DNA of 64,000 nt, from positions 29,396,296 through 29,460,295 of the forward strand of contig OX031068.1 of NCBI GenBank assembly GCA_943736015.1, in the 5' to 3' direction. The position numbers and the translations under genes are program-made. This document shows positions 1-64,000 of the stretch, in pieces. How positions within the stretch are numbered: the stretch's first letter is position 1; every line of letters begins with the position of its first letter. The stretch comes from Tridacna crocea. Its lineage: Eukaryota > Mollusca > Bivalvia > Cardiida > Cardiidae. The notes below the pieces were generated by a model. The model saw only the letters and a program-made list of their open reading frames with translations, did no database searches and was not told the origin of the DNA.

Positions 1-744
1 AGCTGTGGGGACAGAACTTTGGCCGTCCCCCCCCAGCTAAAAGACCTAAATGGTAAAAAATAACCATATTGGAAGCTCTGAAAACTATATAACTATAACT
101 ATTTTCTTACCTGTAAAAATTGACTCCATAGGGATAAAAATTTGAATCTTCCTGCCAACACTATATTCCAATATGCTATTGCCATATCTAAATCTGTGTA
201 GGAAAGAAATATTGAATTATATGACATGCCTGCATGCGAAAAGGAACATTTGGATATTTGCATCAAGTGTCATCTCCAATCAGTCTGCACATTTGCACAG
301 GCTGATCCAAGAAAACACTGTCTGATCAAGTATGATTTTTTATTTCCCTCGAACCTACTAGGGGACAAAATCTAATATTGTAGTTTTTATTTTTATAAGA
401 AATGTATAATAATGTACATGCGCTTTCGGCTGTACAACCGCCTTCTTCTAGTGTGATCCTGTGATACAATGCCTGCAGTAATGTTCGAAGAAATAATATT
501 ATAATGTTAAAAGAAACGGGTATTTTTCATCACTCTATCTGTAACATCTGTAGTATGCAGCTGAACTGATGAAATTGAGAAACACAGCCAAATCATTGCT
601 ATTATAAGGTTATTTTGGCTGCGGACCACAGATTCAAGATCAGACTGCACATTCTAAGCAGTCTGATAGAGGGCACAGTCCTATCTTGACTTACATTATC
701 TGCTAAAAGCAACTTTTAGGCATTCCATCAAGCAATTGCACCAC
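1..744. other. Non-coding, no gene seen
   Basis: Downstream intron of the DCUN1D-like gene. Two decayed copies of the AGATCAGACTGCACA short palindrome are visible (about 275-330 and 630-690). No exon with convincing splice sites was found. Confidence 0.5.
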
Positions 745-997
745 TTAACTCTTTACCACACAATTCCGGCTTTTAACGACCTGGGGGAAGAAAACTTTTG
801 AAAAAATTGTAGGAAAAGGAGAGAAAATGCTGGTAACCAGCATTCTCTCCTTTTCCCACCATGTTTACTATCCTTCCAAAATCAAAATTTCAATTTTTGG
901 GTCACTTTTATTTCGTCATCTGCAAATGCTTTGCATATGAACTGGTCCAAATTTTTGCCGTTTGGTAGAGTTAACAATGTATAAATGAATATGTTAC

Positions 998-1128
998 CTA
1001 ATCCTTTTTGCCCTGGATTTTTGGCATAATTAAATGTAAATTGGTAAAAGTCTTTAAAATTTGATGCATCCCGAATTTCACGTTCCATTTCTGGAAACTT
1101 CATTTTCAGCTTATCTACTGTATCACAT
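998..1128 (-). CDS. DCUN1D1-like: DCUN1D1/2-like, exon 4 (PONY domain, partial gene)
   Basis: This 131-nt exon encodes [20 protein letters not shown] and then the strongly conserved [20 protein letters not shown] plus one base. The acceptor is TTATCATTTCAG (1129-1131), the donor TTAG|GTAACA (996-998). The remaining PONY exons (cullin-binding C-terminal half) should lie to the left of base 1; I saw no candidate between 1 and 997. A PT1 MITE (745-974) begins 22 bp past the donor on the coding strand. Confidence 0.95.
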
Positions 1129-1342
1129 CTGAAATGATAAGAAGGGAAGTCATCATTATTCATTACTATCACCAATGTCATAAGCCCTTTTGATAACAAT
1201 ATGCGAAAAAGAGACACTAATAGAGAAATACAATTGTACTAACCTTTATATCATGTTGAAGATCAATTTTGCTACCAACTTGCTTTATTGGTAATTTGGT
1301 ATGATTCAACCGCTAAACCCTTGTAATAAGTTATAACAAACA

Positions 1343-1463
1343 GAAGCCCAGATAGAGGGGGTGATTTTGATTTCCATATTGAATATATTAGAAACTCTCC
1401 ACTTAACCCTGTAATACAGGTACTCATTAGAATCGTCTCAATGAGACAATTCTAATGAGTACC
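1343..1463. repeat. Dispersed repeat ending in a palindrome
   Basis: Matches 12216-12335 in the same orientation (CCAGATAGAG..GTGATTTTGATT and GTATCGTCTCAATGA blocks). The end, 1419-1463, is a near-perfect palindrome built on GGTACTCATTAGAAT and its complement. Confidence 0.6.
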
Positions 1464-1585
1464 CATAAGATTGGGTTTGGAAGAGAAATTATGGATTTAG
1501 AATACCATCAATCCCTCTTATCTAGAACCCTGGACAAAGGTACAAAATACAAATCAATCATACCCAGATAGATTCCGGCTGGCTG

Positions 1586-1621
1586 GTTAGCTGTCTGAGC
1601 CTGGTAGCTCAGACAGCTAAC
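1586..1621. repeat. Perfect 15-bp inverted repeat, 6-nt loop
   Basis: GTTAGCTGTCTGAGC, then CTGGTA, then the exact complement. Lies in a DCUN1D-like intron; no terminator-like T run. Function unknown. Confidence 0.7.
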
Positions 1622-2291
1622 ATCCACAGCCTAAAACTAAGAAGCTCTGTTCTGAGCTTGGCCAAATTCTTTTAAGAAACTAATGACAGTCTTTGCGACA
1701 GGATTCATACCTTAGTCACTAAAAAAGCTATTTTCAAGATGGTAATGTAGGAAAGCTAATAGCATGAAAAGAATTTTGTGAATAGTGCTCTTAAAGAGGC
1801 TCTCAAGGAGAGCGTGGATAGACGCACTGGATGCTAAAATACAAATTTACTACTCCACAAACCAAATAATCAAGTTTGTCAGGTTTGAAAGTAAGTTTTG
1901 GAAAGAATAAGAAATCGATAAAATATTTTTCATAACTTTATCTGAACCACTCTCGACTCTCAATGAGAACTTTTTTTTTAATCTTTTTCTTACTTTGTCA
2001 ATCAGATGGCTTGGCAAACCTGACAGTGTAGATTCAGTGCAGACTGCACATTTTGTCCAATCTGATTTTGATCTACACTGTAAAAAAAGCAACTAAAGTT
2101 ATCTTTATCACTATCATTCAAGTTTGAGGATCAAGCTCTTATACAAAAAAATTGCATCCCAGTCAGTGTATTCATGACTGGGTGGATACTGCTTTAAATT
2201 AAAGTTTAATATAAAATAATCTGCCAGCTTGTTTTTTTGTAAGTTTGACTGATTTTATTGTCTTCTTAGTCTGTCCATGCGACTGTCACTT

Positions 2292-2440
2292 TTCTCTCTC
2301 TCTCTTTCTCTCTTCTCACTCTCTGATTCATTATCTGAGAGGTTTATCATTACATAATCTAAGTCTTCCTACGTAAATTCACACAGTATTGCTACCCCCA
2401 TCTCGCTGTCTGTCTCTCTCTCTCTCCATCTCTAATTCAT
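2292..2440. repeat. CT-rich microsatellite pair
   Basis: Two CTCTCT runs (about 2293-2325 and 2411-2432) lie directly downstream of the DCUN1D exon 3 donor on the coding strand. Confidence 0.6.
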
Positions 2441-2443
2441 TAC

Positions 2444-2612
2444 CCGAGGTCTGTCATTCCAGTAATAAATTCTTCCTTTGTGAATTCACACTGTGTTGCT
2501 GCCTTGAATTTCCAAGCTATGAGAAGAACTAATCTGGATTCTGGGTTCAAGCTCAAATCCTCCAAAAACTTCATAACTCCATCCACAAGCATCTTGTCTT
2601 CTTCATGAGGGT
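2444..2612 (-). CDS. DCUN1D1-like: DCUN1D1/2-like, exon 3 (PONY domain start)
   Basis: This 169-nt exon encodes (D)[19 protein letters not shown], then [20 protein letters not shown] and ends in ITGMTDL plus GG. It is the first half of the DCUN1 (PONY) domain; the [12 protein letters not shown] block is characteristic of DCUN1D1/2. The acceptor reads AATTTTTGACAG and the donor CTCGG|GTAATG. Phases fit both neighbours: the leading AC completes GAC (Asp), and the trailing GG plus the next exon's A gives Gly before Cys-Asp. The 4.5-kb intron upstream (2613-7128) holds the foldback element at 3947-6775. Confidence 0.95.
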
Positions 2613-3009
2613 CTGTCAAAAATTTAGGTAAAAACAAAACTTTAAAATTTGAACCATTTACAAAAAAAAAGAAATCTCATGTTCTTACCATCCTTTGGGA
2701 AAAGGCCTTTTGGAAACAGCACAGAATCCAAAAAAGGATTAAACAAAGGTAACCAGAATTTACTTCTTTCCCAGTATTGTTTTCTATCCTTTCAATGAGA
2801 AACATCATCATTTGTGCCCAAATTACTGCATTGTATGCAAAATAAATGCTTTGAATTTGGACAGGTTTGATGTGTTTTGTATGCTGGTACAAAGTGAACA
2901 GAGTCCCTTCCTACTACAACTCTGCTTGCCTTTGCAAACAGTTTAACCTCAAAGTTTAAGATAAAATAAAAATAAAAAAAAAGTTCTGATCTTCTGTCCC
3001 CATTTTCCT

Positions 3010-3190
3010 TTAAGACACAATCCAGAATTAAAATGATCCTGAGGAAGAAAGCTTTTGAAAAACATTGTGGGCAAAGGAGAAAATGCTGGCAAGTTGGGAA
3101 CCAGCATTTTCTCCTTTTCCCATGATGTTTTCAAAAATCCTTTTCCTCTGAAAAGCGAACCACATTTTATCCTTTTACCGAGTGCTTTAA
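3010..3190 (+). mobile_element. PT1 MITE, decayed, possible short-short copy
   Basis: Both sides of the core (3061-3127) look like short arms: GAGGAAGAAAGCTTTTGAAA on the left and TTTTCAAAAATCC..CTCTG on the right. The core itself has an extra AAGTTGGG at its centre. Confidence 0.5.
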
Positions 3191-3209
3191 GAAACCCCCT
3201 TCTTCGGCA

Positions 3210-3560
3210 TTGTCTGCGCATGTCATAGTCTTCAAAGATTCAACTGTCCTATATGACGCATCACTAACCCCAAAAGCGGGCTGACTGTAATATTACGCTC
3301 TATAAAGTAGTAATGAAGAAAATAGCTTTTATCAATACATTTGAGTAGAAATGAGACCTGCTTCAGCTCAAGATTTCTCTAGACTGCTGATCATAGCTGA
3401 GTGAATTGCAAGAGGTAGCGTTTTATTAACTAAATGTTTATTTTAGTTTGAAATTCAAAGTAATGGTTGTCGTGTAGGAAAGTGGTTCGGTTCTGTACCC
3501 AGGATGCCCAAATTAGATAGATGAGTATTTATAGAATGCCATCTAGTGGGAGATAATGCC
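3210..3560 (+). repeat. About 350-bp dispersed repeat (inverted partner at 54.5 kb)
   Basis: Reads TGTCTGCGCATGTCATA, then TATATGACGCATCAC, ending CCATCTAGTGGGAGATAATG. The complement of this whole series occurs at 54526-54872 in the same order. No coding potential; family not recognised. Confidence 0.75.
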
Positions 3561-3904
3561 TTCTTCTGGTCGGGAAAACAGAGGTTCGGAAAATGGTTGG
3601 CTTGATATAAGATAAAGTTATCTATGTCATACCGTTCATATAAAAATGGTTTTCTTACTTCTCAAGGAAAAATATCTGCATGCATTCGTGAGAAAAAAAT
3701 TATTTACTTCGAACTTATTTACTTTTCATTGAATCTAAATCAATTTCATACACCTTTTATCTATCACAAGTTACCATTGTTTCCAGAAAAGTTTAACCAA
3801 TATTCATGCAATGCTCATGATAACATTTGTAGCTAAAAAAGTATAACTGCTCATCACGGGACCTACGTAGGACCTGGAATCTCCGATTAGAGGCCACCAA
3901 TGCT

Positions 3905-3946
3905 CTAACCCTACACAATCCTGATATTTAAAACCTGTATAGTAAA
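3905..3946 (+). mobile_element. PT1 MITE, left fragment split by the foldback insertion
   Basis: AACCCTACACAATCCTGA matches the short-arm start of PT1. The copy resumes at 6776 after the foldback element; the two halves share the duplicated ATAGTAAA. Confidence 0.6.
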
Positions 3947-4411
3947 CGGTCATACTAAAATACGCCCTACGGGAAAAATTCGCCCTACGACGCCCTACGA
4001 AACAAATTATCGCCCTACGGGTATATAGATTGTGTCGGATGGAATTAATTACTTATACCTTTTAAAATATACTTTATCTAACATGTCTTCAAATATCATG
4101 ACTTTATTTTGTGTAATTTTGGAGATATTTGATCGATAGTTTTCGTTCTGACGATCGCTGACAGGTGCTCTATAGCCCTACCACTTTACATCTCGCCCAA
4201 CTTGTTTTAAAGTGTTAGTTTCATTACTTAATACTATATTTAGTTAAAATGATGTATAATTTGACTGATTCTTATTTATTTCTCATTTATTTACAGGTTT
4301 TTCTGATGTTCCAATCGGTATAAAGCCCAGAATCGTACACATTCAAAGGGAAATAATTTGATAAACACAATTACAGATAGAGTTACCCTTTGTCAGATAG
4401 ACCAATCTCAA

Positions 4412-4665
4412 GTTCGCCCTACGGGTAAAATTCGCCCTACAACGCCCTACGAAACAAATTATTTGCCCTACGGGTATATGAACCGTGTCGGATGGAATTA
4501 ATTACTTATAATCTACCTTTTAAAATATACTTTATCTAACATGTCTTCAAATATCATGAATTTATTTTATGTAATTTTGGAGATATTTGATCGATAGTTT
4601 TCGTTCTGACGATGGCTGACAGGTGCTCTATATGCCCTACCACTTTACATCTCACTTTACACAGA
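4412..4665 (+). repeat. Inner left copy of the foldback terminal block
   Basis: Repeats the left end (3956-4203) with CGCCCTACG motifs, GTGTCGGATGGAATTAATTA and GATCGATAGTTTTCGTTCTG in the same order. Confidence 0.8.
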
Positions 4666-4944
4666 ATGTACAGTCTGATCTTGGATCTACTCTGTCCATT
4701 ATTTTGTTACATATTCTGGCAAAAACCCTTTGGTACAGCAACATTTTAGATTTTTTCCTATTTAAAAATGTCTCTTGTATTAATTCAGCACTTGAAGGGT
4801 AAAACCACCTGCAGAAAGAAGGTCGTTGAAAATATTGTCTGAAACGACGAAATTACTGGTTATCAAAACTTAAGTTCTAAACCAAGATATCACAATTTCC
4901 TACATATAGCGTTATCCTTTGTCAGATCGACCAATCTCAAGTCA

Positions 4945-5167
4945 TTAAATCTTTACCAAAGTACAAAATATCAGTTGATCTCGCTAAAAGCATCTGTACA
5001 CGACAATTTCAGTGAGGCTCAAATGGTGTAATTTTTCTTTGATAGTGTAGAAAACATTGTGAAAAAAGTAGGAAATGCTGGCGACATTTTCTTCTTTTCC
5101 CACAATGTTTTCAAAAGGCTTCTTCCCCAGGAACATCAAAAGTCGGCATTGTGTGGTAAAGGGTTAA
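4945..5167 (-). mobile_element. PT1 MITE inside the foldback element
   Basis: TTAA at both ends. The right side of the core is shortened (GCTGGCGACATTTTC), so the palindrome is imperfect. Decayed PT1-like cores also occur at 4800-4870, 5167-5245 and 5330-5400. Confidence 0.75.
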
Positions 5168-5909
5168 CTTAAAATACCTTGAGAAAGACAGCCGTTAAAA
5201 ACATTGTCTAATACGACAAAAATACTGGTTACCAACATTTACACAGTAAATCAAGATCTTGACTAGATCGGTCGCTTCTTCGATATATCCCAATTATACT
5301 TTTAAAATCACATTTTTTTACCTGTCTACAGACGCTGTATCTTGAAAACATTGCGGAAAACAGAGAAATTGCGCGTAACGACCAATTTCTCAATTACCAA
5401 GCGGTATCTATCATATCACTAAACTCAGACTTATCTTACTAATATTACATTACCACTTTCTTTTGTTCTTGGTTTAGAGTTTTTCTGTGAAATTGTTGAG
5501 ATTATGTAATTTTCGCCAAACAACAAATTATTACAGTTACGATTGGAAATTATGTTTGAGCGTATCTAATCAACGAATTAATGTCTTATTAAAGGATTTA
5601 AATTGGTAATTAAAGTTGATCATTCAGACGATTGTAAAAGAATCAAATATTCATGTTCGCAGTTAGAATGAGTAACAAATGTCAGCTGAAGTGGTCGTTA
5701 TGACTAGGGTTCATATCTTTGAAGGACAACTCTGTCTCTAGGTGTTTATCAAATTAATTCCTCTGAAAATACCATTTGGGTGGATGTTTTCATCTGGAAC
5801 ATGAATAAAACCTAAAACTAAACTAAGAATAATTAATAATGAGTGAAAGCGAAAACACTATTTCAAACTACGGATAGAATTAATTGGTAAAATATCGCAC
5901 GAAAACAAG

Positions 5910-6150
5910 TAGGGCGAGCGTTTAAAGTGGTAGGGCGTATAGAGCAACTGTCACCCAACCTCGTTACGAAAACTATCGATCAAGTATTTCCAAAATTATA
6001 CAAAATAAAGTCATGATAATTTAGGTATGTTAGAAAATGCATATTTTAGAAGATATAAGTAATGGATTCGATCTGAAATAGTGCACAAACACGTAGGGCG
6101 ATAAATTATATGTAGGGCGTCGTAGGGCGAATTTTTCCTGTAGGGATATA
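5910..6150 (-). repeat. Inner right copy of the foldback terminal block
   Basis: Complement of the left block, with GTAGGGCG motifs and GAAAACTATCGATCAA; more diverged than the outer copy. Confidence 0.75.
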
Positions 6151-6219
6151 TAGATTTTCATATGGGCCACTATCAAAGAGGGGTTTAAATAGAAGGGTTA
6201 TTGTCTCATTTTTTGTCTG

Positions 6220-6315
6220 CCTATCCGTAGGAAAAGAAAAATATGCTGGTTACCAATATTTTCTACCTTTCCAACAATGTTTTCTACAGCCTTCTCAAGG
6301 TTGTCATGACTATAT
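6220..6315 (+). mobile_element. PT1 core remnant
   Basis: Only the core survives (GCTGGTTACCAATATTTTC) with a partial right flank; lies between the two right-hand foldback blocks. Confidence 0.4.
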
Positions 6316-6775
6316 AGATCATATCCATAAAAGATAACTCTTTTTTTAGGTAGTTGTGTTTATCAAGTTATCTCCCTTTGAATCTCATATGCGTGGATGT
6401 TTTAGTCTGAAACATCAATAAAACCAAGAGATAAACAACATACAAGTTAGATTTAGTTAGAAGAAACATTAATCTATGAGTAGCAATACTTTTTTTGTGA
6501 AAATATCACCCGAAAAGAAGTAGGGCGAGAGTTGAAGTGGTAGGGCGTATAGAGCACCTGTCAGCGATTGTCAGAACGAAAACTATCGATCAAATATCTC
6601 CAAAATTACACAAAATAAAGTTATGACTCTTGAAGACATGTTCGATAACGTATATTTTAAAAGGTATAAGTAATTAATTCCATCCGACACAGTCCATATA
6701 CCCGTAGGGCAATAATTTGTTTCATAGGGCGTCGTAGGGCGAATTTTTCCTGTAGGGCGTATTTTAGTATGACCC

Positions 6776-6957
6776 ATAGTAAAGGACTTTTGAGAAAGAG
6801 TACATTGTGAAAAATTAAGAAAATGCTGGTATAACCAGCAATTATTTTTTTCCTTTTTCCCATAATGTTTTCTACTCTATTAAAGTCTAAATCCATCATT
6901 TGAGCTACGGTTGAATTGTCTTTTAAATTGTCTTTTAGCTGTTTAATAAAGAGTTAA
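6776..6957 (+). mobile_element. PT1 MITE, right portion of the copy split at 3946
   Basis: Continues short arm, core and long arm to GAGTTAA. The core has gained AT at its centre (GGTATAACC) and an AT-rich expansion in the right arm. Confidence 0.6.
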
Positions 6958-7128
6958 TAGTCCTAACCTTGAAACACCATATATACCATTTGATGCAGGT
7001 ACTTAGAATGAAGATCTTTGTATATGGCAGCTAAAAATAATTGAAAAATTCTGCACCTTACAACGATTACCAATGTCCATTTGATCAGTTAAGAGTGGGT
7101 GGGGTAATTATTTACAATTTATCCGAAC

Positions 7129-7342
7129 CTTTGTATCTATTCCAGAGTGTTTCAAGGCGCTTTTTCTCGACTGTCGGTCGTGAAGTCTCATTGTATTTGT
7201 CAGGATTTTGAAAGTAGTTATCCACAGCTACGTCTAATTTCCAGTCATGACAGCTTAGACAGTGAATCCCGGTTTTCTCTGTAGTTTGGGTGAAGGCTAT
7301 AAACTGCCTCACTTTATCTCGCTGTGAGCTTTTCAGCTTGTG
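7129..7342 (-). CDS. DCUN1D1-like: DCUN1D1/2-like, exon 2 (N-terminal UBA-like part)
   Basis: DCN1-like proteins bind cullin and UBC12 and stimulate NEDD8 transfer to cullins. This 214-nt exon encodes 71 residues beginning HKLKSSQRDKVRQFIAFTQ, continuing through CHDWKLDVAVDNYFQNP and ending LETLWNRYK plus one base; this closely follows the N-terminus of animal DCUN1D1/2, a UBA-like domain leading into the PONY domain. The acceptor is TTAATTTTCAG at 7343-7345 and the donor AAAG|GTTCGG at 7127-7129. The exon starts in phase 0, so the initiator ATG must end an upstream exon (higher coordinates), as expected for the family's short first exon; I could not locate it. The last base G joins the next exon's AC to give the conserved Asp of the Tyr-Lys-Asp-Pro segment. 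Assignment to DCUN1D1/2 rather than DCUN1D3/4/5 rests on this N-terminus and the AATQCEF motif of the next exon. Confidence 0.93.
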
Positions 7343-8349
7343 CTGAAAATTAAAAGCGTATAGAAATTAAGAAATAGACATATTTAGAAGGGATATTTAA
7401 AGTATCAGTAGATGAAAGAGGCGAATAAAAGAATTGTCAGACTAAAAGTGGTGCTCAACCTACCATAATTTCGTAGTTTCTTGATTGAGGTATAGTGGAC
7501 TAATAAGTTGTGGACTAGAATTGTGTACACATGTCGTTATCGTCTCAAGCAATAAACATAATTATCGTACTCTGTCCAGAGACTGATTTTTAGGCGAAAA
7601 AAAAAAGAATGATTTTCGAAAAATCTTTTTGATACCTTAAAAATCGGATCTCTAAACTTTTTTTGCGGGGTGGGGGGGCAGTGTAGATAAAGATCAGATT
7701 CAAGAAAATCCATAAGATCGTAACTTTGATCAACTATCTCTTTTTTTTTTTTAGTAAAAATGTTCAAGGTTGCAACTTTCTCGATCTTTTCCTTAATAAT
7801 ATGAAACGTCCAATTTAAATGGGTAATGTAATTTCCACAGGAAAGAGTTTTTTTTTTTTTTTGATTTCAAGACTGTAAAACTGTAGAACTGCGCTGATCT
7901 TGAGTAATACGCATTCGTAATGTTCAGTTGAATCTTGATTTTCAATATTCAACAGTCTTTACTGAAAGTAATATTCAGTCTAGCATGCTTTGGTTAGCTC
8001 TGTCCAGGTGTTCACAGCATTCACAGATACATAATTTTACACTTTTAAAATTCTTAAAGATTTCCTTTTCATACCAGTGCAATCCTTGCAATTGAAATAT
8101 AGAGTATTTTGAGAAATTATTTAATTTATAGTTATCTTGTGTAAGAAATACATGTATAGAGATAATATACAGCCAGTGTTGCTTTGACAGAGCTGCCAAA
8201 CCAGGGAAAGTATACCATTAGGTCTAATGCAATTTATTGTATGCAGTCTGATCTTCATTCATCATATCTCTTTTTGTCATATTTTGTTATTTATAAGCGT
8301 AACAGGAAAGTAAGGTAACAAACAAAAATGATGATGATGGTGATGATGG

Positions 8350-8380
<31 letters not shown>

Positions 8381-8935
8381 GTGTTACTTACTTTTCTTTT
8401 CAAAGATTTTTTTTTTGTTTTTGGCCTCAAAGCTTTTTGTCCGAATCCGACTTCGTGTGCGATCCGAAAAAATATCTTCAAAATTTAATCAATGAGATTT
8501 TAGCCCCAGTCCATTTATCACAAGCGTTTATCAACCTGGATCTTCAAGCGTTTCTCAACTGAGACTAGAATTTCCGTATACGGAAGTCTGAGAGTTTTCT
8601 TGAAATAAACTAACTTGTGAATAGTTTATCTCCGCAATGTTCTACTACAGCTTGTCACAGGTATTTAATCTCGTTGACTTTCAATCATTTTGATCGATAC
8701 CGGATTTAAGAGTGAAGACTCTCAAGGCTAGTCTGTCAAAGTTCCTCTCTGTTTGACAGTGTGTCGTTGACTTCCGCTAAGAAAATAATGCCCCAAAACG
8801 GGTGTAGTGAAAACCCGAATTCTACCAAAGTCTTTCACTGTCAGATAAATGAATTCCACATTCCTCGAGGCTTAAAATACATTTTTGTCACCACTGAGCA
8901 TGATTTTGTGATAGATCAGCATAAGTAAGCAGATG
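7343..8935. other. Intron or 5' region of the DCUN1D-like gene, no exon found
   Basis: Should hold or lead to the start exon of the DCUN1D-like gene. I see poly-T runs and one microsatellite but no convincing ATG-plus-donor on the minus strand. Confidence 0.4.
8328..8379. repeat. (GAT)n microsatellite
   Basis: About 17 GAT triplets with two GGT interruptions. The open serine run on the minus strand is a by-product. Confidence 0.9.
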
Positions 8936-9773
8936 CAGGGTTCGAAATTCCCACATAATGACGTATTTACTCGCAAAATGCAAGCCAGAATTGGAAAATG
9001 CGAGTTGAAATTTCAAGCACTTGCAAAAAAATGCGAGTGCAAATTATTGAAGAACAGTTACCAAATGTACTAAATTTCATATGTGAATACAAAAAAAAGG
9101 GTAATTCTTTTTGTTCTGAATAAACATCGGTCATATCGCACTGAGAACACCCTTCGACGGATGTAGATAATTTTACATGTCGCCATTGAAGCCTCCGGCT
9201 TGTCGTTCGTTACCCGAGTTTCGTGAGGCAAGTGCGTTCGTCTGCACTCGCAGCCGATACTGAGGTTTTGCGTTTTTTATACGGAAAAAACGGTAGGCGA
9301 ATTCAATCTCTAATTTTAAACAAAAACATTTGACAATCTTTCATGAAAAGATAAATTATTGCGCACAAATAGCAACGAGAAGCAAGTCAGACGTTGTGGA
9401 CTCGCTAAACCATTTACCGGACATGCAGATATTCGGATGTTACACGTCCTTTTTTCATTTACAAAATCGTCCACCAGTGTAAGATTGGTAGAAATTTAAC
9501 CGCGCATTAGAACAGAAATTCAACTAAAATTGAATTGATTGTTAAATGAAGGTTTTAATGTCAATTAACATTCCTTTTGTTTGGTTGTTGTCTCGGGTTG
9601 ACAGGTTACGTAATAGAATAGAATTGAATAGTTTTTACCGGCCATTCGTTCTTTACAATTGGTAGGCAAGCTGAGCTTAAAAAAAATGCGAGTCCAGTTT
9701 TAATTTTGCAAGTGGAAATAAAAGCTACTTGCTAAAATTTGCAAGTGGATAAAAAAATGAAATTCGAACCCTG
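8936..9773. mobile_element. TIR element with CAGGGTTCGAA ends, non-autonomous
   Basis: Ends are CAGGGTTCGAAATT and its near complement AATTCGAACCCTG, flanked by AGATG on both sides (8931-8935, 9774-9778). Inside each end, TGCGAGT/TTGCAAGT-type motifs repeat. The CAGGG-type end resembles hAT elements, but the visible duplication is 5 bp rather than 8. No transposase frame. Confidence 0.6.
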
Positions 9774-10038
9774 AGATGGTGTTTCTATTCACAGTCTGAT
9801 CAGACTGCACAAAAGATGCCAGCTGATCTTGACCTATGCCATCTGCTAAAGATGTCTAGGACAGTAGTGGCAATGATAGAGTTAAAGGCCAGTAAAGTAA
9901 ACAGGATTAGTGACCTATTGCCGTTTTTCTGGCTTTAAAATCCATTTTTCTTCCAGCAAAGTTCTAACTGCAGGACTGACCATTAACCGACAGATTGCCA
10001 GTTTTTTGCAATAAATTCTTTAATCTAAATGCTATGAT

Positions 10039-10269
10039 TTAACCCATTACCACACAATCCCTACTTTTGACGCCCCTGAGAAAGAAGCCTTTAGAAAACA
10101 TTGTGGGAAAAGGAGAAAATGCTGGTAACTAGCATTTTCTCCTTTTCCCACAATGTTTTCTACCCTTCACAAAACAAATTTCAAAATTTACAGTCACTTT
10201 TATTTTGTAGTCTGCAAATGCTTTTGATTTGGACAAGCCTAAAATATTGTCGTTTGGTAATGAGTTTAA
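10039..10269 (+). mobile_element. PT1 MITE, intact
   Basis: TTAACCCATTACCA start and full core centred on GGTAACT/AGC; the end is GAGTTTAA. Followed within 50 bp by the C-rich minisatellite. Confidence 0.9.
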
Positions 10270-10310
10270 TCTATATATATTTTTTAACACCTACATTGGA
10301 GTCTAGGACA

Positions 10311-10575
10311 ATTCCCCCCCAGACAAATGCCCCCCGGACAACTCCCCCCGGACAACTCCCCCCTGGACCATTGCCCCCCAAGACAATTGCCCCCCGAGAC
10401 AATTACCCCCTGGACCATTACCCCCTGGACAACTGCCCCCCGGACAATTACCCCCTGGACAACTACCCCCCGGATGATTGCCCCCCAGACAAGTACCCCC
10501 CAGGAAATTGCCCTCCTAGGACAATTACCCCCCAGGACAATTGCCCCCCAAACAACTGCCCCCCAGACAATTACC
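10311..10575 (+). repeat. C-rich minisatellite, about 15-bp unit
   Basis: About 17 tandem units of the type CCCCCCGGACAATTG with CAACT/CAATT variants. Open frames through it (Pro-rich) are repeat artefacts. The complementary strand has G5-G7 runs. Confidence 0.9.
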
Positions 10576-10960
10576 TCCTTAAAAACACAAGGATGTTCAA
10601 ACCATCATATGCTTATAAGCAAATTTCATAGTGAAACTCGTCAAATTTGTGAGCACTTTTCCGACGGTCTACAATTTTTTTCGCAAACGGTTCTTCCTCC
10701 TCACATTCTGAATCAGAGGATTATGCCAACCGACGTATTTATCATCAAAATATCCGCAGAGAATTACACATTTAAACGCACCTCGTCTTGATTCCCTTCC
10801 TAATTCCAGCCTTACCCTAAAACCATCCATGCTGCATGCAACATGACAGAAATGAACAGTCATTGCGGAGCTTCTATAATGATGGAATCTCACTGTCCAG
10901 AATATGACTCCCAGCAAACCCACCATTATTAAATGTCAAATTCAACTCTAACCGTGGATC

Positions 10961-11615
10961 CCTGAAATTGACAGAATCTGATTTCAAGAAGGCGTTTCTG
11001 GTGGCCATATTGTAAATCGCAGCACTGCCATTTCGACAGGAACTTTCCTCTAGTCACACCCAACATACATAGAAAAAATCAATATGAAAAAGTTTTCACT
11101 GAAATTGACAGAATATGATTTCAAGATGGCGGATCTGGCAGCGATACTGTTAATCAGAACGCGGCCATTTCCAAAAGGAAACTTCTTCTATAAATCTCCC
11201 CCAAAATACAAAAAAAAATCAACAAGATCAGACAAATGGTTCTACATGAAATTGACGGAATCTGATGTCAAGCTTGTGGCTCTTCGGCCATATATTCGAA
11301 AGGAAACTTCCTCTAGTCACCCCAAACACTCACACAAAAAGTCAATAAGTTCGGACATAACGGTTCTCACTGAAATTGATGGAATCTGATTTCAAGACTG
11401 CTGATCTGGCGGCCATATTGTAAATTGGGATGCGGCTATTTTAGATAGGAACCTCCTTTAGACACTCTCAAAATACACACAAAAAATCAAATTGATTGGA
11501 CCAGCTGCTTCTTTATAAATGATTGAAAATGGAAAGTTTATGGCATGACACCGACGGCGGACGGACGTGGGACGACATAATGCCCTGCTTCTTTTGAAGC
11601 GGTGGGATAAAAATC
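10961..11615 (+). mobile_element. Hairpin-tailed element with four internal tandem blocks
   Basis: Four blocks of 125-146 bp start TGAAATTGACAGAATCTGAT (10961, 11097, 11248, 11369), each followed by GGCGGCCATATT-like sequence. The element ends with GGCGGACGGACG and a hairpin, CCCTGCTTCTTTTGAAGCGG, then GATAAAAA. The same tail plan occurs at 58350-59118 and, inverted, at 62469. Confidence 0.6.
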
Positions 11616-11911
11616 AGTTATTACGGCCAACAGAGCTCAGTTACATCTGTTAAGTTTGTCTATCATCTTTTGTACCAAAATAATGTGCGGTTTTGATCAT
11701 TTGGCAGGCCTACTACATGATAAGCAGACGCCATCTTTCAACAACTCGAGGAACTCCTACTCGACGTGCGTACTTCAAATTTGATCACATGAAAAATCTA
11801 GTAATCTAATCTAGTTCCAGTTGAGCTCGGCCTTAGCATTGAACTCAAGGTCTGACGCTGAAAGCCGCCAATGACCTCGTCCCAAAGCAAAAGCAGAAGA
11901 AATTGCGAGTC

Positions 11912-12168
11912 AGATGGGGGGGATTGTCGGGGGGGGGGGGGGGAATTGGCAGGGGGCAGTTGTCTGGGGGGGAAGTTGTCTGGGGGGGAATTGTCCAGGG
12001 GGTAATAGTCCTGGGGGGCTATTGTCTGGGGGGCAATTTGCCTTTGGGGGGGTAATTGTCCAGGGGGTAATTGTCTCGGGGGGTTATTGTCTTGGGGGGC
12101 AATTGTCCCGGGGGGAATTGGCAGGGGGCAGTTGTCCAGGGGGCTGTTGTCTGGGGGGAATTGTCCTG
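11912..12168 (+). repeat. G-rich minisatellite, inverted to the one at 10.3 kb
   Basis: About 17 units of GGGGGGAATTGTCC/GGGGGCAGTTGTC, the complement of the 10311-10575 unit. A run of 17 G lies at 11928-11943. The sequence CCTACATTGG sits just outside both arrays in the same orientation. Confidence 0.9.
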
Positions 12169-12215
12169 ATACGCCTACATTGGTTATTTTTGGTCGTCGT
12201 GGGCCTTTCAGCTCC

Positions 12216-12335
12216 AAAGATCCAGATAGAGGAGTGATTTTGATTTTAAAATTGAAAATACTACTAATTCTCCAATAAACTGTATGTAATGGGTACTACA
12301 GTAATTAGTATCGTCTCAATGAAAGGCTTCTAATC
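12216..12335. repeat. Dispersed repeat, partner of 1343-1463
   Basis: Shares CCAGATAGAG, GTGATTTTGATT and GTATCGTCTCAATGA in order, but lacks the complete terminal palindrome. Confidence 0.55.
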
Positions 12336-12976
12336 AGCCTTGAAAATTTCATGTCTACTCATCATGATGAGTGAGCTCGGCTATTGGACAAGCAGAAATT
12401 TGCAAAGGCGGGATGGCAACATGATTCAACACAGCCCTAAAAAAAAATTCCAAGTCCTCTGACACCTGACCATACAACAAATTTATTATACTGCAAAGTT
12501 TTACCCTTTCAAAGCATGTTAAGCGAAATTTTCTTGTATTATAATCTCACGAAATGAGTACGATGACGAATTAGAAATTTCCTTCTGAGTGCCCAAATTA
12601 AATGAAAACTGACGTCACTTGAAACTGATGTCACTGAAACATGCAGTTTGGTGCATTAATGTGCAGTCTGGTACTTGATCGACGCTGCCATTTTGGATGT
12701 TGTGTTTGCAAGACTTAGTGTAGTGACGTTTACAGGGCACTCAAAAGGGAAACTGGCTTTACATGGTTTTTGCTAGGGAAGATGATATATATGTTCCCAG
12801 CATGTTAACCTATTGGATCACAAGAAATTTCTTTGCAGTATGATAATATTTGCTTTGACGGCTTCCAAAGCAAGAAATCCATTTTCTAGAAGAAAACAAT
12901 GGTCTGAAGAGATTTCTAATAACTGAATACCAGCAATTTTCATTTTCCCACAGTGACGCTGTCATTCTCAAGATTA
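12336..12976. other. Upstream flank of MSRB3-like gene, no exon found
   Basis: Might contain the 5' UTR exon or promoter of the MSRB3-like gene, but I cannot place either. Confidence 0.3.
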
Positions 12977-13198
12977 TTAACTCTTTACCACACAATCCAG
13001 ACTGACCCTGAGAAAGAAGCCTTTTGAAAAGATTGTAGGAAAAGGAGAAAATGCTGGTTTCAGCATTTTCTCCTTTTCCCAAAATGTTTTCTTCCCTTTC
13101 AAAGAAAAACCATTTTGTATGAGTCACAATGAAACTATTATCAGCAAATGCTTTCAGTTAGGGCAGGTCTAAAATCTGGTCATGTGGTAAAGGGTTAA
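12977..13198 (+). mobile_element. PT1 MITE, 110 bp upstream of MSRB3 exon A
   Basis: TTAACTC start, GGGTTAA end. The centre of the core is shortened to GCTGGTTTCAGC. The long arm has the AAACCATTTTG..GAGTCACA variant. Confidence 0.9.
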
Positions 13199-13308
13199 AA
13201 AAGATTGTTTTCTATGTTTGGTATGGTATGTTAATATCAAACTTTTTTTTTGTTTGAAATTCCTTATTTGTTTTTATTCCTTCATTCCTTTTTTGTTTCT
13301 ATTCACAG

Positions 13309-13531
13309 AACCTATGCTGGTAAAATTTATTTGTACTTGTTTCTTAACAATTGGCTGGATGAACATCCTCCACCTTGTAACAGCCAAAAAGGATCCATCT
13401 CCAGAAATACAGAAACTGAAGGCATCATGTAAAGAGACCGCCACGTGTCCAGTGAAATACCCGAAAGATGATCTTAAGGAACGTCTGACACCGTTGCAAT
13501 ACAGAGTCACACAGGAAAAGGGCACTGAAAG
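13309..13531 (+). CDS. MSRB3-like: MSRB3-like exon A (signal peptide and MsrB N-terminus)
   Basis: MSRB3-type enzymes reduce methionine-R-sulfoxide in proteins. After a strong polypyrimidine acceptor (TTTCTATTCACAG) the exon has an ATG at 13314 opening 72 codons. The first residues, MLVKFICTCFLTIGWMNILH, then LVTA, look like a cleavable signal peptide. They are followed by CKETATCPVKYPKDDLKERL and TPLQYRVTQEKGTE, the usual MsrB start. The donor is GAAAG|GTTGGT; the last two bases AG join A from exon B to make Arg. ATG 13314 is chosen because it lies just inside the exon and yields the signal peptide; translation from further upstream would read intron. A 5' UTR exon is expected but not found. 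A PT1 copy starts 37 bp past the donor. Confidence 0.92.
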
Positions 13532-13567
13532 GTTGGTTTTAGCCCCTTCATCATGAATATTGATGAC

Positions 13568-13794
13568 TTAACCCATTACCACGCAATCCCTACTTTTGAC
13601 GCCCCTGAAAAAGAAGCCTTTTGAAAACACTGTGGGAAAAGGAGAAAATGCTGGTAACCAGCATTTTCTCCTTTTCCCACAGTTTTCTACCCTTCCCAGA
13701 ACAAATTTCAATTTTTCAGACACTTTTATTTTGTCGTCTGCAAATGCTTTCAATTTGGACCTGTCTAAAATTTTCTCGTGTGGTAAAGAGTTAA
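13568..13794 (+). mobile_element. PT1 MITE, intact, 37 bp after MSRB3 exon A donor
   Basis: The core has the paired change CACTG/CAGT (consensus CATTG/CAATG). Full ends TTAACCC and GAGTTAA. Confidence 0.95.
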
Positions 13795-13800
13795 TGTTTT

Positions 13801-13985
13801 ATTAGATGACAAAATTGTAGACTTGTTCAAATTGAAAGCATTTATCATGTCAAAATTGTAAGCATTTGCAGACAACAAAATTTTAGGAGAGTTGACAACA
13901 CTATGAGAAAATGCTGATTACTGGTATTTTCTGTTTTTTGCTACTTTTTCTTTCTCAAAGCCTCCTCTTTACAGGATTGTAAAAG
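13801..13985 (-). mobile_element. PT1 MITE, decayed
   Basis: Long arm first (GACAAAATTGTAGACTTG) with an internal repeat of the AAGCATTT block; core reduced to GCTGATTACTGGTATTTTC. Confidence 0.55.
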
Positions 13986-14054
13986 AGGATTTTGTAATTG
14001 AAGCTTATTCAGTCTTTACATCTTGGATTGTAGAGCTGGTGCTGTTTCAGTTTT

Positions 14055-14265
14055 TTAAACCCTTTACCATGCAATGAAGACTTTTAATGACCCAGGGAAA
14101 GAAACCTTTTGAAAAAATTTGGGAAAAGGAGAAATGTTTCCCAAAATGTTTTCTACTACATCAAAAAAAGATTGCACTGTTTGAACCACAGGGAAATTGT
14201 TGTCTGCAAATACCGTTACTTTCAATTTAGACAAGGTTAGAATTTAGTCAGCTGGTGAAGGGTTA
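14055..14265 (+). mobile_element. PT1 MITE with internal core deletion
   Basis: The core lacks the central AAAATGCTGGTAACCAGCATT, leaving GGGAAAAGGAGAAATGTTTCCC. Right end is GGGTTAGG. Confidence 0.8.
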
Positions 14266-14448
14266 GGTATGGAGTAATCAAACCCAATTTCAGGTTTCAT
14301 TAATATACATAAATGTATTCATTGTGCCAAAAGGAGTAATTTCTGATCACAAGTGATGTCTTCCCTGGGCCGCATAGTTTTGAAAAGTTGTCTGTAGTAG
14401 GATACAAAAAAGTCATACATGTATGTATAAATAATCATGTGTTTGCAT

Positions 14449-14546
14449 GACCCAGAGCAAGAAGGTATTTGAACACATCATGGCAAAAGGAAAAAAATGC
14501 TGGTTATGGATGTATTTTTCCCTTTCAGTAACAAATTTCATCATTT
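14449..14546 (+). mobile_element. PT1 MITE remnant
   Basis: Short arm and half core (ATGCTGGTTATGG); the right core arm is largely lost. Confidence 0.5.
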
Positions 14547-14758
14547 AACTCTTTACCAAGTGACAAAGTTTTAGACCAGTCCAGACTGAAAGCCATTGCA
14601 GATGTTAAAATGAATGTGATTCGAGAATCAAAATTTGGTTTGGTAAGGGTAGAAAACATTGTGGGAAAAGGAGAAAATGCTGTCTACCAGCATTGTCTCC
14701 TTTTCCCACAATGTTTTCAAAAAAATGTTTTCTCAGGGTCGTCAATAGTCAAAGTAAA
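14545..14758 (-). mobile_element. PT1 MITE, right end eroded
   Basis: TTAACTCTTTACCA start; core centre GCTGTCTACCAGCATTGTC. The short-arm terminus beyond GGTCGTCAATAG is gone. Confidence 0.85.
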
Positions 14759-14818
14759 ATGAATCCCAAAAGTGAATAAAGAGTGTGTTTAAATGCATTT
14801 AGATTTATATCTTACTAT

Positions 14819-15042
14819 TTAACTCTTTACCAAACAATCCTGACTTTGAACAACCCTGAAAGAGAAGCTTTTTGAAAACATTGTGGGAAAAGGAGAAAAT
14901 GCTGGTCACATTTTCTCCTTTTCCCACAATGTTTTCTACCCTGCTAGAAACAAATCTCAATTTTTTGTTACAATTATTTTGCCGTCTGCAAGTGCTGTCA
15001 CTTTGGACCAATCTAAATTTTTGTTGTTTGGTAAAGGGTTAA
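14819..15042 (+). mobile_element. PT1 MITE, one core arm shortened
   Basis: The core centre lacks ACCAGC (GCTGGTCACATTTTC). Complete TTAACTC and GGGTTAA ends. Confidence 0.9.
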
Positions 15043-15254
15043 AAGTATGGAAACTCTTGTGAAAATGGCAATCTGTCATTGGACAGTTGGTCCAATTGTT
15101 AGTTGCTGACAGAAATTTATTTCAAAACTAGGTGAAAACCTACCAGATAGCTGTCTTATTTTTATATTTTGCCTGATATAAAAAATTCTTTTCTCTGCCA
15201 GGGACTAATATATGGTCCAACCAAAAGATAACAGATTGCCATCTCCTGGGTATT

Positions 15255-15482
15255 TTAACCCTTTACCACACAATGCCGACTTTTGATGCTCAGAAAAGAA
15301 GCCTTTTGAAAACATAGTGGGAAAAGAAGGAAATGCTGGTAACTAGCATTTTCTCTTCTTCCCACCATGTTTTCTACCCAATCAAAGAAAAGGTGTACCA
15401 TTTGAGCCACATTGAAACTGTCGTCTGTCAAATGCTTTCAATCTGGACAAGGTTAAAATTTTGTAGTCTGGTAAAGGGTTAA
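15255..15482 (+). mobile_element. PT1 MITE, first of a head-to-tail pair
   Basis: Core variant GGGAAAAGAAGGAAATG on the left arm only. Its final TTAA (15479-15482) is also the first TTAA of the next copy. Confidence 0.93.
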
Positions 15483-15707
15483 CCCATTACCACACAATCC
15501 CTACTTTTGACACCCCTGAGAACGAAGCCTTTAGAAAAACATTGTGGGAAAAGGAGAAAATGCTGGTAACCAGCATTTTCTCCTTTTCCATAATGTTTTC
15601 TACTCTTATTAAAACAAATTTCAAATTTACAGTCACTTTTATTTTGTCGTCTGCAAATGCTTTTAGTTTGGAGAAGGTCAAAATTTTGTAGTCTGGTAAA
15701 GGGTTAA
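15479..15707 (+). mobile_element. PT1 MITE, second of a head-to-tail pair
   Basis: Starts in the TTAA of the preceding copy; TTAACCCATTACCA start, GGGTTAA end. Confidence 0.93.
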
Positions 15708-15735
15708 ATGGTATGGTTTTAATCTAAATGTATTA

Positions 15736-16059
15736 CATGGGTGGATTCAGAAGGGGGGACCGGGGTCCTGACCCCCCCTGGAATTTTGGCAAAAATGTGG
15801 TTATCGGATTCGTGAAACGGTACTGGTTTGATATTGCACAGCATTTATGTAAAATACAGTCATAAATTTAAAAAAAAAAAGTTCTAAATGTGGAGACCTT
15901 TCTAAATGTGGAGACCTCCTCATGGTTAGAACTGGAAACGTTGACTTTTCTTGTAAACGGCTTACATCCATTGAAATCCTGAAATCAAAGTATCATATGA
16001 TAAGCATCGTGCGTTTTCGGTGGGACCCCCCCTGAGAAAGATATCTTGATCCGCGCATG
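15736..16059. mobile_element. TIR element (CATG-GGATTCA ends), TATTA duplication
   Basis: Ends CATGGGTGGATTCAG and TTGATCCGCGCATG are imperfect complements, flanked by TATTA at 15731-15735 and 16060-16064. Just inside are G-rich GGGGGGACCGGGG and C-rich GGGACCCCCCCTGAG. No coding capacity. Confidence 0.6.
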
Positions 16060-16246
16060 TATTATGACTCCAGTCTGCTGTGATATTTTGGCCTCTACTT
16101 TCCATGTAACTCTTTCCCTACCAAAAAATGGGTTTGACTTTTCTTTATTCGATATATTTGTTGCTTTTGAGGCTGATTTTAGTTGAAGAGTGGTTTTAGG
16201 TCATGTGCAGTCTGATCTTAATCTATGCCATTTGCAAAAGATGTTT

Positions 16247-16476
16247 TTAACTCTTTACCACACAATCACAAATTTTGACGCCCTTGAAGAAAAAGCTTTT
16301 TGAAAATGTTGTGGGAAAAGGAGAAAATGCTGGTAACCAGCATTTTCTCCTTTTCCCACAACACTTTCTAGCCTTCCCAAAACAAGTTTCATTTTTTTGA
16401 GCAAAGGTTACTTTGTCATCTGCAAATACTTTGAATTTGGACGAGCCTGAAATTTTGTTGTTTGGTAAAGAGTTTA
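16247..16476 (+). mobile_element. PT1 MITE
   Basis: Core arms GTTGTGGG and CCCACAAC match in an unusual outer pair (paired A to G / T to C). End decayed to GAGTTTAGG. Confidence 0.9.
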
Positions 16477-16482
16477 GGCCAC

Positions 16483-16579
16483 AATTGCAGTGAAAGACTT
16501 ACGGCACTTTTAATGTATTGTCTATAAATGATTCAATATGTACTAGTCTAAAACTTTGTCATCTAGTGTAAAGAGTTAA
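16483..16579 (+). mobile_element. PT1 MITE, long-arm remnant next to MSRB3 exon B
   Basis: Only the long-arm end is left: CACTTTTAATGTATTGTC, GTACTAGTCTAAAAC and GTAAAGAGTTAA. The exon B acceptor is 23 bp further on. Confidence 0.7.
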
Positions 16580-16602
16580 AAGTGTATACTTATTTAATAC
16601 AG

Positions 16603-16775
16603 AGCGTTTTCTGGAAAGCTACTAAATCATAAAGAGGAAGGCTCATACAGATGTGTTGTGTGTGGAAACAGGATTTTTTCTTCCGAACACAAGTTCAACT
16701 CTCATTCAGGTTGGCCGTCATTCAGTGATGTCATAGCAAAGGATAGCGTCACTTTGTCCGACGATACTTCACATG
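16603..16775 (+). CDS. MSRB3-like: MSRB3-like exon B (first zinc-binding Cys pair)
   Basis: This 173-nt exon encodes AFSGKLLNHKEEGSYRCVVC, then GNRIFSSEHKFNSHSGWPSF and SDVIAKDSVTLSDDTSH plus one base. It carries the first CxxC zinc pair (CVVC) and the MsrB signatures SGWPSF and the SE.KF segment of the core fold. The acceptor ends ATTTAATACAG; the donor is CACATG|GTAATG. The trailing G completes a Gly codon with the GT that starts either last exon. The acceptor lies 23 bp after a PT1 remnant (16483-16579), so part of the branch-point region is MITE-derived and pyrimidine-poor. Confidence 0.95.
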
Positions 16776-16819
16776 GTAATGTCATGATTTTAATCTTTAT
16801 CCTTTATTTAGCGATTGTA

Positions 16820-17015
16820 TGTTCTTGATGATGCAAAGAAGGCTTTTGGAAACATTGTTGGCAAAAGAAAAAATGTCCCTCAGACTAGTATTTTCCTCTT
16901 TTCCCAAAATTGTTCACACATTTCCAACAACAAATTCAGTTATTTGAATCAGGTTAATTTGTTCTCAGCAAAAATTTTTGATTTTGACAAGTTTAGAATT
17001 GCCTGGAATAGAGGC
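16820..17015 (+). mobile_element. PT1 MITE, decayed
   Basis: AAGAAGGCTTTTGGAAACATT on the left and GACAAGTTTAGAATT on the right; the core palindrome is lost at its centre (GTCCCTCAGACTAG). Confidence 0.55.
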
Positions 17016-17043
17016 AATGATATTATACTGTATATTAGATAAT

Positions 17044-17272
17044 GTATCCCTTTACCACACAATTCCGACTTTTAATGACCCTGAGAAAGACATCTTCTGA
17101 AAACATTGTGGGAAAAGGAGAAAATGCTGGTTACCAGCATTTTCTTCTTTTCCCACAATGTTTTCTACCCTTTCAAAATGAAATTTCAATTTTTGATTCA
17201 CATTTATTTTATCATCTACAAATGCTTTGAATTTTGACTAAGCAAGAATTTTGTCGTTTGGTAAAGAGGTAT
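17044..17272 (+). mobile_element. PT1 MITE flanked by GTAT instead of TTAA
   Basis: GTAT at 17044-17047 precedes CCCTTTACCACACAA and GTAT at 17269-17272 follows GGTAAAGAG. Central base is T (GGTTACC), unlike most + copies. Confidence 0.9.
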
Positions 17273-17799
17273 ACTATATACTATATACTGTGTCAACAAT
17301 CTGTAGTTCTACTCAAATAGGAATATGAAAGCATCTGATAGGGAATGAGGAATGACTTTGTGCTTATAAACCCTATTATTCCTTTTCCCTGAATATCAGA
17401 TCAAAAGTCAAATTCTGCCAATCCATTGAAACAATTAAGTCATTCTCTAGCAAAGGGGGGTTTGATAAATATTCATGTTGCATTGTACCAAGTAAGTCAT
17501 CTCACAATTATAGATCCATAAAATCCATTCTAACAACAGAATATTTACCAAACACAAAATGTTTAGATCCAGGTCAGCCTGTAAAACTGCCCAGGCTGGC
17601 TTGGGTTGACACTTTTTGCTGATGCATTGGGACCCCTAGTCACAGGGCAAGGCTGAATTTGTATTTGTGTGATAAGGAGTTGAATTCAATTGCAGAGAAA
17701 TCTTGAAAGGCTCTTTCCTTTTGTGCTGTCATTACATTTTCTTTGTGCTTGATTCTTGATTTGAGGAGCAAACAAAGCCCAAAAGTGGCTTCCCACTCA

Positions 17800-18020
17800 T
17801 TTCATTACCACAAATCCCTACTGACGCCCCTGAGAAAGAAGCCTTTAGAAAACATGTGGGAAAAGGAGAATATGCTGGTTACCAGCATTTTCTCCTTTTC
17901 CCACAATGTTTTCTACCCTTCACAAAACAATTTTCAAATTTTCAGTCACTTTTATTTTGTCGCCTGCAATTCCTTTCAATTTTGACAAACCAAAGATTTT
18001 GTCTTTTGGTAATGGGTTAA
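17800..18020 (+). mobile_element. PT1 MITE, T-centred core
   Basis: Left TTAA decayed to TTCA. The core centre is GGTTACC although the short arm comes first. Shares its right TTAA with the next, inverted copy. Confidence 0.88.
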
Positions 18021-18242
18021 CCAAAGATCAAAATTTTAGACATGTCCAACTTCAAAACACTTACAGACACCAACTTAAATGTTACTGAAAAGATTATTTT
18101 TGTCATTTATTGTTTAGAAAACATTGTTGGAAAAGGAGAAAATGCTGATTACCAGCATTTTCTCTTATTCCAACAATGTTTTCAATAGCTTTCTTCCTTA
18201 GGATCTTCAGAATTAATGTCAGGATTGTGTGATAAAGAGTGA
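18017..18242 (-). mobile_element. PT1 MITE, abutting the preceding copy
   Basis: Core arms GTTGGAAAAGG and TTCCAACAATG show a paired G to T / C to A change. End eroded (GATAAAGAGTGAAT). Confidence 0.85.
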
Positions 18243-18305
18243 ATATCAAGTATAGCTTAAAACTTAAGTTTAGTGAATATTTTGACTCTACAGAAAATAC
18301 TCTCT

Positions 18306-18534
18306 TTAACTCTTTACCACACAATCCCGACTTTTAACGACCCTGTGAAAGCAGCCTTTTGAAAACACTATGGGAAAAGGAGAAAATGCTGGTAACCAGC
18401 ATTTTCTCCTTTTCCCACAGTGTTTTTTACCCTTCCAAAACCAAATTTTTATTTTTCAGTCACCTTTATTTAGTCGTCTGCAAATGCTTTCAATTTGGAC
18501 CAGTCTAAAATTTTCTTGTGTGGTAAAGAGTTAA
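18306..18534 (+). mobile_element. PT1 MITE, intact
   Basis: Paired CACTATGGG/CCCACAGTG outer arms; perfect inner core. TTAACTC and GAGTTAA ends. Confidence 0.93.
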
Positions 18535-18605
18535 CAAACCCATTGATGCCATGATGCTGTCACATGATTGGGTACAAGGATTACCCATGGAGTAAAGATT
18601 AGAAT

Positions 18606-18800
18606 TTATCCAATACCACACAATCCTGTTTTTTTTTTTTTCAACCCTGAGGAAAACAGCCATAAAAAGCATTGTAGGAAAAAGGGGAAAGTGCTAGTAA
18701 CCAGCATTTTCTCCTGTTGTCTAACCTACCAAAGCAGATTTATAGTCATATATTATATTTCATCGACATGTGTCTATTTTTAGAAATGTTATGGGTAAAG
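18606..18800 (+). mobile_element. PT1 MITE, decayed
   Basis: Short arm carries a 12-T insertion; right core arm broken after CATTTTCTCCTG. Confidence 0.6.
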
Positions 18801-18974
18801 AAATGTTGTAAATTAAGCTGGCGGGAATTATTTTCGGGTCACAGTGAATATTTTCCTCCTGCCGAAAATTAGGAACTACTTTTTTTGAAAATATCGGATA
18901 ATCCGGTTAATTGACATGAGATCACTAGTTTTAAAAGTGGCATTTGATGACAAAATAATCCCTAGAAATACATA

Positions 18975-19136
18975 ATTTATTGCATCAGCTTGTGGTTAAT
19001 ATGGGGAAATATTTGCCTCAGAAGGGAAAGGTCTGCGAAAAATAACTTGTGCCTTATGGCACTCGTTGTTTTCGCATATCTGTCCCTTTTTCGGCATATA
19101 TTCCCCCATATTAACCACAAGTTGATGAAATAAACT
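18975..19136. repeat. About 160-bp imperfect palindrome
   Basis: ATCAGCTTGTGGTTAATATG near 18984 and its complement CATATTAACCACAAGTTGAT near 19108 begin two arms of about 80 bp; they meet at GTGCCTTATGGCAC around 19056. A foldback MITE unrelated to PT1. Confidence 0.7.
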
Positions 19137-19239
19137 TCGTTTGAGGCACATTTTATTTGTTGTTTGCGAATGCATTGAATTCGAAAAAGTATGAAGGTTT
19201 GTCATTCAATAAAGACCTAAGATGATAAAACATGTTCGC

Positions 19240-19345
19240 CAACAGTTATATTTCAAATCCTAAATCCCAAGACTAGCCATTTGATTGGCTTATACTAAGT
19301 GTCTAAATCAATCAGATGTCAAGATTTGGAATTTGAATCTGTGAA
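19240..19345. repeat. Imperfect palindrome
   Basis: ATTTCAAATCCTAAATC and GATTTGGAATTTGAAT face each other across GCCATTTGATTGGC. Ends about 55 bp upstream of MSRB3 exon C. Confidence 0.5.
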
Positions 19346-19399
19346 GCTAATTCATAGAGGTAGGGCTAGATAGTATAGACCAACACTTCTGTCCCCCAG

Positions 19400-19569
19400 G
19401 TATGAGACGGGTGGAGGTCACATGTTCTAAATGTGGAGCGCACCTGGGCCATGTTTTTGAGGATGGACCACCGCCCCTTGGAAAAAGATATTGTATCAAC
19501 TCTGTGGCAATGGATTTTGTTAAACAGGATGATAGAAAACCAAATGCAAAGATTAAATCTGAACTTTGA
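19400..19569 (+). CDS. MSRB3-like: MSRB3-like alternative last exon C (ends KSEL)
   Basis: After CCCCCAG the exon encodes (G)[19 protein letters not shown], then [20 protein letters not shown], and a tail ending NAKIKSEL before TGA at 19567-19569. It supplies the second zinc CxxC (CSKC), the GHVF.DGP motif and the catalytic Cys in RYCINS. The mature form with exons A and B would be 186 residues. The C-terminal KSEL resembles the KAEL that holds human MSRB3 in the ER. AATAAA at 19592-19597 fits a terminal exon. Its sequence is only partly similar to exon D, so these are old duplicates. Confidence 0.93.
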
Positions 19570-19591
19570 AATGAAATGTTTGCTTTGAAGG

Positions 19592-19597
19592 AATAAA
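19592..19597 (+). terminator. Poly(A) signal of MSRB3 exon-C transcript
   Basis: AATAAA 22 bp past the exon C stop, in unique sequence; suggests a very short 3' UTR. Confidence 0.6.
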
Positions 19598-19700
19598 TGA
19601 TTGATTGAAATACATGATGATTTTGATTTGAAATTTATCAGCCAAAGGCCAGAAGAGCTTATGTTATGGCACAGCTTATGTCTGTCAGTCTATGTTGGCC

Positions 19701-19928
19701 TTAACCCATTACCACACAATCCCTACTTTTGACGCCCCTGAGAAAGAAGCCTTTTGAAAACACTGTAGGAAAAGGAGAAAATGCTGGTAACCAGCATTTT
19801 CTCCTTTTCCCACAGTGTTTTCTACCCTTCCCAGAACAAATTTCAATTTTTCGTCACCTTTATTTTGTCGTCTGCAAATGCTTTCAATTTGAACCAGTCT
19901 AAAATTTTGTCGTGTGGTAAAGAGTTAA
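19701..19928 (+). mobile_element. PT1 MITE, intact
   Basis: Belongs with the 13568 copy: CACTG on the left arm and CAGTG on the right, and CGTGTGGTAAAGAG at the end. Confidence 0.95.
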
Positions 19929-19998
19929 TTAGCCTGTGATAAAATCTTTAATTGTACTAGACTTTTTATCAAGGCAAGAAATAAAGGAAGTTCTACTA

Positions 19999-20217
19999 TT
20001 AACCCTTTCCAAAACAACAAAATTTTAGACGGGTCCAAAGTGATTGCACTTGCAATTGACAAAATAAACGCAGGTCAAAAATTAAAATTTGTTTTCTGCA
20101 GGGTAGAAAACATCATGTGAAGAGGAGAAAATGCTGGTTACCAGCATTTTCTCCTTTTCCCACAATTTTTTCTTTTTTAGGTTCGTAAAACCCAGGGATT
20201 GTTTGGCAAAGTTTTAA
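19999..20217 (-). mobile_element. PT1 MITE
   Basis: The left core arm has lost GGGAA (ATCATGTGAAGAGGAG), so the hairpin is bulged. Right end eroded to GGCAAAGTTTTAA. Confidence 0.85.
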
Positions 20218-20425
20218 GTAAGAAAAAGTAGCCTTTGCAGTATTTAACTTTTTTTTTAATCGATTATAAAAGGTTTCCTTCAAACTGAAATACACTGGTC
20301 AGTAACTGCAAACAGAGCAGTTTTGGCCATCTTGGCCTGTTGTTTGAGCTTTAATTCTGTGATGTTTATTGCACAGAATTATTTTCAATCATTCATTTCT
20401 ACTTTTTGCTCACATCAGTTCACAG

Positions 20426-20801
20426 TTAACTCTTTATCAAACAACAAATTTATGGACTGGTCCAAATTGAAAGCATTTGCAGACAACAAAATAAAAGTGA
20501 CTTAAAAATCAAATTTTGATTTGGGAAGGGCAGAAGACATTGTGGGAAAAGGATAAAATGCTGCTTACCAGCATTTTCTCCTTTTCCTACAATGTTTTCA
20601 AAGTCCCAACTTTTGATGACCCAAGAAAGAAAGCCTTTGAAAACATTGTGAGAAAAGGTGAAAATGCTTTTCCCACAATGTTTTGTACCTTTTCCGAAAT
20701 CAGCTTTCCAATTTTTGATTCACATGTATTTTGTCGTCTGCAAAATTAATGCTTTCAATCTGGACTACTGGTTATCCAAAATTTTGTTGTCTTGCAGTTA
20801 A
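20426..20801. mobile_element. Two PT1 copies fused head to head
   Basis: A minus copy loses its short-arm end after TTTTCAAAG and continues directly into a plus copy that lacks its TTAACCCTTTACCA start (TCCCAACTTTTGATGACCC). The second core has an internal deletion. Confidence 0.85.
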
Positions 20802-20902
20802 ATTCCAGTACAAATGAACAAACTATCTGTAGGTTTAGAAAATAATACTACTTCTGGTTGACTAAAACAAGTAACTTAGCTAATTAGAAGTTGTGTTAAG
20901 AT

Positions 20903-21132
20903 TTGACCCATTACCAAACAATCCCTACTTTTGGCGACCCCCAGAGAAAGAAGCCTTTTGAAAATATTGATGAAAAAGGAGAAAATGCTGGTAACCAGCA
21001 TTTTCTCCTTTTCCCACAATATTTTCTTCCCTTCCCAAAACTATTTTAAATTTTTTGTCACTTTTATTTTGTCATCTGCAAATGCTTTCGATTTCGACAA
21101 GCCTAAATTATTGTCAGTTGGAAATGAGTTGA
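20903..21132 (+). mobile_element. PT1 MITE flanked by TTGA on both sides
   Basis: TTGA at 20903-20906 precedes CCCATTACCA and TTGA at 21129-21132 ends it. The core left arm is ATTGATGAAAAAGG. Confidence 0.9.
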
Positions 21133-21341
21133 AAGATTCATGAGATTGAGATTAAAAATGTTCTTAAGAATAATTGGTTAAAAAGGCCTGGTTATGTCTG
21201 GATTCGCTAGGTTCGATCTCCACAACTGAACTTTTCAGGGAGTGTTCATGTGTAAGGAACTTCAGACCCCCAGAATAGAAAAGATAAAATCAACACCTTA
21301 TATCCTAACTTAAATTTGCAGCCATTCATTCATTCTTAGTG

Positions 21342-21566
21342 TTAATTTCAAACTGGTTTTCATGACCTTGGGAAAGAAGGCTTTTACTTTAAAAAGATAA
21401 TAGGAAAAGGAGAAAGTGCTGGTGACCAGCATTTTCTCCTTTTCCTAAAATGTTTTCTACCCTATGAGAGATCTAAAGCTATTTTTTACCGATTCTGAAT
21501 TTGCCGTTTGCAGAATCTACTCTCAGTTTGGAGAAGTCAGAAACTTGCCGTTTGGGAGAAGGTTAA
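21342..21566 (+). mobile_element. PT1 MITE, diverged subtype
   Basis: Core GATAATAGGAAAAGGAG..TTTCCTAAAATG; the long arm differs (GATTCTGAATTTGCCGTTTG), like the 27989 copy. Confidence 0.75.
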
Positions 21567-21724
21567 GAACTGTCATTTGGAAAAGGCTGAAGAATTATTG
21601 TTGATTAATAAATACAGACCTACGTTTCATATGTAATTGCAGATACTTCAAAACACCATTTCAACAAGCTTGGTTCATTTATTATATGAACATTGTACAA
21701 GACAAGTTATATTTTGCAGCCCAA

Positions 21725-21850
21725 AGGTAAAATGGCTTTTGAAAACATTGTAGGAAAAGAAAAAGGCTAATAAGGCCTTTTCCCACAATGTTTTCAGAAG
21801 GCTTCTTTTTTGGGGTGGTGAAAACCTGGAATTGTTTGATAAAAGGTTAA
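21725..21850. mobile_element. PT1 MITE with two short arms
   Basis: Left flank GGCTTTTGAAAACATTG and right flank AATGTTTTCAGAAGGCTTC are both short-arm sequence; no long arm. The core centre is deleted (GAAAAAGGCTAATAAGGCC). Exon D starts 58 bp further on. Confidence 0.7.
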
Positions 21851-21908
21851 GTCATTTTTGAATTATGTTACTGCAAACTTACTAAAGACATTTGTTTCCC
21901 AATTTCAG

Positions 21909-22048
21909 GTGCAAAGAGAGTAGAAGTAAAATGTGCTGACTGTCAATCCCATCTTGGGCATGTGTTTGACGACGGACCAAAGCCCACAGGCGTCCGTTTC
22001 TGTGTTAATTCTGCGTCCCTGAACTTTAAAAAGGAGACTACAGTGTGA
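21909..22048 (+). CDS. MSRB3-like: MSRB3-like alternative last exon D (no ER-retention motif)
   Basis: After AATTTCAG the exon encodes (G)[19 protein letters not shown], then [20 protein letters not shown] and KKETTV before TGA at 22046-22048. It has the same phase as exon C and repeats all its functional elements: zinc pair [12 protein letters not shown], catalytic Cys in RFCVNS. It lacks any KxEL ending. With exons A and B the product would be 176 residues. It could be spliced to exon B instead of exon C. Alternatively it could be a relic of a tandem gene copy, but no second A or B exon lies between 19.6 and 21.9 kb, and the frame and splice site are intact. Confidence 0.88.
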
Positions 22049-22172
22049 CCCATGCTACTGGGTTGCTGATGGAAATGTTTTTGATGTGCCAGGGTTTTTT
22101 GAAAGGCAGCAATAATTGTTCTCCACATTTTAAATGTATTGTCCGGTAACTTAAGTAACTGTTTGCTCTTGG

Positions 22173-22404
22173 CTTATCCCTTTACCAAATGAAAAAAAAA
22201 ATCTTAGACTTTTCCAATCTGAAATCATTTGCAGACAGCGATTTTAGTGTGGCTCATGTGGTGCAGTTTCTCTTTGATAGAGTGGAAAACATAGTGGGAA
22301 AAGGAGAAAATGCTGGTTACCAGCATTTTCACTTTTTCCCAAAATGTGTTCAAAAGGCTTCTATTTCAGAGTCTCCAAAACTCGGGTCTTTGTGGTAAAT
22401 AGTA
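22173..22404 (-). mobile_element. PT1 MITE in putative MSRB3-D 3' UTR
   Basis: Left end TTATCCC, right end eroded. Long arm reads ATTTTAGTGTGGCTCATGTG. Abuts the next copy in the same orientation. Confidence 0.88.
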
Positions 22405-22628
22405 ACACTTTACCAAATGACAAAATCATAGACTGGTCCAAATTGCAAGGATTGCAAATGACAAAATAAACATGACTGAAAATTTGAAAGTTGTATTGGG
22501 AATGGCAGAAAACATTGTGAGAAAAGGAGAAAATGCTGGTTATCAGTATTTTCTCCTTTTTCCTCAATGTTTTCAAAAGGCTTCTGTCTCACAGTTGTAA
22601 AAAGTCCAGATTGTTTGGTAAAGGGTTA
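22402..22628 (-). mobile_element. PT1 MITE in putative MSRB3-D 3' UTR, second copy
   Basis: Core arms GTGAGAAAAGG and TTTTCCTCAATG are nearly paired. Ends GGGTTAA, followed by AATAAA at 22667. Confidence 0.9.
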
Positions 22629-22666
22629 AAAAATAAGCATTTTACAGTTTTGGAAATATCCTTGTG

Positions 22667-22672
22667 AATAAA
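22667..22672 (+). terminator. Possible poly(A) signal of MSRB3 exon-D transcript
   Basis: AATAAA about 620 bp past the exon D stop, just beyond two PT1 copies. If used, the 3' UTR would hold both MITE palindromes. Choice of signal is uncertain. Confidence 0.35.
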
Positions 22673-22679
22673 GGAAATT

Positions 22680-23240
22680 CAAGATGTATAGAGGTTTAAT
22701 AATAGACTGCAAAAAAAAAATAAAGGATCACATGTCCTTGACTGTGATCACAAGATAATTTTTTTATACAGGACATTGCAAATAATTTTATGTCACACAG
22801 GCGTTTTAGAGAATCAGAGGTGTCATTGTTTCACCTCATCCTCTTCTTATACATTAGATTTGACAAGAATATGAACAGAATATCGGAAAAGGTATTAGCT
22901 GTTGAACAGAAGAACTAGGAAAACATTTTTTTGTTTTATTTTCTTCTTAACATGGCTTATCAGCATTTAGAATAAACAAGAAAACTTCGGAGCCATTTTA
23001 TCTAGTAAGAATGGAAGCTGATGGTTTTCAGAGCACAAAGACAGAGTATTTAGCAAAGTGAAAGATTTGAACTTCATGATTTTTGTGATCCTTTAATTCC
23101 TTTGAGCAGTGTATTAAACTTGTGTGCATGCTTAATTTCCTTTTTTTAGCATATTAAGCTAATACTTGTGAAAATATTGTGGTAAAGAGAAATTGCTAAT
23201 TAGACCAACTTGTGTTTTATGTCAGAATATTTTTTAAGCC
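22680..23240. other. No feature recognised
   Basis: AT-rich, no open frame of note. A faint PT1-like core (AATATTGTGGTAAAGAGAAATTGC) lies at 23171-23196. Confidence 0.4.
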
Positions 23241-23246
23241 ATGTCT

Positions 23247-23310
23247 GATGGTACAATACAATTCCAAGTTTTAATCACCCTGAGAAAGGAGATTTTTGAA
23301 ACATTGTGAG
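23247..23310 (+). mobile_element. PT1 short-arm remnant
   Basis: GGTACAATACAATTCCAAG then CACCCTGAGAAAGGAG and GAAACATTGTGAG; core and long arm absent. Confidence 0.5.
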
Positions 23311-23453
23311 TAAACTTCAGGTAACTTTAATACAGTTTAAAACATTGAGATAGAAGGAAAATTTACTCCATTTTAGCAACTTATACTTTTACCTCAATTT
23401 TTTCAAAAGTAGTGTGCAGCAAGGAACGATAATGTACAGATGGGACTGAACAC

Positions 23454-23720
23454 TTAACCCCATGAGCAGATATAGACTTGTCCAAATTGAAAGCCTTTGT
23501 AGATGATAATTTAAATGTGTTCAAATGATGAATACTTCCTTGATTGAGTAGAAAACATTGTGGGAAAAGGAGAAAATACTGGTAACCAGCATTTTCTGTT
23601 TTTCTCAAAATGTTTTCTACCCTCCCAGAACAAATTCCTATTTTTGAGTCATGTTAATTTTGTTTTCTGCAAATTTCAATTTGGACCAGTCTAAAATTTT
23701 GTTGTTTGGTAAAGAGTTAA
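23454..23720. mobile_element. PT1 MITE with two long arms
   Basis: Left side is long arm (GACTTGTCCAAATTGAAAGC) and right side is also long arm (CAATTTGGACCAGTCTAAAA), giving 267 bp instead of about 228. TTAA at both ends; the right one is shared with the next copy. Confidence 0.88.
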
Positions 23721-23945
23721 CCCATTACCACTCAATCCCTACTTTTGACGCCCCTGAGAAAGAAGCCTTTTGAAAACACTGTGGGAAAAGGAGAAAATGC
23801 TGGTAACCAGCATTTTCTCCTTTTCCCACAATGTTTTCTACCCTTCACAAAACAAATTTCAAATTTTCAGTCACTTTTATTTTGTCGTCTGCAAATGCTT
23901 TCAATTTGGACTAGTCTAAAATTTTGTTGTTTGGTAAAGAGTTAA
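23717..23945 (+). mobile_element. PT1 MITE, near consensus
   Basis: TTAACCCATTACCACTCAA start, CACTG on the left arm only, GAGTTAA end. Confidence 0.95.
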
Positions 23946-24005
23946 AACATAATATTATTTTAAAAATATTTTGTAACCTTAAAGTTTACCTTACAACTCT
24001 GAATC

Positions 24006-24223
24006 TTAACTCATTACCAAGGGAAGAATTTTGGACCCTTCCAAACCAAAATAGTTTGCAGATGACAATTTTTGATGTGGAGAAAATGGCAGAAAGTTCT
24101 CAAAAAGGGTAGTAAATACTGTGGGAAAAGGAGAAATTGCTTGTTACGAGCAATTTCTCCTTTTCCCAAAGTGTTTTCAAAAGACTTTTACTACAAACCA
24201 GGGCTTGTTTGGGAAAGGGTTAA
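24006..24223 (-). mobile_element. PT1 MITE, ATTGCTTGTTACGAGCAAT core
   Basis: Carries the alternative centre GAAATTGCT..AGCAATTTC on both arms. Shares its right TTAA with the following copy. Confidence 0.92.
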
Positions 24224-24449
24224 CTCATTACCAAATGACAAAAGTTTAGATTTGTCAGAATCGAAAGCATTTGCAGACAACAAAATGAAAGTGACTAAAA
24301 TTTGAAATTTGATTTGTGAAGGGGTAGAAAAACAATGTTGAAATAGGAGAAAATGCTGGTAACCAGTATTTTCTCCTTTTCCCTCATTGTTTTCTAAAGG
24401 CTTCTTTCTCAGGGTCATGAAAAGCAGAGATTGTGTGGTAATGGGTTAA
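24220..24449 (-). mobile_element. PT1 MITE, A-centred core
   Basis: The core centre is GGTAACC although the long arm comes first. TTAACTCATTACCA start and GGTAATGGGTTAA end are paired. Confidence 0.93.
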
Positions 24450-25054
24450 AAGCCTTGAGAAAGAAAGCTGGTAAAGCATGTTTTGGATAGTGTAAATCAA
24501 AGATCAGACTGCCTGTTTTGTACAGTCTGATCTTGACATATACTGCTGCAGAGCAACATTAGTTGTAAAAGGTGCGTGCTGTATGGGTTAAGTTAGAGAT
24601 AGAATTGAACTTACGATATTTGGTTTGAGAACAGAACCTGAACGGACAATTTTTTGTAATGGTAGATCTTGGTCTTGTATCTCTGAATCTTTAGTCATTT
24701 GTGTGTTATGATTATGTACATATGTGTAGTGTTTTGTGTTGCCTGGCATATAAATAAACATTTCCATCACACAGACCCAACCAAAAATGTGTAAAGAAAT
24801 TATATAAGAAGTTGATCTGCATAATAGTAATATTATAGCCTATCCTATTCCCTGTCTCAAAACTATGTGATGGGGCTGTATCATTTCACTGAACAAAAAA
24901 TGGTCAATGATCAGACTATATGTTCTGTAGAGTCTGATTCTGATCAATGCTGCAGATTTAATTAAGTTGTTTCTAGAGCTCAAAATAATTCTAAGACTTG
25001 CTATGTTTTTATCTTTTATATGGACTCAAGTTGTAATGTTTATTTATTTATTAA

Positions 25055-25148
25055 GTCTTTGACCAGTCTAAAATTTTATCCTTTGGTAAAGATTGAAAAG
25101 CTTTCCTATACTGGAATGTTTCAGCATTAATTGTTTGATAAAGGGTTA
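25055..25148 (+). mobile_element. PT1 end fragments
   Basis: GACCAGTCTAAAATTTTATC then GGTAAAGATTGAAAA, and a second TTTGATAAAGGGTTATG at 25132. Confidence 0.5.
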
Positions 25149-25295
25149 TGAAAAAAGAAAAATAAATAAGACATAAATGGAGTCAAGATTTTTTTGTACT
25201 TGGAGTTAACTAGGAAAGGACTATGTCAAATGGCGAAAATGCTCATTCTGAGCAATTTTTATATTTTTCTTCTTTTTTTTTTTTTCACGAAACTT

Positions 25296-25650
25296 TGTCT
25301 GAATTTTTTGCTTCAGAACATCACTAAACAAAAATAGATTTAATTTTGAAAAGGAAAAAAAAAATGCAAAGGTGTGTTTGAATTTTTGCTTCAGAATATC
25401 ACTGAACAAAAATAGATTTAATTTTGAAAAAAAAAAAAATTGCAAAGGTGTGTTTGAATTTTTTGCTTCAGAATATCACTGAACAAAAATAGATTTAATT
25501 TTGAAAAGAAAAAAAAAATTGCAAAGCTATGTTTGAAGTCTTTGCTTCAGATCATCACTGAACAAAAATAGATTTGAAAAAAAAAAAATTGCAAAGCTGT
25601 GTTTGAATTTTTTGCTTTAGAACATCACTGAACAAAAATAGATATAAATT
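25296..25650. repeat. Tandem repeat, about 75-bp unit, five copies
   Basis: Units contain TTTTGCTTCAGAACATCACT, GAACAAAAATAGATTTAATT and an A-run of 8-13. The last unit is shortest. Frames through it are artefacts. Confidence 0.92.
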
Positions 25651-26032
25651 TGCTCCATTTTTATGCTTGCCTATGTATATATTGTGCTGAAAATGGCTAT
25701 AGATCTAGATCTACTAGTTTTGTATGTCTTTTGTTCATTGTTTTGCATTTTGTACTACCTATCAGACTACAAGGTTGTAGATTGGTCCAGAAAGAAGACA
25801 TTACATTGGACAAACAAATGTGGGCCAAATGATGCACTTTGTTTATGAAAGGCAAAGCGCAACTTGCTAACCTTTTGAGGACTGTGTAGATCAAGATCAG
25901 ACTGCACAGAATGTGCATTCTGATCTTTGATCTACACTGTCTTAGAAAGGGATACTTTTCAAAAAGAAAGTTACATTTCTAAAAAGATGAAATAGTATTA
26001 TTCTCATATTAACTGTTGGCTTTAGAGTTTCA

Positions 26033-26261
26033 TTAACCCTTTACAACACATTGACGCCGTTTAATGACCTTTAGAGAGAAGCCTGTTGAAAACATTGTGG
26101 GAAAAGGAGAAAATGCTGGTAACCAGCATTTTCTCCTTTTCCCACAAAGTTTTCTATCCTTTCAAAGAAAAATTACATCATTTGACCCACTACGAAATTG
26201 TAGTCTGCAAATGCTTTCAATTTGAATTCGTCTAAAATTTTGCCATGTGGTAAAGGGTTAA
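26033..26261 (+). mobile_element. PT1 MITE, near consensus
   Basis: TTAACCCTTTACAACACA start, perfect inner core, GGTAAAGGGTTAA end. Confidence 0.95.
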
Positions 26262-26406
26262 TTTATTTTAGCAGGATAAGGGGTAAATCGAAATTTTCTG
26301 TGTGTGTTTTTGTGATTAGTATTCTTTGGTGTCAAAAAGATCTGGTTTAATTTAGTGATATTGGTTGCTCAGCATTTCTCAAATCATCCCTTTTTTACGA
26401 CTTTCA

Positions 26407-26530
26407 GGGGAAAGAGTGTTTGAAAATATCATAAAGATAAGTGCTCATAAAATGCAAAGCCTCTTTTACCCCCAGTGTTATTCTACCTTTTCATAGACAA
26501 ATTTTGTTCCTGAGCTGCATGCTATTTGTT
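26407..26530 (+). mobile_element. PT1 MITE, heavily decayed
   Basis: GGGAAAGAGTGTTTGAAAATA and GTTATTCTACCTTTTCATAG flank a core that no longer pairs. Confidence 0.35.
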
Positions 26531-27156
26531 ATACACAAAATTTGGGCCAAAGTTTTCTTTTTTCATAGAGTTGATCATTTACCTGTCCTTTTTATTTCCA
26601 TAATCAATTTCTGGTTTCAAGGCCTAATCTGAACAAAATATATTGCAATAATACATGCACGACATTTAGTTCAAAGCATTTCTATTGAATATTCGTTTTG
26701 CAGATGCAACATATTGCTGAATATGTCATGTCACAGAAAATTATCAAAACTTGATCATAAATATGACATTTGTTAAAAATAACATTTGTGTCAATCTTCT
26801 GTTCGATTTTTTCTTCCATAATTATTAGAGGCTGTTCACTGTTTATACTGCTATTAATTGCGTGCATTTTCTCTGTAAATCAAATATAACCTAACTAATT
26901 TTAGGTAACCACATCAAATTACATGTAAGGTTTTACAGTGATGAATTTCTGTCAAAAGTTTATGCAGACCCTCTTGTTATCTATCATTCTTTTGGACATT
27001 GTTTTTCTTTACCTCAAAATTCGACACAGTTTGACATAGTTGGGCAAATGGTCACTGTGGTGAAAAATTTGTCTGGCAAGAAGGCTCTTTTGACAAAGAT
27101 CAGTTTCAACTGAATGGTTTTCAGTGAAATGTCATGGATCAGTTATGAGATTTTTT
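26531..27156. other. No feature recognised
   Basis: AT-rich unique sequence without splice-flanked open frames. Confidence 0.4.
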
Positions 27157-27385
27157 TTAACTCTTTACCACACAATCCCAACTTTTGGAGACTCCGAGAA
27201 AGAGAGCCTTTCAAAACATTGTGGGAAAAGGAAAAAATGCTGGTAACCAGTATTTTCTCCTTTTCCCACAATGCTTTCTACCCTTACCAAAATATTTTTA
27301 AATTTCTGGGCAACATTGATTTTGTTGTCTGCAAATGCTTTCAGTTTGGACAAGTCTAAAATTTTGTCGTTTGGTTAAGGGTTAA
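27157..27385 (+). mobile_element. PT1 MITE, near consensus
   Basis: Left arm GGAAAAAATG, right CAGTATTTTC; TTAACTC and GGGTTAA ends. Confidence 0.94.
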
Positions 27386-27775
27386 ATAATTTTCGGCCTA
27401 TTCTGACCACCAGAATGTGGTGCACAACTTTGCATAATTCAAAAGTATTTATTACACTGCTTTATGCAATATAGACTGGAAAATAATAGTTTCTGGAACT
27501 TACATATCTGGTTTTTGCCATATTTTAACTGTTTCTTTCACTTATTTTTGCAATACTTTGTTTTGTTACATTTTGTATACAATATTATAAACAAACTGTT
27601 TTGTTTGGTTCTTTATATGAATCAAGTATTGATTTGTTTGTTTCACTATATCAATTTACATGTTGTTTTTGTTTGCTTCTGTTCCTGACGTTTTGTGCAA
27701 TGTATTGTTTTGCTGTTGTTTGATTTTTAAACCTTTTAAAAATAACCATGGTCTCTAACTTTGCACGAAGAGACC
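27386..27775. other. No feature recognised
   Basis: T-rich stretch coding for hydrophobic runs by chance; no splice sites or start context to support a gene. Confidence 0.4.
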
Positions 27776-27992
27776 ATTATTTAGACTAGGCCAAACCGAA
27801 AGCATTTACAGATGACAAAATAAACATGACTCAAATTTCAAACTTTTAGGAAGGGTAGAAAATGTTTGGAAAATGAGAGAATTCTGGTTACCAGCATCAT
27901 CCCATTTTCCCACAACATTTCCAAAAGGCTTCTTTTCAGGTTTGTAAAAAGTATTTATTGTGTGGTTATTTTATTGTGTGGTTAAGGGTTAA
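27776..27992 (-). mobile_element. PT1 MITE with duplicated end
   Basis: TTATTGTGTGGTTA is repeated at the right end before GGGTTAA. Left TTAA lost. Confidence 0.8.
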
Positions 27993-28185
27993 TGACCCTG
28001 AGGAAGAGACATTTTAAATCATTAAGGGAAAAGGAGGAAATGCTGGTAACCAGCATTTTCTCCTTTTCTAACAATGTTTTCTACCCTATCACAGAACATA
28101 CGCTCATTTGTTTCAGTTCTGAATTTTTGATGTGTTGAAGCTCTCACTTTTGCAGAATGTGATTTTGCTGTTTTGGATAGAGTTA
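27989..28185 (+). mobile_element. PT1 MITE, diverged subtype, 5' terminus missing
   Basis: Begins TTAATGACCCTGAGG, skipping the terminal repeat. The long arm (TTCTGAATTTTTGATGTG) resembles the 21342 copy. Confidence 0.8.
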
Positions 28186-28409
28186 AGTCTTTACCTGATA
28201 TGCCATTTTGAGGTTCTTATATTTCAGCAGCAAATATAGATATGATGTCAAAAATATGGACAAATGAGGATACAAATATCTGATTGAGTGAAAAACATTG
28301 TGGTAAAAGGAGAAATTGCTTGTTACAAGCAACTTCTCCTTTCCCCACAATGTTTTCAAAAGCTGTCTGTTGTTGATACGTCATGAGTATCTATTGAGTA
28401 AAGGGTTAA
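28182..28409 (-). mobile_element. PT1 MITE, subfamily B
   Basis: Core ATTGCTTGTTACAAGCAA; the short-arm end reads TGAGTATCTATTGAGTAAAG, as in 35902-36130. Confidence 0.88.
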
Positions 28410-28622
28410 TATATGTGGTGCATTGGCCTTTGTCTAGGTTTAGTGTTGATTTTTGTGCAGTGTTTTGTCTAGTTTGCTCATTTTGTATACTAAATAAATG
28501 TTTTATCTTATCCTTTATTAAACACAGAATTTTAGACCAGTCCAACTGGGGCAGTTCCTGATATTGTGATTACTTGGTTTTTATCCTTGACTTTTATTGC
28601 ATTATACAGATGTGTTTTTGAG

Positions 28623-28851
28623 TTAAGTCATAACCAAATGACAATATTTCAAGTTTGTCCAAATAGAAAGCATTTGTAGTGGACAAAATAAAAGTGACTG
28701 AAAAATTGAAATTTGTTTTGTGAAGGGTAGAAAACAGTGTGGGACAAGGAGAAAATGCTGGTTACCAGCATTTTCTCTTTTTCCCACAATGATTTTTAAA
28801 GGCCTCTTTCTCAGGGTCGTTAAAAGTAGGGATTGTGTGGTAATGGGTTAA
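28623..28851 (-). mobile_element. PT1 MITE, near consensus
   Basis: Left arm GTGTGGGACAAGGAG; end GGTAATGGGTTAA. Confidence 0.94.
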
Positions 28852-29084
28852 TATCTCAACTGAATTTAATCAGATATTTTACAAATCAGTCATACATTTT
28901 TCATTGATGATTGGGAACAGAATTTGCTTTAGAGCAAAAATCACATTGACTCTTTATATATGTTAAAAAGATATATTTATATCAAGATCTGTAGGGGAAC
29001 CAAGGATAAAAACAAAGGAAAACAGGTGAAAGTACCAATCTGTAATTTTGATACCTTTTTCTGACAAGGGAGATAATTTGATGT

Positions 29085-29245
29085 ACAGAAATGGCCACCC
29101 ATTTAAAGCACAGCTGAAAGAGAATATAAAAGTGGCTAATATATTCGGAATTTTCACTGAATGGAAAACACTGTGATAAAAGTAGAAAATTGTGGTAACT
29201 AGCATTCTCTTCTGTTCCAGTAATGTTTTCAATAGGCACCTTCTT
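29085..29245 (-). mobile_element. PT1 MITE, decayed
   Basis: GAAAACACTGTGATAAAAGTAG core, right arm CATTCTCTTCTGTTCC; both termini missing. Confidence 0.6.
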
Positions 29246-29445
29246 TAATGACCCTGAGAAAGAAGCCATTTGAAAACATTGTGGGAAAAGGAGAAAATGC
29301 TGGTAACCAGCATTTTCTCCTTTTCCCACAATGTTTTCTGTACTTCCCATAACAAATTTCAATATTTGAGTCATATTTATTTTGTCGTCTGTAAAGGCTT
29401 TCAACTTGGAACAGTCCAAAATTTTGTCATTTGGTAAAGAGTTAA
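29243..29445 (+). mobile_element. PT1 MITE, short-arm terminus missing
   Basis: Starts at TTTAATGACCCTGAG directly after the previous remnant; perfect core and GAGTTAA end. Confidence 0.88.
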
Positions 29446-29457
29446 AGTTACCCAACT

Positions 29458-29665
29458 CTTTTTTAGACTTGTCTAAATTGAAAGCATTTGCAGACAGCAA
29501 AATAAATGTAACTTAAAAATTGAAACTCGACTTCAGAAGAGTATAAAACATCATGGGCAAAAGAGAATATGCTGGTTACCAGCATTTTCTCCTTTTCCCA
29601 CGATGTTTTCAGAGGGCTTCTTTCTCTGGGTCGTAAAAACCAGGGATTGTTTGGTAAGGGGTAAA
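29458..29665 (-). mobile_element. PT1 MITE
   Basis: Paired outer change ATCATGGG/CCCACGATG. TTAA lost at both ends. Confidence 0.85.
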
Positions 29666-29816
29666 ACACAAAATTTTGAGGTTAAAGATAGACTCATGAC
29701 CCAATGAAACAATTTTGCAAGCCAGCTTTTCACAGTCTTCAAACATTGTTATAACATTTTCCTTTCTATCAATTTTTTTCTTCCTGTCTGATGTGATTAA
29801 CAGATTATAGCTGGTT

Positions 29817-30039
29817 TTAACTCTTTACCATACCACAAAATTTCATGCTGGTCAAGCCTTTACAGACGACAAGTTGAAAGTAGCTCTAAAGATGATTTCT
29901 GTCTTTGATAGGATTGAAAACTTTGTGGTAAAAGGAGAAAATACTAGTTACCAACATTTTCTCATTTTTTCACAATGTTTTCAAAATGCCTCTTTTTTTC
30001 AGGGTTGTTAAAACTTGGGATTGAGTGGTAAAGGGTTAA
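29817..30039 (-). mobile_element. PT1 MITE
   Basis: Core less symmetric (AATACTAGTTACCAACATT). TTAACTC and GGGTTAA ends. Confidence 0.88.
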
Positions 30040-30508
30040 CCAACAGACATTAATAGTTTAGGTATAAGAACAAAATTGGTTTTCTTTTCAAGACTGGAAT
30101 TGATAAAAAATGTCCAGGCACAGCAGTCAGTGTATATGAGAGATCAGGCAGCATGTGTAATGCAGTCAGATCTTGATCTGCTCTGGCTGCAAAAGCTTGT
30201 AATAGAAAAGAGCTTCAAAGGTTGAGACTGCCTGAAAAGTTTTGTGCAAGGCAATTGAGTAGATTCTTCGTAGTTGATGTTTTTACGCACATGTATATGT
30301 ATTTGTAGGCCGTATTTAAACATGCAATACAAGTCATATCGCTTGCTTTGATAGTACATAGATCTACATGAAATTTTCTGAGTCATTAAACTTTTAGAAT
30401 ATTTATGAATAAACTTTTAGAATAAAAGAGTATTAAACCTTAATGCTTATCTTGTTTTCTTTACTGATATATGGGATCTGACATGAGTTGGTATTTCAGA
30501 TAATTTTA
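30040..30508. other. No gene; one short palindrome remnant
   Basis: A decayed AGATCAGGCAGC..GCAGTCAGATCTTG palindrome lies at 30141-30180. Nothing else recognised. Confidence 0.4.
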
Positions 30509-30737
30509 TTAACCCTTTCCCAAACGACAAACTTTTGTACTAGACTAAATTGAAAGCATTTGCAGACGACAAATCAACTCTTGCTGAAAAGATGATTTCT
30601 GTCTATAGTAGGTTAGAAAACATTGTGGAAAAAGGAGAAAATGCTGGTTGCCAGCATTTTCTCCTTTTCCCACAGTGTTTTCAAAAGGCTACTATTCCAG
30701 ACCCGTAAAAACCAGGGATTGTCTGGGAAAGGGTTAA
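30509..30737 (-). mobile_element. PT1 MITE
   Basis: Core centre GGTTGCCAG (paired arms except the centre). TTAACCCTTTCC and GGGAAAGGGTTAA ends are paired variants. Confidence 0.93.
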
Positions 30738-30763
30738 ATTAAACAAGTCTAGGCAAAATGTTA

Positions 30764-30991
30764 TTAACTCTTTACAATTGACAAAATTTTAGACTGGTCC
30801 AAATTAGACGCATTTGCAGAGGACAAAGTAAAAGTGACGGACAATATGAAATCTGTATTGAAGAGATGAGAAAACTTTGTGGGAAAAGGAGAAAATGCTG
30901 GTTACCAGCATTTTCTCCTTTTCCCACAATGTTTTCAAAATGCTGCTTTCTCAGGGTTGTCAAAAGTTGAGATTGTGTGGTAAAGGGTTAA
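30764..30991 (-). mobile_element. PT1 MITE, near consensus
   Basis: Perfect inner core; GACGCATTTGCAGAGGAC in the long arm; GGGTTAA end. Confidence 0.94.
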
Positions 30992-31107
30992 AGGTGTCTT
31001 TTTCACTTCTGTGAAATATGTACAAAGTTGTGCCAAAAAATGATATCAAACAATTGTGATATCAGAAATGTATAAGGTAGGAAAACTCATAATGGGTATA
31101 TCACACT

Positions 31108-31294
31108 TTAACTATTTACCAAATGACAACTTTTTAGGCTTGTCCAAATCGAAAGCATTTGCAGACGACTATTTAAAATTTGTTTTGTGAAGAGTAGAAA
31201 ACAATATAGGAAAAGGAGAAAATGGTGGTTAATGTTTTCTAAAGGCTTCTTTCTCAGGATCATCAAAAGTAGGGATTGTGTGGTAATGGGTTAA
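31108..31294 (-). mobile_element. PT1 MITE with one core arm deleted
   Basis: GGAGAAAATGGTGGTTAATG runs directly into TTTTCTAAAGGC, removing most of the right core arm, so no hairpin remains. Ends intact. Confidence 0.88.
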
Positions 31295-31610
31295 ACAAAG
31301 GAGATTATGTGATAAAAAAAACTTTTATAATCACATAACCTTTCTTCTTTTCAGTGAAATATACCCAATACAAATTTTCTTATCTCGCACATGTATTAGA
31401 TAAACATTTTGTGATGTCATAATGTGACATTATTTTATACTTCATTCAGAGAAGTAAATCAGGTTTTCCTCATGGAATTTTCCATGTGTACATGCATGGC
31501 TTTACTTACTTTGACCTTCGATTTGGAAGTTTTCTTAAGATGTTAAAAAGAATCTGACACTCATTGGCTTTTGAGATAGAATTTTATTAAACTGATGTAC
31601 ATGAATATTA

Positions 31611-31846
31611 TTAAGTCAGTACCAAACGACAGAAATTTAGATCAGCCCAACTTTGAAGCATTTTCAGATGACAAAACTATAATAGTGACTTAAAAAATCG
31701 AAATTTGTTTCGATTTGGGAAGGGGAAAAAATTGTGGGAAAAGGAGAAAATGCTGGTTACCAGCATTTTCTCTTTTTTCCACAATGTTTTCAGAAGGCTT
31801 TTCCCTCAGGGTTGTGAAATCCTGGGATTATTTGGGAAAGGATTAA
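31611..31846 (-). mobile_element. PT1 MITE
   Basis: GAAATTTG duplicated before the core; TTAAGTCAGTACCA start, GGAAAGGATTAA end. Confidence 0.88.
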
Positions 31847-31965
31847 TTAATCATGCTAGAGACTTTCTTATTGATATTTTTCTTAAGTCTTCACAAATGA
31901 TTTTTTCCCAAATGCAAACTCATATCAGATCCTATTCAACACATCGTCGGTTTACTTAAAAAAAA

Positions 31966-32008
31966 AAATCGTAGTGACTACAGCTTGTTTCGAGCTGTAG
32001 TTACGAGG
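31966..32008. repeat. Short inverted repeat
   Basis: CGTAGTGACTACAGCT and AGCTGTAGTTACGAG face each other across TGTTTCG. Confidence 0.5.
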
Positions 32009-32084
32009 TTTTTGAAGTAGACCGAAGATATAAGAAATACATTTGAAGCCATTGAAAAGACCATCTACATAAACAAACTATTTG

Positions 32085-32170
32085 CTTTAACACTTTATTT
32101 AAAATCTGTCCTGTGATATAACGACCTCGAGGAAAAAGGCTTTCGAAAACATTTTTGTCGATAAGTAAAC
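32085..32170 (+). mobile_element. PT1 short-arm remnant
   Basis: AACGACCTCGAGGAAAAAGGC then TTTCGAAAACATTTTTG; rest lost. Confidence 0.45.
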
Positions 32171-32580
32171 AGTTGCATTGTTGGACAGTGTGTTGATGTT
32201 AAAATGCACGTTTGCGGCTACTGATCTGAATCCGCATAGTCCAAAATGTACATGTACCAATGAGACCCAAGGCAGTTTATGATAATATACTATTAGGTTG
32301 ATTCCTAGAATTTCGATTATCTCCCTTGTCAAACGGCACCAAGTGGTTGTTAAATTGACAGAATCAGCCCCCCCCCCCCCACCTCTTAGTTCTTGAGAAT
32401 TAAGTGATGTTCATGGTTGGGAGGTATAGAGCGTCGACCTCGTAATCTTTAGGTTCCGACATTCGGCATACCTCGGTTGATTGGAGTCATCGTTAGATGG
32501 AGGTACGGAATCGGCCGAGTTGTGACGAGTGTAGGTTCCGAATACGATCATGACCCGGAAGTGCCACTTCTATACACGAG

Positions 32581-32745
32581 ACTGGTCCATATGGAAGGGC
32601 TTAACGTTTGCTGACAAGTAAAATGCGGTACTAGTTATGAAATTTGTCTTTAAAATTGTAGAAAACATTATGGGAAACGGAGAAAACGCGGCTAACCGCA
32701 TTTTCCCCTTTTCCCATAATATTTTCAGAAGTCATTTTCCTATAA
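32581..32745 (-). mobile_element. PT1 MITE, diverged, with altered paired core
   Basis: Outer arms ATTATGGG/CCCATAAT are paired; inner centre GCGGCTAACCGC replaces GCTGGTAACCAGC. Confidence 0.7.
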
Positions 32746-33219
32746 GAAAATTATCATTTTGAGAACTGCAAATGGACATTTTTTTTTCGAATATGCAAGT
32801 CTGTCATACTCTCTCCGTCCCCTCCCCCCTCCTCCCATTACAATAATCCCATGGTTATGTAATTTTCATGTTTAAATTTGACTATGAACCATTAAAGCCT
32901 TGTCAGTCAAGAGGCCTTATCGTTCGTTCGTTACTTCGATCCTTGGTCCTTCCATTCCATCGTTTATTACTTCTGCAACACTGGAACGTTTCCTTTTTGT
33001 ATAACCTTAAAACTGGTTTCGGTAAAAAACGAAAACAACTAGGTGATGTCTTCAGTAACGAAATATTTTATATTATTTATTTTTATTTAACTATTGGCAG
33101 AATATCTTACATAGTTTATTTACAAATTTATAAGTCAAAGAAACATTCAAAAATAATACACGTGTTCATTTATTGATAATCAATTCAGGCTTAAGTCTTA
33201 AAAAAAAAAAAAAAAAATT

Positions 33220-33400
33220 AAAATGATCTACAGATAACAAGTAAAATGCAACTGGGCAGATGATATCGGTCTTAGACTTGCTAGAAAACATTCATTGAAA
33301 AGGAGAACACTATGGATACTCCCATCTTTGCCTTTTCCTACAATAATTTCAAAAGCCCTCTACTTACGGGTCGTTAAAAACGAATTTGTTTGGTAAGGGA
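33220..33400 (-). mobile_element. PT1 MITE, decayed
   Basis: GAAAACATTCATTGAAAAGG and TTTTCCTACAATAATTTC flank a core that no longer pairs at its centre. Preceded by a run of 17 A at 33201. Confidence 0.6.
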
Positions 33401-33401
33401 C

Positions 33402-33584
33402 TTGCTCTTTACGATACGACAAACTAGTTCCAGTTGAAAGAGTTTGCAGACGACAATCTGAATGTGGCTTGAATAATAGAACAGTGTGGGAAAAGGAGAA
33501 AGTACCTTCTCCTTTTCCTATAATTTTTCAAAGGACCTCGTTTTCAGGGTCGTTTAAACTCGGAAATCTGTGGTAAAGAGTTAA
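33402..33584 (-). mobile_element. PT1 MITE with shortened core
   Basis: Core reduced to GGAGAAAGTACCTTCTCC. Right TTAA shared with the next copy. Confidence 0.82.
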
Positions 33585-33809
33585 CCCATTATCACACAAT
33601 CCCTACTTTTGACGACCCTAGGAAAGAAGCCTTTGGAAAACATTGTGGGAAAACGAGAAAATGCTGGTAACCAGCACTTTGTCCTTTTCCCACAATGCTT
33701 TCTACCCTTCACAAAACAAATTTCAAATGTTCAGTTACTTTTATTTTATCGTCTGCAAATGCTTTCGATTTGGACCAGCCTAAAATATCATTGTTTGGTA
33801 ATGAGTTAA
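33581..33809 (+). mobile_element. PT1 MITE, near consensus
   Basis: GGGAAAACGAG on the left arm only; TTAACCCATTATCA start, GAGTTAA end. Confidence 0.94.
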
Positions 33810-34199
33810 AGACCAATACAGCCTTTTTCTTTTTCAAAAATTGAAGAAAAAATGTTAAAATGTGATAATTTATTGAATCATATTGTATAATTTTGTATCT
33901 TTCGTCAGATAACTTTTGAAAATAAAATAGGAAAAGAAGAAAATACTCGTCATAAGATTTTTTCCCTTGGAAAATATTTCAGACGGAAGCGTGGCAAATC
34001 TATTCCCGGCATGCGCCTCTCGTGAAAATATTACCGATGGTGTTCGCTCGATGAAATAAATTTCGATCTTTCACCGAAAAAAAAAAACAACCAAATATTC
34101 TATTTATTTCATGCTTTTAACCCTTTCTGGGAGGAGCTTTTTTTGTCAAAATCCAGTCGAGTTCTTTTCTGTTATTCCCCGATGCGTACCCTTCCCTCA

Positions 34200-34730
34200 T
34201 AGCAACGCATTACAATAAATATTCAGGTATAACAACCTACGTCATAGCATACGTCATCGGAGACATTTTAAATCCGCCATTTTCGTTTTAAAAGGGTAAG
34301 TTTTTCAGCTTGTACATTATTGTTATTGAAGATCTGTCCAAACAAAGCAGTGCATATGGTACCTGACAACTTTCTTCGTTAGTATACATTAATATTTTGT
34401 TCATTAGTTTCGTTGATTTTGCAATTACCTCCGCACAATTTTCGAAGACGGTGACAAATGTGCGATTTGAAAAGAAGATGTCGTATACAAAGCCGTTAAG
34501 ATTAATTGTGTTGAAGTGTTTAGAGCTACAACATTGTTTCATGGCATTTTGATTTCACGAATAGGACAAATATATTTACCGTCACCAGATGAAGTAGGTA
34601 TTCTAAGTAAATTTTAAATACATATTTCTTTTTAAAGTAATTAATCTGCACTTTGCGCACAAAATGGCGGCATTTCCGACATTTCTGCTATGACGTAGGT
34701 TGTCACCCTTGAATATTACGTCAAGCGCGG
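34200..34730. repeat. Inverted-repeat element, about 530 bp
   Basis: AACAACCTACGTCATAGCA at about 34231 is matched by its complement TGCTATGACGTAGGTTGTC at 34686, each with AATATTC nearby and CCGCCATTTT further in. Non-coding; superfamily unknown. Confidence 0.6.
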
Positions 34731-35188
34731 GAAATGTAAGGTAAATGACGTCATGTTTCCCATCTGCGCACTTAACCTAGGCAATAAGAACATGAAAATC
34801 TGTATTTTCACTGGTGATACCAGTGTAAGATCGAAAAATATTTTCACTGTTATTTCTCGATATGCTACCAGAGAGCATGAAATAATATCATTGTCATTAT
34901 CATCGAGTTCTCTGAAGGAATCATGCCGAGAGTAGGCCTAATCGGCTCTAAGTTTTTAAACTTCGAAATCTTTGTTTCTGATAACCAATTAGATCTACTA
35001 ATTGTAACTGAAAAGGTAATAATGATATTGATTCTTTTTATTATTACTACATGTATTATTTTTATTGCTCTTGCCATGATAACTGGCGACATTTTCAAAT
35101 TTTTGCAGAACGAAACACATTTTTAGACTTCATCACTTTGAAAGCATCCATAGCCAACAAATCCAATGTAGAATGAATGTCGGTCAGC

Positions 35189-35190
35189 AA

Positions 35191-35244
<54 letters not shown>
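35189..35244. repeat. (GA)n microsatellite
   Basis: About 28 GA units with one CA interruption. Confidence 0.95.
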
Positions 35245-35247
<3 letters not shown>

Positions 35248-35280
35248 GGGTTCAATACCAGGATAAACAAAAAAAAAAGA

Positions 35281-35513
35281 TTAACCCTTTACCACACAAT
35301 GACGACATTTCAGTAACACCTCTGAAAGAGAAAGCCTTTGAAAACATTTTGGGAAAAGGGTTAAATGCTGGTTACCAGCATTTACCCCTTTGACCACAAT
35401 GTTTTCTTCCCTATCAAAGTAAAATCATTTCATATGAGCCACATTGAAACTGTCATCAGCGAATGCTTTCAATTTGGACAGGTCTAAAATAGTGTCGTGT
35501 GGTAAAGGGTTAA
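35281..35513 (+). mobile_element. PT1 MITE, T-centred, altered paired core
   Basis: Core GGGTTAAATG on the left faces CATTTACCCC on the right, a local change largely preserved in both arms. Central base T despite + orientation. Confidence 0.92.
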
Positions 35514-35633
35514 AGATTATAATATGCTCTTTAGAAATTAATAATTAAAAGGAAAATATTGCTAATCAATCAAATTGTAAAACAATTATGTAAATGTATT
35601 ATTGCATTACTTACTCAAGTCACTACATTGGAC

Positions 35634-35853
35634 ATAACCCATTACCACGCAGTCCCTATTTAGACGATCCTCTGAAAGAAAACTTTTGAAAGCATTGTAG
35701 GAAAAGGAGACAATACTGATAACCAACATTCTCTCCTTTTCCTACAATGTTTTCTACCTTTCCCAAACCAAATTTCAATTCAGTCTAATCATTTATCTGC
35801 GAATGCTTTTATTTTGGACCAATCTAAAATTATGTCAATTGGTGAAAAAGTAA
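35634..35853 (+). mobile_element. PT1 MITE
   Basis: Outer arms TTGTAGGAAAAGG/CCTTTTCCTACAA are a paired change from TTGTGGG. TTAA decayed at both ends. Confidence 0.88.
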
Positions 35854-35901
35854 GACACGTAAGAACGTGACAGTGATTGGCTCTAAGTGCCCAGTTAACC
35901 C

Positions 35902-36130
35902 TTAACCCTTTACTCCATAGATACTGATTTCTACACATTGCTTGTAGGAGCCTTTGGAAAACATGGTGACAAAAGGTGAAATTGCTCGTGACGAGCAATT
36001 TCACCTTTTGCCACAATGTTTTCTACACCATCAAAAGGTGTCACATATACACAAGAATCGGCTTCATCCTTGCTGCCATTTAGGGTCAATTAGAGATACC
36101 ATAGAAATGCCTTATGGGGTAAAGGGTTAA
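35902..36130 (+). mobile_element. PT1 MITE, subfamily B, strongest paired-substitution case
   Basis: Core 35966-36014 differs from consensus at four positions on the left arm, each matched on the right arm (GGTG/CACC, AAATTGC/GCAATTT, CTCG/CGAG, GnCAAAA/TTTTGCC). Short-arm end TTTACTCCATAGATACTG. Confidence 0.93.
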
Positions 36131-36327
36131 CCTGCAAAATGAATAAAATGAAAACCGACACTTAAACCCAAACTGTTGCTTTATTAAAAGCATATTTTTG
36201 GGTCCAGAATCTCTCCCTATCGAACAATGTACATCCAAGATCAGACTGCATGTTCTGTACATAAGAAAGAACATTTAAGAACATTAAGGATAATTTTATT
36301 ATTAAAGATGAATTTAGACAACATGAT

Positions 36328-36558
36328 TTAATTCATTACCAAATGACAAAAAATAAAAATTGTCTAAATAGAAAGCATTTGCAGACGAAAAAATAAAAGT
36401 GACTGAAAATTTGAAATGTGTCTTGTGAAGGGTAGAAAACATTGTGGGAAAAGGAGAAAATGCTAGTTACCAGTATTTTTTCTCCTTTTCTCACAATGTT
36501 TTCTAAAGACTTTTTTCACAAGGGCGTCAAAAGTAGGGATTGTGTGGTAATGGGTTAA
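36328..36558 (-). mobile_element. PT1 MITE
   Basis: Right core arm has two extra T (CAGTATTTTTTCTCC). GGTAATGGGTTAA end. Confidence 0.93.
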
Positions 36559-36565
36559 AAGTAAA

Positions 36566-36615
36566 GTCATAGATCAGACTGCATATTCTGCACAAGCTGA
36601 TCTTCATCAACAATA
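36566..36615. repeat. Short palindrome of the AGATCAGACTGCA family
   Basis: AGATCAGACTGCATATTCTG and CAAGCTGATCTTCATC. A second copy lies at 36905-36965. Confidence 0.7.
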
Positions 36616-36672
36616 ACTGCAAATAGAAAGTAAAGCTTCCGAATAATTTTCAAATGTGCCTTTTTTTTCAGA

Positions 36673-36886
36673 TTAACTCTACCAAATGACAAAATTTTAG
36701 ACTGATCCAAATTGAAAGCATTTGCAGACGACAATATGAAAGTGGCTGAAGCATTGAAATTTGTTTCAAGAAGGGTAAAAAACATTGTGGGAAAAAGGAG
36801 AAAATGCTGGTTACCGACATTTTCTTCTTTTCCCAGGTTTCCTTCACGAGGTCGTCAAAAGTTGGGATTGTGAGGTAAAGGGTTAA
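36673..36886 (-). mobile_element. PT1 MITE, right core arm shortened
   Basis: CCCACAATG replaced by CCCAGG; TTAACTC and GGGTTAA ends kept. Confidence 0.9.
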
Positions 36887-36997
36887 CACTAGACAGCGAA
36901 TACCGTAGATCAATAGTTGACAGATCAGACTGCATATTCTGTGCAGTTTAATCTTGATCAACAGTAGCTTCAAAAGAAAATCAAGCCTCAGAAAATT

Positions 36998-37227
36998 TCT
37001 AACCCTTTCCCAAACAATCCCTGGTTTTTACAGGTCAGGAATAGAAGCCTTTTGAAAACATTGTAGGAAAAGGAGAAAATGCTGGTAACCAGCATTTTCT
37101 CCTTTTCCCACAATGTTTTCTATCCTATCATAGATAGAAATAATCTTTTCAGCAAGAGTTGAATTGTCGTCTGCAAATGCTTTCAATTTGGTCTAGTCCA
37201 AAAATTTGTCATTTGGGAAAAGGTTAA
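36998..37227 (+). mobile_element. PT1 MITE, GGGAAA-ended subtype
   Basis: Starts AACCCTTTCCCAAACAATCC, ends GGGAAAAGGTTAA; long arm has ATCTTTTCAGCAAGAGTTG, same subtype as 44614. Confidence 0.92.
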
Positions 37228-37415
37228 AAAAAAGATCGTTTTTCTTCTTTTATTTTTCATAATGTTTCCCAAAAATATGAAAAAAAAATACATTCAAAAA
37301 ATGCGGGAAGGATTTTATTCGTACCCATGGAAATGGGTTAAGTTTCTCCAATTCGAGAATTTCAGTAGACAATTAAACTCAGTTTCCCATAGGCAAAACC
37401 ATTAGAATGCCTGCT

Positions 37416-37663
37416 TTAACCCATCACTACACAATCCCTACTTTTGACGATCCTGAGAAAGAAGCCTTTAGAAAACATTGTGGTAAAAGGAGAAAATACT
37501 GGTAACCAGCATTTTCTCCTTTTCCAACATTGTTTTCTAACCCTCAAAATACAAAAATTCACATTTTCAGTCACTTTTATTTTGTCGTCTGAAAATGTTT
37601 TCGATTTGGATAAACCTAAAATGTACCTAAAGTGTTGTCGTTTGTCGTTTGGTAATGAGTTAA
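37416..37663 (+). mobile_element. PT1 MITE with internal duplication near the end
   Basis: An extra AAATGTACCTAAAGTG and a repeated TCGTTTG lengthen the long arm to give 248 bp. Confidence 0.92.
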
Positions 37664-37709
37664 ATATCTCTTTCATTCTTCTAGCTTAAACAGATATCGT
37701 TTCGAACGA

Positions 37710-37763
37710 TGTAAATCAAGATCAGACTGCACAGAACGTGCAGTCTGATCTTTGATCTACACC
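37710..37763. repeat. Short palindrome, best copy of the AGATCAGACTGCA family
   Basis: AAGATCAGACTGCACAGAAC and its complement GTGCAGTCTGATCTTTGAT are almost perfect. Other good copies: 25882-25940, 39625-39675, 46185-46240, 52369-52413. Confidence 0.8.
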
Positions 37764-38221
37764 GCTCGCTTTGTGCTTCTAAATCTATGACCTGTACAAT
37801 TTGTTAATTGAATGTCGTATAATTTCCGGCATCGGCAAAAGTTGGATGTTTCAAAATGGCGCCGAAAAAAGTTGTTCAAAACGTGCACAGGGAAATGGCT
37901 TATTTTCCGTTGTTTTATTATTTTTTTCCTGCATTTTACTATGGTTTTACGACTCTCTGCTCGATGGCATAATATCTTTGAATGTTTCTGAGAAAATATG
38001 GTTCACCAGTCTGGCTTATTGAGCCTTGGGCATATTTTAGATTTATACTTCAACTGTGTTTTTGCGTCTTTCAGACGAAATGCATGTAAATCACTTACAT
38101 TTAAAAAAAAGGGGGCTAAAATTTCTTTGTGCAAATTTCATTTGCACAGTTGTACAAGTAAATCGTAGACATAACTTTCTCAGTGTGTCTTTTTCAGTTG
38201 ACCTCATTTTTTGGAAGTGGC

Positions 38222-38444
38222 CTCTTTACTTGGGGGAGAAAATCGTAGATTTGTCCAGATCGAAAGTATTCGCAGATACAATTAAAATGTGGCTCAAACG
38301 AAGAAATTTGTCTTTGACAGTATAGAAAACATTGTGGGAAAAGGAGAAAATGCTGGTTACCAGCATTTTCTCCTTTCCCCACAATGTTTTCAAAAGGCTT
38401 CTTTCCCAGCGTCGTTAACACTTGTCAGTGTGTGGTATGGGTTA
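38222..38444 (-). mobile_element. PT1 MITE
   Basis: Perfect inner core with CTCCTTTCCCC on the right. TTAA lost at both ends (GGTATGGGTTATG). Confidence 0.88.
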
Positions 38445-39398
38445 TGCACGATTCCCAGGGTCTCATTTTGGCTCCCAAGTTAGTTTTGGTTTAGTGAAAC
38501 AGTATAAAACCGCGTTCAACCGAGGGGATTTTCAGGGATGAAACCTGCTGATACGAGATTTAATATTCAGATTGTTTCGAGATGTTAATGATAACCGGAA
38601 GTCACCGGGAAGAATATGCAAACCGGTTCTGTCCGGGCTATATCGAGAAAATTTCGGAAATGGTTGCCGGTACATTCCGGTGCAGAATCGGTTTCATCTC
38701 GTGTCTCCAAATAAGGAATTTCAATTTACCGCGTTTATCTATTCCTTATTGATAAGCAGTTACAACAAGTAGAAAATATAATCATTCTGGATCACCAGGG
38801 TTCATCCCGGATCTATATTGTAGTGTCGGCTAAAGATACGAAAGCTGCTTTTGCTGGATTACATGTATCTGCTTTTCTTTTAACATTGTATGTAGTTCAG
38901 TAATTCATAAAAGGCCCAATAGCGGCTCAAATCAATGCAGGTGTAAAATATATTAAGATTTAATCATACCGTTTGAAAATAAGGAATAAATTGTGAAGAC
39001 GACAATGTTTTACTCGTATTGTGTAGTCCCTTCACCTAGGTTTGACTTTAATTTCTCTCCTATGGATTTACACTTGGAACGACCGTACAATAATATCATT
39101 GTCATCTTCACAATAATATACATTATTTTTAAATATTGTGATTTTAATCAAAATGCATTTTATTTACCCTTGGCAGCTAATGTTTCTTTAACCTACAAAA
39201 AAGAAGATAAATAGATAAAAAAAAACCAAATAAACAAATAAATAAATGAATGAATAAACAGCACTTGGAATTCTTTTCTCTCATGGGAAAATTAAACTGA
39301 AAAAAAAATTGCCCGTGATGAGTTATTAGTATCTAGTACCGCAAGCCTTTAGATGCAAAATTTTGACTTGCATTCACCTACAATAATTAGCATGTAAC
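38445..39398. other. No gene recognised
   Basis: Includes GC-richer stretch 38570-38720 and AT-rich remainder; open frames lack splice sites and homology I can name. Confidence 0.4.
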
Positions 39399-39612
39399 AC
39401 GCCAATAAGGGCATTCGGACATTTGCGTATAGTGTCGGCTCGGATCAGCCTGTGCAGTCCTTGCACTTTCCGTTTTTATGCAATTTTCTGTTTTAAACAA
39501 GTCTTCTGTAGCACAAAATCTAATGTAGATGTAAACTGCCGTATCGGACAGTGCGGAGGCTCACCCGAGACACTTTCCGCAAAAGTTGGGATGCCTCTTT
39601 TCGCGTGTTGCA
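39399..39612. mobile_element. Palindrome-ended element of the CATTCGGACATTTGCG family
   Basis: GGGCATTCGGACATTTGCG at the left and CTCTTTTCGCGTGTTGCAAC at the right, as in the copies at 46.6-47.1 kb. Confidence 0.7.
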
Positions 39613-39762
39613 ACCCATTATCATAGAGCAGTATCAGATCGCACAAAACGTGCAGTCTGATCTTTGATCTACAGTGTCTGCTTAGGTGAGACATTGTGGA
39701 TAAGAACAACTTTAAAATCCTAATAATTATTTAGCGATCTAAGATTTTAACCCTTATACTCT

Positions 39763-39912
39763 TTAACCCTTTACCAAACAATCCTTGGTTTTACAACCCA
39801 CCCTGAATAGAAGCATTTGGAAAATATTGTGGGAAAAGGGAAAAATGCTGGTAACCAGCATTTCCTCCTTTTCTCACAATGTTTCCTACCTGCTGGAAAC
39901 AAATGTCAGGTC
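39763..39912 (+). mobile_element. PT1 MITE, truncated, in putative CNG 3' UTR
   Basis: Short arm and core kept (GGGAAAAATG variant), long arm lost after CCTGCTGGAAACAAATG. Lies 45 bp beyond the CNG stop codon. Confidence 0.85.
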
Positions 39913-39956
39913 AACAGGCCAGTGAGTCGAATTCAGAAGCTTAAAAGTTGAAAGAT

Positions 39957-41008
39957 TCAAATTATTGACTCCCGGCTGATATTCTCAAATGGATTTGAAC
40001 GATCGTCTGTACTTCCGGTACTGCCCATGTCACTTGTACAAGTCATATGCATTTCCAGTTCGGAGAGTCTGTGTTCCAGCTCCCATTGCTGCTGATTAAG
40101 TTTAGAAGCCATCATGGCGTTCTCTGATTCCACTTGTCTCAGACGCTCCCTGAGACGAGTAATTTCTGATACAAGCGAATCATGTGACGCGTCACTATAC
40201 ACCATAAAAGTACTTCCGGTTTGCAAGGTTCCCGGCGATTGTGAGTCTCTTTGGTCTAGCACACCTTGAACTTGACTGGAAGTGGATTGTGGCGTAAATT
40301 CTGAATTTGCTGATGCACTACTATTGCCTATAAGCCCAGTATTTGGGGAGTTAGGGGGGATGTGTCCTGTGGAGGCACAAAACGGACTCAATAGAGTCAC
40401 AGGATGTTGTGAGCGTATAGCGTTTATCGCGGATACTGGCATATGTTGGGCGTAAGGATTGTAAGTAAAATGCTGGGGTGATACTTGTTGAGCAGAAACA
40501 CGTGAACCATAGTCATGTGAGGGATCACGTGATATGTAATCGGAATAAATATTTGGTATTGGACCACTAACGTTACGTAGGTTACTTTGCTGTACATGGT
40601 ACGCAGACGGGTACTGGGGAATGGCAGCCGGCGTTGTAGGGGGACTAAAATGGAACATCGGGGTGTTCCCGTCTGCGTTAAATGGTGAGCGAACAGATGG
40701 GGAACCAGCAATAGGAATAGCTGAATTTCGGAACTCTGTCTCGTGAGAAGAATGATAGGTTTCTTCCCCACCCGCATTCACAACCGATGACGTCAAAGTA
40801 GCTGCAAAGGTCACTGATGACGTAGTGGGATGGGTTTCGGCATTTCCGTTTTCCTCGCCTTGGGAATCGTTCTCGGGTTGGTCACAGGACGCTTGCGATG
40901 GAAGACCAGCTGGGAGTGTGTGGTGTCGGGTGATGGAGGCAGGGTGCAAAGGAAGTTTGCCCGAGGATTCGATAAGCCCTGGAGTACTTTTACTTCGGGT
41001 TAAATTAA
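39957..41008 (-). CDS. CNGA-like: Cyclic-nucleotide-gated channel, last exon (tail and coiled coil)
   Basis: The acceptor TTTAATTTTTCAG (41009-41011) opens 349 codons plus a split Val, starting NLTRSKSTPGLIESSGKL and ending FENISRESII before TGA at 39957-39959. Most of the exon is Ser/Thr/Pro/Gln/Asn-rich and predicted disordered. Near the end, SEITRLRERLRQVESENAMM followed by LNQQQWELEHRLSELEM has a heptad pattern (about 40047-40190) and is a plausible counterpart of the C-terminal leucine zipper that sets CNG alpha-subunit stoichiometry. In vertebrate CNGA the zipper follows the ligand domain closely; here about 270 residues intervene. The join to the previous exon rests on matching phase, strand and proximity. 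The 3' UTR begins within 45 bp of a PT1 remnant. Confidence 0.85.
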
Positions 41009-41238
41009 CTGAAAAATTAAATAAAAACAATTTAATGAATAAGTGAATGATTAAGTCAGACAGACTCTAAGATGTTTACAGTACAAAAAGGTACAGAACG
41101 CATGGTACTGTCGATCAACTCGCATGAGCTTATCATCTAGGAAAGTCTGCAAGACCATTGCAATAAAACATGACTAATTATAAATATTAGCATTGGTTAC
41201 GAGCTCTCTTTTGCTTCAAGTAGCTGATGGTAGTAGCC

Positions 41239-41438
41239 CAGGGCCAGTATTCACCAACCATTCTTAAGAACGTTCTTTGTCTTATTCTCCAGAATATTCT
41301 ACATTTATAAGTAACACAACTCCCGATTGGCTAAACCATCCGGTTTAGCCAATAAGAAGTTGTGTTATATACAAATTTAGAAAACCTTGCAGCATTCAAC
41401 TTAGAATATTCTGAAGAATGGTTGGTGAATACGGGCCA
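41239..41438. mobile_element. Foldback MITE, about 200 bp
   Basis: One long palindrome: CACCAACCATTCTTAAGAAC at the left, its partner GAAGAATGGTTGGTGAATAC at the right, meeting at GGCTAAACC..GGTTTAGCC. Same family as 48447-48646. In the last CNG intron. Confidence 0.85.
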
Positions 41439-41710
41439 AGATGTTTATTGTAGCCCGAGTTCAATGTATCTATATCAGGGCAGAATACTAACAAAGTTTC
41501 GGACAGAAATAACTAAAAAGGACAGACCCATCGATATCATGTTTCCATTTTGATATCTTAAAAAATAAGAACTACTCAATAATCAGTTATCTAAAATATG
41601 AATCGATTCAGACCAATATTTTTATTTAAAAAAATCTTTTTCTTGTAAGGTGGGGCGATCGCGGCCACATTTTCATTTTTCACTGATTAAGACTCTATTT
41701 TGATAAATGA

Positions 41711-43725
41711 TAAATCATTTTACGCGAGTCAGCGAACCAGTTGGCTAATCCCTTATGTCAATTCTTTAACTTCAGCTTGGAGACTTGTAAACTACCCCTT
41801 TCATGGAAGATGTCTAATGTCTGTCCAGTTTTTAAGAATGGTGATCCTTCCCTGCCGTCCAACTATAGACCGATCTCTCTTCTTAATACCATGGAAAAGG
41901 TTTTTGAAAGGATACTTTATAAACATATTTTTAATTATTTAAATGAAAATAGTTTTTTTACACCGTATCAATCAGGGTTTTTGCCTGGCGACTCTACAGT
42001 TAACCAAGTAACATTCCTTTATAATAAAATATGCAATGCTTTAGACGAAGGCCTTGAAATTAGATTTATATTTTTTGATATAAGTAAGGCTTTCGATAAA
42101 GTATGGCATAAGGGTCTGATATTCAAACTAAGACGCGCAGGAATAAATGGTAAACTACTTGATTGGCTTTCTAATTACCTCTCTAACAGGCGTCAAAAAG
42201 TTATCCTGCCTGGTGGCCAGTCTAATGCCCAATACATAAATGCTGGTGTCCCACAAGGATCGATACTCGGCCCGCTTCTTTTTCTGGTATTTATTAACGA
42301 TATTGTCGAAAACATAGAATCGGGTATCAACCTATTTGCAGACGACACTAGTCTATCATTAATTATCCGTAACCCAAACGATGCGGGACGAATTCTTCAG
42401 AGAGATATAGAAAAAATTAATAAATGGGCAGAAACCTGGCTGGTTAAATTTAATCCTTCAAAATCTGAATCACTTATCATCACACGTAAAAATGCTCAAA
42501 ATTCTCACCCCGATCTCTGTATGTCAAATATAAATATTGAAAATGTCCAGTCACATAAACATTTAGGTTTTCACTTCTCAAACGACGGATCATGGGATCT
42601 TCATATTAAAAATTCTATTGAGAAAGCATGGAAAAGGATAAATATAATGCGTCGTCTTAAGATATGTCTTGATAGGAAATCTTTGCAAGTTATATATTTT
42701 ACGTTCATTAGACCTATTATAGAATACGGAGACGTCGTTTGGGACAATATCCCTCAATACCTGAAAAATGATCTAGACAAAATCCAAAATGAAGCTGCCA
42801 GAATAGTAACAGGTTGTAGCAAACTGGTTTCCTTGGATGAACTAAAAAATGAATGTGGTTGGGAGTCACTTGGCGACCGCAGGCGTAAACACAAACTTGT
42901 ATTGTTCTTTAAAATGACTAAATGCCTTGTTCCTTCCTACCTGAGTAATCTTGTCCCTGATCTAAATAGCAACCTTAACAATTACAACTTGCGCAATTCT
43001 AATAATATTCGAACCATTGCTTGTAGGACAAATCTCTATAAAAAATCCTTTCTTCCATCCGTTGTGGAAGAATGGAACTCAATTCCTCAAGATATTAGGA
43101 ATTTGAATTCCTTGCCTTGTTTCAAAAGGTATCTTGACAATAATAGGCCATATCCAAATAAATTGTTTTTTATAGGACAAAGACGCCTTCAAATTTTGCA
43201 TACTAGGTTACGAAATAATTGCAGTTCCCTAAAGCACCATCTGTACTTAAGAAATGTAGTTGACTCTCCTAACTGTGTATGTGGTGCTATAGAGACAAAT
43301 GCACACTATTTCTTTGAATGTCCACTTTATGAAACTATAAGAAATAAGTTCATTCGCTCCATATCGTATTATGAAATTACTATAGACCTTCAAACACTTC
43401 TCTTTGGAAATGATTTTCTTACTTTTCAGGAAAATGAAGAAATCTTTTTGAAAGTTCAGTCGTATATAAGGGAAAGTAAGCGTTTTAACGAATGATTTTC
43501 AAAAAGGTCCACCTCAACCTCTCTCTGTCTCTCTTTCTCTCTTTTTGTCTCTCTTTCTCCAGCTTGCTCACCAATTTTTGTATGTTTTTTTTTTTTTCTC
43601 ATTTTCTTTATTTCTGTCATGTGGATGTTGTTGCTTTGGAAAGGGACTCTATAAGCTCTTATCAGCTTTCGTCCCAATCCATTTGTATGTTTATATATAC
43701 AATAAAATATGTTTAAATCTAAATC
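41711..43725 (+). mobile_element. 5'-truncated non-LTR retrotransposon (LINE) with 10-bp target duplication
   Basis: The reverse-transcriptase frame and its 3' UTR are bounded by TGATAAATGA at 41701-41710 and again at 43726-43735. The 3' UTR contains a pyrimidine-rich stretch (43505-43615), AATAAAATA near the end and an AAATCTAAATC terminus rather than a long poly(A). It lies in the last CNG intron, antisense to that gene. The 5' end, including any endonuclease domain, is missing. Confidence 0.85.
41714..43495 (+). CDS. LINE reverse transcriptase, C-terminal part of ORF2
   Basis: The frame is open from just after a TAA at 41711-41713 to TGA at 43493-43495, about 593 codons without a break. 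RT motifs in order: NVCPVFKNGD and NYRPISLLN (motifs 1-2), FFDISKAFDKVWH (motif A Asp), AGVPQGSILGPLLFLVFIND (motif B), FADDTS (motif C catalytic Asp pair). The C-terminal quarter has a Cys-His cluster, CVCGAIETNAHYFFECPLY. The layout fits Jockey/CR1-group LINEs. The intact frame and target duplication suggest a fairly recent insertion, but there is no start codon of its own and no endonuclease, so it cannot be autonomous. Confidence 0.92.
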   Translation: MILRESANQLANPLCQFFNFSLETCKLPLSWKMSNVCPVFKNGDPSLPSNYRPISLLNTMEKVFERILYKHIFNYLNENSFFTPYQSGFLPGDSTVNQVTFLYNKICNALDEGLEIRFIFFDISKAFDKVWHKGLIFKLRRAGINGKLLDWLSNYLSNRRQKVILPGGQSNAQYINAGVPQGSILGPLLFLVFINDIVENIESGINLFADDTSLSLIIRNPNDAGRILQRDIEKINKWAETWLVKFNPSKSESLIITRKNAQNSHPDLCMSNINIENVQSHKHLGFHFSNDGSWDLHIKNSIEKAWKRINIMRRLKICLDRKSLQVIYFTFIRPIIEYGDVVWDNIPQYLKNDLDKIQNEAARIVTGCSKLVSLDELKNECGWESLGDRRRKHKLVLFFKMTKCLVPSYLSNLVPDLNSNLNNYNLRNSNNIRTIACRTNLYKKSFLPSVVEEWNSIPQDIRNLNSLPCFKRYLDNNRPYPNKLFFIGQRRLQILHTRLRNNCSSLKHHLYLRNVVDSPNCVCGAIETNAHYFFECPLYETIRNKFIRSISYYEITIDLQTLLFGNDFLTFQENEEIFLKVQSYIRESKRFNE

Positions 43726-43983
43726 TGATAAATGAAAGGCGTCTACCCTACATCACTACTTCAAACTAGAGAGAAAGAGAAAAAAAAATATGCGAATTTG
43801 GCGGAAAAATACAACCAAGATCTCTCAAGTTTTTTGTTTCCTTGCCATGGGAACAACAGGTCTCTATAGAAATGTTTTTTTTTTTAAATATAGGTAGGCC
43901 TACTTGAGGATAATGGTATGATCATTATACAAGTTTCGCAAAAATACAACCTCAAGCACGGACTCTATCGCTTAAACAAAGAA

Positions 43984-44065
43984 AGAATAGCGGACAGACG
44001 TATAGACGGACAGGCGAACCACCCCATGACATATTAAGCTCTACTGGCATTCAGCCAATGAAGCT
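43984..44065 (+). repeat. Hairpin-tail fragment (GACGGACAGGCG type)
   Basis: GACGTATAGACGGACAGGCG then TTAAGCTCTACTGGCATTCA and its partial complement; resembles the tails at 11.6 and 59.1 kb. Ends 35 bp before the CNG exon donor. Confidence 0.5.
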
Positions 44066-44099
44066 ATAAATAGACCTCAAGAAAAATTAATATTCATAC

Positions 44100-44405
44100 C
44101 TGTATCTATTGGCTTCTTTTTGGTCTTTTCCAGCCGCATGACTGCAATCGATTCCAATTTTACCCTGGCAGCCGGATATTCCTTTAAAACATCCCATAAG
44201 TCCTGTTTCGACAGTCGGAAGAGATCGGAATATCCTACGGAACGTACCGAAGCTGTTCGCCTATTTCCGGAAGTCCCCATATTAAGAATACTGATTTCAC
44301 CGAAGTAACTGCCCGGTTTAAGTGTAGCAAATACTGTTTTTCCATCGTCCCCCACTACTTGTAGACGGCCTCTATTTACAATGTACATTTCTTTACCTAC
44401 TTCAC
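44100..44405 (-). CDS. CNGA-like: Cyclic-nucleotide-gated channel, cNMP-binding exon
   Basis: CNG channels are cation channels of the plasma membrane opened by cGMP or cAMP binding to a cytoplasmic domain. This 306-nt exon (acceptor TTTATTTTCCAG, donor ACAG|GTATGA) encodes (G)[17 protein letters not shown], then the phosphate-binding cassette ending [20 protein letters not shown], and [20 protein letters not shown] through [24 protein letters not shown] and NRRTA supply the ligand Glu and Arg/Thr expected in the cyclic-nucleotide pocket. [12 protein letters not shown] is diagnostic of CNG rather than HCN or EAG channels. The exon ends in phase 1 and its G plus TT of the next exon gives Val. 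Transmembrane and pore exons must lie beyond 44.4 kb on this strand; none was recognised up to 64 kb, so they are probably outside the window. Confidence 0.94.
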
Positions 44406-44613
44406 CTGGAAAATAAATAGAAAAGCAGATTTAGAAAACTGTTCAGATCCTCTTTAAACTTGACCAAACAATCCCTGGTGTTTTTTCCGTTTTTCGTATG
44501 CCAAATACATGGAATTTGACAGCTTATAAATTAAATGAGGTTTATCACTAGACATTAAAATTATAAAATCCTGGTTCAATGGTTTGAAATTAAGGTTCCA
44601 ATAATATTTTTTC

Positions 44614-44842
44614 TTAACCCTTTCCCACACAATCCCTGGTTTTTACAGGTCTGTAATAGTAGCCTTTTGAAAACATTGTGGGAAAAGGAGAAAATGCTGG
44701 TAACCAGCATTTTCTCCTTTTCCCACAATGTTTTCTACCCTATTATAGACAGAAATCATCTTTTCAGCAAGAGTTGAATTGTCATCTGCAAATGCTTTCA
44801 ATTTGGTCTAGTCCAAAAGTTTGTCGTTTGGGAAAGGGTTAA
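44614..44842 (+). mobile_element. PT1 MITE, GGGAAA-ended subtype
   Basis: TTAACCCTTTCCCA start, GGGAAAGGGTTAA end, perfect inner core. Confidence 0.95.
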
Positions 44843-45012
44843 GTCATTATAAGCCTTGCATTCAATCAAAAAATGAAATTCTATTTCTGCAGTGTGAAGA
44901 TAATTATCCATAGTTTGTGATCGTTATGCGATAAAAAAAAATCTAATATACTTTGAGGTTTAAAATATTATTTTCTTAATTTCGTCAAGAAAACAAAAAC
45001 AAAACTATAATA

Positions 45013-45244
45013 TTAACCCTTTCCCAAACAAGCCCTTGTTTTTACGTGTCTGCAGTAGTACAAGTATTTTGAAAACACTGGGGGAAAAGGAGAAATTGCT
45101 CGTAACGAGTAATTTCTCCTTTTCCCTCAGTGTTTTCTACCCATTTGGAGAACTTTCTGCCATTTTTACCAAATCTGAAATTGTTGTCTGCAAACTCTTT
45201 TGAGTTTGAAAGAGTCTGAAATTTGTCGTTTAGGAAAGGGTTAA
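45013..45244 (+). mobile_element. PT1 MITE, subfamily B-like core
   Basis: Paired changes CACTG/CAGTG and ATTGCTCG/CGAGTAAT. Ends TTAACCCTTTCCC and GGAAAGGGTTAA. Confidence 0.93.
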
Positions 45245-45508
45245 GCTCGCCAAAGGCTTGCTGAATAACATTTTCTTAGACTCGTCTAAATCAAAAAATA
45301 ATCTCAAATGCTAACTCATCTCAGATCCTAAAGATCCTAAAGATATATCTTTGAAATTTCCTTTGGAAAAGTCACCGAAATTTTTGTGGGTATAATGGTG
45401 TATTTTGTTATATAGACTGAGTTTGAATATTTGAATGAAAAACGCTTCCATCAACTCCCAAGAAGACAATTTTTTTATCCATGATGAACTGAACTTCAAC
45501 CGTCTTGT

Positions 45509-45743
45509 TTAACTCTTTACCAAACGACAAAAGTCATGGCATATTTTTATCCAAATCTAAAGCATTAGCAGACGACAACTTATATGTGACTCAAACAATG
45601 ATTTCTGCCATAGATGGGATAGAAAATATTGTGGGAAAAGGAGAAAATGCTGGTTACCAGCATTTTCTCCTTTTCTCACAATGTTTTCAATAGGCTTATT
45701 CTTCAGTGTCGTTAAAACTAGAGACTATAAGGTAAAGGGTCAT
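45509..45743 (-). mobile_element. PT1 MITE
   Basis: TTAACTCTTTACCA start; right TTAA decayed to GGGTCAT. Core right arm CTTTTCTCACAATG. Confidence 0.9.
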
Positions 45744-46440
45744 TTGCCAAAAAATATCATGGTTGTACGACTCTTGTGAAGAATCACTTCCAGAGTAATG
45801 TGGAAAAAAGGATGAAATGTGTAAAAAGTAGTAAAAAGTCGGAACAGGTGCAAAATTCTACTTTTCTAAGAAGGATAAACAAGATGATCAGAATAGAGCA
45901 AAATGGGAGAAAAATTTTACTCGATTCTATATATAAAGTCTGATGGCGCATTGCACATTAATACTTGTGTGGTGTGGTCAATGTGTTTTAGGAGCAGGCT
46001 GCACAAAAATACAGTCTTTTTTTTTCGATATGTGTCCGCTTAGCTGAAAAACACGCTGAATAAGAAAAATCTTGTAAATGCAATTATTTTGGTATAATTT
46101 CTAGACTAGAAGTGCCTGTTGGGTTTATTCGGGGCTATTACCCTTACAGCGCCATGTCCGAATAAACGGACCTTTGCGGACGGCACAGACCCAGATCAGA
46201 CTGCAAAAAACATGCAGTCTGATCTTGGATCAATGCCGCCCGCTTGTTAAGTCAAGCCTGTGGATCTAATCTAAAAATCATGCTGATTTTCATTGAACTA
46301 CATTTTCACCTTTCAAAAGAGCTGAAGTTTATAGATGAGCCAGGCTCTTGCAAAAGGGGGCTTAATGCATCTCCGTGATACATAGCACGAGCCCAAGTCA
46401 TCCCATAATTATGGACCCATAAGAGCCACTTTTTAAGCAT
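45744..46440. other. No gene; one short palindrome
   Basis: The AGATCAGACTGCA palindrome at 46185-46240 is the only structure seen. Confidence 0.4.
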
Positions 46441-46510
46441 TCAACTTAATCATGTGGCAGATTTGGTCCTGTAACAAACTGCAAATTGACCAATAGCGAT
46501 AAGTTTCGAC

Positions 46511-46547
46511 ACAGGTCAGCCTGCGCGGACTGCGCAGGCTGACCTGT
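46511..46547. repeat. Perfect 16-bp inverted repeat around GGACT
   Basis: ACAGGTCAGCCTGCGC, loop GGACT, exact complement. Same core as 46769-46833. Confidence 0.85.
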
Positions 46548-46598
46548 CACGATACTTTTCGCAGATGCATTGAGCCTTTTTTTCACAGAGAGAGGTTT

Positions 46599-46870
46599 AT
46601 ATAATAATTGGTTTGCAACACGCGAAAGGGGGCATTCGGACATTTGCGTCAAGTGTCGTCTCGGATCAGCGTTTGCAGTCCGCACAGGCTAATCCGAAAC
46701 GACACTTTCCGATTTTATGTGATTTTCTGTTTTACGCAAGTCTACTGTAGCACAAAATCTAATGTAGTCGTAAAGTGTCGTCTCGGATTAGCCTGCGCGG
46801 ACTGCGCAGGCTAATCCGAGACGACACTTTACGCAAATGTCCGAATGCACCTTTTCGCATGTTGCACTCC
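46599..46870. mobile_element. CATTCGGACATTTGCG palindromic element, first tandem unit
   Basis: GCAACACGCGAAAGGGGGCA at the left, CCTTTTCGCATGTTGCA at the right. Repeated 272 bp later starting again with ATATAATAATTGGTTTGCAA. Confidence 0.8.
46769..46833. repeat. Perfect 30-bp inverted repeat, 5-nt loop
   Basis: CGTAAAGTGTCGTCTCGGAT plus TAGCCTGCGC, loop GGACT, then the exact complement. GC-rich hairpin inside the mobile element. Confidence 0.92.
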
Positions 46871-47143
46871 ATATAATAATTGGTTTGCAACACGCGAAAG
46901 GGGGCATTCGGACATTTGCGTAAAGTGTCGTCTCGGGTCAGCCTGCGCAGTCCGAACAGGCTGATTCGAGACTCCCCTTTACGACTACAGTAGATTTTGT
47001 GATACAGTAGACTTGTGCAAAACAGAAAATTACATCCAAACGGAAAGTGTCGTTCCGGAATAGCCTGCGCGGACTGCGCAGACTGATCCGAGATGTCACC
47101 TTACGCACACACACGAATTCTCCTTTTCGCGTGTTGCACGCCA
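46871..47143. mobile_element. CATTCGGACATTTGCG palindromic element, second tandem unit
   Basis: Same ends as the first unit, but its inner palindromes are diverged (GCCTGCGCAGTCCGAACAGG). Suggests tandem duplication or insertion into the first copy's flank. Confidence 0.78.
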
Positions 47144-47419
47144 TACATGGCACTAAAGGAGTTAAGGGTCAATTGTGTACAAACAAGACAATGGGAAAAT
47201 TGTGGATGGAAATCGTAAATAAATCATTGTCCAATAAAGCTAGGATTGGGCTGTCATCCACGTGTTGTAGTTATATGGCAGCTGTAACAAACGCCTTTGT
47301 AATTAAATGAAAAAAAAAACTCGGCCTGTATTGGAACAGAATTAATCACATGTACGATAATACAGGATTTGGCAATGTAGAAATGTATTGGAATTCATCG
47401 TTTGGTCGACAGTGCCTTT

Positions 47420-47842
47420 GCCAATGGCCTCTGTCCTACCTGCCTGCCTGCGTGCCCTATGCTCTGCCAACTCTATCTATCCCGTAGCCTGCTCTGCCCG
47501 ATCCCGTGTCCAGTGAGCCTACTTAACCTGCCTGTTCTGTCCTATGTCCTACTCTGGCCAACCCTTTGTCCTGCTGGCTCTCTGCTACCGCATCGTTTGC
47601 CATGTCTGCCCTTGCCTGTACCCTGAAGGTACTGCTTTGCACCTTGCTTGCTCCATTTTGCCTCCAATGGTAACACTTCTGCCCTATCCCGTATCTTGCA
47701 TGCCTTCTTTTTTGCCTGCCTTGTGGCCTATCAAATGCCCTGTCATATCCTGTGACCTGCCCGCTTCACCCACTTCCCTGCCAGTATGTCATGTGCGCTG
47801 ACTGCCTACAGTTTACCCTGCATGTACTGCCCTTGCCTGCCC
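47420..47842. repeat. Degenerate pyrimidine-rich minisatellite (TGCCCTGTC-like), left part
   Basis: Irregular 8-12-bp units of CCTGCC/CCCTGTC. Open frames rich in Leu/Pro/Cys arise from it. Continues at 48109 after a SINE. Confidence 0.7.
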
Positions 47843-48108
47843 GCCCGGATGGCTCAGTGGTGAGCGTGTCGGACTCATGACCTGGTGGTTGTGAGTTCGA
47901 TACCCGGTTGAGGCGAACTTTCTTTCAGGCGTATTTTCGCCTCTCACCTCTGCTGAAGCATGTGAGAAAAGTAGTCGGTGGCTTTGGAAAGAAAGTAGTG
48001 TTAGTACCGGTGTGAGAAAGCCAGGAAACACATATGCGTCACCGACCGCCATGATATGACCCTAGCTGTTAAAGTGGCGTTAAACCCCAATACAACCAAC
48101 CAACCAAC
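47843..48108 (+). mobile_element. tRNA-derived SINE
   Basis: Head GCCCGGATGGCTCAGTGG has a Pol III A box; GTGAGTTCGATACCCGG is a B box. An anticodon-like CAT sits in the loop. Ends GTGGCGTTAAACCCCAATAC then (CCAA)n. tRNA-like but not a functional tRNA. Confidence 0.85.
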
Positions 48109-48446
48109 TGCCCTTGACTATCACGTATTCTACCAGCCCCATCCTATGTTAGCCTATGCTTTCTGCCATGGTCTGTCATATCTTGCCATGTCATACCCTG
48201 CCCTGTTGCACCCTGCTCTGTCGTCTCCTGCCCTATCGATCATTGCCCTGTCGAGCCTTGCCCTACCATTACATGATATGCCACGATATGTCATGCCATT
48301 ACGTGCACGCTCACCGGTCCTGCCTGTCCTTGTTTTCCCGAAATGTCTTGACTTATACTGGCGTGGCGTAGCTGGATTCCACTATATGTTGCCTGGCTTT
48401 GCCCGTCCCGCCTCATCTCGTTTTGCTTTAGCCTATAGCATGTCCT
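48109..48446. repeat. Pyrimidine-rich minisatellite, right part
   Basis: Resumes TGCCCTG..CCCTGCTCTG units after the SINE. Confidence 0.65.
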
Positions 48447-48646
48447 GGGCCCGTATACATCAACCATTCTTAAGAACATTCTTAGTCGTACTCTTCAGAA
48501 TTTTGTCAATGTGAAAGTAACAGAACTTCTGATTGGCTAAACCAAATGGTTTAGCCAATCAGAAGTTCTGTTACTTTTACAGTTAGATAATCTTGAAGAA
48601 TAAGACAAAGACAATTCTTAAGAATGGTCGATGAATACGAACCCTG
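48447..48646. mobile_element. Foldback MITE, about 200 bp, second copy
   Basis: Near-perfect palindrome at its centre: GATTGGCTAAACC, AAAT, GGTTTAGCCAATC, with CAGAACTTCT/AGAAGTTCTG outside. Ends CAACCATTCTTAAGAAC and its partner. Confidence 0.88.
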
Positions 48647-48699
48647 ACCTTCTTTGTTTCGCCCTCTACTATGACCACATACCAGCCCTATCCTTCCAT

Positions 48700-48800
48700 G
48701 TCTTTAGCGGGAAACATGTCTTAAGCAGGAGAAGCTACTTGTTACTAGTAACCGCTCCTATATCTATTCCAGGATTTGCGATGTTTTCCAAAAGCTAAAA
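48700..48800 (+). mobile_element. PT1 core remnant
   Basis: GGAGAAGCTACTTGTTACTAG and GCGATGTTTTCCAAAAGC; weak. Confidence 0.35.
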
Positions 48801-49384
48801 AATGCAGAGGCATGGTATTGTTTTAAAATACTAGTATTAGACTAGTATCCCCCCCCCTCCCGCCAAAAAAAAAAACGACACTAATTCCCAACCAAAAAAA
48901 AAAGGAATGGAATGGGGAAAAAAACGTCATCATTACGGCAGTCTGTCTCCGAAAGCTAATCTTAATCTAATTTTGTTTATTTTTTCCCTCGCCCGTTTTG
49001 CCATCGATTTTTGCCGAAACCGTAAATTATTTTTCCTTGTCAGTATTGGGGCAAGCAGCTTTTCTTCATTTCACGCATTCAAATATTCATCGTCTAATTC
49101 TAGCGTGGCCATCTAATATTCGCTTTGTTGCAGTTTCTTTTCTCCCGAAGTTAATTACCAAAGTTCCTGTGTACCTAACTGGCCGGGCTACAAAAATTCT
49201 TTGACTCATTCACCAGGGGTTTCAGGTTTTAACCCTGGGTTCAGCTGTTAATTGAATCTTTCCAGGACTTGATGAATGGCAGTTCAACAGGAAGAATATA
49301 TCTCTCACTGTTGAACATGATGAACACTGGCAAAGCTAACAGTGGAGTATGTTGTATAATGCTGAGGCTGAGGCCAATCGCTCT

Positions 49385-49780
49385 GTACGTCAGGTTGATT
49401 GATTGCTTGCTTGATTGCTTGCTTGCCTGCTTGCTTGCTTGATTGATTAATTGATTGATGGATTGGTTGGTTGGTTGATTGGTGGGTTGCTTGGATGGTT
49501 GAATGGTAGACTGACTGAATGACTGGTTGGCTAATTGATGGGTTTGTGGTTTGGTTAGATGGTTGAATGGTTGAATGGTTGATTGTTTGACTGACTGACT
49601 GACTGGTTGGTTTGTTAGTTGATTGGTTGGCAAGTTGGTTGGTGGGTAGGGGTAGGTAAGTGGGTATGTGGGTGGGTTGGCTGGCTGGTTGGTTGGTGGT
49701 TGGGTGAGTGGGTTGATTGTTTGGTTGGTGGGTTGGTTGATTTATTTATTGATTGATTGACTAATTGGTTGATTGGTTGA
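49385..49780. repeat. Expanded SINE-tail microsatellite (TTGATTGG)n-like
   Basis: About 400 bp of GATT/GGTT/GCTT tetramers. On the minus strand it directly continues the AATCAACCAATCAACC tail of the adjacent SINE. Gln/Asn/Ser-rich frames here are artefacts. Confidence 0.85.
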
Positions 49781-49987
49781 TTAGGCCACATTCTGCATTA
49801 TTTCAGTTATATCACGGCCGACAGTTCAGCTCACATATTCATGTATTTCCTGGTTTCCACTAGTACTAGGCTAGGCGCTGAAGTGTCCTGCCCAAGAACA
49901 CTCCCAAAGAACACAGTGGATCAACCGATTTTCTAACTCAGGGCCTCCACGAGTCCTATACTTTACCACTGAGCCACATAGGACCCC
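49781..49987 (-). mobile_element. tRNA-derived SINE
   Basis: On the minus strand the head GGGGTCCTATGTGGCTCAGT gives an A box; further in, TTGGGCAGGACACTTCAGCG and CCTAGTACTAGTGGAAACCA resemble the conserved central domain of many metazoan SINEs. Confidence 0.75.
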
Positions 49988-50004
49988 AGTTGGTAATATG
50001 GCCC

Positions 50005-50179
50005 GTGTAATGCAAAGAAATGACCCTCCCATACAAAATTACCCGGGTCATTTTTCTTCTTTGAGAAATGACCCCAGAAGTCATTTCACTATGTAGAGAA
50101 ATGACCCGGGTCATTCCTTTAAGTAGAGAAATGGCCCATGGGTCATTTTCTAGGGGAGGGTCATTTCCCTGCATTACAC
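50005..50179. mobile_element. Foldback MITE with AAATGACCC motifs
   Basis: GTGTAATGCAAAGAAATGAC at the left, GTCATTTCCCTGCATTACAC at the right. Inside, ACCCGGGTCATT-type palindromes repeat three times. Confidence 0.8.
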
Positions 50180-50183
50180 CTGC

Positions 50184-50235
50184 AATATGCAAAAAGCGGC
50201 ATTCGAACATTTGCGTAAAGAGTCGTCTATGATCT
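50184..50235 (+). mobile_element. CATTCGGACATTTGCG element fragment
   Basis: GCGGCATTCGAACATTTGCG then TAAAGAGTCGTC; truncated. Confidence 0.6.
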
Positions 50236-50287
50236 GCCTATGACATGATTCAACAAGTTTCCAAGTGTCCTGCCACCTGACATACAA

Positions 50288-50516
50288 TTAACCCATAACC
50301 AAACGACAGAATTTTAGACTTGTCCATATCGAAAGCATTTGCAGACGACAAAATAAAAGTGACTGAAAATTTGAAATTTGTTTCGGAAAGGGTAGAAAAC
50401 ATTGTGGGAAAAGGAGAAAATGCTGGTTACCAGCATTTTCTCCTTTTCCCACAATGTTTTCTAAAGGCTTCTTTCTCAGGGGCGTCAAAGGTAGGGATTG
50501 TGTGGTAATGGGTTAA
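50288..50516 (-). mobile_element. PT1 MITE, closest to consensus
   Basis: TTAACCCATAACCA start pairs with GGTAATGGGTTAA. The core is perfect from AGAAAACATTGTGGG to CCCACAATGTTTTCT. Confidence 0.97.
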
Positions 50517-50755
50517 TAATGTCTTATCATATATATCTGGTCATTGTTTCCGTGATGAAAATGTGAGGAAGCAGCCTATTGCTTGGAACGCTCTGGGAGA
50601 CATTGTGCCTAGGACTGATATGAAAGACATCAGGACCCCATGAATAGGTGCACTGGTCACAGCGTTATAACTGAAATAATGTTAAAACAACGTTGAACAG
50701 CATACAGTCCATGAAACCATTAAAGAGCAAAGTTTATAAATCCGACTTTGACCGA

Positions 50756-50757
<2 letters not shown>

Positions 50758-50793
<36 letters not shown>

Positions 50794-50810
50794 AGAGACA
50801 GAGAGAGAGG
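50758..50810. repeat. (GA)n microsatellite
   Basis: GAGAGA run with three CA/GG interruptions. Confidence 0.95.
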
Positions 50811-50821
50811 GCCGACACTTA

Positions 50822-50985
50822 CCGCGTCGTGAGGACAAATCAACGCTCTCAGACCCTCGTCGTGAGGACACTATGGGAAAGTGAGGACACAATTTTTGTC
50901 CTCACTATTACTATGTCGATTTACATTCCGCATAGTTCAAAATGGATTTTTAAAACTTTTTTTTGCTGTGAGGACACAAGTCCTC
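50822..50985. repeat. Cluster of GTGAGGACA motifs
   Basis: GTGAGGACA occurs four times forward and once as TGTCCTCAC, irregularly spaced. Origin unknown. Confidence 0.6.
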
Positions 50986-51587
50986 ATAGTCATTTCTCTC
51001 ACTCTCTTGACCGTGAGGTGAATTTTCAATTCTAATGTTGAGTAGAATTGGACGGATACCAGTCACTTACTCCGTGGATCAAAGGATGGGTACCAGACGG
51101 AACCGGAAGTGCATATGCTTTGATGGCGGGATGAAATTGAAGCGAAATACTGAAATAAAGGTAATTATTTCCATAATTTACTTTTATATTTGTACAGGAT
51201 ATCGATTTTATCCATGAATTGTTGATTTTTTATTGAATTTCTACCAGTTTCGATGAGTACAAGCCAGATTAATTCAGTATGAGTGGAAAATGTGAAGAAT
51301 GTTTCTTGCTTCGTTGTGTCATCGTAGTGTTCCAAAATTCAATCGATGCTCTCATGATAGCCTTGAGTGTTCGAATTCCGTGATGATAAGGAAACATCAA
51401 AATAGAACAAAGAGTTTCGAGAGGAATAGTAAGAAGAAAGTGCTTGTCTGCATAAAATAATCCTTTCTGATCGTTTTCATGTAAAAAAATTGATGTTAAT
51501 TTCAACAGTCAGCCGCTTAAAAACGAACATGCCGTTGGCCTCCTTGAACCAAAATGGCGTGACCTAATATCTGGCAGCTCGGCAGTA

Positions 51588-53116
51588 CAGTAGATTCCGC
51601 TTATTTGCAAGTCCTATTTGTCAGAGAAAATATTGCGAATAAGCGGTCGGCCCGATAATCTGATGGCTCTTTTCAGACCGGAAGTCAAACCAGAAATGCA
51701 GACGATCGTTTCGTTCTAATGACAGACGTTCAGCTCTTGCATCCCGATCATTTGATTAATGTTCATAATTTTCTAGATATGTGTATTTCAAACTAAACAA
51801 GTTTTAAAAAATCATTTGTTTGTTTACTTTATTTACCTATCAAGTGCACAAAGCACCAGAAACGATCCTGGCTGTTGGCCATGGTGATGCTTCGTTTGAC
51901 ATAAAATTCAACACAAACTTTTTGTCAACACAGGTTTCGACTTATATTTCCAGTTTCCGGTTGTCTAACATTTACTTCATGTGTACATGTACATTCTTAC
52001 ACAACATGATCGTGTACTGTGCACCTGTATAAACCCCGACTCGCCACCTGTTAGGTTGAATGGGTGGGTAAATTTTGTGTGACGTCATAGACTGATTGCC
52101 GCACAGACGATTCTATTTTAACGCATTAATTTAGGCCATACCATTCAAGGCAGGCCAAAGAAAAAAACGGTTTTCTGTGTTTTTCACAGTTTATATTCGG
52201 CACACCTTACTTTCAAGCCTGTAGTTAAATTGTTTGTCACAAATTGGATTATCAACGAGACACAAACAGTTAAGTTTTTTTTCCCAGTGTGTAATTATCT
52301 GATCGGTAATAGGTTATTTTGATCGGTCTTTCTTGTAACAGGTCTGCAGTTGCTTTCGGGGAGCGTAGATAAAGATCAGACTGCACAGAGTGTGTAGTCT
52401 GATCATAGAACGTCTATGTACGTTTTTTTTTTTCCCAAGTTATACCAAGACAAGATTTAAGTAAATGTAGTCATCTTTTCTCCGATTTTCCTGCCCTAAA
52501 ATTACCATTTTATTAATCAGTGCTCTTGGTGGTGGATGTACAGCCTGGTACCCGAAATCTCGCGTAACCGTCCAATAGTTGAAAATCGGCAACCAGTGAA
52601 GTAAACTAACGTATCAATGCTGCAAAACAGCCACTGAGTTAACGAACTCCATGTTCAGAATGTCGGCCATTTGCAAATGTTTTGTAACCGTTTATTACAC
52701 CATAAATGAAAAGAATAACATGAAATATGACAAGAATTTTTATCTTTAATGATTAAATTATGAAAACGGATCATGTCGGACTCGTCGTTTGTAAACTGCT
52801 AACGTTACATCAGTTTTTTATCTGCGATTCTCTGTACGCATTGAAATTCGACTTTTTATCTTTTTGAGTAACCTTTTTTTTCCCGAACAAATTGAAATTT
52901 TTCGCCGTCTTATCCCACGGAATTGCTAATAAACACTAGAATTTCGTTTCATTTGCTAATTTTTTGTTGCAAAAAACCGAAATGTTCTATTTATGGGATC
53001 CCGATTAAGCGTTGAAATTTACGTTGTCTAAATAGGAAATGGATCGGTGCTGGACCAAATCTTGCAAATAACCAAAAATCCCGATAAACAGGGTTGCGAT
53101 TAAGTGGAATCCACTG
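51588..53116. mobile_element. Pogo/Tc1-like TIR element, non-autonomous
   Basis: CAGTAGATTCCGCTTATTTGC at the left; the right end reads GCGATTAAGTGGAATCCACTG. TA flanks both ends (51586-51587, 53117-53118). The CAGT start and TA target suit the pogo/Tigger group. No DDE transposase frame in 1.5 kb. Confidence 0.72.
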
Positions 53117-53285
53117 TAATACTTTAATTTCTTTTTGAAATGGCATGATGAAAATTTAAGGCATAGACAAAACAACACACGTTTTTCGTTAAAATGATTC
53201 TTTTGACCACTTGTTAGCTCATACTGTTAATTTATCAATGGGTATACCCTATTACCCTACAGAATCTACGTGCGGACAGGATGAG

Positions 53286-53514
53286 TTAACCCATTACCAC
53301 ACGAGAAAAATTAAGACTGGTCCAAATTGAAAGCATTTGCAGACGACAAAATAAAGGTGACTGAAAAATTGAAATTTGTTTTGGGAAGGGTAGAAAACAC
53401 TGTGGGAAAAGAAGAAAATGCTGGTTACCAGCATTTTCTCCTTTTCCCACAGTGTTTTCAAAAGGCTTCTTTCTCAGGGGCGTCAAAAGTAGGGATTGAG
53501 TGGTAATGGGTTAA
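53286..53514 (-). mobile_element. PT1 MITE, near consensus
   Basis: Paired CACTG/CAGTG; TTAACCCATTACCA and GGTAATGGGTTAA also paired. Confidence 0.96.
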
Positions 53515-53557
53515 ATCAACGGACTGAAGTACTAAACTGTATTACGCTCAGTACAAT

Positions 53558-53775
53558 GCAAATGACAAAATTTTAGACTTGTCCAAACTGAAAGCATTTG
53601 TAGATGAGAAGATAAAAGTTACTCAAAAATTGAAAGTTGACTTCAGAAGAGTAGAAAACATTGTGGGAAAAGGAGAAAATTCTGATTACCAGCATTTTCT
53701 CCTTTTACCAAAATGTTTTCAGAAGGTTTCTTCCTATGGGTCGTAAAAACCAGGGATTGTTTGGTAAAGGGTTAA
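53558..53775 (-). mobile_element. PT1 MITE, left terminus lost
   Basis: Starts CAAATGACAAAATTTTAGAC; right TTAA shared with the next remnant. Confidence 0.9.
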
Positions 53776-54076
53776 GTCTTTTCCAAATGAAAGAAATTTG
53801 GACCAGTCCAAATTGAAAGGATTTGAAAATTACAAGAAGTACCGGACTCAAAAACAGAATTTTGTTTCAAGTTGTAATTACCATGAACAGGCCCGTAGGA
53901 ACAAGGGGGGCTAGGGGGGGCTCAGCCCCCCCAATAATTTTGAAAATCATAGTAACTAAAATACGAGTTCTTAGCGCAATGAAACTACCACGCAAAAAAC
54001 CTCAGTATTTCGAAGTTAGCCCCCCCAATCTTGAAATCCTTCCTACGTCGCTGATGAATTATTTGGTAAAAGGTTA
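53772..54076 (-). mobile_element. PT1 MITE interrupted by another repeat
   Basis: Long arm (TTGGACCAGTCCAAATTGAA) up to about 53887, then foreign sequence, then only GGTAAAAGGTTAA at the end. The core was replaced. Confidence 0.7.
53888..54050. repeat. G/C-rich dispersed repeat inserted in PT1
   Basis: GGGGGGGCTCAGCCCCCCCAA near the left and AGTTAGCCCCCCCAATC near the right, with CCCGTAGGAAC and CTTCCTACG as imperfect inverted ends. Confidence 0.6.
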
Positions 54077-54238
54077 AATAGTCGAATCATATTGCAAGGA
54101 TACTTTCTGGCCATAAATGATGAGTCATCACAAAAGAGAATTAGATTGTAATGCTTGCTAATCAAATCTAAATTATATAATAAGCAATCAAATCTAAATT
54201 ATATAATAAGCAATCATCTTTCGGTAACTCTAGGCTGT

Positions 54239-54465
54239 GTTACTCTTTACCAGACAATCTCGAGTTTTCTCGACGGTGAGAAAAAAGCCACTGAAAACAC
54301 TGTGGGAAAAGCTGAAATGATGGTAACCAGCATTTTCCCTTTTCCTACAATGTGTTCTGCCCTCCAATAGCAAGTTTTAATCTTAGAACCAAGTTAATTT
54401 TTTTGTCTGCAAATCCTTCAGTTTGGACCAGTCTAAGATAATTATGTTGTTTGGAAAAGTGTTAA
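54239..54465 (+). mobile_element. PT1 MITE, diverged
   Basis: Core left arm GGGAAAAGCTGAAATGATGG; start GTTACTCTTTACCA, end GTGTTAA. Confidence 0.85.
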
Positions 54466-54525
54466 ATAAAGTCTGCTGTAACCTGCACTAATTTATCGAT
54501 TGCTGTCCTGGATAGTTTAACCTCA

Positions 54526-54872
54526 TTATCTCCCACTAGATGGCATTCTATAAATATTCATTTATCTAATATGGGCATCCTGGGTACTGAACCGAATCAC
54601 TTTCCTACGAGACAACCGTTACTTTGAATTTAAAATTTGAATAAAGGTTAATCAATAAAACCCTACCTCATGCAATTTACTCAGCTATTATCAGCAGTTT
54701 AGAGAAATCTGAAGCTAAAGCAGGTCTCATTTCTCCTCAAATGTATTGATAAAAATTATTTTCAACATTGCTACTTTAAGCGCAATATTACAGTCAGCCC
54801 GCTTTCTGGGCTAGTGATGCGTCATATAAGACAGTCAAATCTTCAAAAAATATGACATGCGCAGACAACAAG
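54526..54872 (-). repeat. About 350-bp dispersed repeat (partner of 3210-3560)
   Basis: Begins CATTATCTCCCACTAGATGG and ends GACATGCGCAGACAAC, complement of the copy at the left end of the window. Confidence 0.75.
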
Positions 54873-55061
54873 TTTAATCTGTAAAAGTTTAACATCTTGC
54901 TGTAAATCATTTAAAAGTGGGTGTTTACTGTGTTGGAAAATACACACTGCAGTCACAACCCTTACCTCGACTATCAACTAATAAATGCTTTATAATTTCT
55001 TTTTAGATCTGAATTGCCAGTGCTGAAGAAAAAGCGCTGGTCCGAGGTCTGGGACCTACTG

Positions 55062-56236
55062 TAGGGCTCTGTACCGGTACTTGATATATATCGAAAACCG
55101 GTATTTTACATTCAATAGATATATCGGATTGAACGTTTCTGTATCGAACAAAATATCGATCATCAAAAGAAAATAAAAGTAAAGCATATAAATACCCAAT
55201 TTAGTTGTTTTTAACGGCGAAATTCATTATGAGTTTACTTTAGGTAATCTCTAAAGTCGAGTAGTAGAGGTAGGTGTGGCTACCTGGGAAACTTAAAACC
55301 AATCGAAATGCGTCATTCTTTATTACTCGCCCTGTACCCATTACACAATGGATGACAATTAGCTAATACCCCTATTCTCGTTCCCCCGTCATGTTGTTTG
55401 AAATCTGCAAATTATGCATCAATCAGCAGATTGCAGACAGATTTATGCTGATAATTGGTCAATATAGTTGATTAAAGAAAGGTAATGAACATCTCGTGAT
55501 GTGATCGAGAGGTAGCGATGGAAATAATTGAAGCTGTGACCTTTCAACCTTCCTAAGATTTTATTTAGTCGATCTTTTAATATTGCCGAAAAATGTGGTT
55601 CGAAAATCAAACCTCTTTTTCCGTTAGTTTATCTGAAATCAGTGTTCCGACTCACGTAAATTATTGTGTAAATCATTTTATATACTTGAAATTTGCATTA
55701 CAAATGTTAATCACACGCGAGACCTCACGTAAGAAAAAACATGGACAAAAAAGGCCATTATCTGTTTATCGTGAGTAAAATAACAGGTTTTGATGCTACA
55801 TGTAGTTCTAATCCTTATTGAGAAATCTATGTCGAATCATGCGAACATACCTATCCAGAAATTAACACGCATGAAAAATTGTTCGGTGAAAAAAAAAAAC
55901 ACGGAAACCCATGACACAACAAAATGTCTCCTTGACATTGTCCGATCAGAGTCCTCTTAGACTGTCTTTTTCAGCTTTTTAATGAGTAGTAAATGTAGAT
56001 CTAGTTAGAATTCATATTAATTTAGGCCTAAATAATTATGAAATTTCAATGCAATCTAGAAGTGTTAAGTTTGCGGTATTTTGTTTTTCAGGTATGCTGA
56101 AAAAAGAACAAACACAATTTTCGCATTTTTTTCTTTCTTTTATTGAAAATTGAAATATCATATGATATATCGAATATCCATCATTTTGTATCGATACAAA
56201 TATTGTATCGATCAAACTGACCGATACGGAGCCCTA
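55062..56236. mobile_element. hAT-like element, non-autonomous, 8-bp duplication
   Basis: Ends TAGGGCTCTGTACCGGT and ACCGATACGGAGCCCTA, flanked by ACCTACTG at 55054-55061 and 56237-56244. TAGGG-type ends with an 8-bp duplication fit hAT. The inner ends carry TATCGAT-type motifs. No transposase frame in 1.2 kb. Confidence 0.85.
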
Positions 56237-56244
56237 ACCTACTG

Positions 56245-57175
56245 AAATGGAGATCAGACCGGGGGAAAAAAACAAGGCGAGGGTCCGATGGACCTGTCAA
56301 AATGGAGGTCAGACCTGCCCAGTCTTCATGGTAAAAAGTCTGATGCCCAGAAATAAATTCAGAATGACTAATTGGGTTGAATTAAGAGTAATAATTCTAA
56401 TGAAAATTTGAGTCTGTTTGTTTAGGATTATCTTTGTGTGAAAGTGAACTACTTCGAGATTTTTCGGTACACCGGTCGTGTGAGAACGCTATGACATTGA
56501 CTTATTTAAGTCATTGTAATATCAACAGTTTTCCCTGGTTCCCAGTTTACCTGACATCAGTAATAGTTGCCAGTGGTGAAGCCAGTTAAAATCTATGAAT
56601 ATAACGTCTGCACTTTTTGCTAAAAGCTTACGAAAAATGCATATTTAAACCTTGGTCGTCATCAAAGGGCTAAGTTCAAGAATGGGCAAAAATGGCCCTG
56701 TAAACTCTGAAAAATAAATTTACGAATTTCTATCTAAAAGTCATTTATCTAGAACAAAGAACTAACTATGTTTATAATTACGTAAATATCCTGCCTTAAA
56801 ACTCCATCGCTACCATAGCAATGACTTAAGAAAATGATACGGTTTGGTCAAATTGAGCGGTTTTTGCCGATTTTTACCATATTTTAGTAAAAAATAAATA
56901 TGAAGCCACTCTGCCGCATCCATGAAATTTACAGAGTGGTTTAATAAAGATATCATATGTATTTTCTGAAAATTTCATGTCGTCGGCAGAATGGCTTCAT
57001 GTTAAAAAAAATAAAAATCTTGCCTCTTCCCAGGCGGTTCCCAGGCACAGTTCAATCCATCGTGTTTTGGAAGAAGTTTTATCAGATCAGTCATGAAATA
57101 AACAGGTGTACTATTAGTAGACTAGATACACGGTAACATGCGATTGTGCATATTTTCCTTTCTTCAAAATTCAAG
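56245..57175. other. No gene recognised
   Basis: AT-rich. A short inverted pair (ATGAAGCCACTCTGCC at 56899 and GGCAGAATGGCTTCAT at 56985) is the only structure. Confidence 0.4.
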
Positions 57176-57330
57176 AATTACCTATGCTGCTAACTTTACG
57201 TGACATTTATCAAGATTTATCCGATTATTATGCTATCCGAAATACCATCAGTTACGCTTCAAGAGGTAACGATGGCGTCATTGACTACGGACAATTTTTG
57301 AAAGAAATGCCAGTAACAGACGGACCCTGA
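57176..57330 (+). pseudogene. EF-hand-like exon fragment, doubtful
   Basis: An open stretch reads LRDIYQDLSDYYAIRNTIS then RGNDGVIDYGQFLKEMP and stops at TGA 57328. NDGVIDYGQF resembles the second half of an EF-hand loop, but the loop lacks the first Asp and the final Glu is Gln. TGA overlaps a donor-like GTAAGT. Could be chance or a decayed exon; no partner exon is convincing. Confidence 0.2.
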
Positions 57331-57643
57331 GTAAGTAAACATGCATAATTTTAACTAACAAAAATCGGAGACACCAATAGGTTATTTCATTGCTTTTGTA
57401 AAACAGCAATTTCGCGATAATTTAGCTTGGCCTATGTTCGAGGCAGAAGTGCAGACGAACAAGATCGGCATTGTAAGTGTAATGTCCATAAAAGCGCTAT
57501 TGTACAATGAAAATACGTCTTAAAAAGTAACTGTATCGCTATTAAAGTTTATGAATTTTTGTAATTACGGAAAAATTGTTTTAGTGAATATCTGTACTCA
57601 TCAATAATTGGTATAAAATTAATTTGTGACATCCGTTTATAAA

Positions 57644-57735
57644 GGGGGCGTGTAGTGCAGTGGTCATGAGCGCGGCCCGTCATGTGCGACGTTGTAGGAT
57701 CGTATCCCATCCTGGGTTTTTTTTTTTTCTTCAAC
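57644..57735 (+). mobile_element. tRNA-derived SINE head with T-run
   Basis: GTGTAGTGCAGTGGTCATGA (A box) and GTAGGATCGTATCCCATCC (B box), then 16 T-rich bases; body truncated. Confidence 0.65.
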
Positions 57736-57779
57736 TATCACTCAGTATTTTCTTCCAATTAGGAAGTTAAAAAATCAAG

Positions 57780-57890
57780 AAAAACTGGGATAAATCCAAG
57801 AAGAATTTTCTTACAAAGTATTGTTTGAAAGTTGTTGTTCTGAACAACAACTCTTTTTTCCACAATGTTTTCAAAAGCCTCTTGCTGAGG
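57780..57890 (-). mobile_element. PT1 MITE, decayed
   Basis: GTTGTTGTTCTGAACAACAAC replaces the usual core centre; CACAATGTTTTCAAAAGCC follows. Confidence 0.45.
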
Positions 57891-58009
57891 AGGTGTCCAA
57901 AATTATTTATATGAGCTTAGGGTTTTGATTTTACTCATTTCAATGTAACTCTTCAATTTGTATGTTGGAAAAGTGGTTTTCAAACTCAAAGTTTGAATGT
58001 ATTATCACT

Positions 58010-58237
58010 TTAACCCCTTAACAAACAATAAAATCTTAGATTTGCGCAAATTGAGAGTTTTTAATGGCAAAATAAGAGGGTCCTAAAAAGGAGAAATTTG
58101 CCTTTAAGGGGTTAATAAAACATTGTTACTAGAGGAAAAAAATACTGCTTACTAGTATTAATCTCCTTTCCCCACAATATTTACAAAAGGATTCTTCCAG
58201 AGGTTGCTAAAGATCAGGATTGTGTGATAAAGGATTA
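58010..58237 (-). mobile_element. PT1 MITE, diverged
   Basis: TTAACCCCTTAACA start, GATAAAGGATTAA end. Contains an internal CCTTTAAGGGGTTAA that may mark a nested event. Confidence 0.75.
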
Positions 58238-58349
58238 ACTCATATGTTACATCAAATTCTTGAAAAATATGCATATTCTAAGTGTTTTGCCTAACAGTCT
58301 GTGACCTAAATAGATCTAAATTGTAAGGTATAATAATTACTTATGTGTT

Positions 58350-59118
58350 ACTTTTCTGCCAAGAAGTGTGGGAGGAGTTGCCTTCACAAGAAATAGAATG
58401 AAATAAAACATGAAGCCCCCTTTTTTCATGATGCAGCTACAAATCGCAAAACCTTGAGAATATGTGATAGGTCACAAGACGAGAAACTTTCTGTGATAAT
58501 TCTATTCAATTCTGTCAAGAAATATGGGAGGAGTTGCTTTCACAAGAAACAGAATGAAATAAAACATGAAGCCCCCTTTTTTCATGGCGCAGCTACAAAT
58601 CAAAATTGTTGACAATATGCAATAGGTCACATGACAAGAAATATTCTGTGAAAATTCTATTCTATTCCGTCGAGAAATGTGGGAGGAGTTGCCTTCACAA
58701 GAAATGGAATGAAATATAAAATGAAGGCCCCCCTTTTCCATGACACCTTAATATTAAAAAAACAAGGGTATATAACTGTGGTGTTGCACGGTCAATGCAG
58801 GTGAAACTTTTTTCCTGCATTTCCTAATGGAGGTTGACAGATGTGACAAGTTCAATGCAAAAACTTTGTATAGTTTTGAATACAAGACTCCAAACATCAA
58901 AAGCGTACTTAAGTGTAACTTAAAATTGTTCCCAGTCGGCCATTTTGCATCGAATAAAGAAAAAAGTGTCTCGGCGGAATGGGTCATTGTACACATGTAC
59001 TAAGTTTCATGAAATTCCGTCCAATGGTATTGGAGATATTTGCCGGGACGAACTCACGGACGGACAGACGGAAAACGCTAAAACTATATCCCTGCGCCTT
59101 CGGCGCGGGATAAAAAGG
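58350..59118 (+). mobile_element. Hairpin-tailed element with tandem 155-bp blocks
   Basis: Two and a half blocks start GTGGGAGGAGTTGCCTTCAC (58368, 58528 and 58679), then unique sequence, then ACGGACGGACAGACGG and the hairpin CCCTGCGCCTTCGGCGCGGG followed by ATAAAAA. Confidence 0.65.
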
Positions 59119-59160
59119 TCTTTTTCGGCGGGGGATATCATTTCAACGAAATTGCTTTTT

Positions 59161-59625
59161 CATACCATTTTAATGGTTGGATATATGGATATTATTGATA
59201 ATAATATGACAAAGTATTACTGTACAGTTGTCATTACCCCATTTTGTGTGTTGCAAGCCAGAGATACAATCTAACATGTTGGGGGGGGTCCAAATGGATT
59301 CAAATGATTGTGCCACATTGCATATGCTTAGAATAAGATCTAGTTTAGATTTAGTTACCATGACAACATAAATATTACATAATTATATAGTTATCTAACA
59401 TTTTGTTTCTGTAACTCAAAATGTAATCCTTTGAAAAATCTTCAATAACAAATAAGATCATTTTTAAACAGAATGATGCTGAAAATGGGTTGTTTTTGTG
59501 GTTGCCATGGTAACAAATTACAGGTCACTGTACTAAATATATGTTTTTATTGTTATTCACTGAATGCTCAAATAGATATATCCATATCAGTTCTTCATGG
59601 CGATAGTAAGCATGTTTATAGTAAC
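59161..59625 (+). repeat. Tandem duplication, first copy
   Basis: CATACCATTTTAATGG through GTTGCCATGGTAACAAATTA to TCTTCATGGCGATAGTA. Same series 569 bp later with scattered differences. Confidence 0.9.
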
Positions 59626-59729
59626 CGTGAGTTACTTTTTTATTCAGTTGGCGTGAGTTGGACGATTGGAGAGACCGCAAAAAGTAAATGATTTGTGTTA
59701 TAATACAGGCATATTTTATACAACTTATT

Positions 59730-60190
59730 CATACCATTTTAATGTATGGGTATATGGGTATTATTGATAATAATCTGACAAAGTATTACTGTACAGTGTT
59801 GTCATACCCCCTTTTTGTTTTTTGCAAGCCAGAGATACAATCTAACATGATTTTTTGGGGGGTCCAAATGGATCCAAATGATTGTGCTACATTTCATATG
59901 TTTAGAATAAGATCTAGTTAAGATTTAATTGCCATGACAACATAAATATTACATAATTATATAGTTATCTGACATTTGTTTCTGTAACTCAAAATGTAAT
60001 CCTTTGAAAAAAAATGTTCAATTACAAATAAGATCATTCTTATACAGAATGATGGTGAAAATGGGTTGTTTTTGTGGTTGCCATGGTAACATATTACAGG
60101 TCATTGTACTAAATACATGTTTTTATTGTTGTTCACTGAATGCTCAAATAGTTATATCCATATCAATTCTTCATGGCATCAGTATGCATG
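59730..60190 (+). repeat. Tandem duplication, second copy
   Basis: Matches the first copy over its length, including TTATTGATAATAATCTGACA and CAATTCTTCATGGCATCAGT. A further GTTGCCATGGTAACA lies at 60398. Confidence 0.9.
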
Positions 60191-62468
60191 TCATACATAA
60201 AGTTATACTTAATATGCATTTTTTCACTACAATAAATAACGTTACCATGACAACGCGAATTTTACATGCCAAGTATTTGATATATATTTTATAAAGATAC
60301 TAAGCAATTGTTTAATAATGCGATAAAACAAGCAACAAAAATTATTTTCATGAAATAAAGCAGAAAATTAATTATTTCACATAATTATGGTTCTGTGGTT
60401 GCCATGGTAACAAAAACAAAACTCTGTCAGTTTCGACTTATTTTTTACAATATGTAGACATTGTACTTCCACTTAATACACATTTACCCAGAATTCTTTA
60501 TAGGGCCAAAAATGCCCCTTTGTGAACCTAGCCCTTTGAAACAGAAAACACTGGGAGAAAATAGAACAGAGCTACATAATTAGAGGTAGATAGAAAGTAT
60601 AAGAACAAAGATAGGGTTGGTTCGTTGAACATCAAATTGAAAGTTGGTCGTGGGTTTCGTCCCACAATGCAACTGTTCAACTCTGACTAACACACACAAA
60701 AGAAATATGTGAAATTGCAAATTTTGTTTTGGTCATCATAACAGTGCTAATTGTAAATGCTTCCTATGTGCCTGACGTATATTTGTCTTCAACTGAAGGC
60801 ACTAAGAGCAAAAGTAAATTGAAATGGTACTCAGTAAGGGATTTTTTGGGGGTGTGTGTGGGGTGGGACAGTGGTCAATTTGGACATGACCAAGTATACT
60901 TCGTACCCTCCTGTTGTAAGGGCCCAGCTATTTCTATCACTATTTTTCAGCCCTGATTGCGCTTTGGAAATCTTTACCCTAGTTTGGTTACTTGTCTTTT
61001 TACATCATTCTAAGTCGTCACAATGCCAAAACTGATCAATTTTCTGAATGCATTTGATTTTGAAAAGTGTACTGATTCATCTTTGAATTTTAGAATTGTA
61101 AAAAGGGTCAATCAGTAGACCATACGGTTATCTATATTACAGTGAACTAGTGGGCCGTATTTAGATTGACTAAAACTGAAACAGTAAGAGTAATGAATTA
61201 GAGTCAAATACCTGTCCTTTCAATCTAAACTTACAAGTAAAGAACAAAAACTGAGTGTTCTAAACTTTTATTTCTTCACAACAGGTGATAATAACAACTT
61301 TTACTTAGTCACTTATGGCTTTACATCAGCATTACTCATTCTTGAGGTTTTTTTTTTCATTCCTACTGATTGGCTTGTTAGTACATTCTTCAGATGGAAT
61401 TTCACATTTCACAAAGTCCTTTGATTATGCACTTATAAGAAGCTCCCCTTGGTGTTTCAAGCTGAAAATTCTAGGGAAAAAATGTGTCTTATTGTCGTGC
61501 ATATATGGTAATTGGCCACAATATGTTTGGATTTAGGACGCTATTTGGAAATAAGAAAAACGGCCTCCGTTTCCAGTAACCCTGGCAACTTGTTATTTTT
61601 TTAAGCTTGAATTGTGGTGATATTCAGTTGCAAATACACATTTAAATATTTGGCAAGCATCACAACCTGAAATACCGTGTGACCAGTTCAAGGATACTCA
61701 CAGAATTTGAACACTCAATGATACTTGATTAAAGACAAAATTCATAAAAACTGGATTCATTTTAGTTGAATTTATAAATTATCTCATCAAAGTAGAAAGT
61801 ATTGAACAAGATCTACGCACCCTTGTATCGACCCTTTGACACTTTTTTCGTTTGATCTTATATCTAATAATTATGAGAGGCTTTTTCATGAAACAAATGT
61901 TCCCAGTCTGATATGATGTTCCCAGTCTATGAATGCTTTCAGCCAATCGAATGTGTTGTAAATGGTTAAAACTCAGTGTGCAAGCGCCCAATGGATGAAA
62001 AGAACATAGAAATTAACCAAGTTCAGATAGAATCTACAAATACTGGTGTTATTATTATTATGTGAGATACTTAGATAACATTTGAGAGCATTTACACATA
62101 AATTACTTAATTTTCCTAGTAGATAAGGTAACCGTTAAAATGCTTATGTGCATGGTAATCGGGTGGACCAGATTGTTAAACAAAATGTTTAATGCACTGA
62201 AGACATATAAATACTTCAAACAACAGAAACAAAAATAGTTTTAAAAACGACACAGACATATGAACTTGTAAGGCCATGGTATGATGTCCAGCTTTTAAAA
62301 GTGTAGAAGAGGTTCTGTCGGGTGCCTTTTGCATGCCATTTATGATTGTTAGCTTTTTAAAAGGATTTTGAGGAATTATTAATAATTTGAATGCCTCCTT
62401 GTCAATTAAGTACTCTACTGAGTATGATTTATGTTAAAATGCAGGGAAGTGTAAATGGACCAGTCCAT
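60191..62468. other. No gene recognised
   Basis: AT-rich unique sequence. Short frames at 60729-60956 and 61315-61536 lack start context, splice sites and family motifs. Confidence 0.4.
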
Positions 62469-62740
62469 TTTAACTCACTTGAGCATGAAGTGCAGAGTTA
62501 TGTGCAAGGTGAGCTATTGTGATCAGTCATCGTCTGTTGTCTGTCCATCTGTCTGTCTATGTTTTCTTTCAAAATTTTCTCCTCCTTAACCAGTGAGCAA
62601 ATCAAGCTGAAATTTGACAGGGATGTTCGTTTGGTGAAGCTTCAGCAAAGTTATAAAAAAACAATACATGTAATGAAAATAAAAAATTTTAAATTCTGTC
62701 AAAATCTCTGGTTGTCATGGTAACAGAAAGGCTGAAATAT
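62469..62740 (-). mobile_element. Hairpin-tailed element, inverted copy
   Basis: Begins TTTTAACTCACTTGAGCATG and GTGCAAGGTGAGCTATTGTG, a hairpin, then GTCTGTCCATCTGTCTGTC (complement of GACGGACGGAC-type sequence). Read on the minus strand it ends like the elements at 11.6 and 59.1 kb. Confidence 0.65.
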
Positions 62741-62793
62741 AGGTAATATCTTCAAACAACCTATGACAAATAAAGGCCTAGAGATTTACACTT

Positions 62794-63171
62794 TTGCATA
62801 TTGCACCACATCTTCGCGAGCCAAGTTTACGATCACTACCTTGGCTGATTGAGCCCGATTTCAAGATCCCTGCGATCATGCGCCCTCTATTGGATGCTGG
62901 TTATGACTCCCCTAAGAGCTACATCATGTTTCTAAAAACAAAATCGTTTTACAAACCGCTTACGAATACACATGAAGCGATAAGTAGACATCCACATGGG
63001 TTTCCATGTTATACCTTTTATTCGAAAGGTAGATACCTTGTTCTATTTTTGTCAAAGATTAAATGCTACGAGCGGTTTCATTCGTTGCAGCTAGAGCTGG
63101 CTGCATCCAATGAAAAAGTGTATCGGGTGAACGTAAAAATCAAGCTCGAGCCACCAAGGGTAGAGTAACTT
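62794..63171 (+). CDS. Unassigned open frame inside an inverted-end repeat
   Basis: About 124 codons are open, but the frame has no ATG until codon 29 (MRPLLDAGYDSPKSYIMFL). No family recognised. It is enclosed by GCACCACATCTTCGCGAGCC and its imperfect complement GCTTTGCGAAGATGATTGCACC, so it may be a repeat or a fragment of a mobile-element protein. Confidence 0.2.
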
Positions 63172-63325
63172 AGTGAATCATCGGCCTTGCTTTGCGAAGA
63201 TGATTGCACCACCCAGTTTCATATTTGAATGTTGCATGTTGCATCACCTGATGACCGCTTATAACAGTTGTTAGAATAATGCCTCTTGGGTCCTATTTGG
63301 TGCTTTTATGCACAAGGAGATTCAG

Positions 63326-63612
63326 GTTGGTTTGATTGATTGTATGGGGTTAAATGCAGCTTTCAACATGATTTAAGTCACATGGGCTACAGCACCTACC
63401 CATGGATTCCTGGTATTTCTCAAACCAGTACTACCACAACATCCTATCCGAGCCTCCTGCTCTTCCCAGTTGGGCAATTATTCACCCATTGGTGAGAGAC
63501 AAATGACTATGTCAAATGTTGGAAAGAATGTTGGCCTGGCTAGGGGATCAAACCCGTGACCCCATGATTCGCAGTCCACTGCCCTGCCAACTGCACTACG
63601 ACCTCAGCCAAC
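63326..63612 (-). mobile_element. tRNA-derived SINE
   Basis: On the minus strand: GGTCGTAGTGCAGTTGGC (A box), GTCACGGGTTTGATCCCC (B box), tail GCATTTAACCCCATACAATC then AATC repeats. The tail matches that of the 47.8-kb SINE. Confidence 0.75.
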
Positions 63613-64000
63613 TAAGATGGGTGATTATGGACAATAACAGTCCTCTTTTTATTTGAGATATTAACGATCAGACTAATAGAATAACCTCAAATTCAGGGGT
63701 TTTGGTGAAGTATCAAACATTATATACTAAGTAAGTATATAACTCTCAAATCCTACAAAAAATCAAGATTAATTTTTTACATGCACAACGATTGGGATCT
63801 TAAATTCAATGTTGACAAATGTCAAGTCATATATTACAAACCTAAAAACCTAAAAAACTAAATTTCATTAATGATAAAGAGCTTAGGAAACAGAAGAGTT
63901 TTGTTTGAAGGGATCTTAAATTTAGTAAAAATATATATTTCAACAAAGATAAATAAGGCCAGAAGCATGTTGTCTCTTTTACAAGAGCTTTCAATTACAA
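63613..64000. other. No feature recognised
   Basis: AT-rich; the last 200 bp have an interrupted open frame of retroelement flavour (GCACAACGATTGGGATCTTA) too short to call. Confidence 0.3.

Follow-up and report, generated by a model that had tools for sequence, protein, structure and literature searches.

Can a single gene supply two methionine sulfoxide reductases by a choice between two last exons, and in which respect would the two enzymes then differ? This question is raised by an MSRB3-like gene of the bivalve Tridacna crocea, which lies on the plus strand with four exons (A, B, C and D), all within the stretch of 64,000 nt that was analysed, hereafter the window (contig OX031068.1, positions 29,396,296-29,460,295; the genome comprises 31 contigs with 1.05 Gb in total). 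It is through separate genes and first exons that MsrB forms become sorted in mammals (PMC7475093, PMC6316033). In the case of human MSRB3 the forms differ by alternative first exons, as the original prediction had stated for mammals, whereas the gene described here appears to have two alternative last exons; in pig and mouse no such first exons were found (PMC4696113, PMC6316033). The MSRB3 gene has also been said to seem restricted to mammals (PMC6316033), which is contradicted by chicken and zebrafish MSRB3 entries (PMC4696113) and by the present gene. Judging from the genomic sequence, we consider it probable that both last exons of this single MSRB3-like gene are used and that they originated when the terminal exon was duplicated in tandem, a long time ago.

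Feature coordinates are collected in Table 1. Exon A ends two bases into a codon that is completed by exon B, and exon B ends one base into a codon that exons C and D each complete as Gly; the joins of B to C and to D both use GT/AG sites and both reading frames stop at TGA, yielding products of 186 aa (ABC) and 176 aa (ABD). The original prediction of one MSRB3-like gene, in which C and D share the acceptor phase and B can be joined to either, is thereby borne out, i.e. a shared upstream exon is followed by two in-frame terminal exons that each have an acceptor and a stop. Of the final 20 nt of each acceptor, 14 are pyrimidines, and the nearest preceding AG lies 22 nt upstream; in neither exon does a GT directly follow the stop codon. 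The sequence TACTAAAG before exon D resembles a branch-point consensus. Since exon A has an acceptor of its own, an untranslated exon is likely to lie farther 5'. Translation of exon A gives a likely signal peptide (MLVKFICTCFLTIGWMNILHLVTA), a CX5C motif (SCKETATC) and the start of the SelR region: the N terminus is hydrophobic and ends in VTA, the mean hydropathy being 2.2 in the first 11-residue window and below 0 in the window at residue 19, and it is followed by the same CX5C motif that forms the resolving pair in human MsrB3 (PMC7475093).

Table 1. Features of the window (positions within the 64,000 nt; a slash marks a splice junction)
Feature	Position	Strand	Remarks
Exon A	13309..13531	+	ATG at 13314, 5 nt upstream of ATG; coding 13314-13531
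Exon A junctions			acceptor ttctattcacag/AACCTA; donor AAAG/GTTGGT
Exon B	16603..16775	+	CVVC (first zinc CxxC), GWPSF; donor CATG/GTAATG, phase 1; common to both forms
Exon C	19400..19569	+	terminal exon 1; acceptor ctgtcccccag/GTATGA
AATAAA, likely poly(A) signal of exon C	19592..19597	+	23 nt after C stop; motif scan
Branch-point-like TACTAAAG	21880..21887	+	22-29 nt before exon D
Exon D	21909..22048	+	terminal exon 2; acceptor cccaatttcag/GTGCAA
First AATAAA after exon D stop	22465..22470	+	417 nt after stop; weak; motif scan
Possible exon, UBA-like domain	7112-7366	-	UBA_4 42.4 bits
369-aa open frame	39957-41066	-	no Pfam match
Retroelement reverse transcriptase frame, 593 aa	41714-43495	+	RVT_1 116.9 bits; between the CNG-like exon and the 369-aa frame
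Cyclic nucleotide-gated (CNG) channel-like exon	44077-44430	-	cNMP_binding 60.3 bits; best solved relatives CNG channels

Both products read as MsrB3-type enzymes. Translation confirmed the motifs that had been predicted for each last exon, namely the second zinc CxxC, HLGH, DGP and the catalytic Cys (CSKC, HLGH, EDGP and RYCINS in exon C; CADC, HLGH, DDGP and RFCVNS in exon D). The seven zinc and active-site residues that were checked are all identical in C and D: two zinc Cys, two His, Arg, the catalytic Cys and Asn, where the His, Arg and Asn are those that we take to be key residues of MsrB. The whole-domain scores with PF01641 (SelR) are 170.0 bits for ABC and 167.6 bits for ABD (cut-off 24.9), in agreement with the proposal that two terminal exons can each complete the same gene, and those with TIGR00357 are 182.4 and 178.6 bits (cut-off 113.05). 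When compared with 177635 distinct PDB sequences, each product matched 22, the top three of which were chains of human MsrB3 for either form; this best relative scored 195.6 bits with ABC and 185.6 bits with ABD, and the next protein 142.9 and 143.0 bits, respectively. As the seven key residues are alike, the exchange of C for D should keep the chemistry, and both products are predicted to retain it. The layout is that of vertebrate MSRB3 (human MsrB3A/MsrB3B), with a likely signal peptide, the CX5C, a SelR domain with two zinc CxxC, one catalytic Cys and, in exon C, an end that looks KDEL-like (KAEL in human, KSEL here), and the A/B intron lies at the place of the boundary between pig exons 3 and 4 (GAAAG/; PMC4696113).

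Exon D is without CVVC and GWPSF, which both lie in exon B; with half of its zinc site and GWPSF residing there, D alone cannot make an MsrB and would serve a purpose only when joined to a B-type exon. Exons C and D each hold the other half of the zinc site plus the catalytic Cys, and one or the other is therefore required for an active enzyme. In mice, deletion of the last Msrb3 exon leads to deafness, so that the exon is needed there (study cited in PMC12403523).

The B-type exon in question could in principle be another one, if D were part of a second MSRB3 gene with A and B exons that lie elsewhere, are split up more finely or are absent from the assembly, or if D were reached by trans-splicing. 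We regard this as very improbable, given that 2.3 kb separate C from D, which follows it downstream, shares its strand and fits the phase of the gene's own B donor, and that a genome-wide search, although it missed some MsrB exon pieces, listed no other MSRB3-type B exon. A six-frame PF01641 search of the whole 1.05 Gb listed seven places, all above the curated cut-off: exon B (domain positions 16-76, 68.4 bits, E 4.3e-16), exon C (74-115, 64.0 bits, E 9.6e-15), exon D (74-116, 61.9 bits, E 4.5e-14), two places on contig C6 and two on contig C1. Exons B, C and D are not chance matches, since each passed the family cut-off in a search of this size. None of the seven places is a further MSRB3-type B exon, and a separate A/B set belonging to D, the alternative that the original prediction had considered, was not found among them; the search did miss at least five MsrB exon pieces at C6 and C1 that were found by tblastn, so it is not exhaustive and an A/B set in smaller exons could escape it, which is what speaks for a second gene. 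The tblastn searches were run with ABC and ABD on the window (E<=10), on 40 kb of C6 and on 40 kb of C1. They yielded no extra MsrB-like exon in the window, nor anything resembling A or B in the interval from C to D; the few remaining matches in the window (best E 0.022, inside a reverse transcriptase frame) look like chance.

By tblastn the C6 stretch is MSRB2-like and the C1 stretch MSRB1-like. C1 carries two tandem MSRB1-like genes that both have TGA at the catalytic site (SRF-TGA-IFS), likely two selenoprotein copies; at gathering scores Rfam had 0 matches either in the window or in three of the four C1 pieces, and no SECIS in the 30 kb of C1 searched. C6 carries an MSRB2-like gene and a partial second tandem copy, with exon two 92% and the last exon 96.5% alike. 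In the partial copy the middle exon is matched over 82 of 160 nt only, DGP is changed to DEP and the first exon was not found in the searched C6 sequence; the copy may be decaying. These genes thus share the SelR family and the presence of tandem copies with the MSRB3-like gene, but they are separate genes at C1 and C6, the MSRB1-like copies differ by their catalytic-site TGA, and MSRB2 differs in keeping an intron inside the CxxC.

The intron positions bear on the origin of C and D. The last intron of pig MSRB3 splits the second CxxC just before its second Cys (CTCAG/TGCGGT; PMC4696113 Table 3), and the T. crocea MSRB2 is best read with a last intron at this position too (AGGAAG/TGTGAC). Unlike in the pig gene, there is no intron inside the second CxxC of the MSRB3-like gene, in which C and D both begin 32 nt before the second Cys. 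Because this start is common to C and D and found in neither pig MSRB3 nor the MSRB2, C and D would most simply result from duplication of the terminal exon itself and not of the whole gene. An assembly or allelic duplication was rejected, as the two share only 75 of 126 nt. No unique duplication footprint was seen in their flanks (blastn of 16776-19900 against 19900-22600, 80 matches): 63 of the matches have the core of a hairpin-forming repeat nearby on both sides, eight lie on a repeat-like stretch (21712-21807) and nine are short with an E of 1 or more.

The duplication would be old. Identity between C and D is 23 of 42 residues and, by codon position, 26, 32 and 17 of 42, with 4 of the 10 shared four-fold sites identical. 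Human MsrB3 shares 28 of 42 residues with C and 24 of 42 with D, and D shares 25 of 42 with the T. crocea MSRB2 and 26 of 42 with an archaeal MsrB. On sequence alone, D is therefore no closer to C than to MSRB2, human MsrB3 or archaeal MsrB, and the case for its descent from C is made by gene structure and position.

Alternatively, D might be what is left of a tandem MSRB3 gene after the loss of its A and B exons, and be unused or spliced in as rare noise. The other MSRB genes are tandem as well (MSRB1-like at C1, MSRB2 and its partial copy at C6), and no AATAAA occurs within 400 nt after the D stop. We nevertheless deem a remnant improbable, as tblastn gave no A- or B-like exon in the stretch from C to D, and as D, although diverged, has kept an intact frame, its acceptor, the branch-point-like site and all seven key residues. 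In 100000 neutral simulations, with all divergence placed on one lineage and run to the observed nucleotide identity, 23682 kept an open frame, 2 kept an open frame together with the seven key residues and 0 reached 23 identical residues; in a separate neutral run 1 of 20000 reached that number. A codon model for three sequences (C, D and the T. crocea MSRB2; 42 codons, convergence tried from two starts only) gave a lnL of -412.43 when free, -415.35 with D neutral and -412.77 with C neutral. Neutrality is thus rejected on the D branch (2 x delta lnL 5.84, p about 0.016, with saturated branches and the D branch at its cap), and is not rejected on the C branch (0.69) in the same three-sequence model. 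The signal of purifying selection on exon D is a modest one, which supports, and does not prove, that it has been maintained as coding sequence.

If both last exons are functional, in what do the enzymes differ? The original prediction was that the active-site half of the enzyme is swapped. That half is indeed exchanged, but the checked catalytic and zinc-binding residues are unchanged and the C-terminal tail is the clearest difference between C and D. Exon C has a tail of 16 residues that ends in KIKSEL, the KSEL being KDEL-like by eye; exon D stops six residues beyond the last conserved Phe (FKKETTV), and its short tail, KKETTV, ends in ETTV, which is not KDEL-like. The presence of KSEL in the one tail and the lack of a KDEL-like end in the other suggest a retained and a less retained form, and, provided that both last exons are used, the odds that the choice of tail separates a retained from a less retained or secreted MsrB3 seem to us to fall a little below even.

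The role of KSEL as an ER signal is proposed by resemblance. Human MsrB3 ends in KAEL, and KDEL-like ends have been shown across mammals (PMC7475093); no test of KSEL in MsrB3 was found in the literature searched. In the case of AGR2, a review reports that function is abolished when KTEL is replaced by KDEL or KSEL, which does not decide the matter of retention (PMC10183570). A human MsrB3 construct that ends at mature residue 137 still crystallised, and the FKKETTV end of ABD falls close to that cut point (PMC7475093). The same paper calls the mechanism of ER residence of MsrB3 not fully resolved, and cites work in which human MsrB3 cut before KAEL remained in the ER (PMC7475093), which counts against a destination switch based on the tail.

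That result would make the tail swap minor and leaves room for a catalytic purpose of the same two last exons, i.e. that the two halves prefer different substrates or reductants, or work at different rates, within one compartment. As many as 19 of the 42 core residues differ between C and D, among them a Lys/Val and a Tyr/Phe exchange beside the catalytic Cys (GKRYC versus GVRFC), and at five of these 19 sites C or D departs from a residue on which the T. crocea MSRB2, human MsrB3 and archaeal MsrB agree. The other 14 sites, however, also vary among those three proteins, the seven checked residues are the same and ABC and ABD score alike as MsrB, for which reason we see a catalytic specialization as possible, if rather unlikely.

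For the retained and less retained forms, the following course of events can be envisaged. Once C and D had arisen, long ago, as tandem copies of one terminal exon, transcripts spliced from B to C would be terminated by the poly(A) site that closely follows C, and would specify the 186-aa enzyme that ends in KSEL. When the C acceptor is skipped, B would be spliced to D and the transcript would end farther downstream, where, in addition to the first AATAAA after the D stop, a motif scan gave further ones at 22667, 22719 and 22971, and the 176-aa enzyme would be made. The alternatives would thus be use of the early poly(A) site or a splice to the distal acceptor, with both mRNAs presumably being produced. 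Both forms should fold as MsrB, with zinc bound across the B/C or the B/D boundary, and for the reduction of methionine-R-sulfoxide each should employ the same catalytic Cys together with the CX5C resolving pair of exon A. The main consequence would then be one form with and one form without an ER-retrieval tail. That the gene in this manner yields an ER-retained reductase and a secreted one (or one of the late secretory pathway), the latter being an MsrB dedicated to the extracellular space or the surface and built with a duplicated active-site half, is a tentative and rather doubtful extension.

The window also contains a family of hairpin-forming repeats with the core GGGAAAAGGAGAAAATGCTGG and its complement, the aligned copies of which reach about 220-230 bp. 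At up to 4 mismatches there are 114 half-copies in the window. Their number per kb is 3.91, 4.19 and 4.70 in the A-B, B-C and C-D introns and 4.10 in 22049-24000, as compared with 0.75 in 1-13308, 1.55 from 24000 on, 2.50 in the C6 stretch and 0.93 in the C1 stretch. The density is thus highest in and around the MSRB3-like gene (12900-24000), and the excess extends beyond the introns that flank C. More speculatively, exon C might be looped out with the help of the hairpin-forming repeats that lie on either side of it, in that copies flanking C could pair across it, but each copy also folds on itself. As to the other features of the window (Table 1), the 369-aa open frame may belong to the CNG channel-like gene, and the gene content of the locus appears to be that of an animal.

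A last-exon choice that changes the destination of a protein is known for membrane versus secreted IgM and for the tails of acetylcholinesterase. The present proposal resembles these cases by analogy, as the destination of the same body would be set by the last exon; it differs in that the alternative part is mostly tail there and includes half of the active site here. The arrangement, with a shared upstream donor, two terminal exons that each have an acceptor and a stop, and a poly(A) signal close to the nearer one (C), corresponds to the splicing class named MXE-ALE in PMC12442299, from which it deviates in that the terminal exons are diverged copies carrying half of a zinc site and the catalytic Cys. 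A survey of metazoan selenoproteins gives SelR counts for six animals, and nothing on the last exons of MSRB3 was found in its available text (PMC3473315); no previous account of alternative last exons for any MSRB gene was recognised in the open-licence literature searched. While the splicing class is known, its placement across an active site is unusual and apparently constitutes a new variant for an MSRB3 gene. If true, the last-exon switch would represent another route by which methionine repair is brought to different compartments, and it would provide a natural test of the role of the MsrB3 tail in ER residence.
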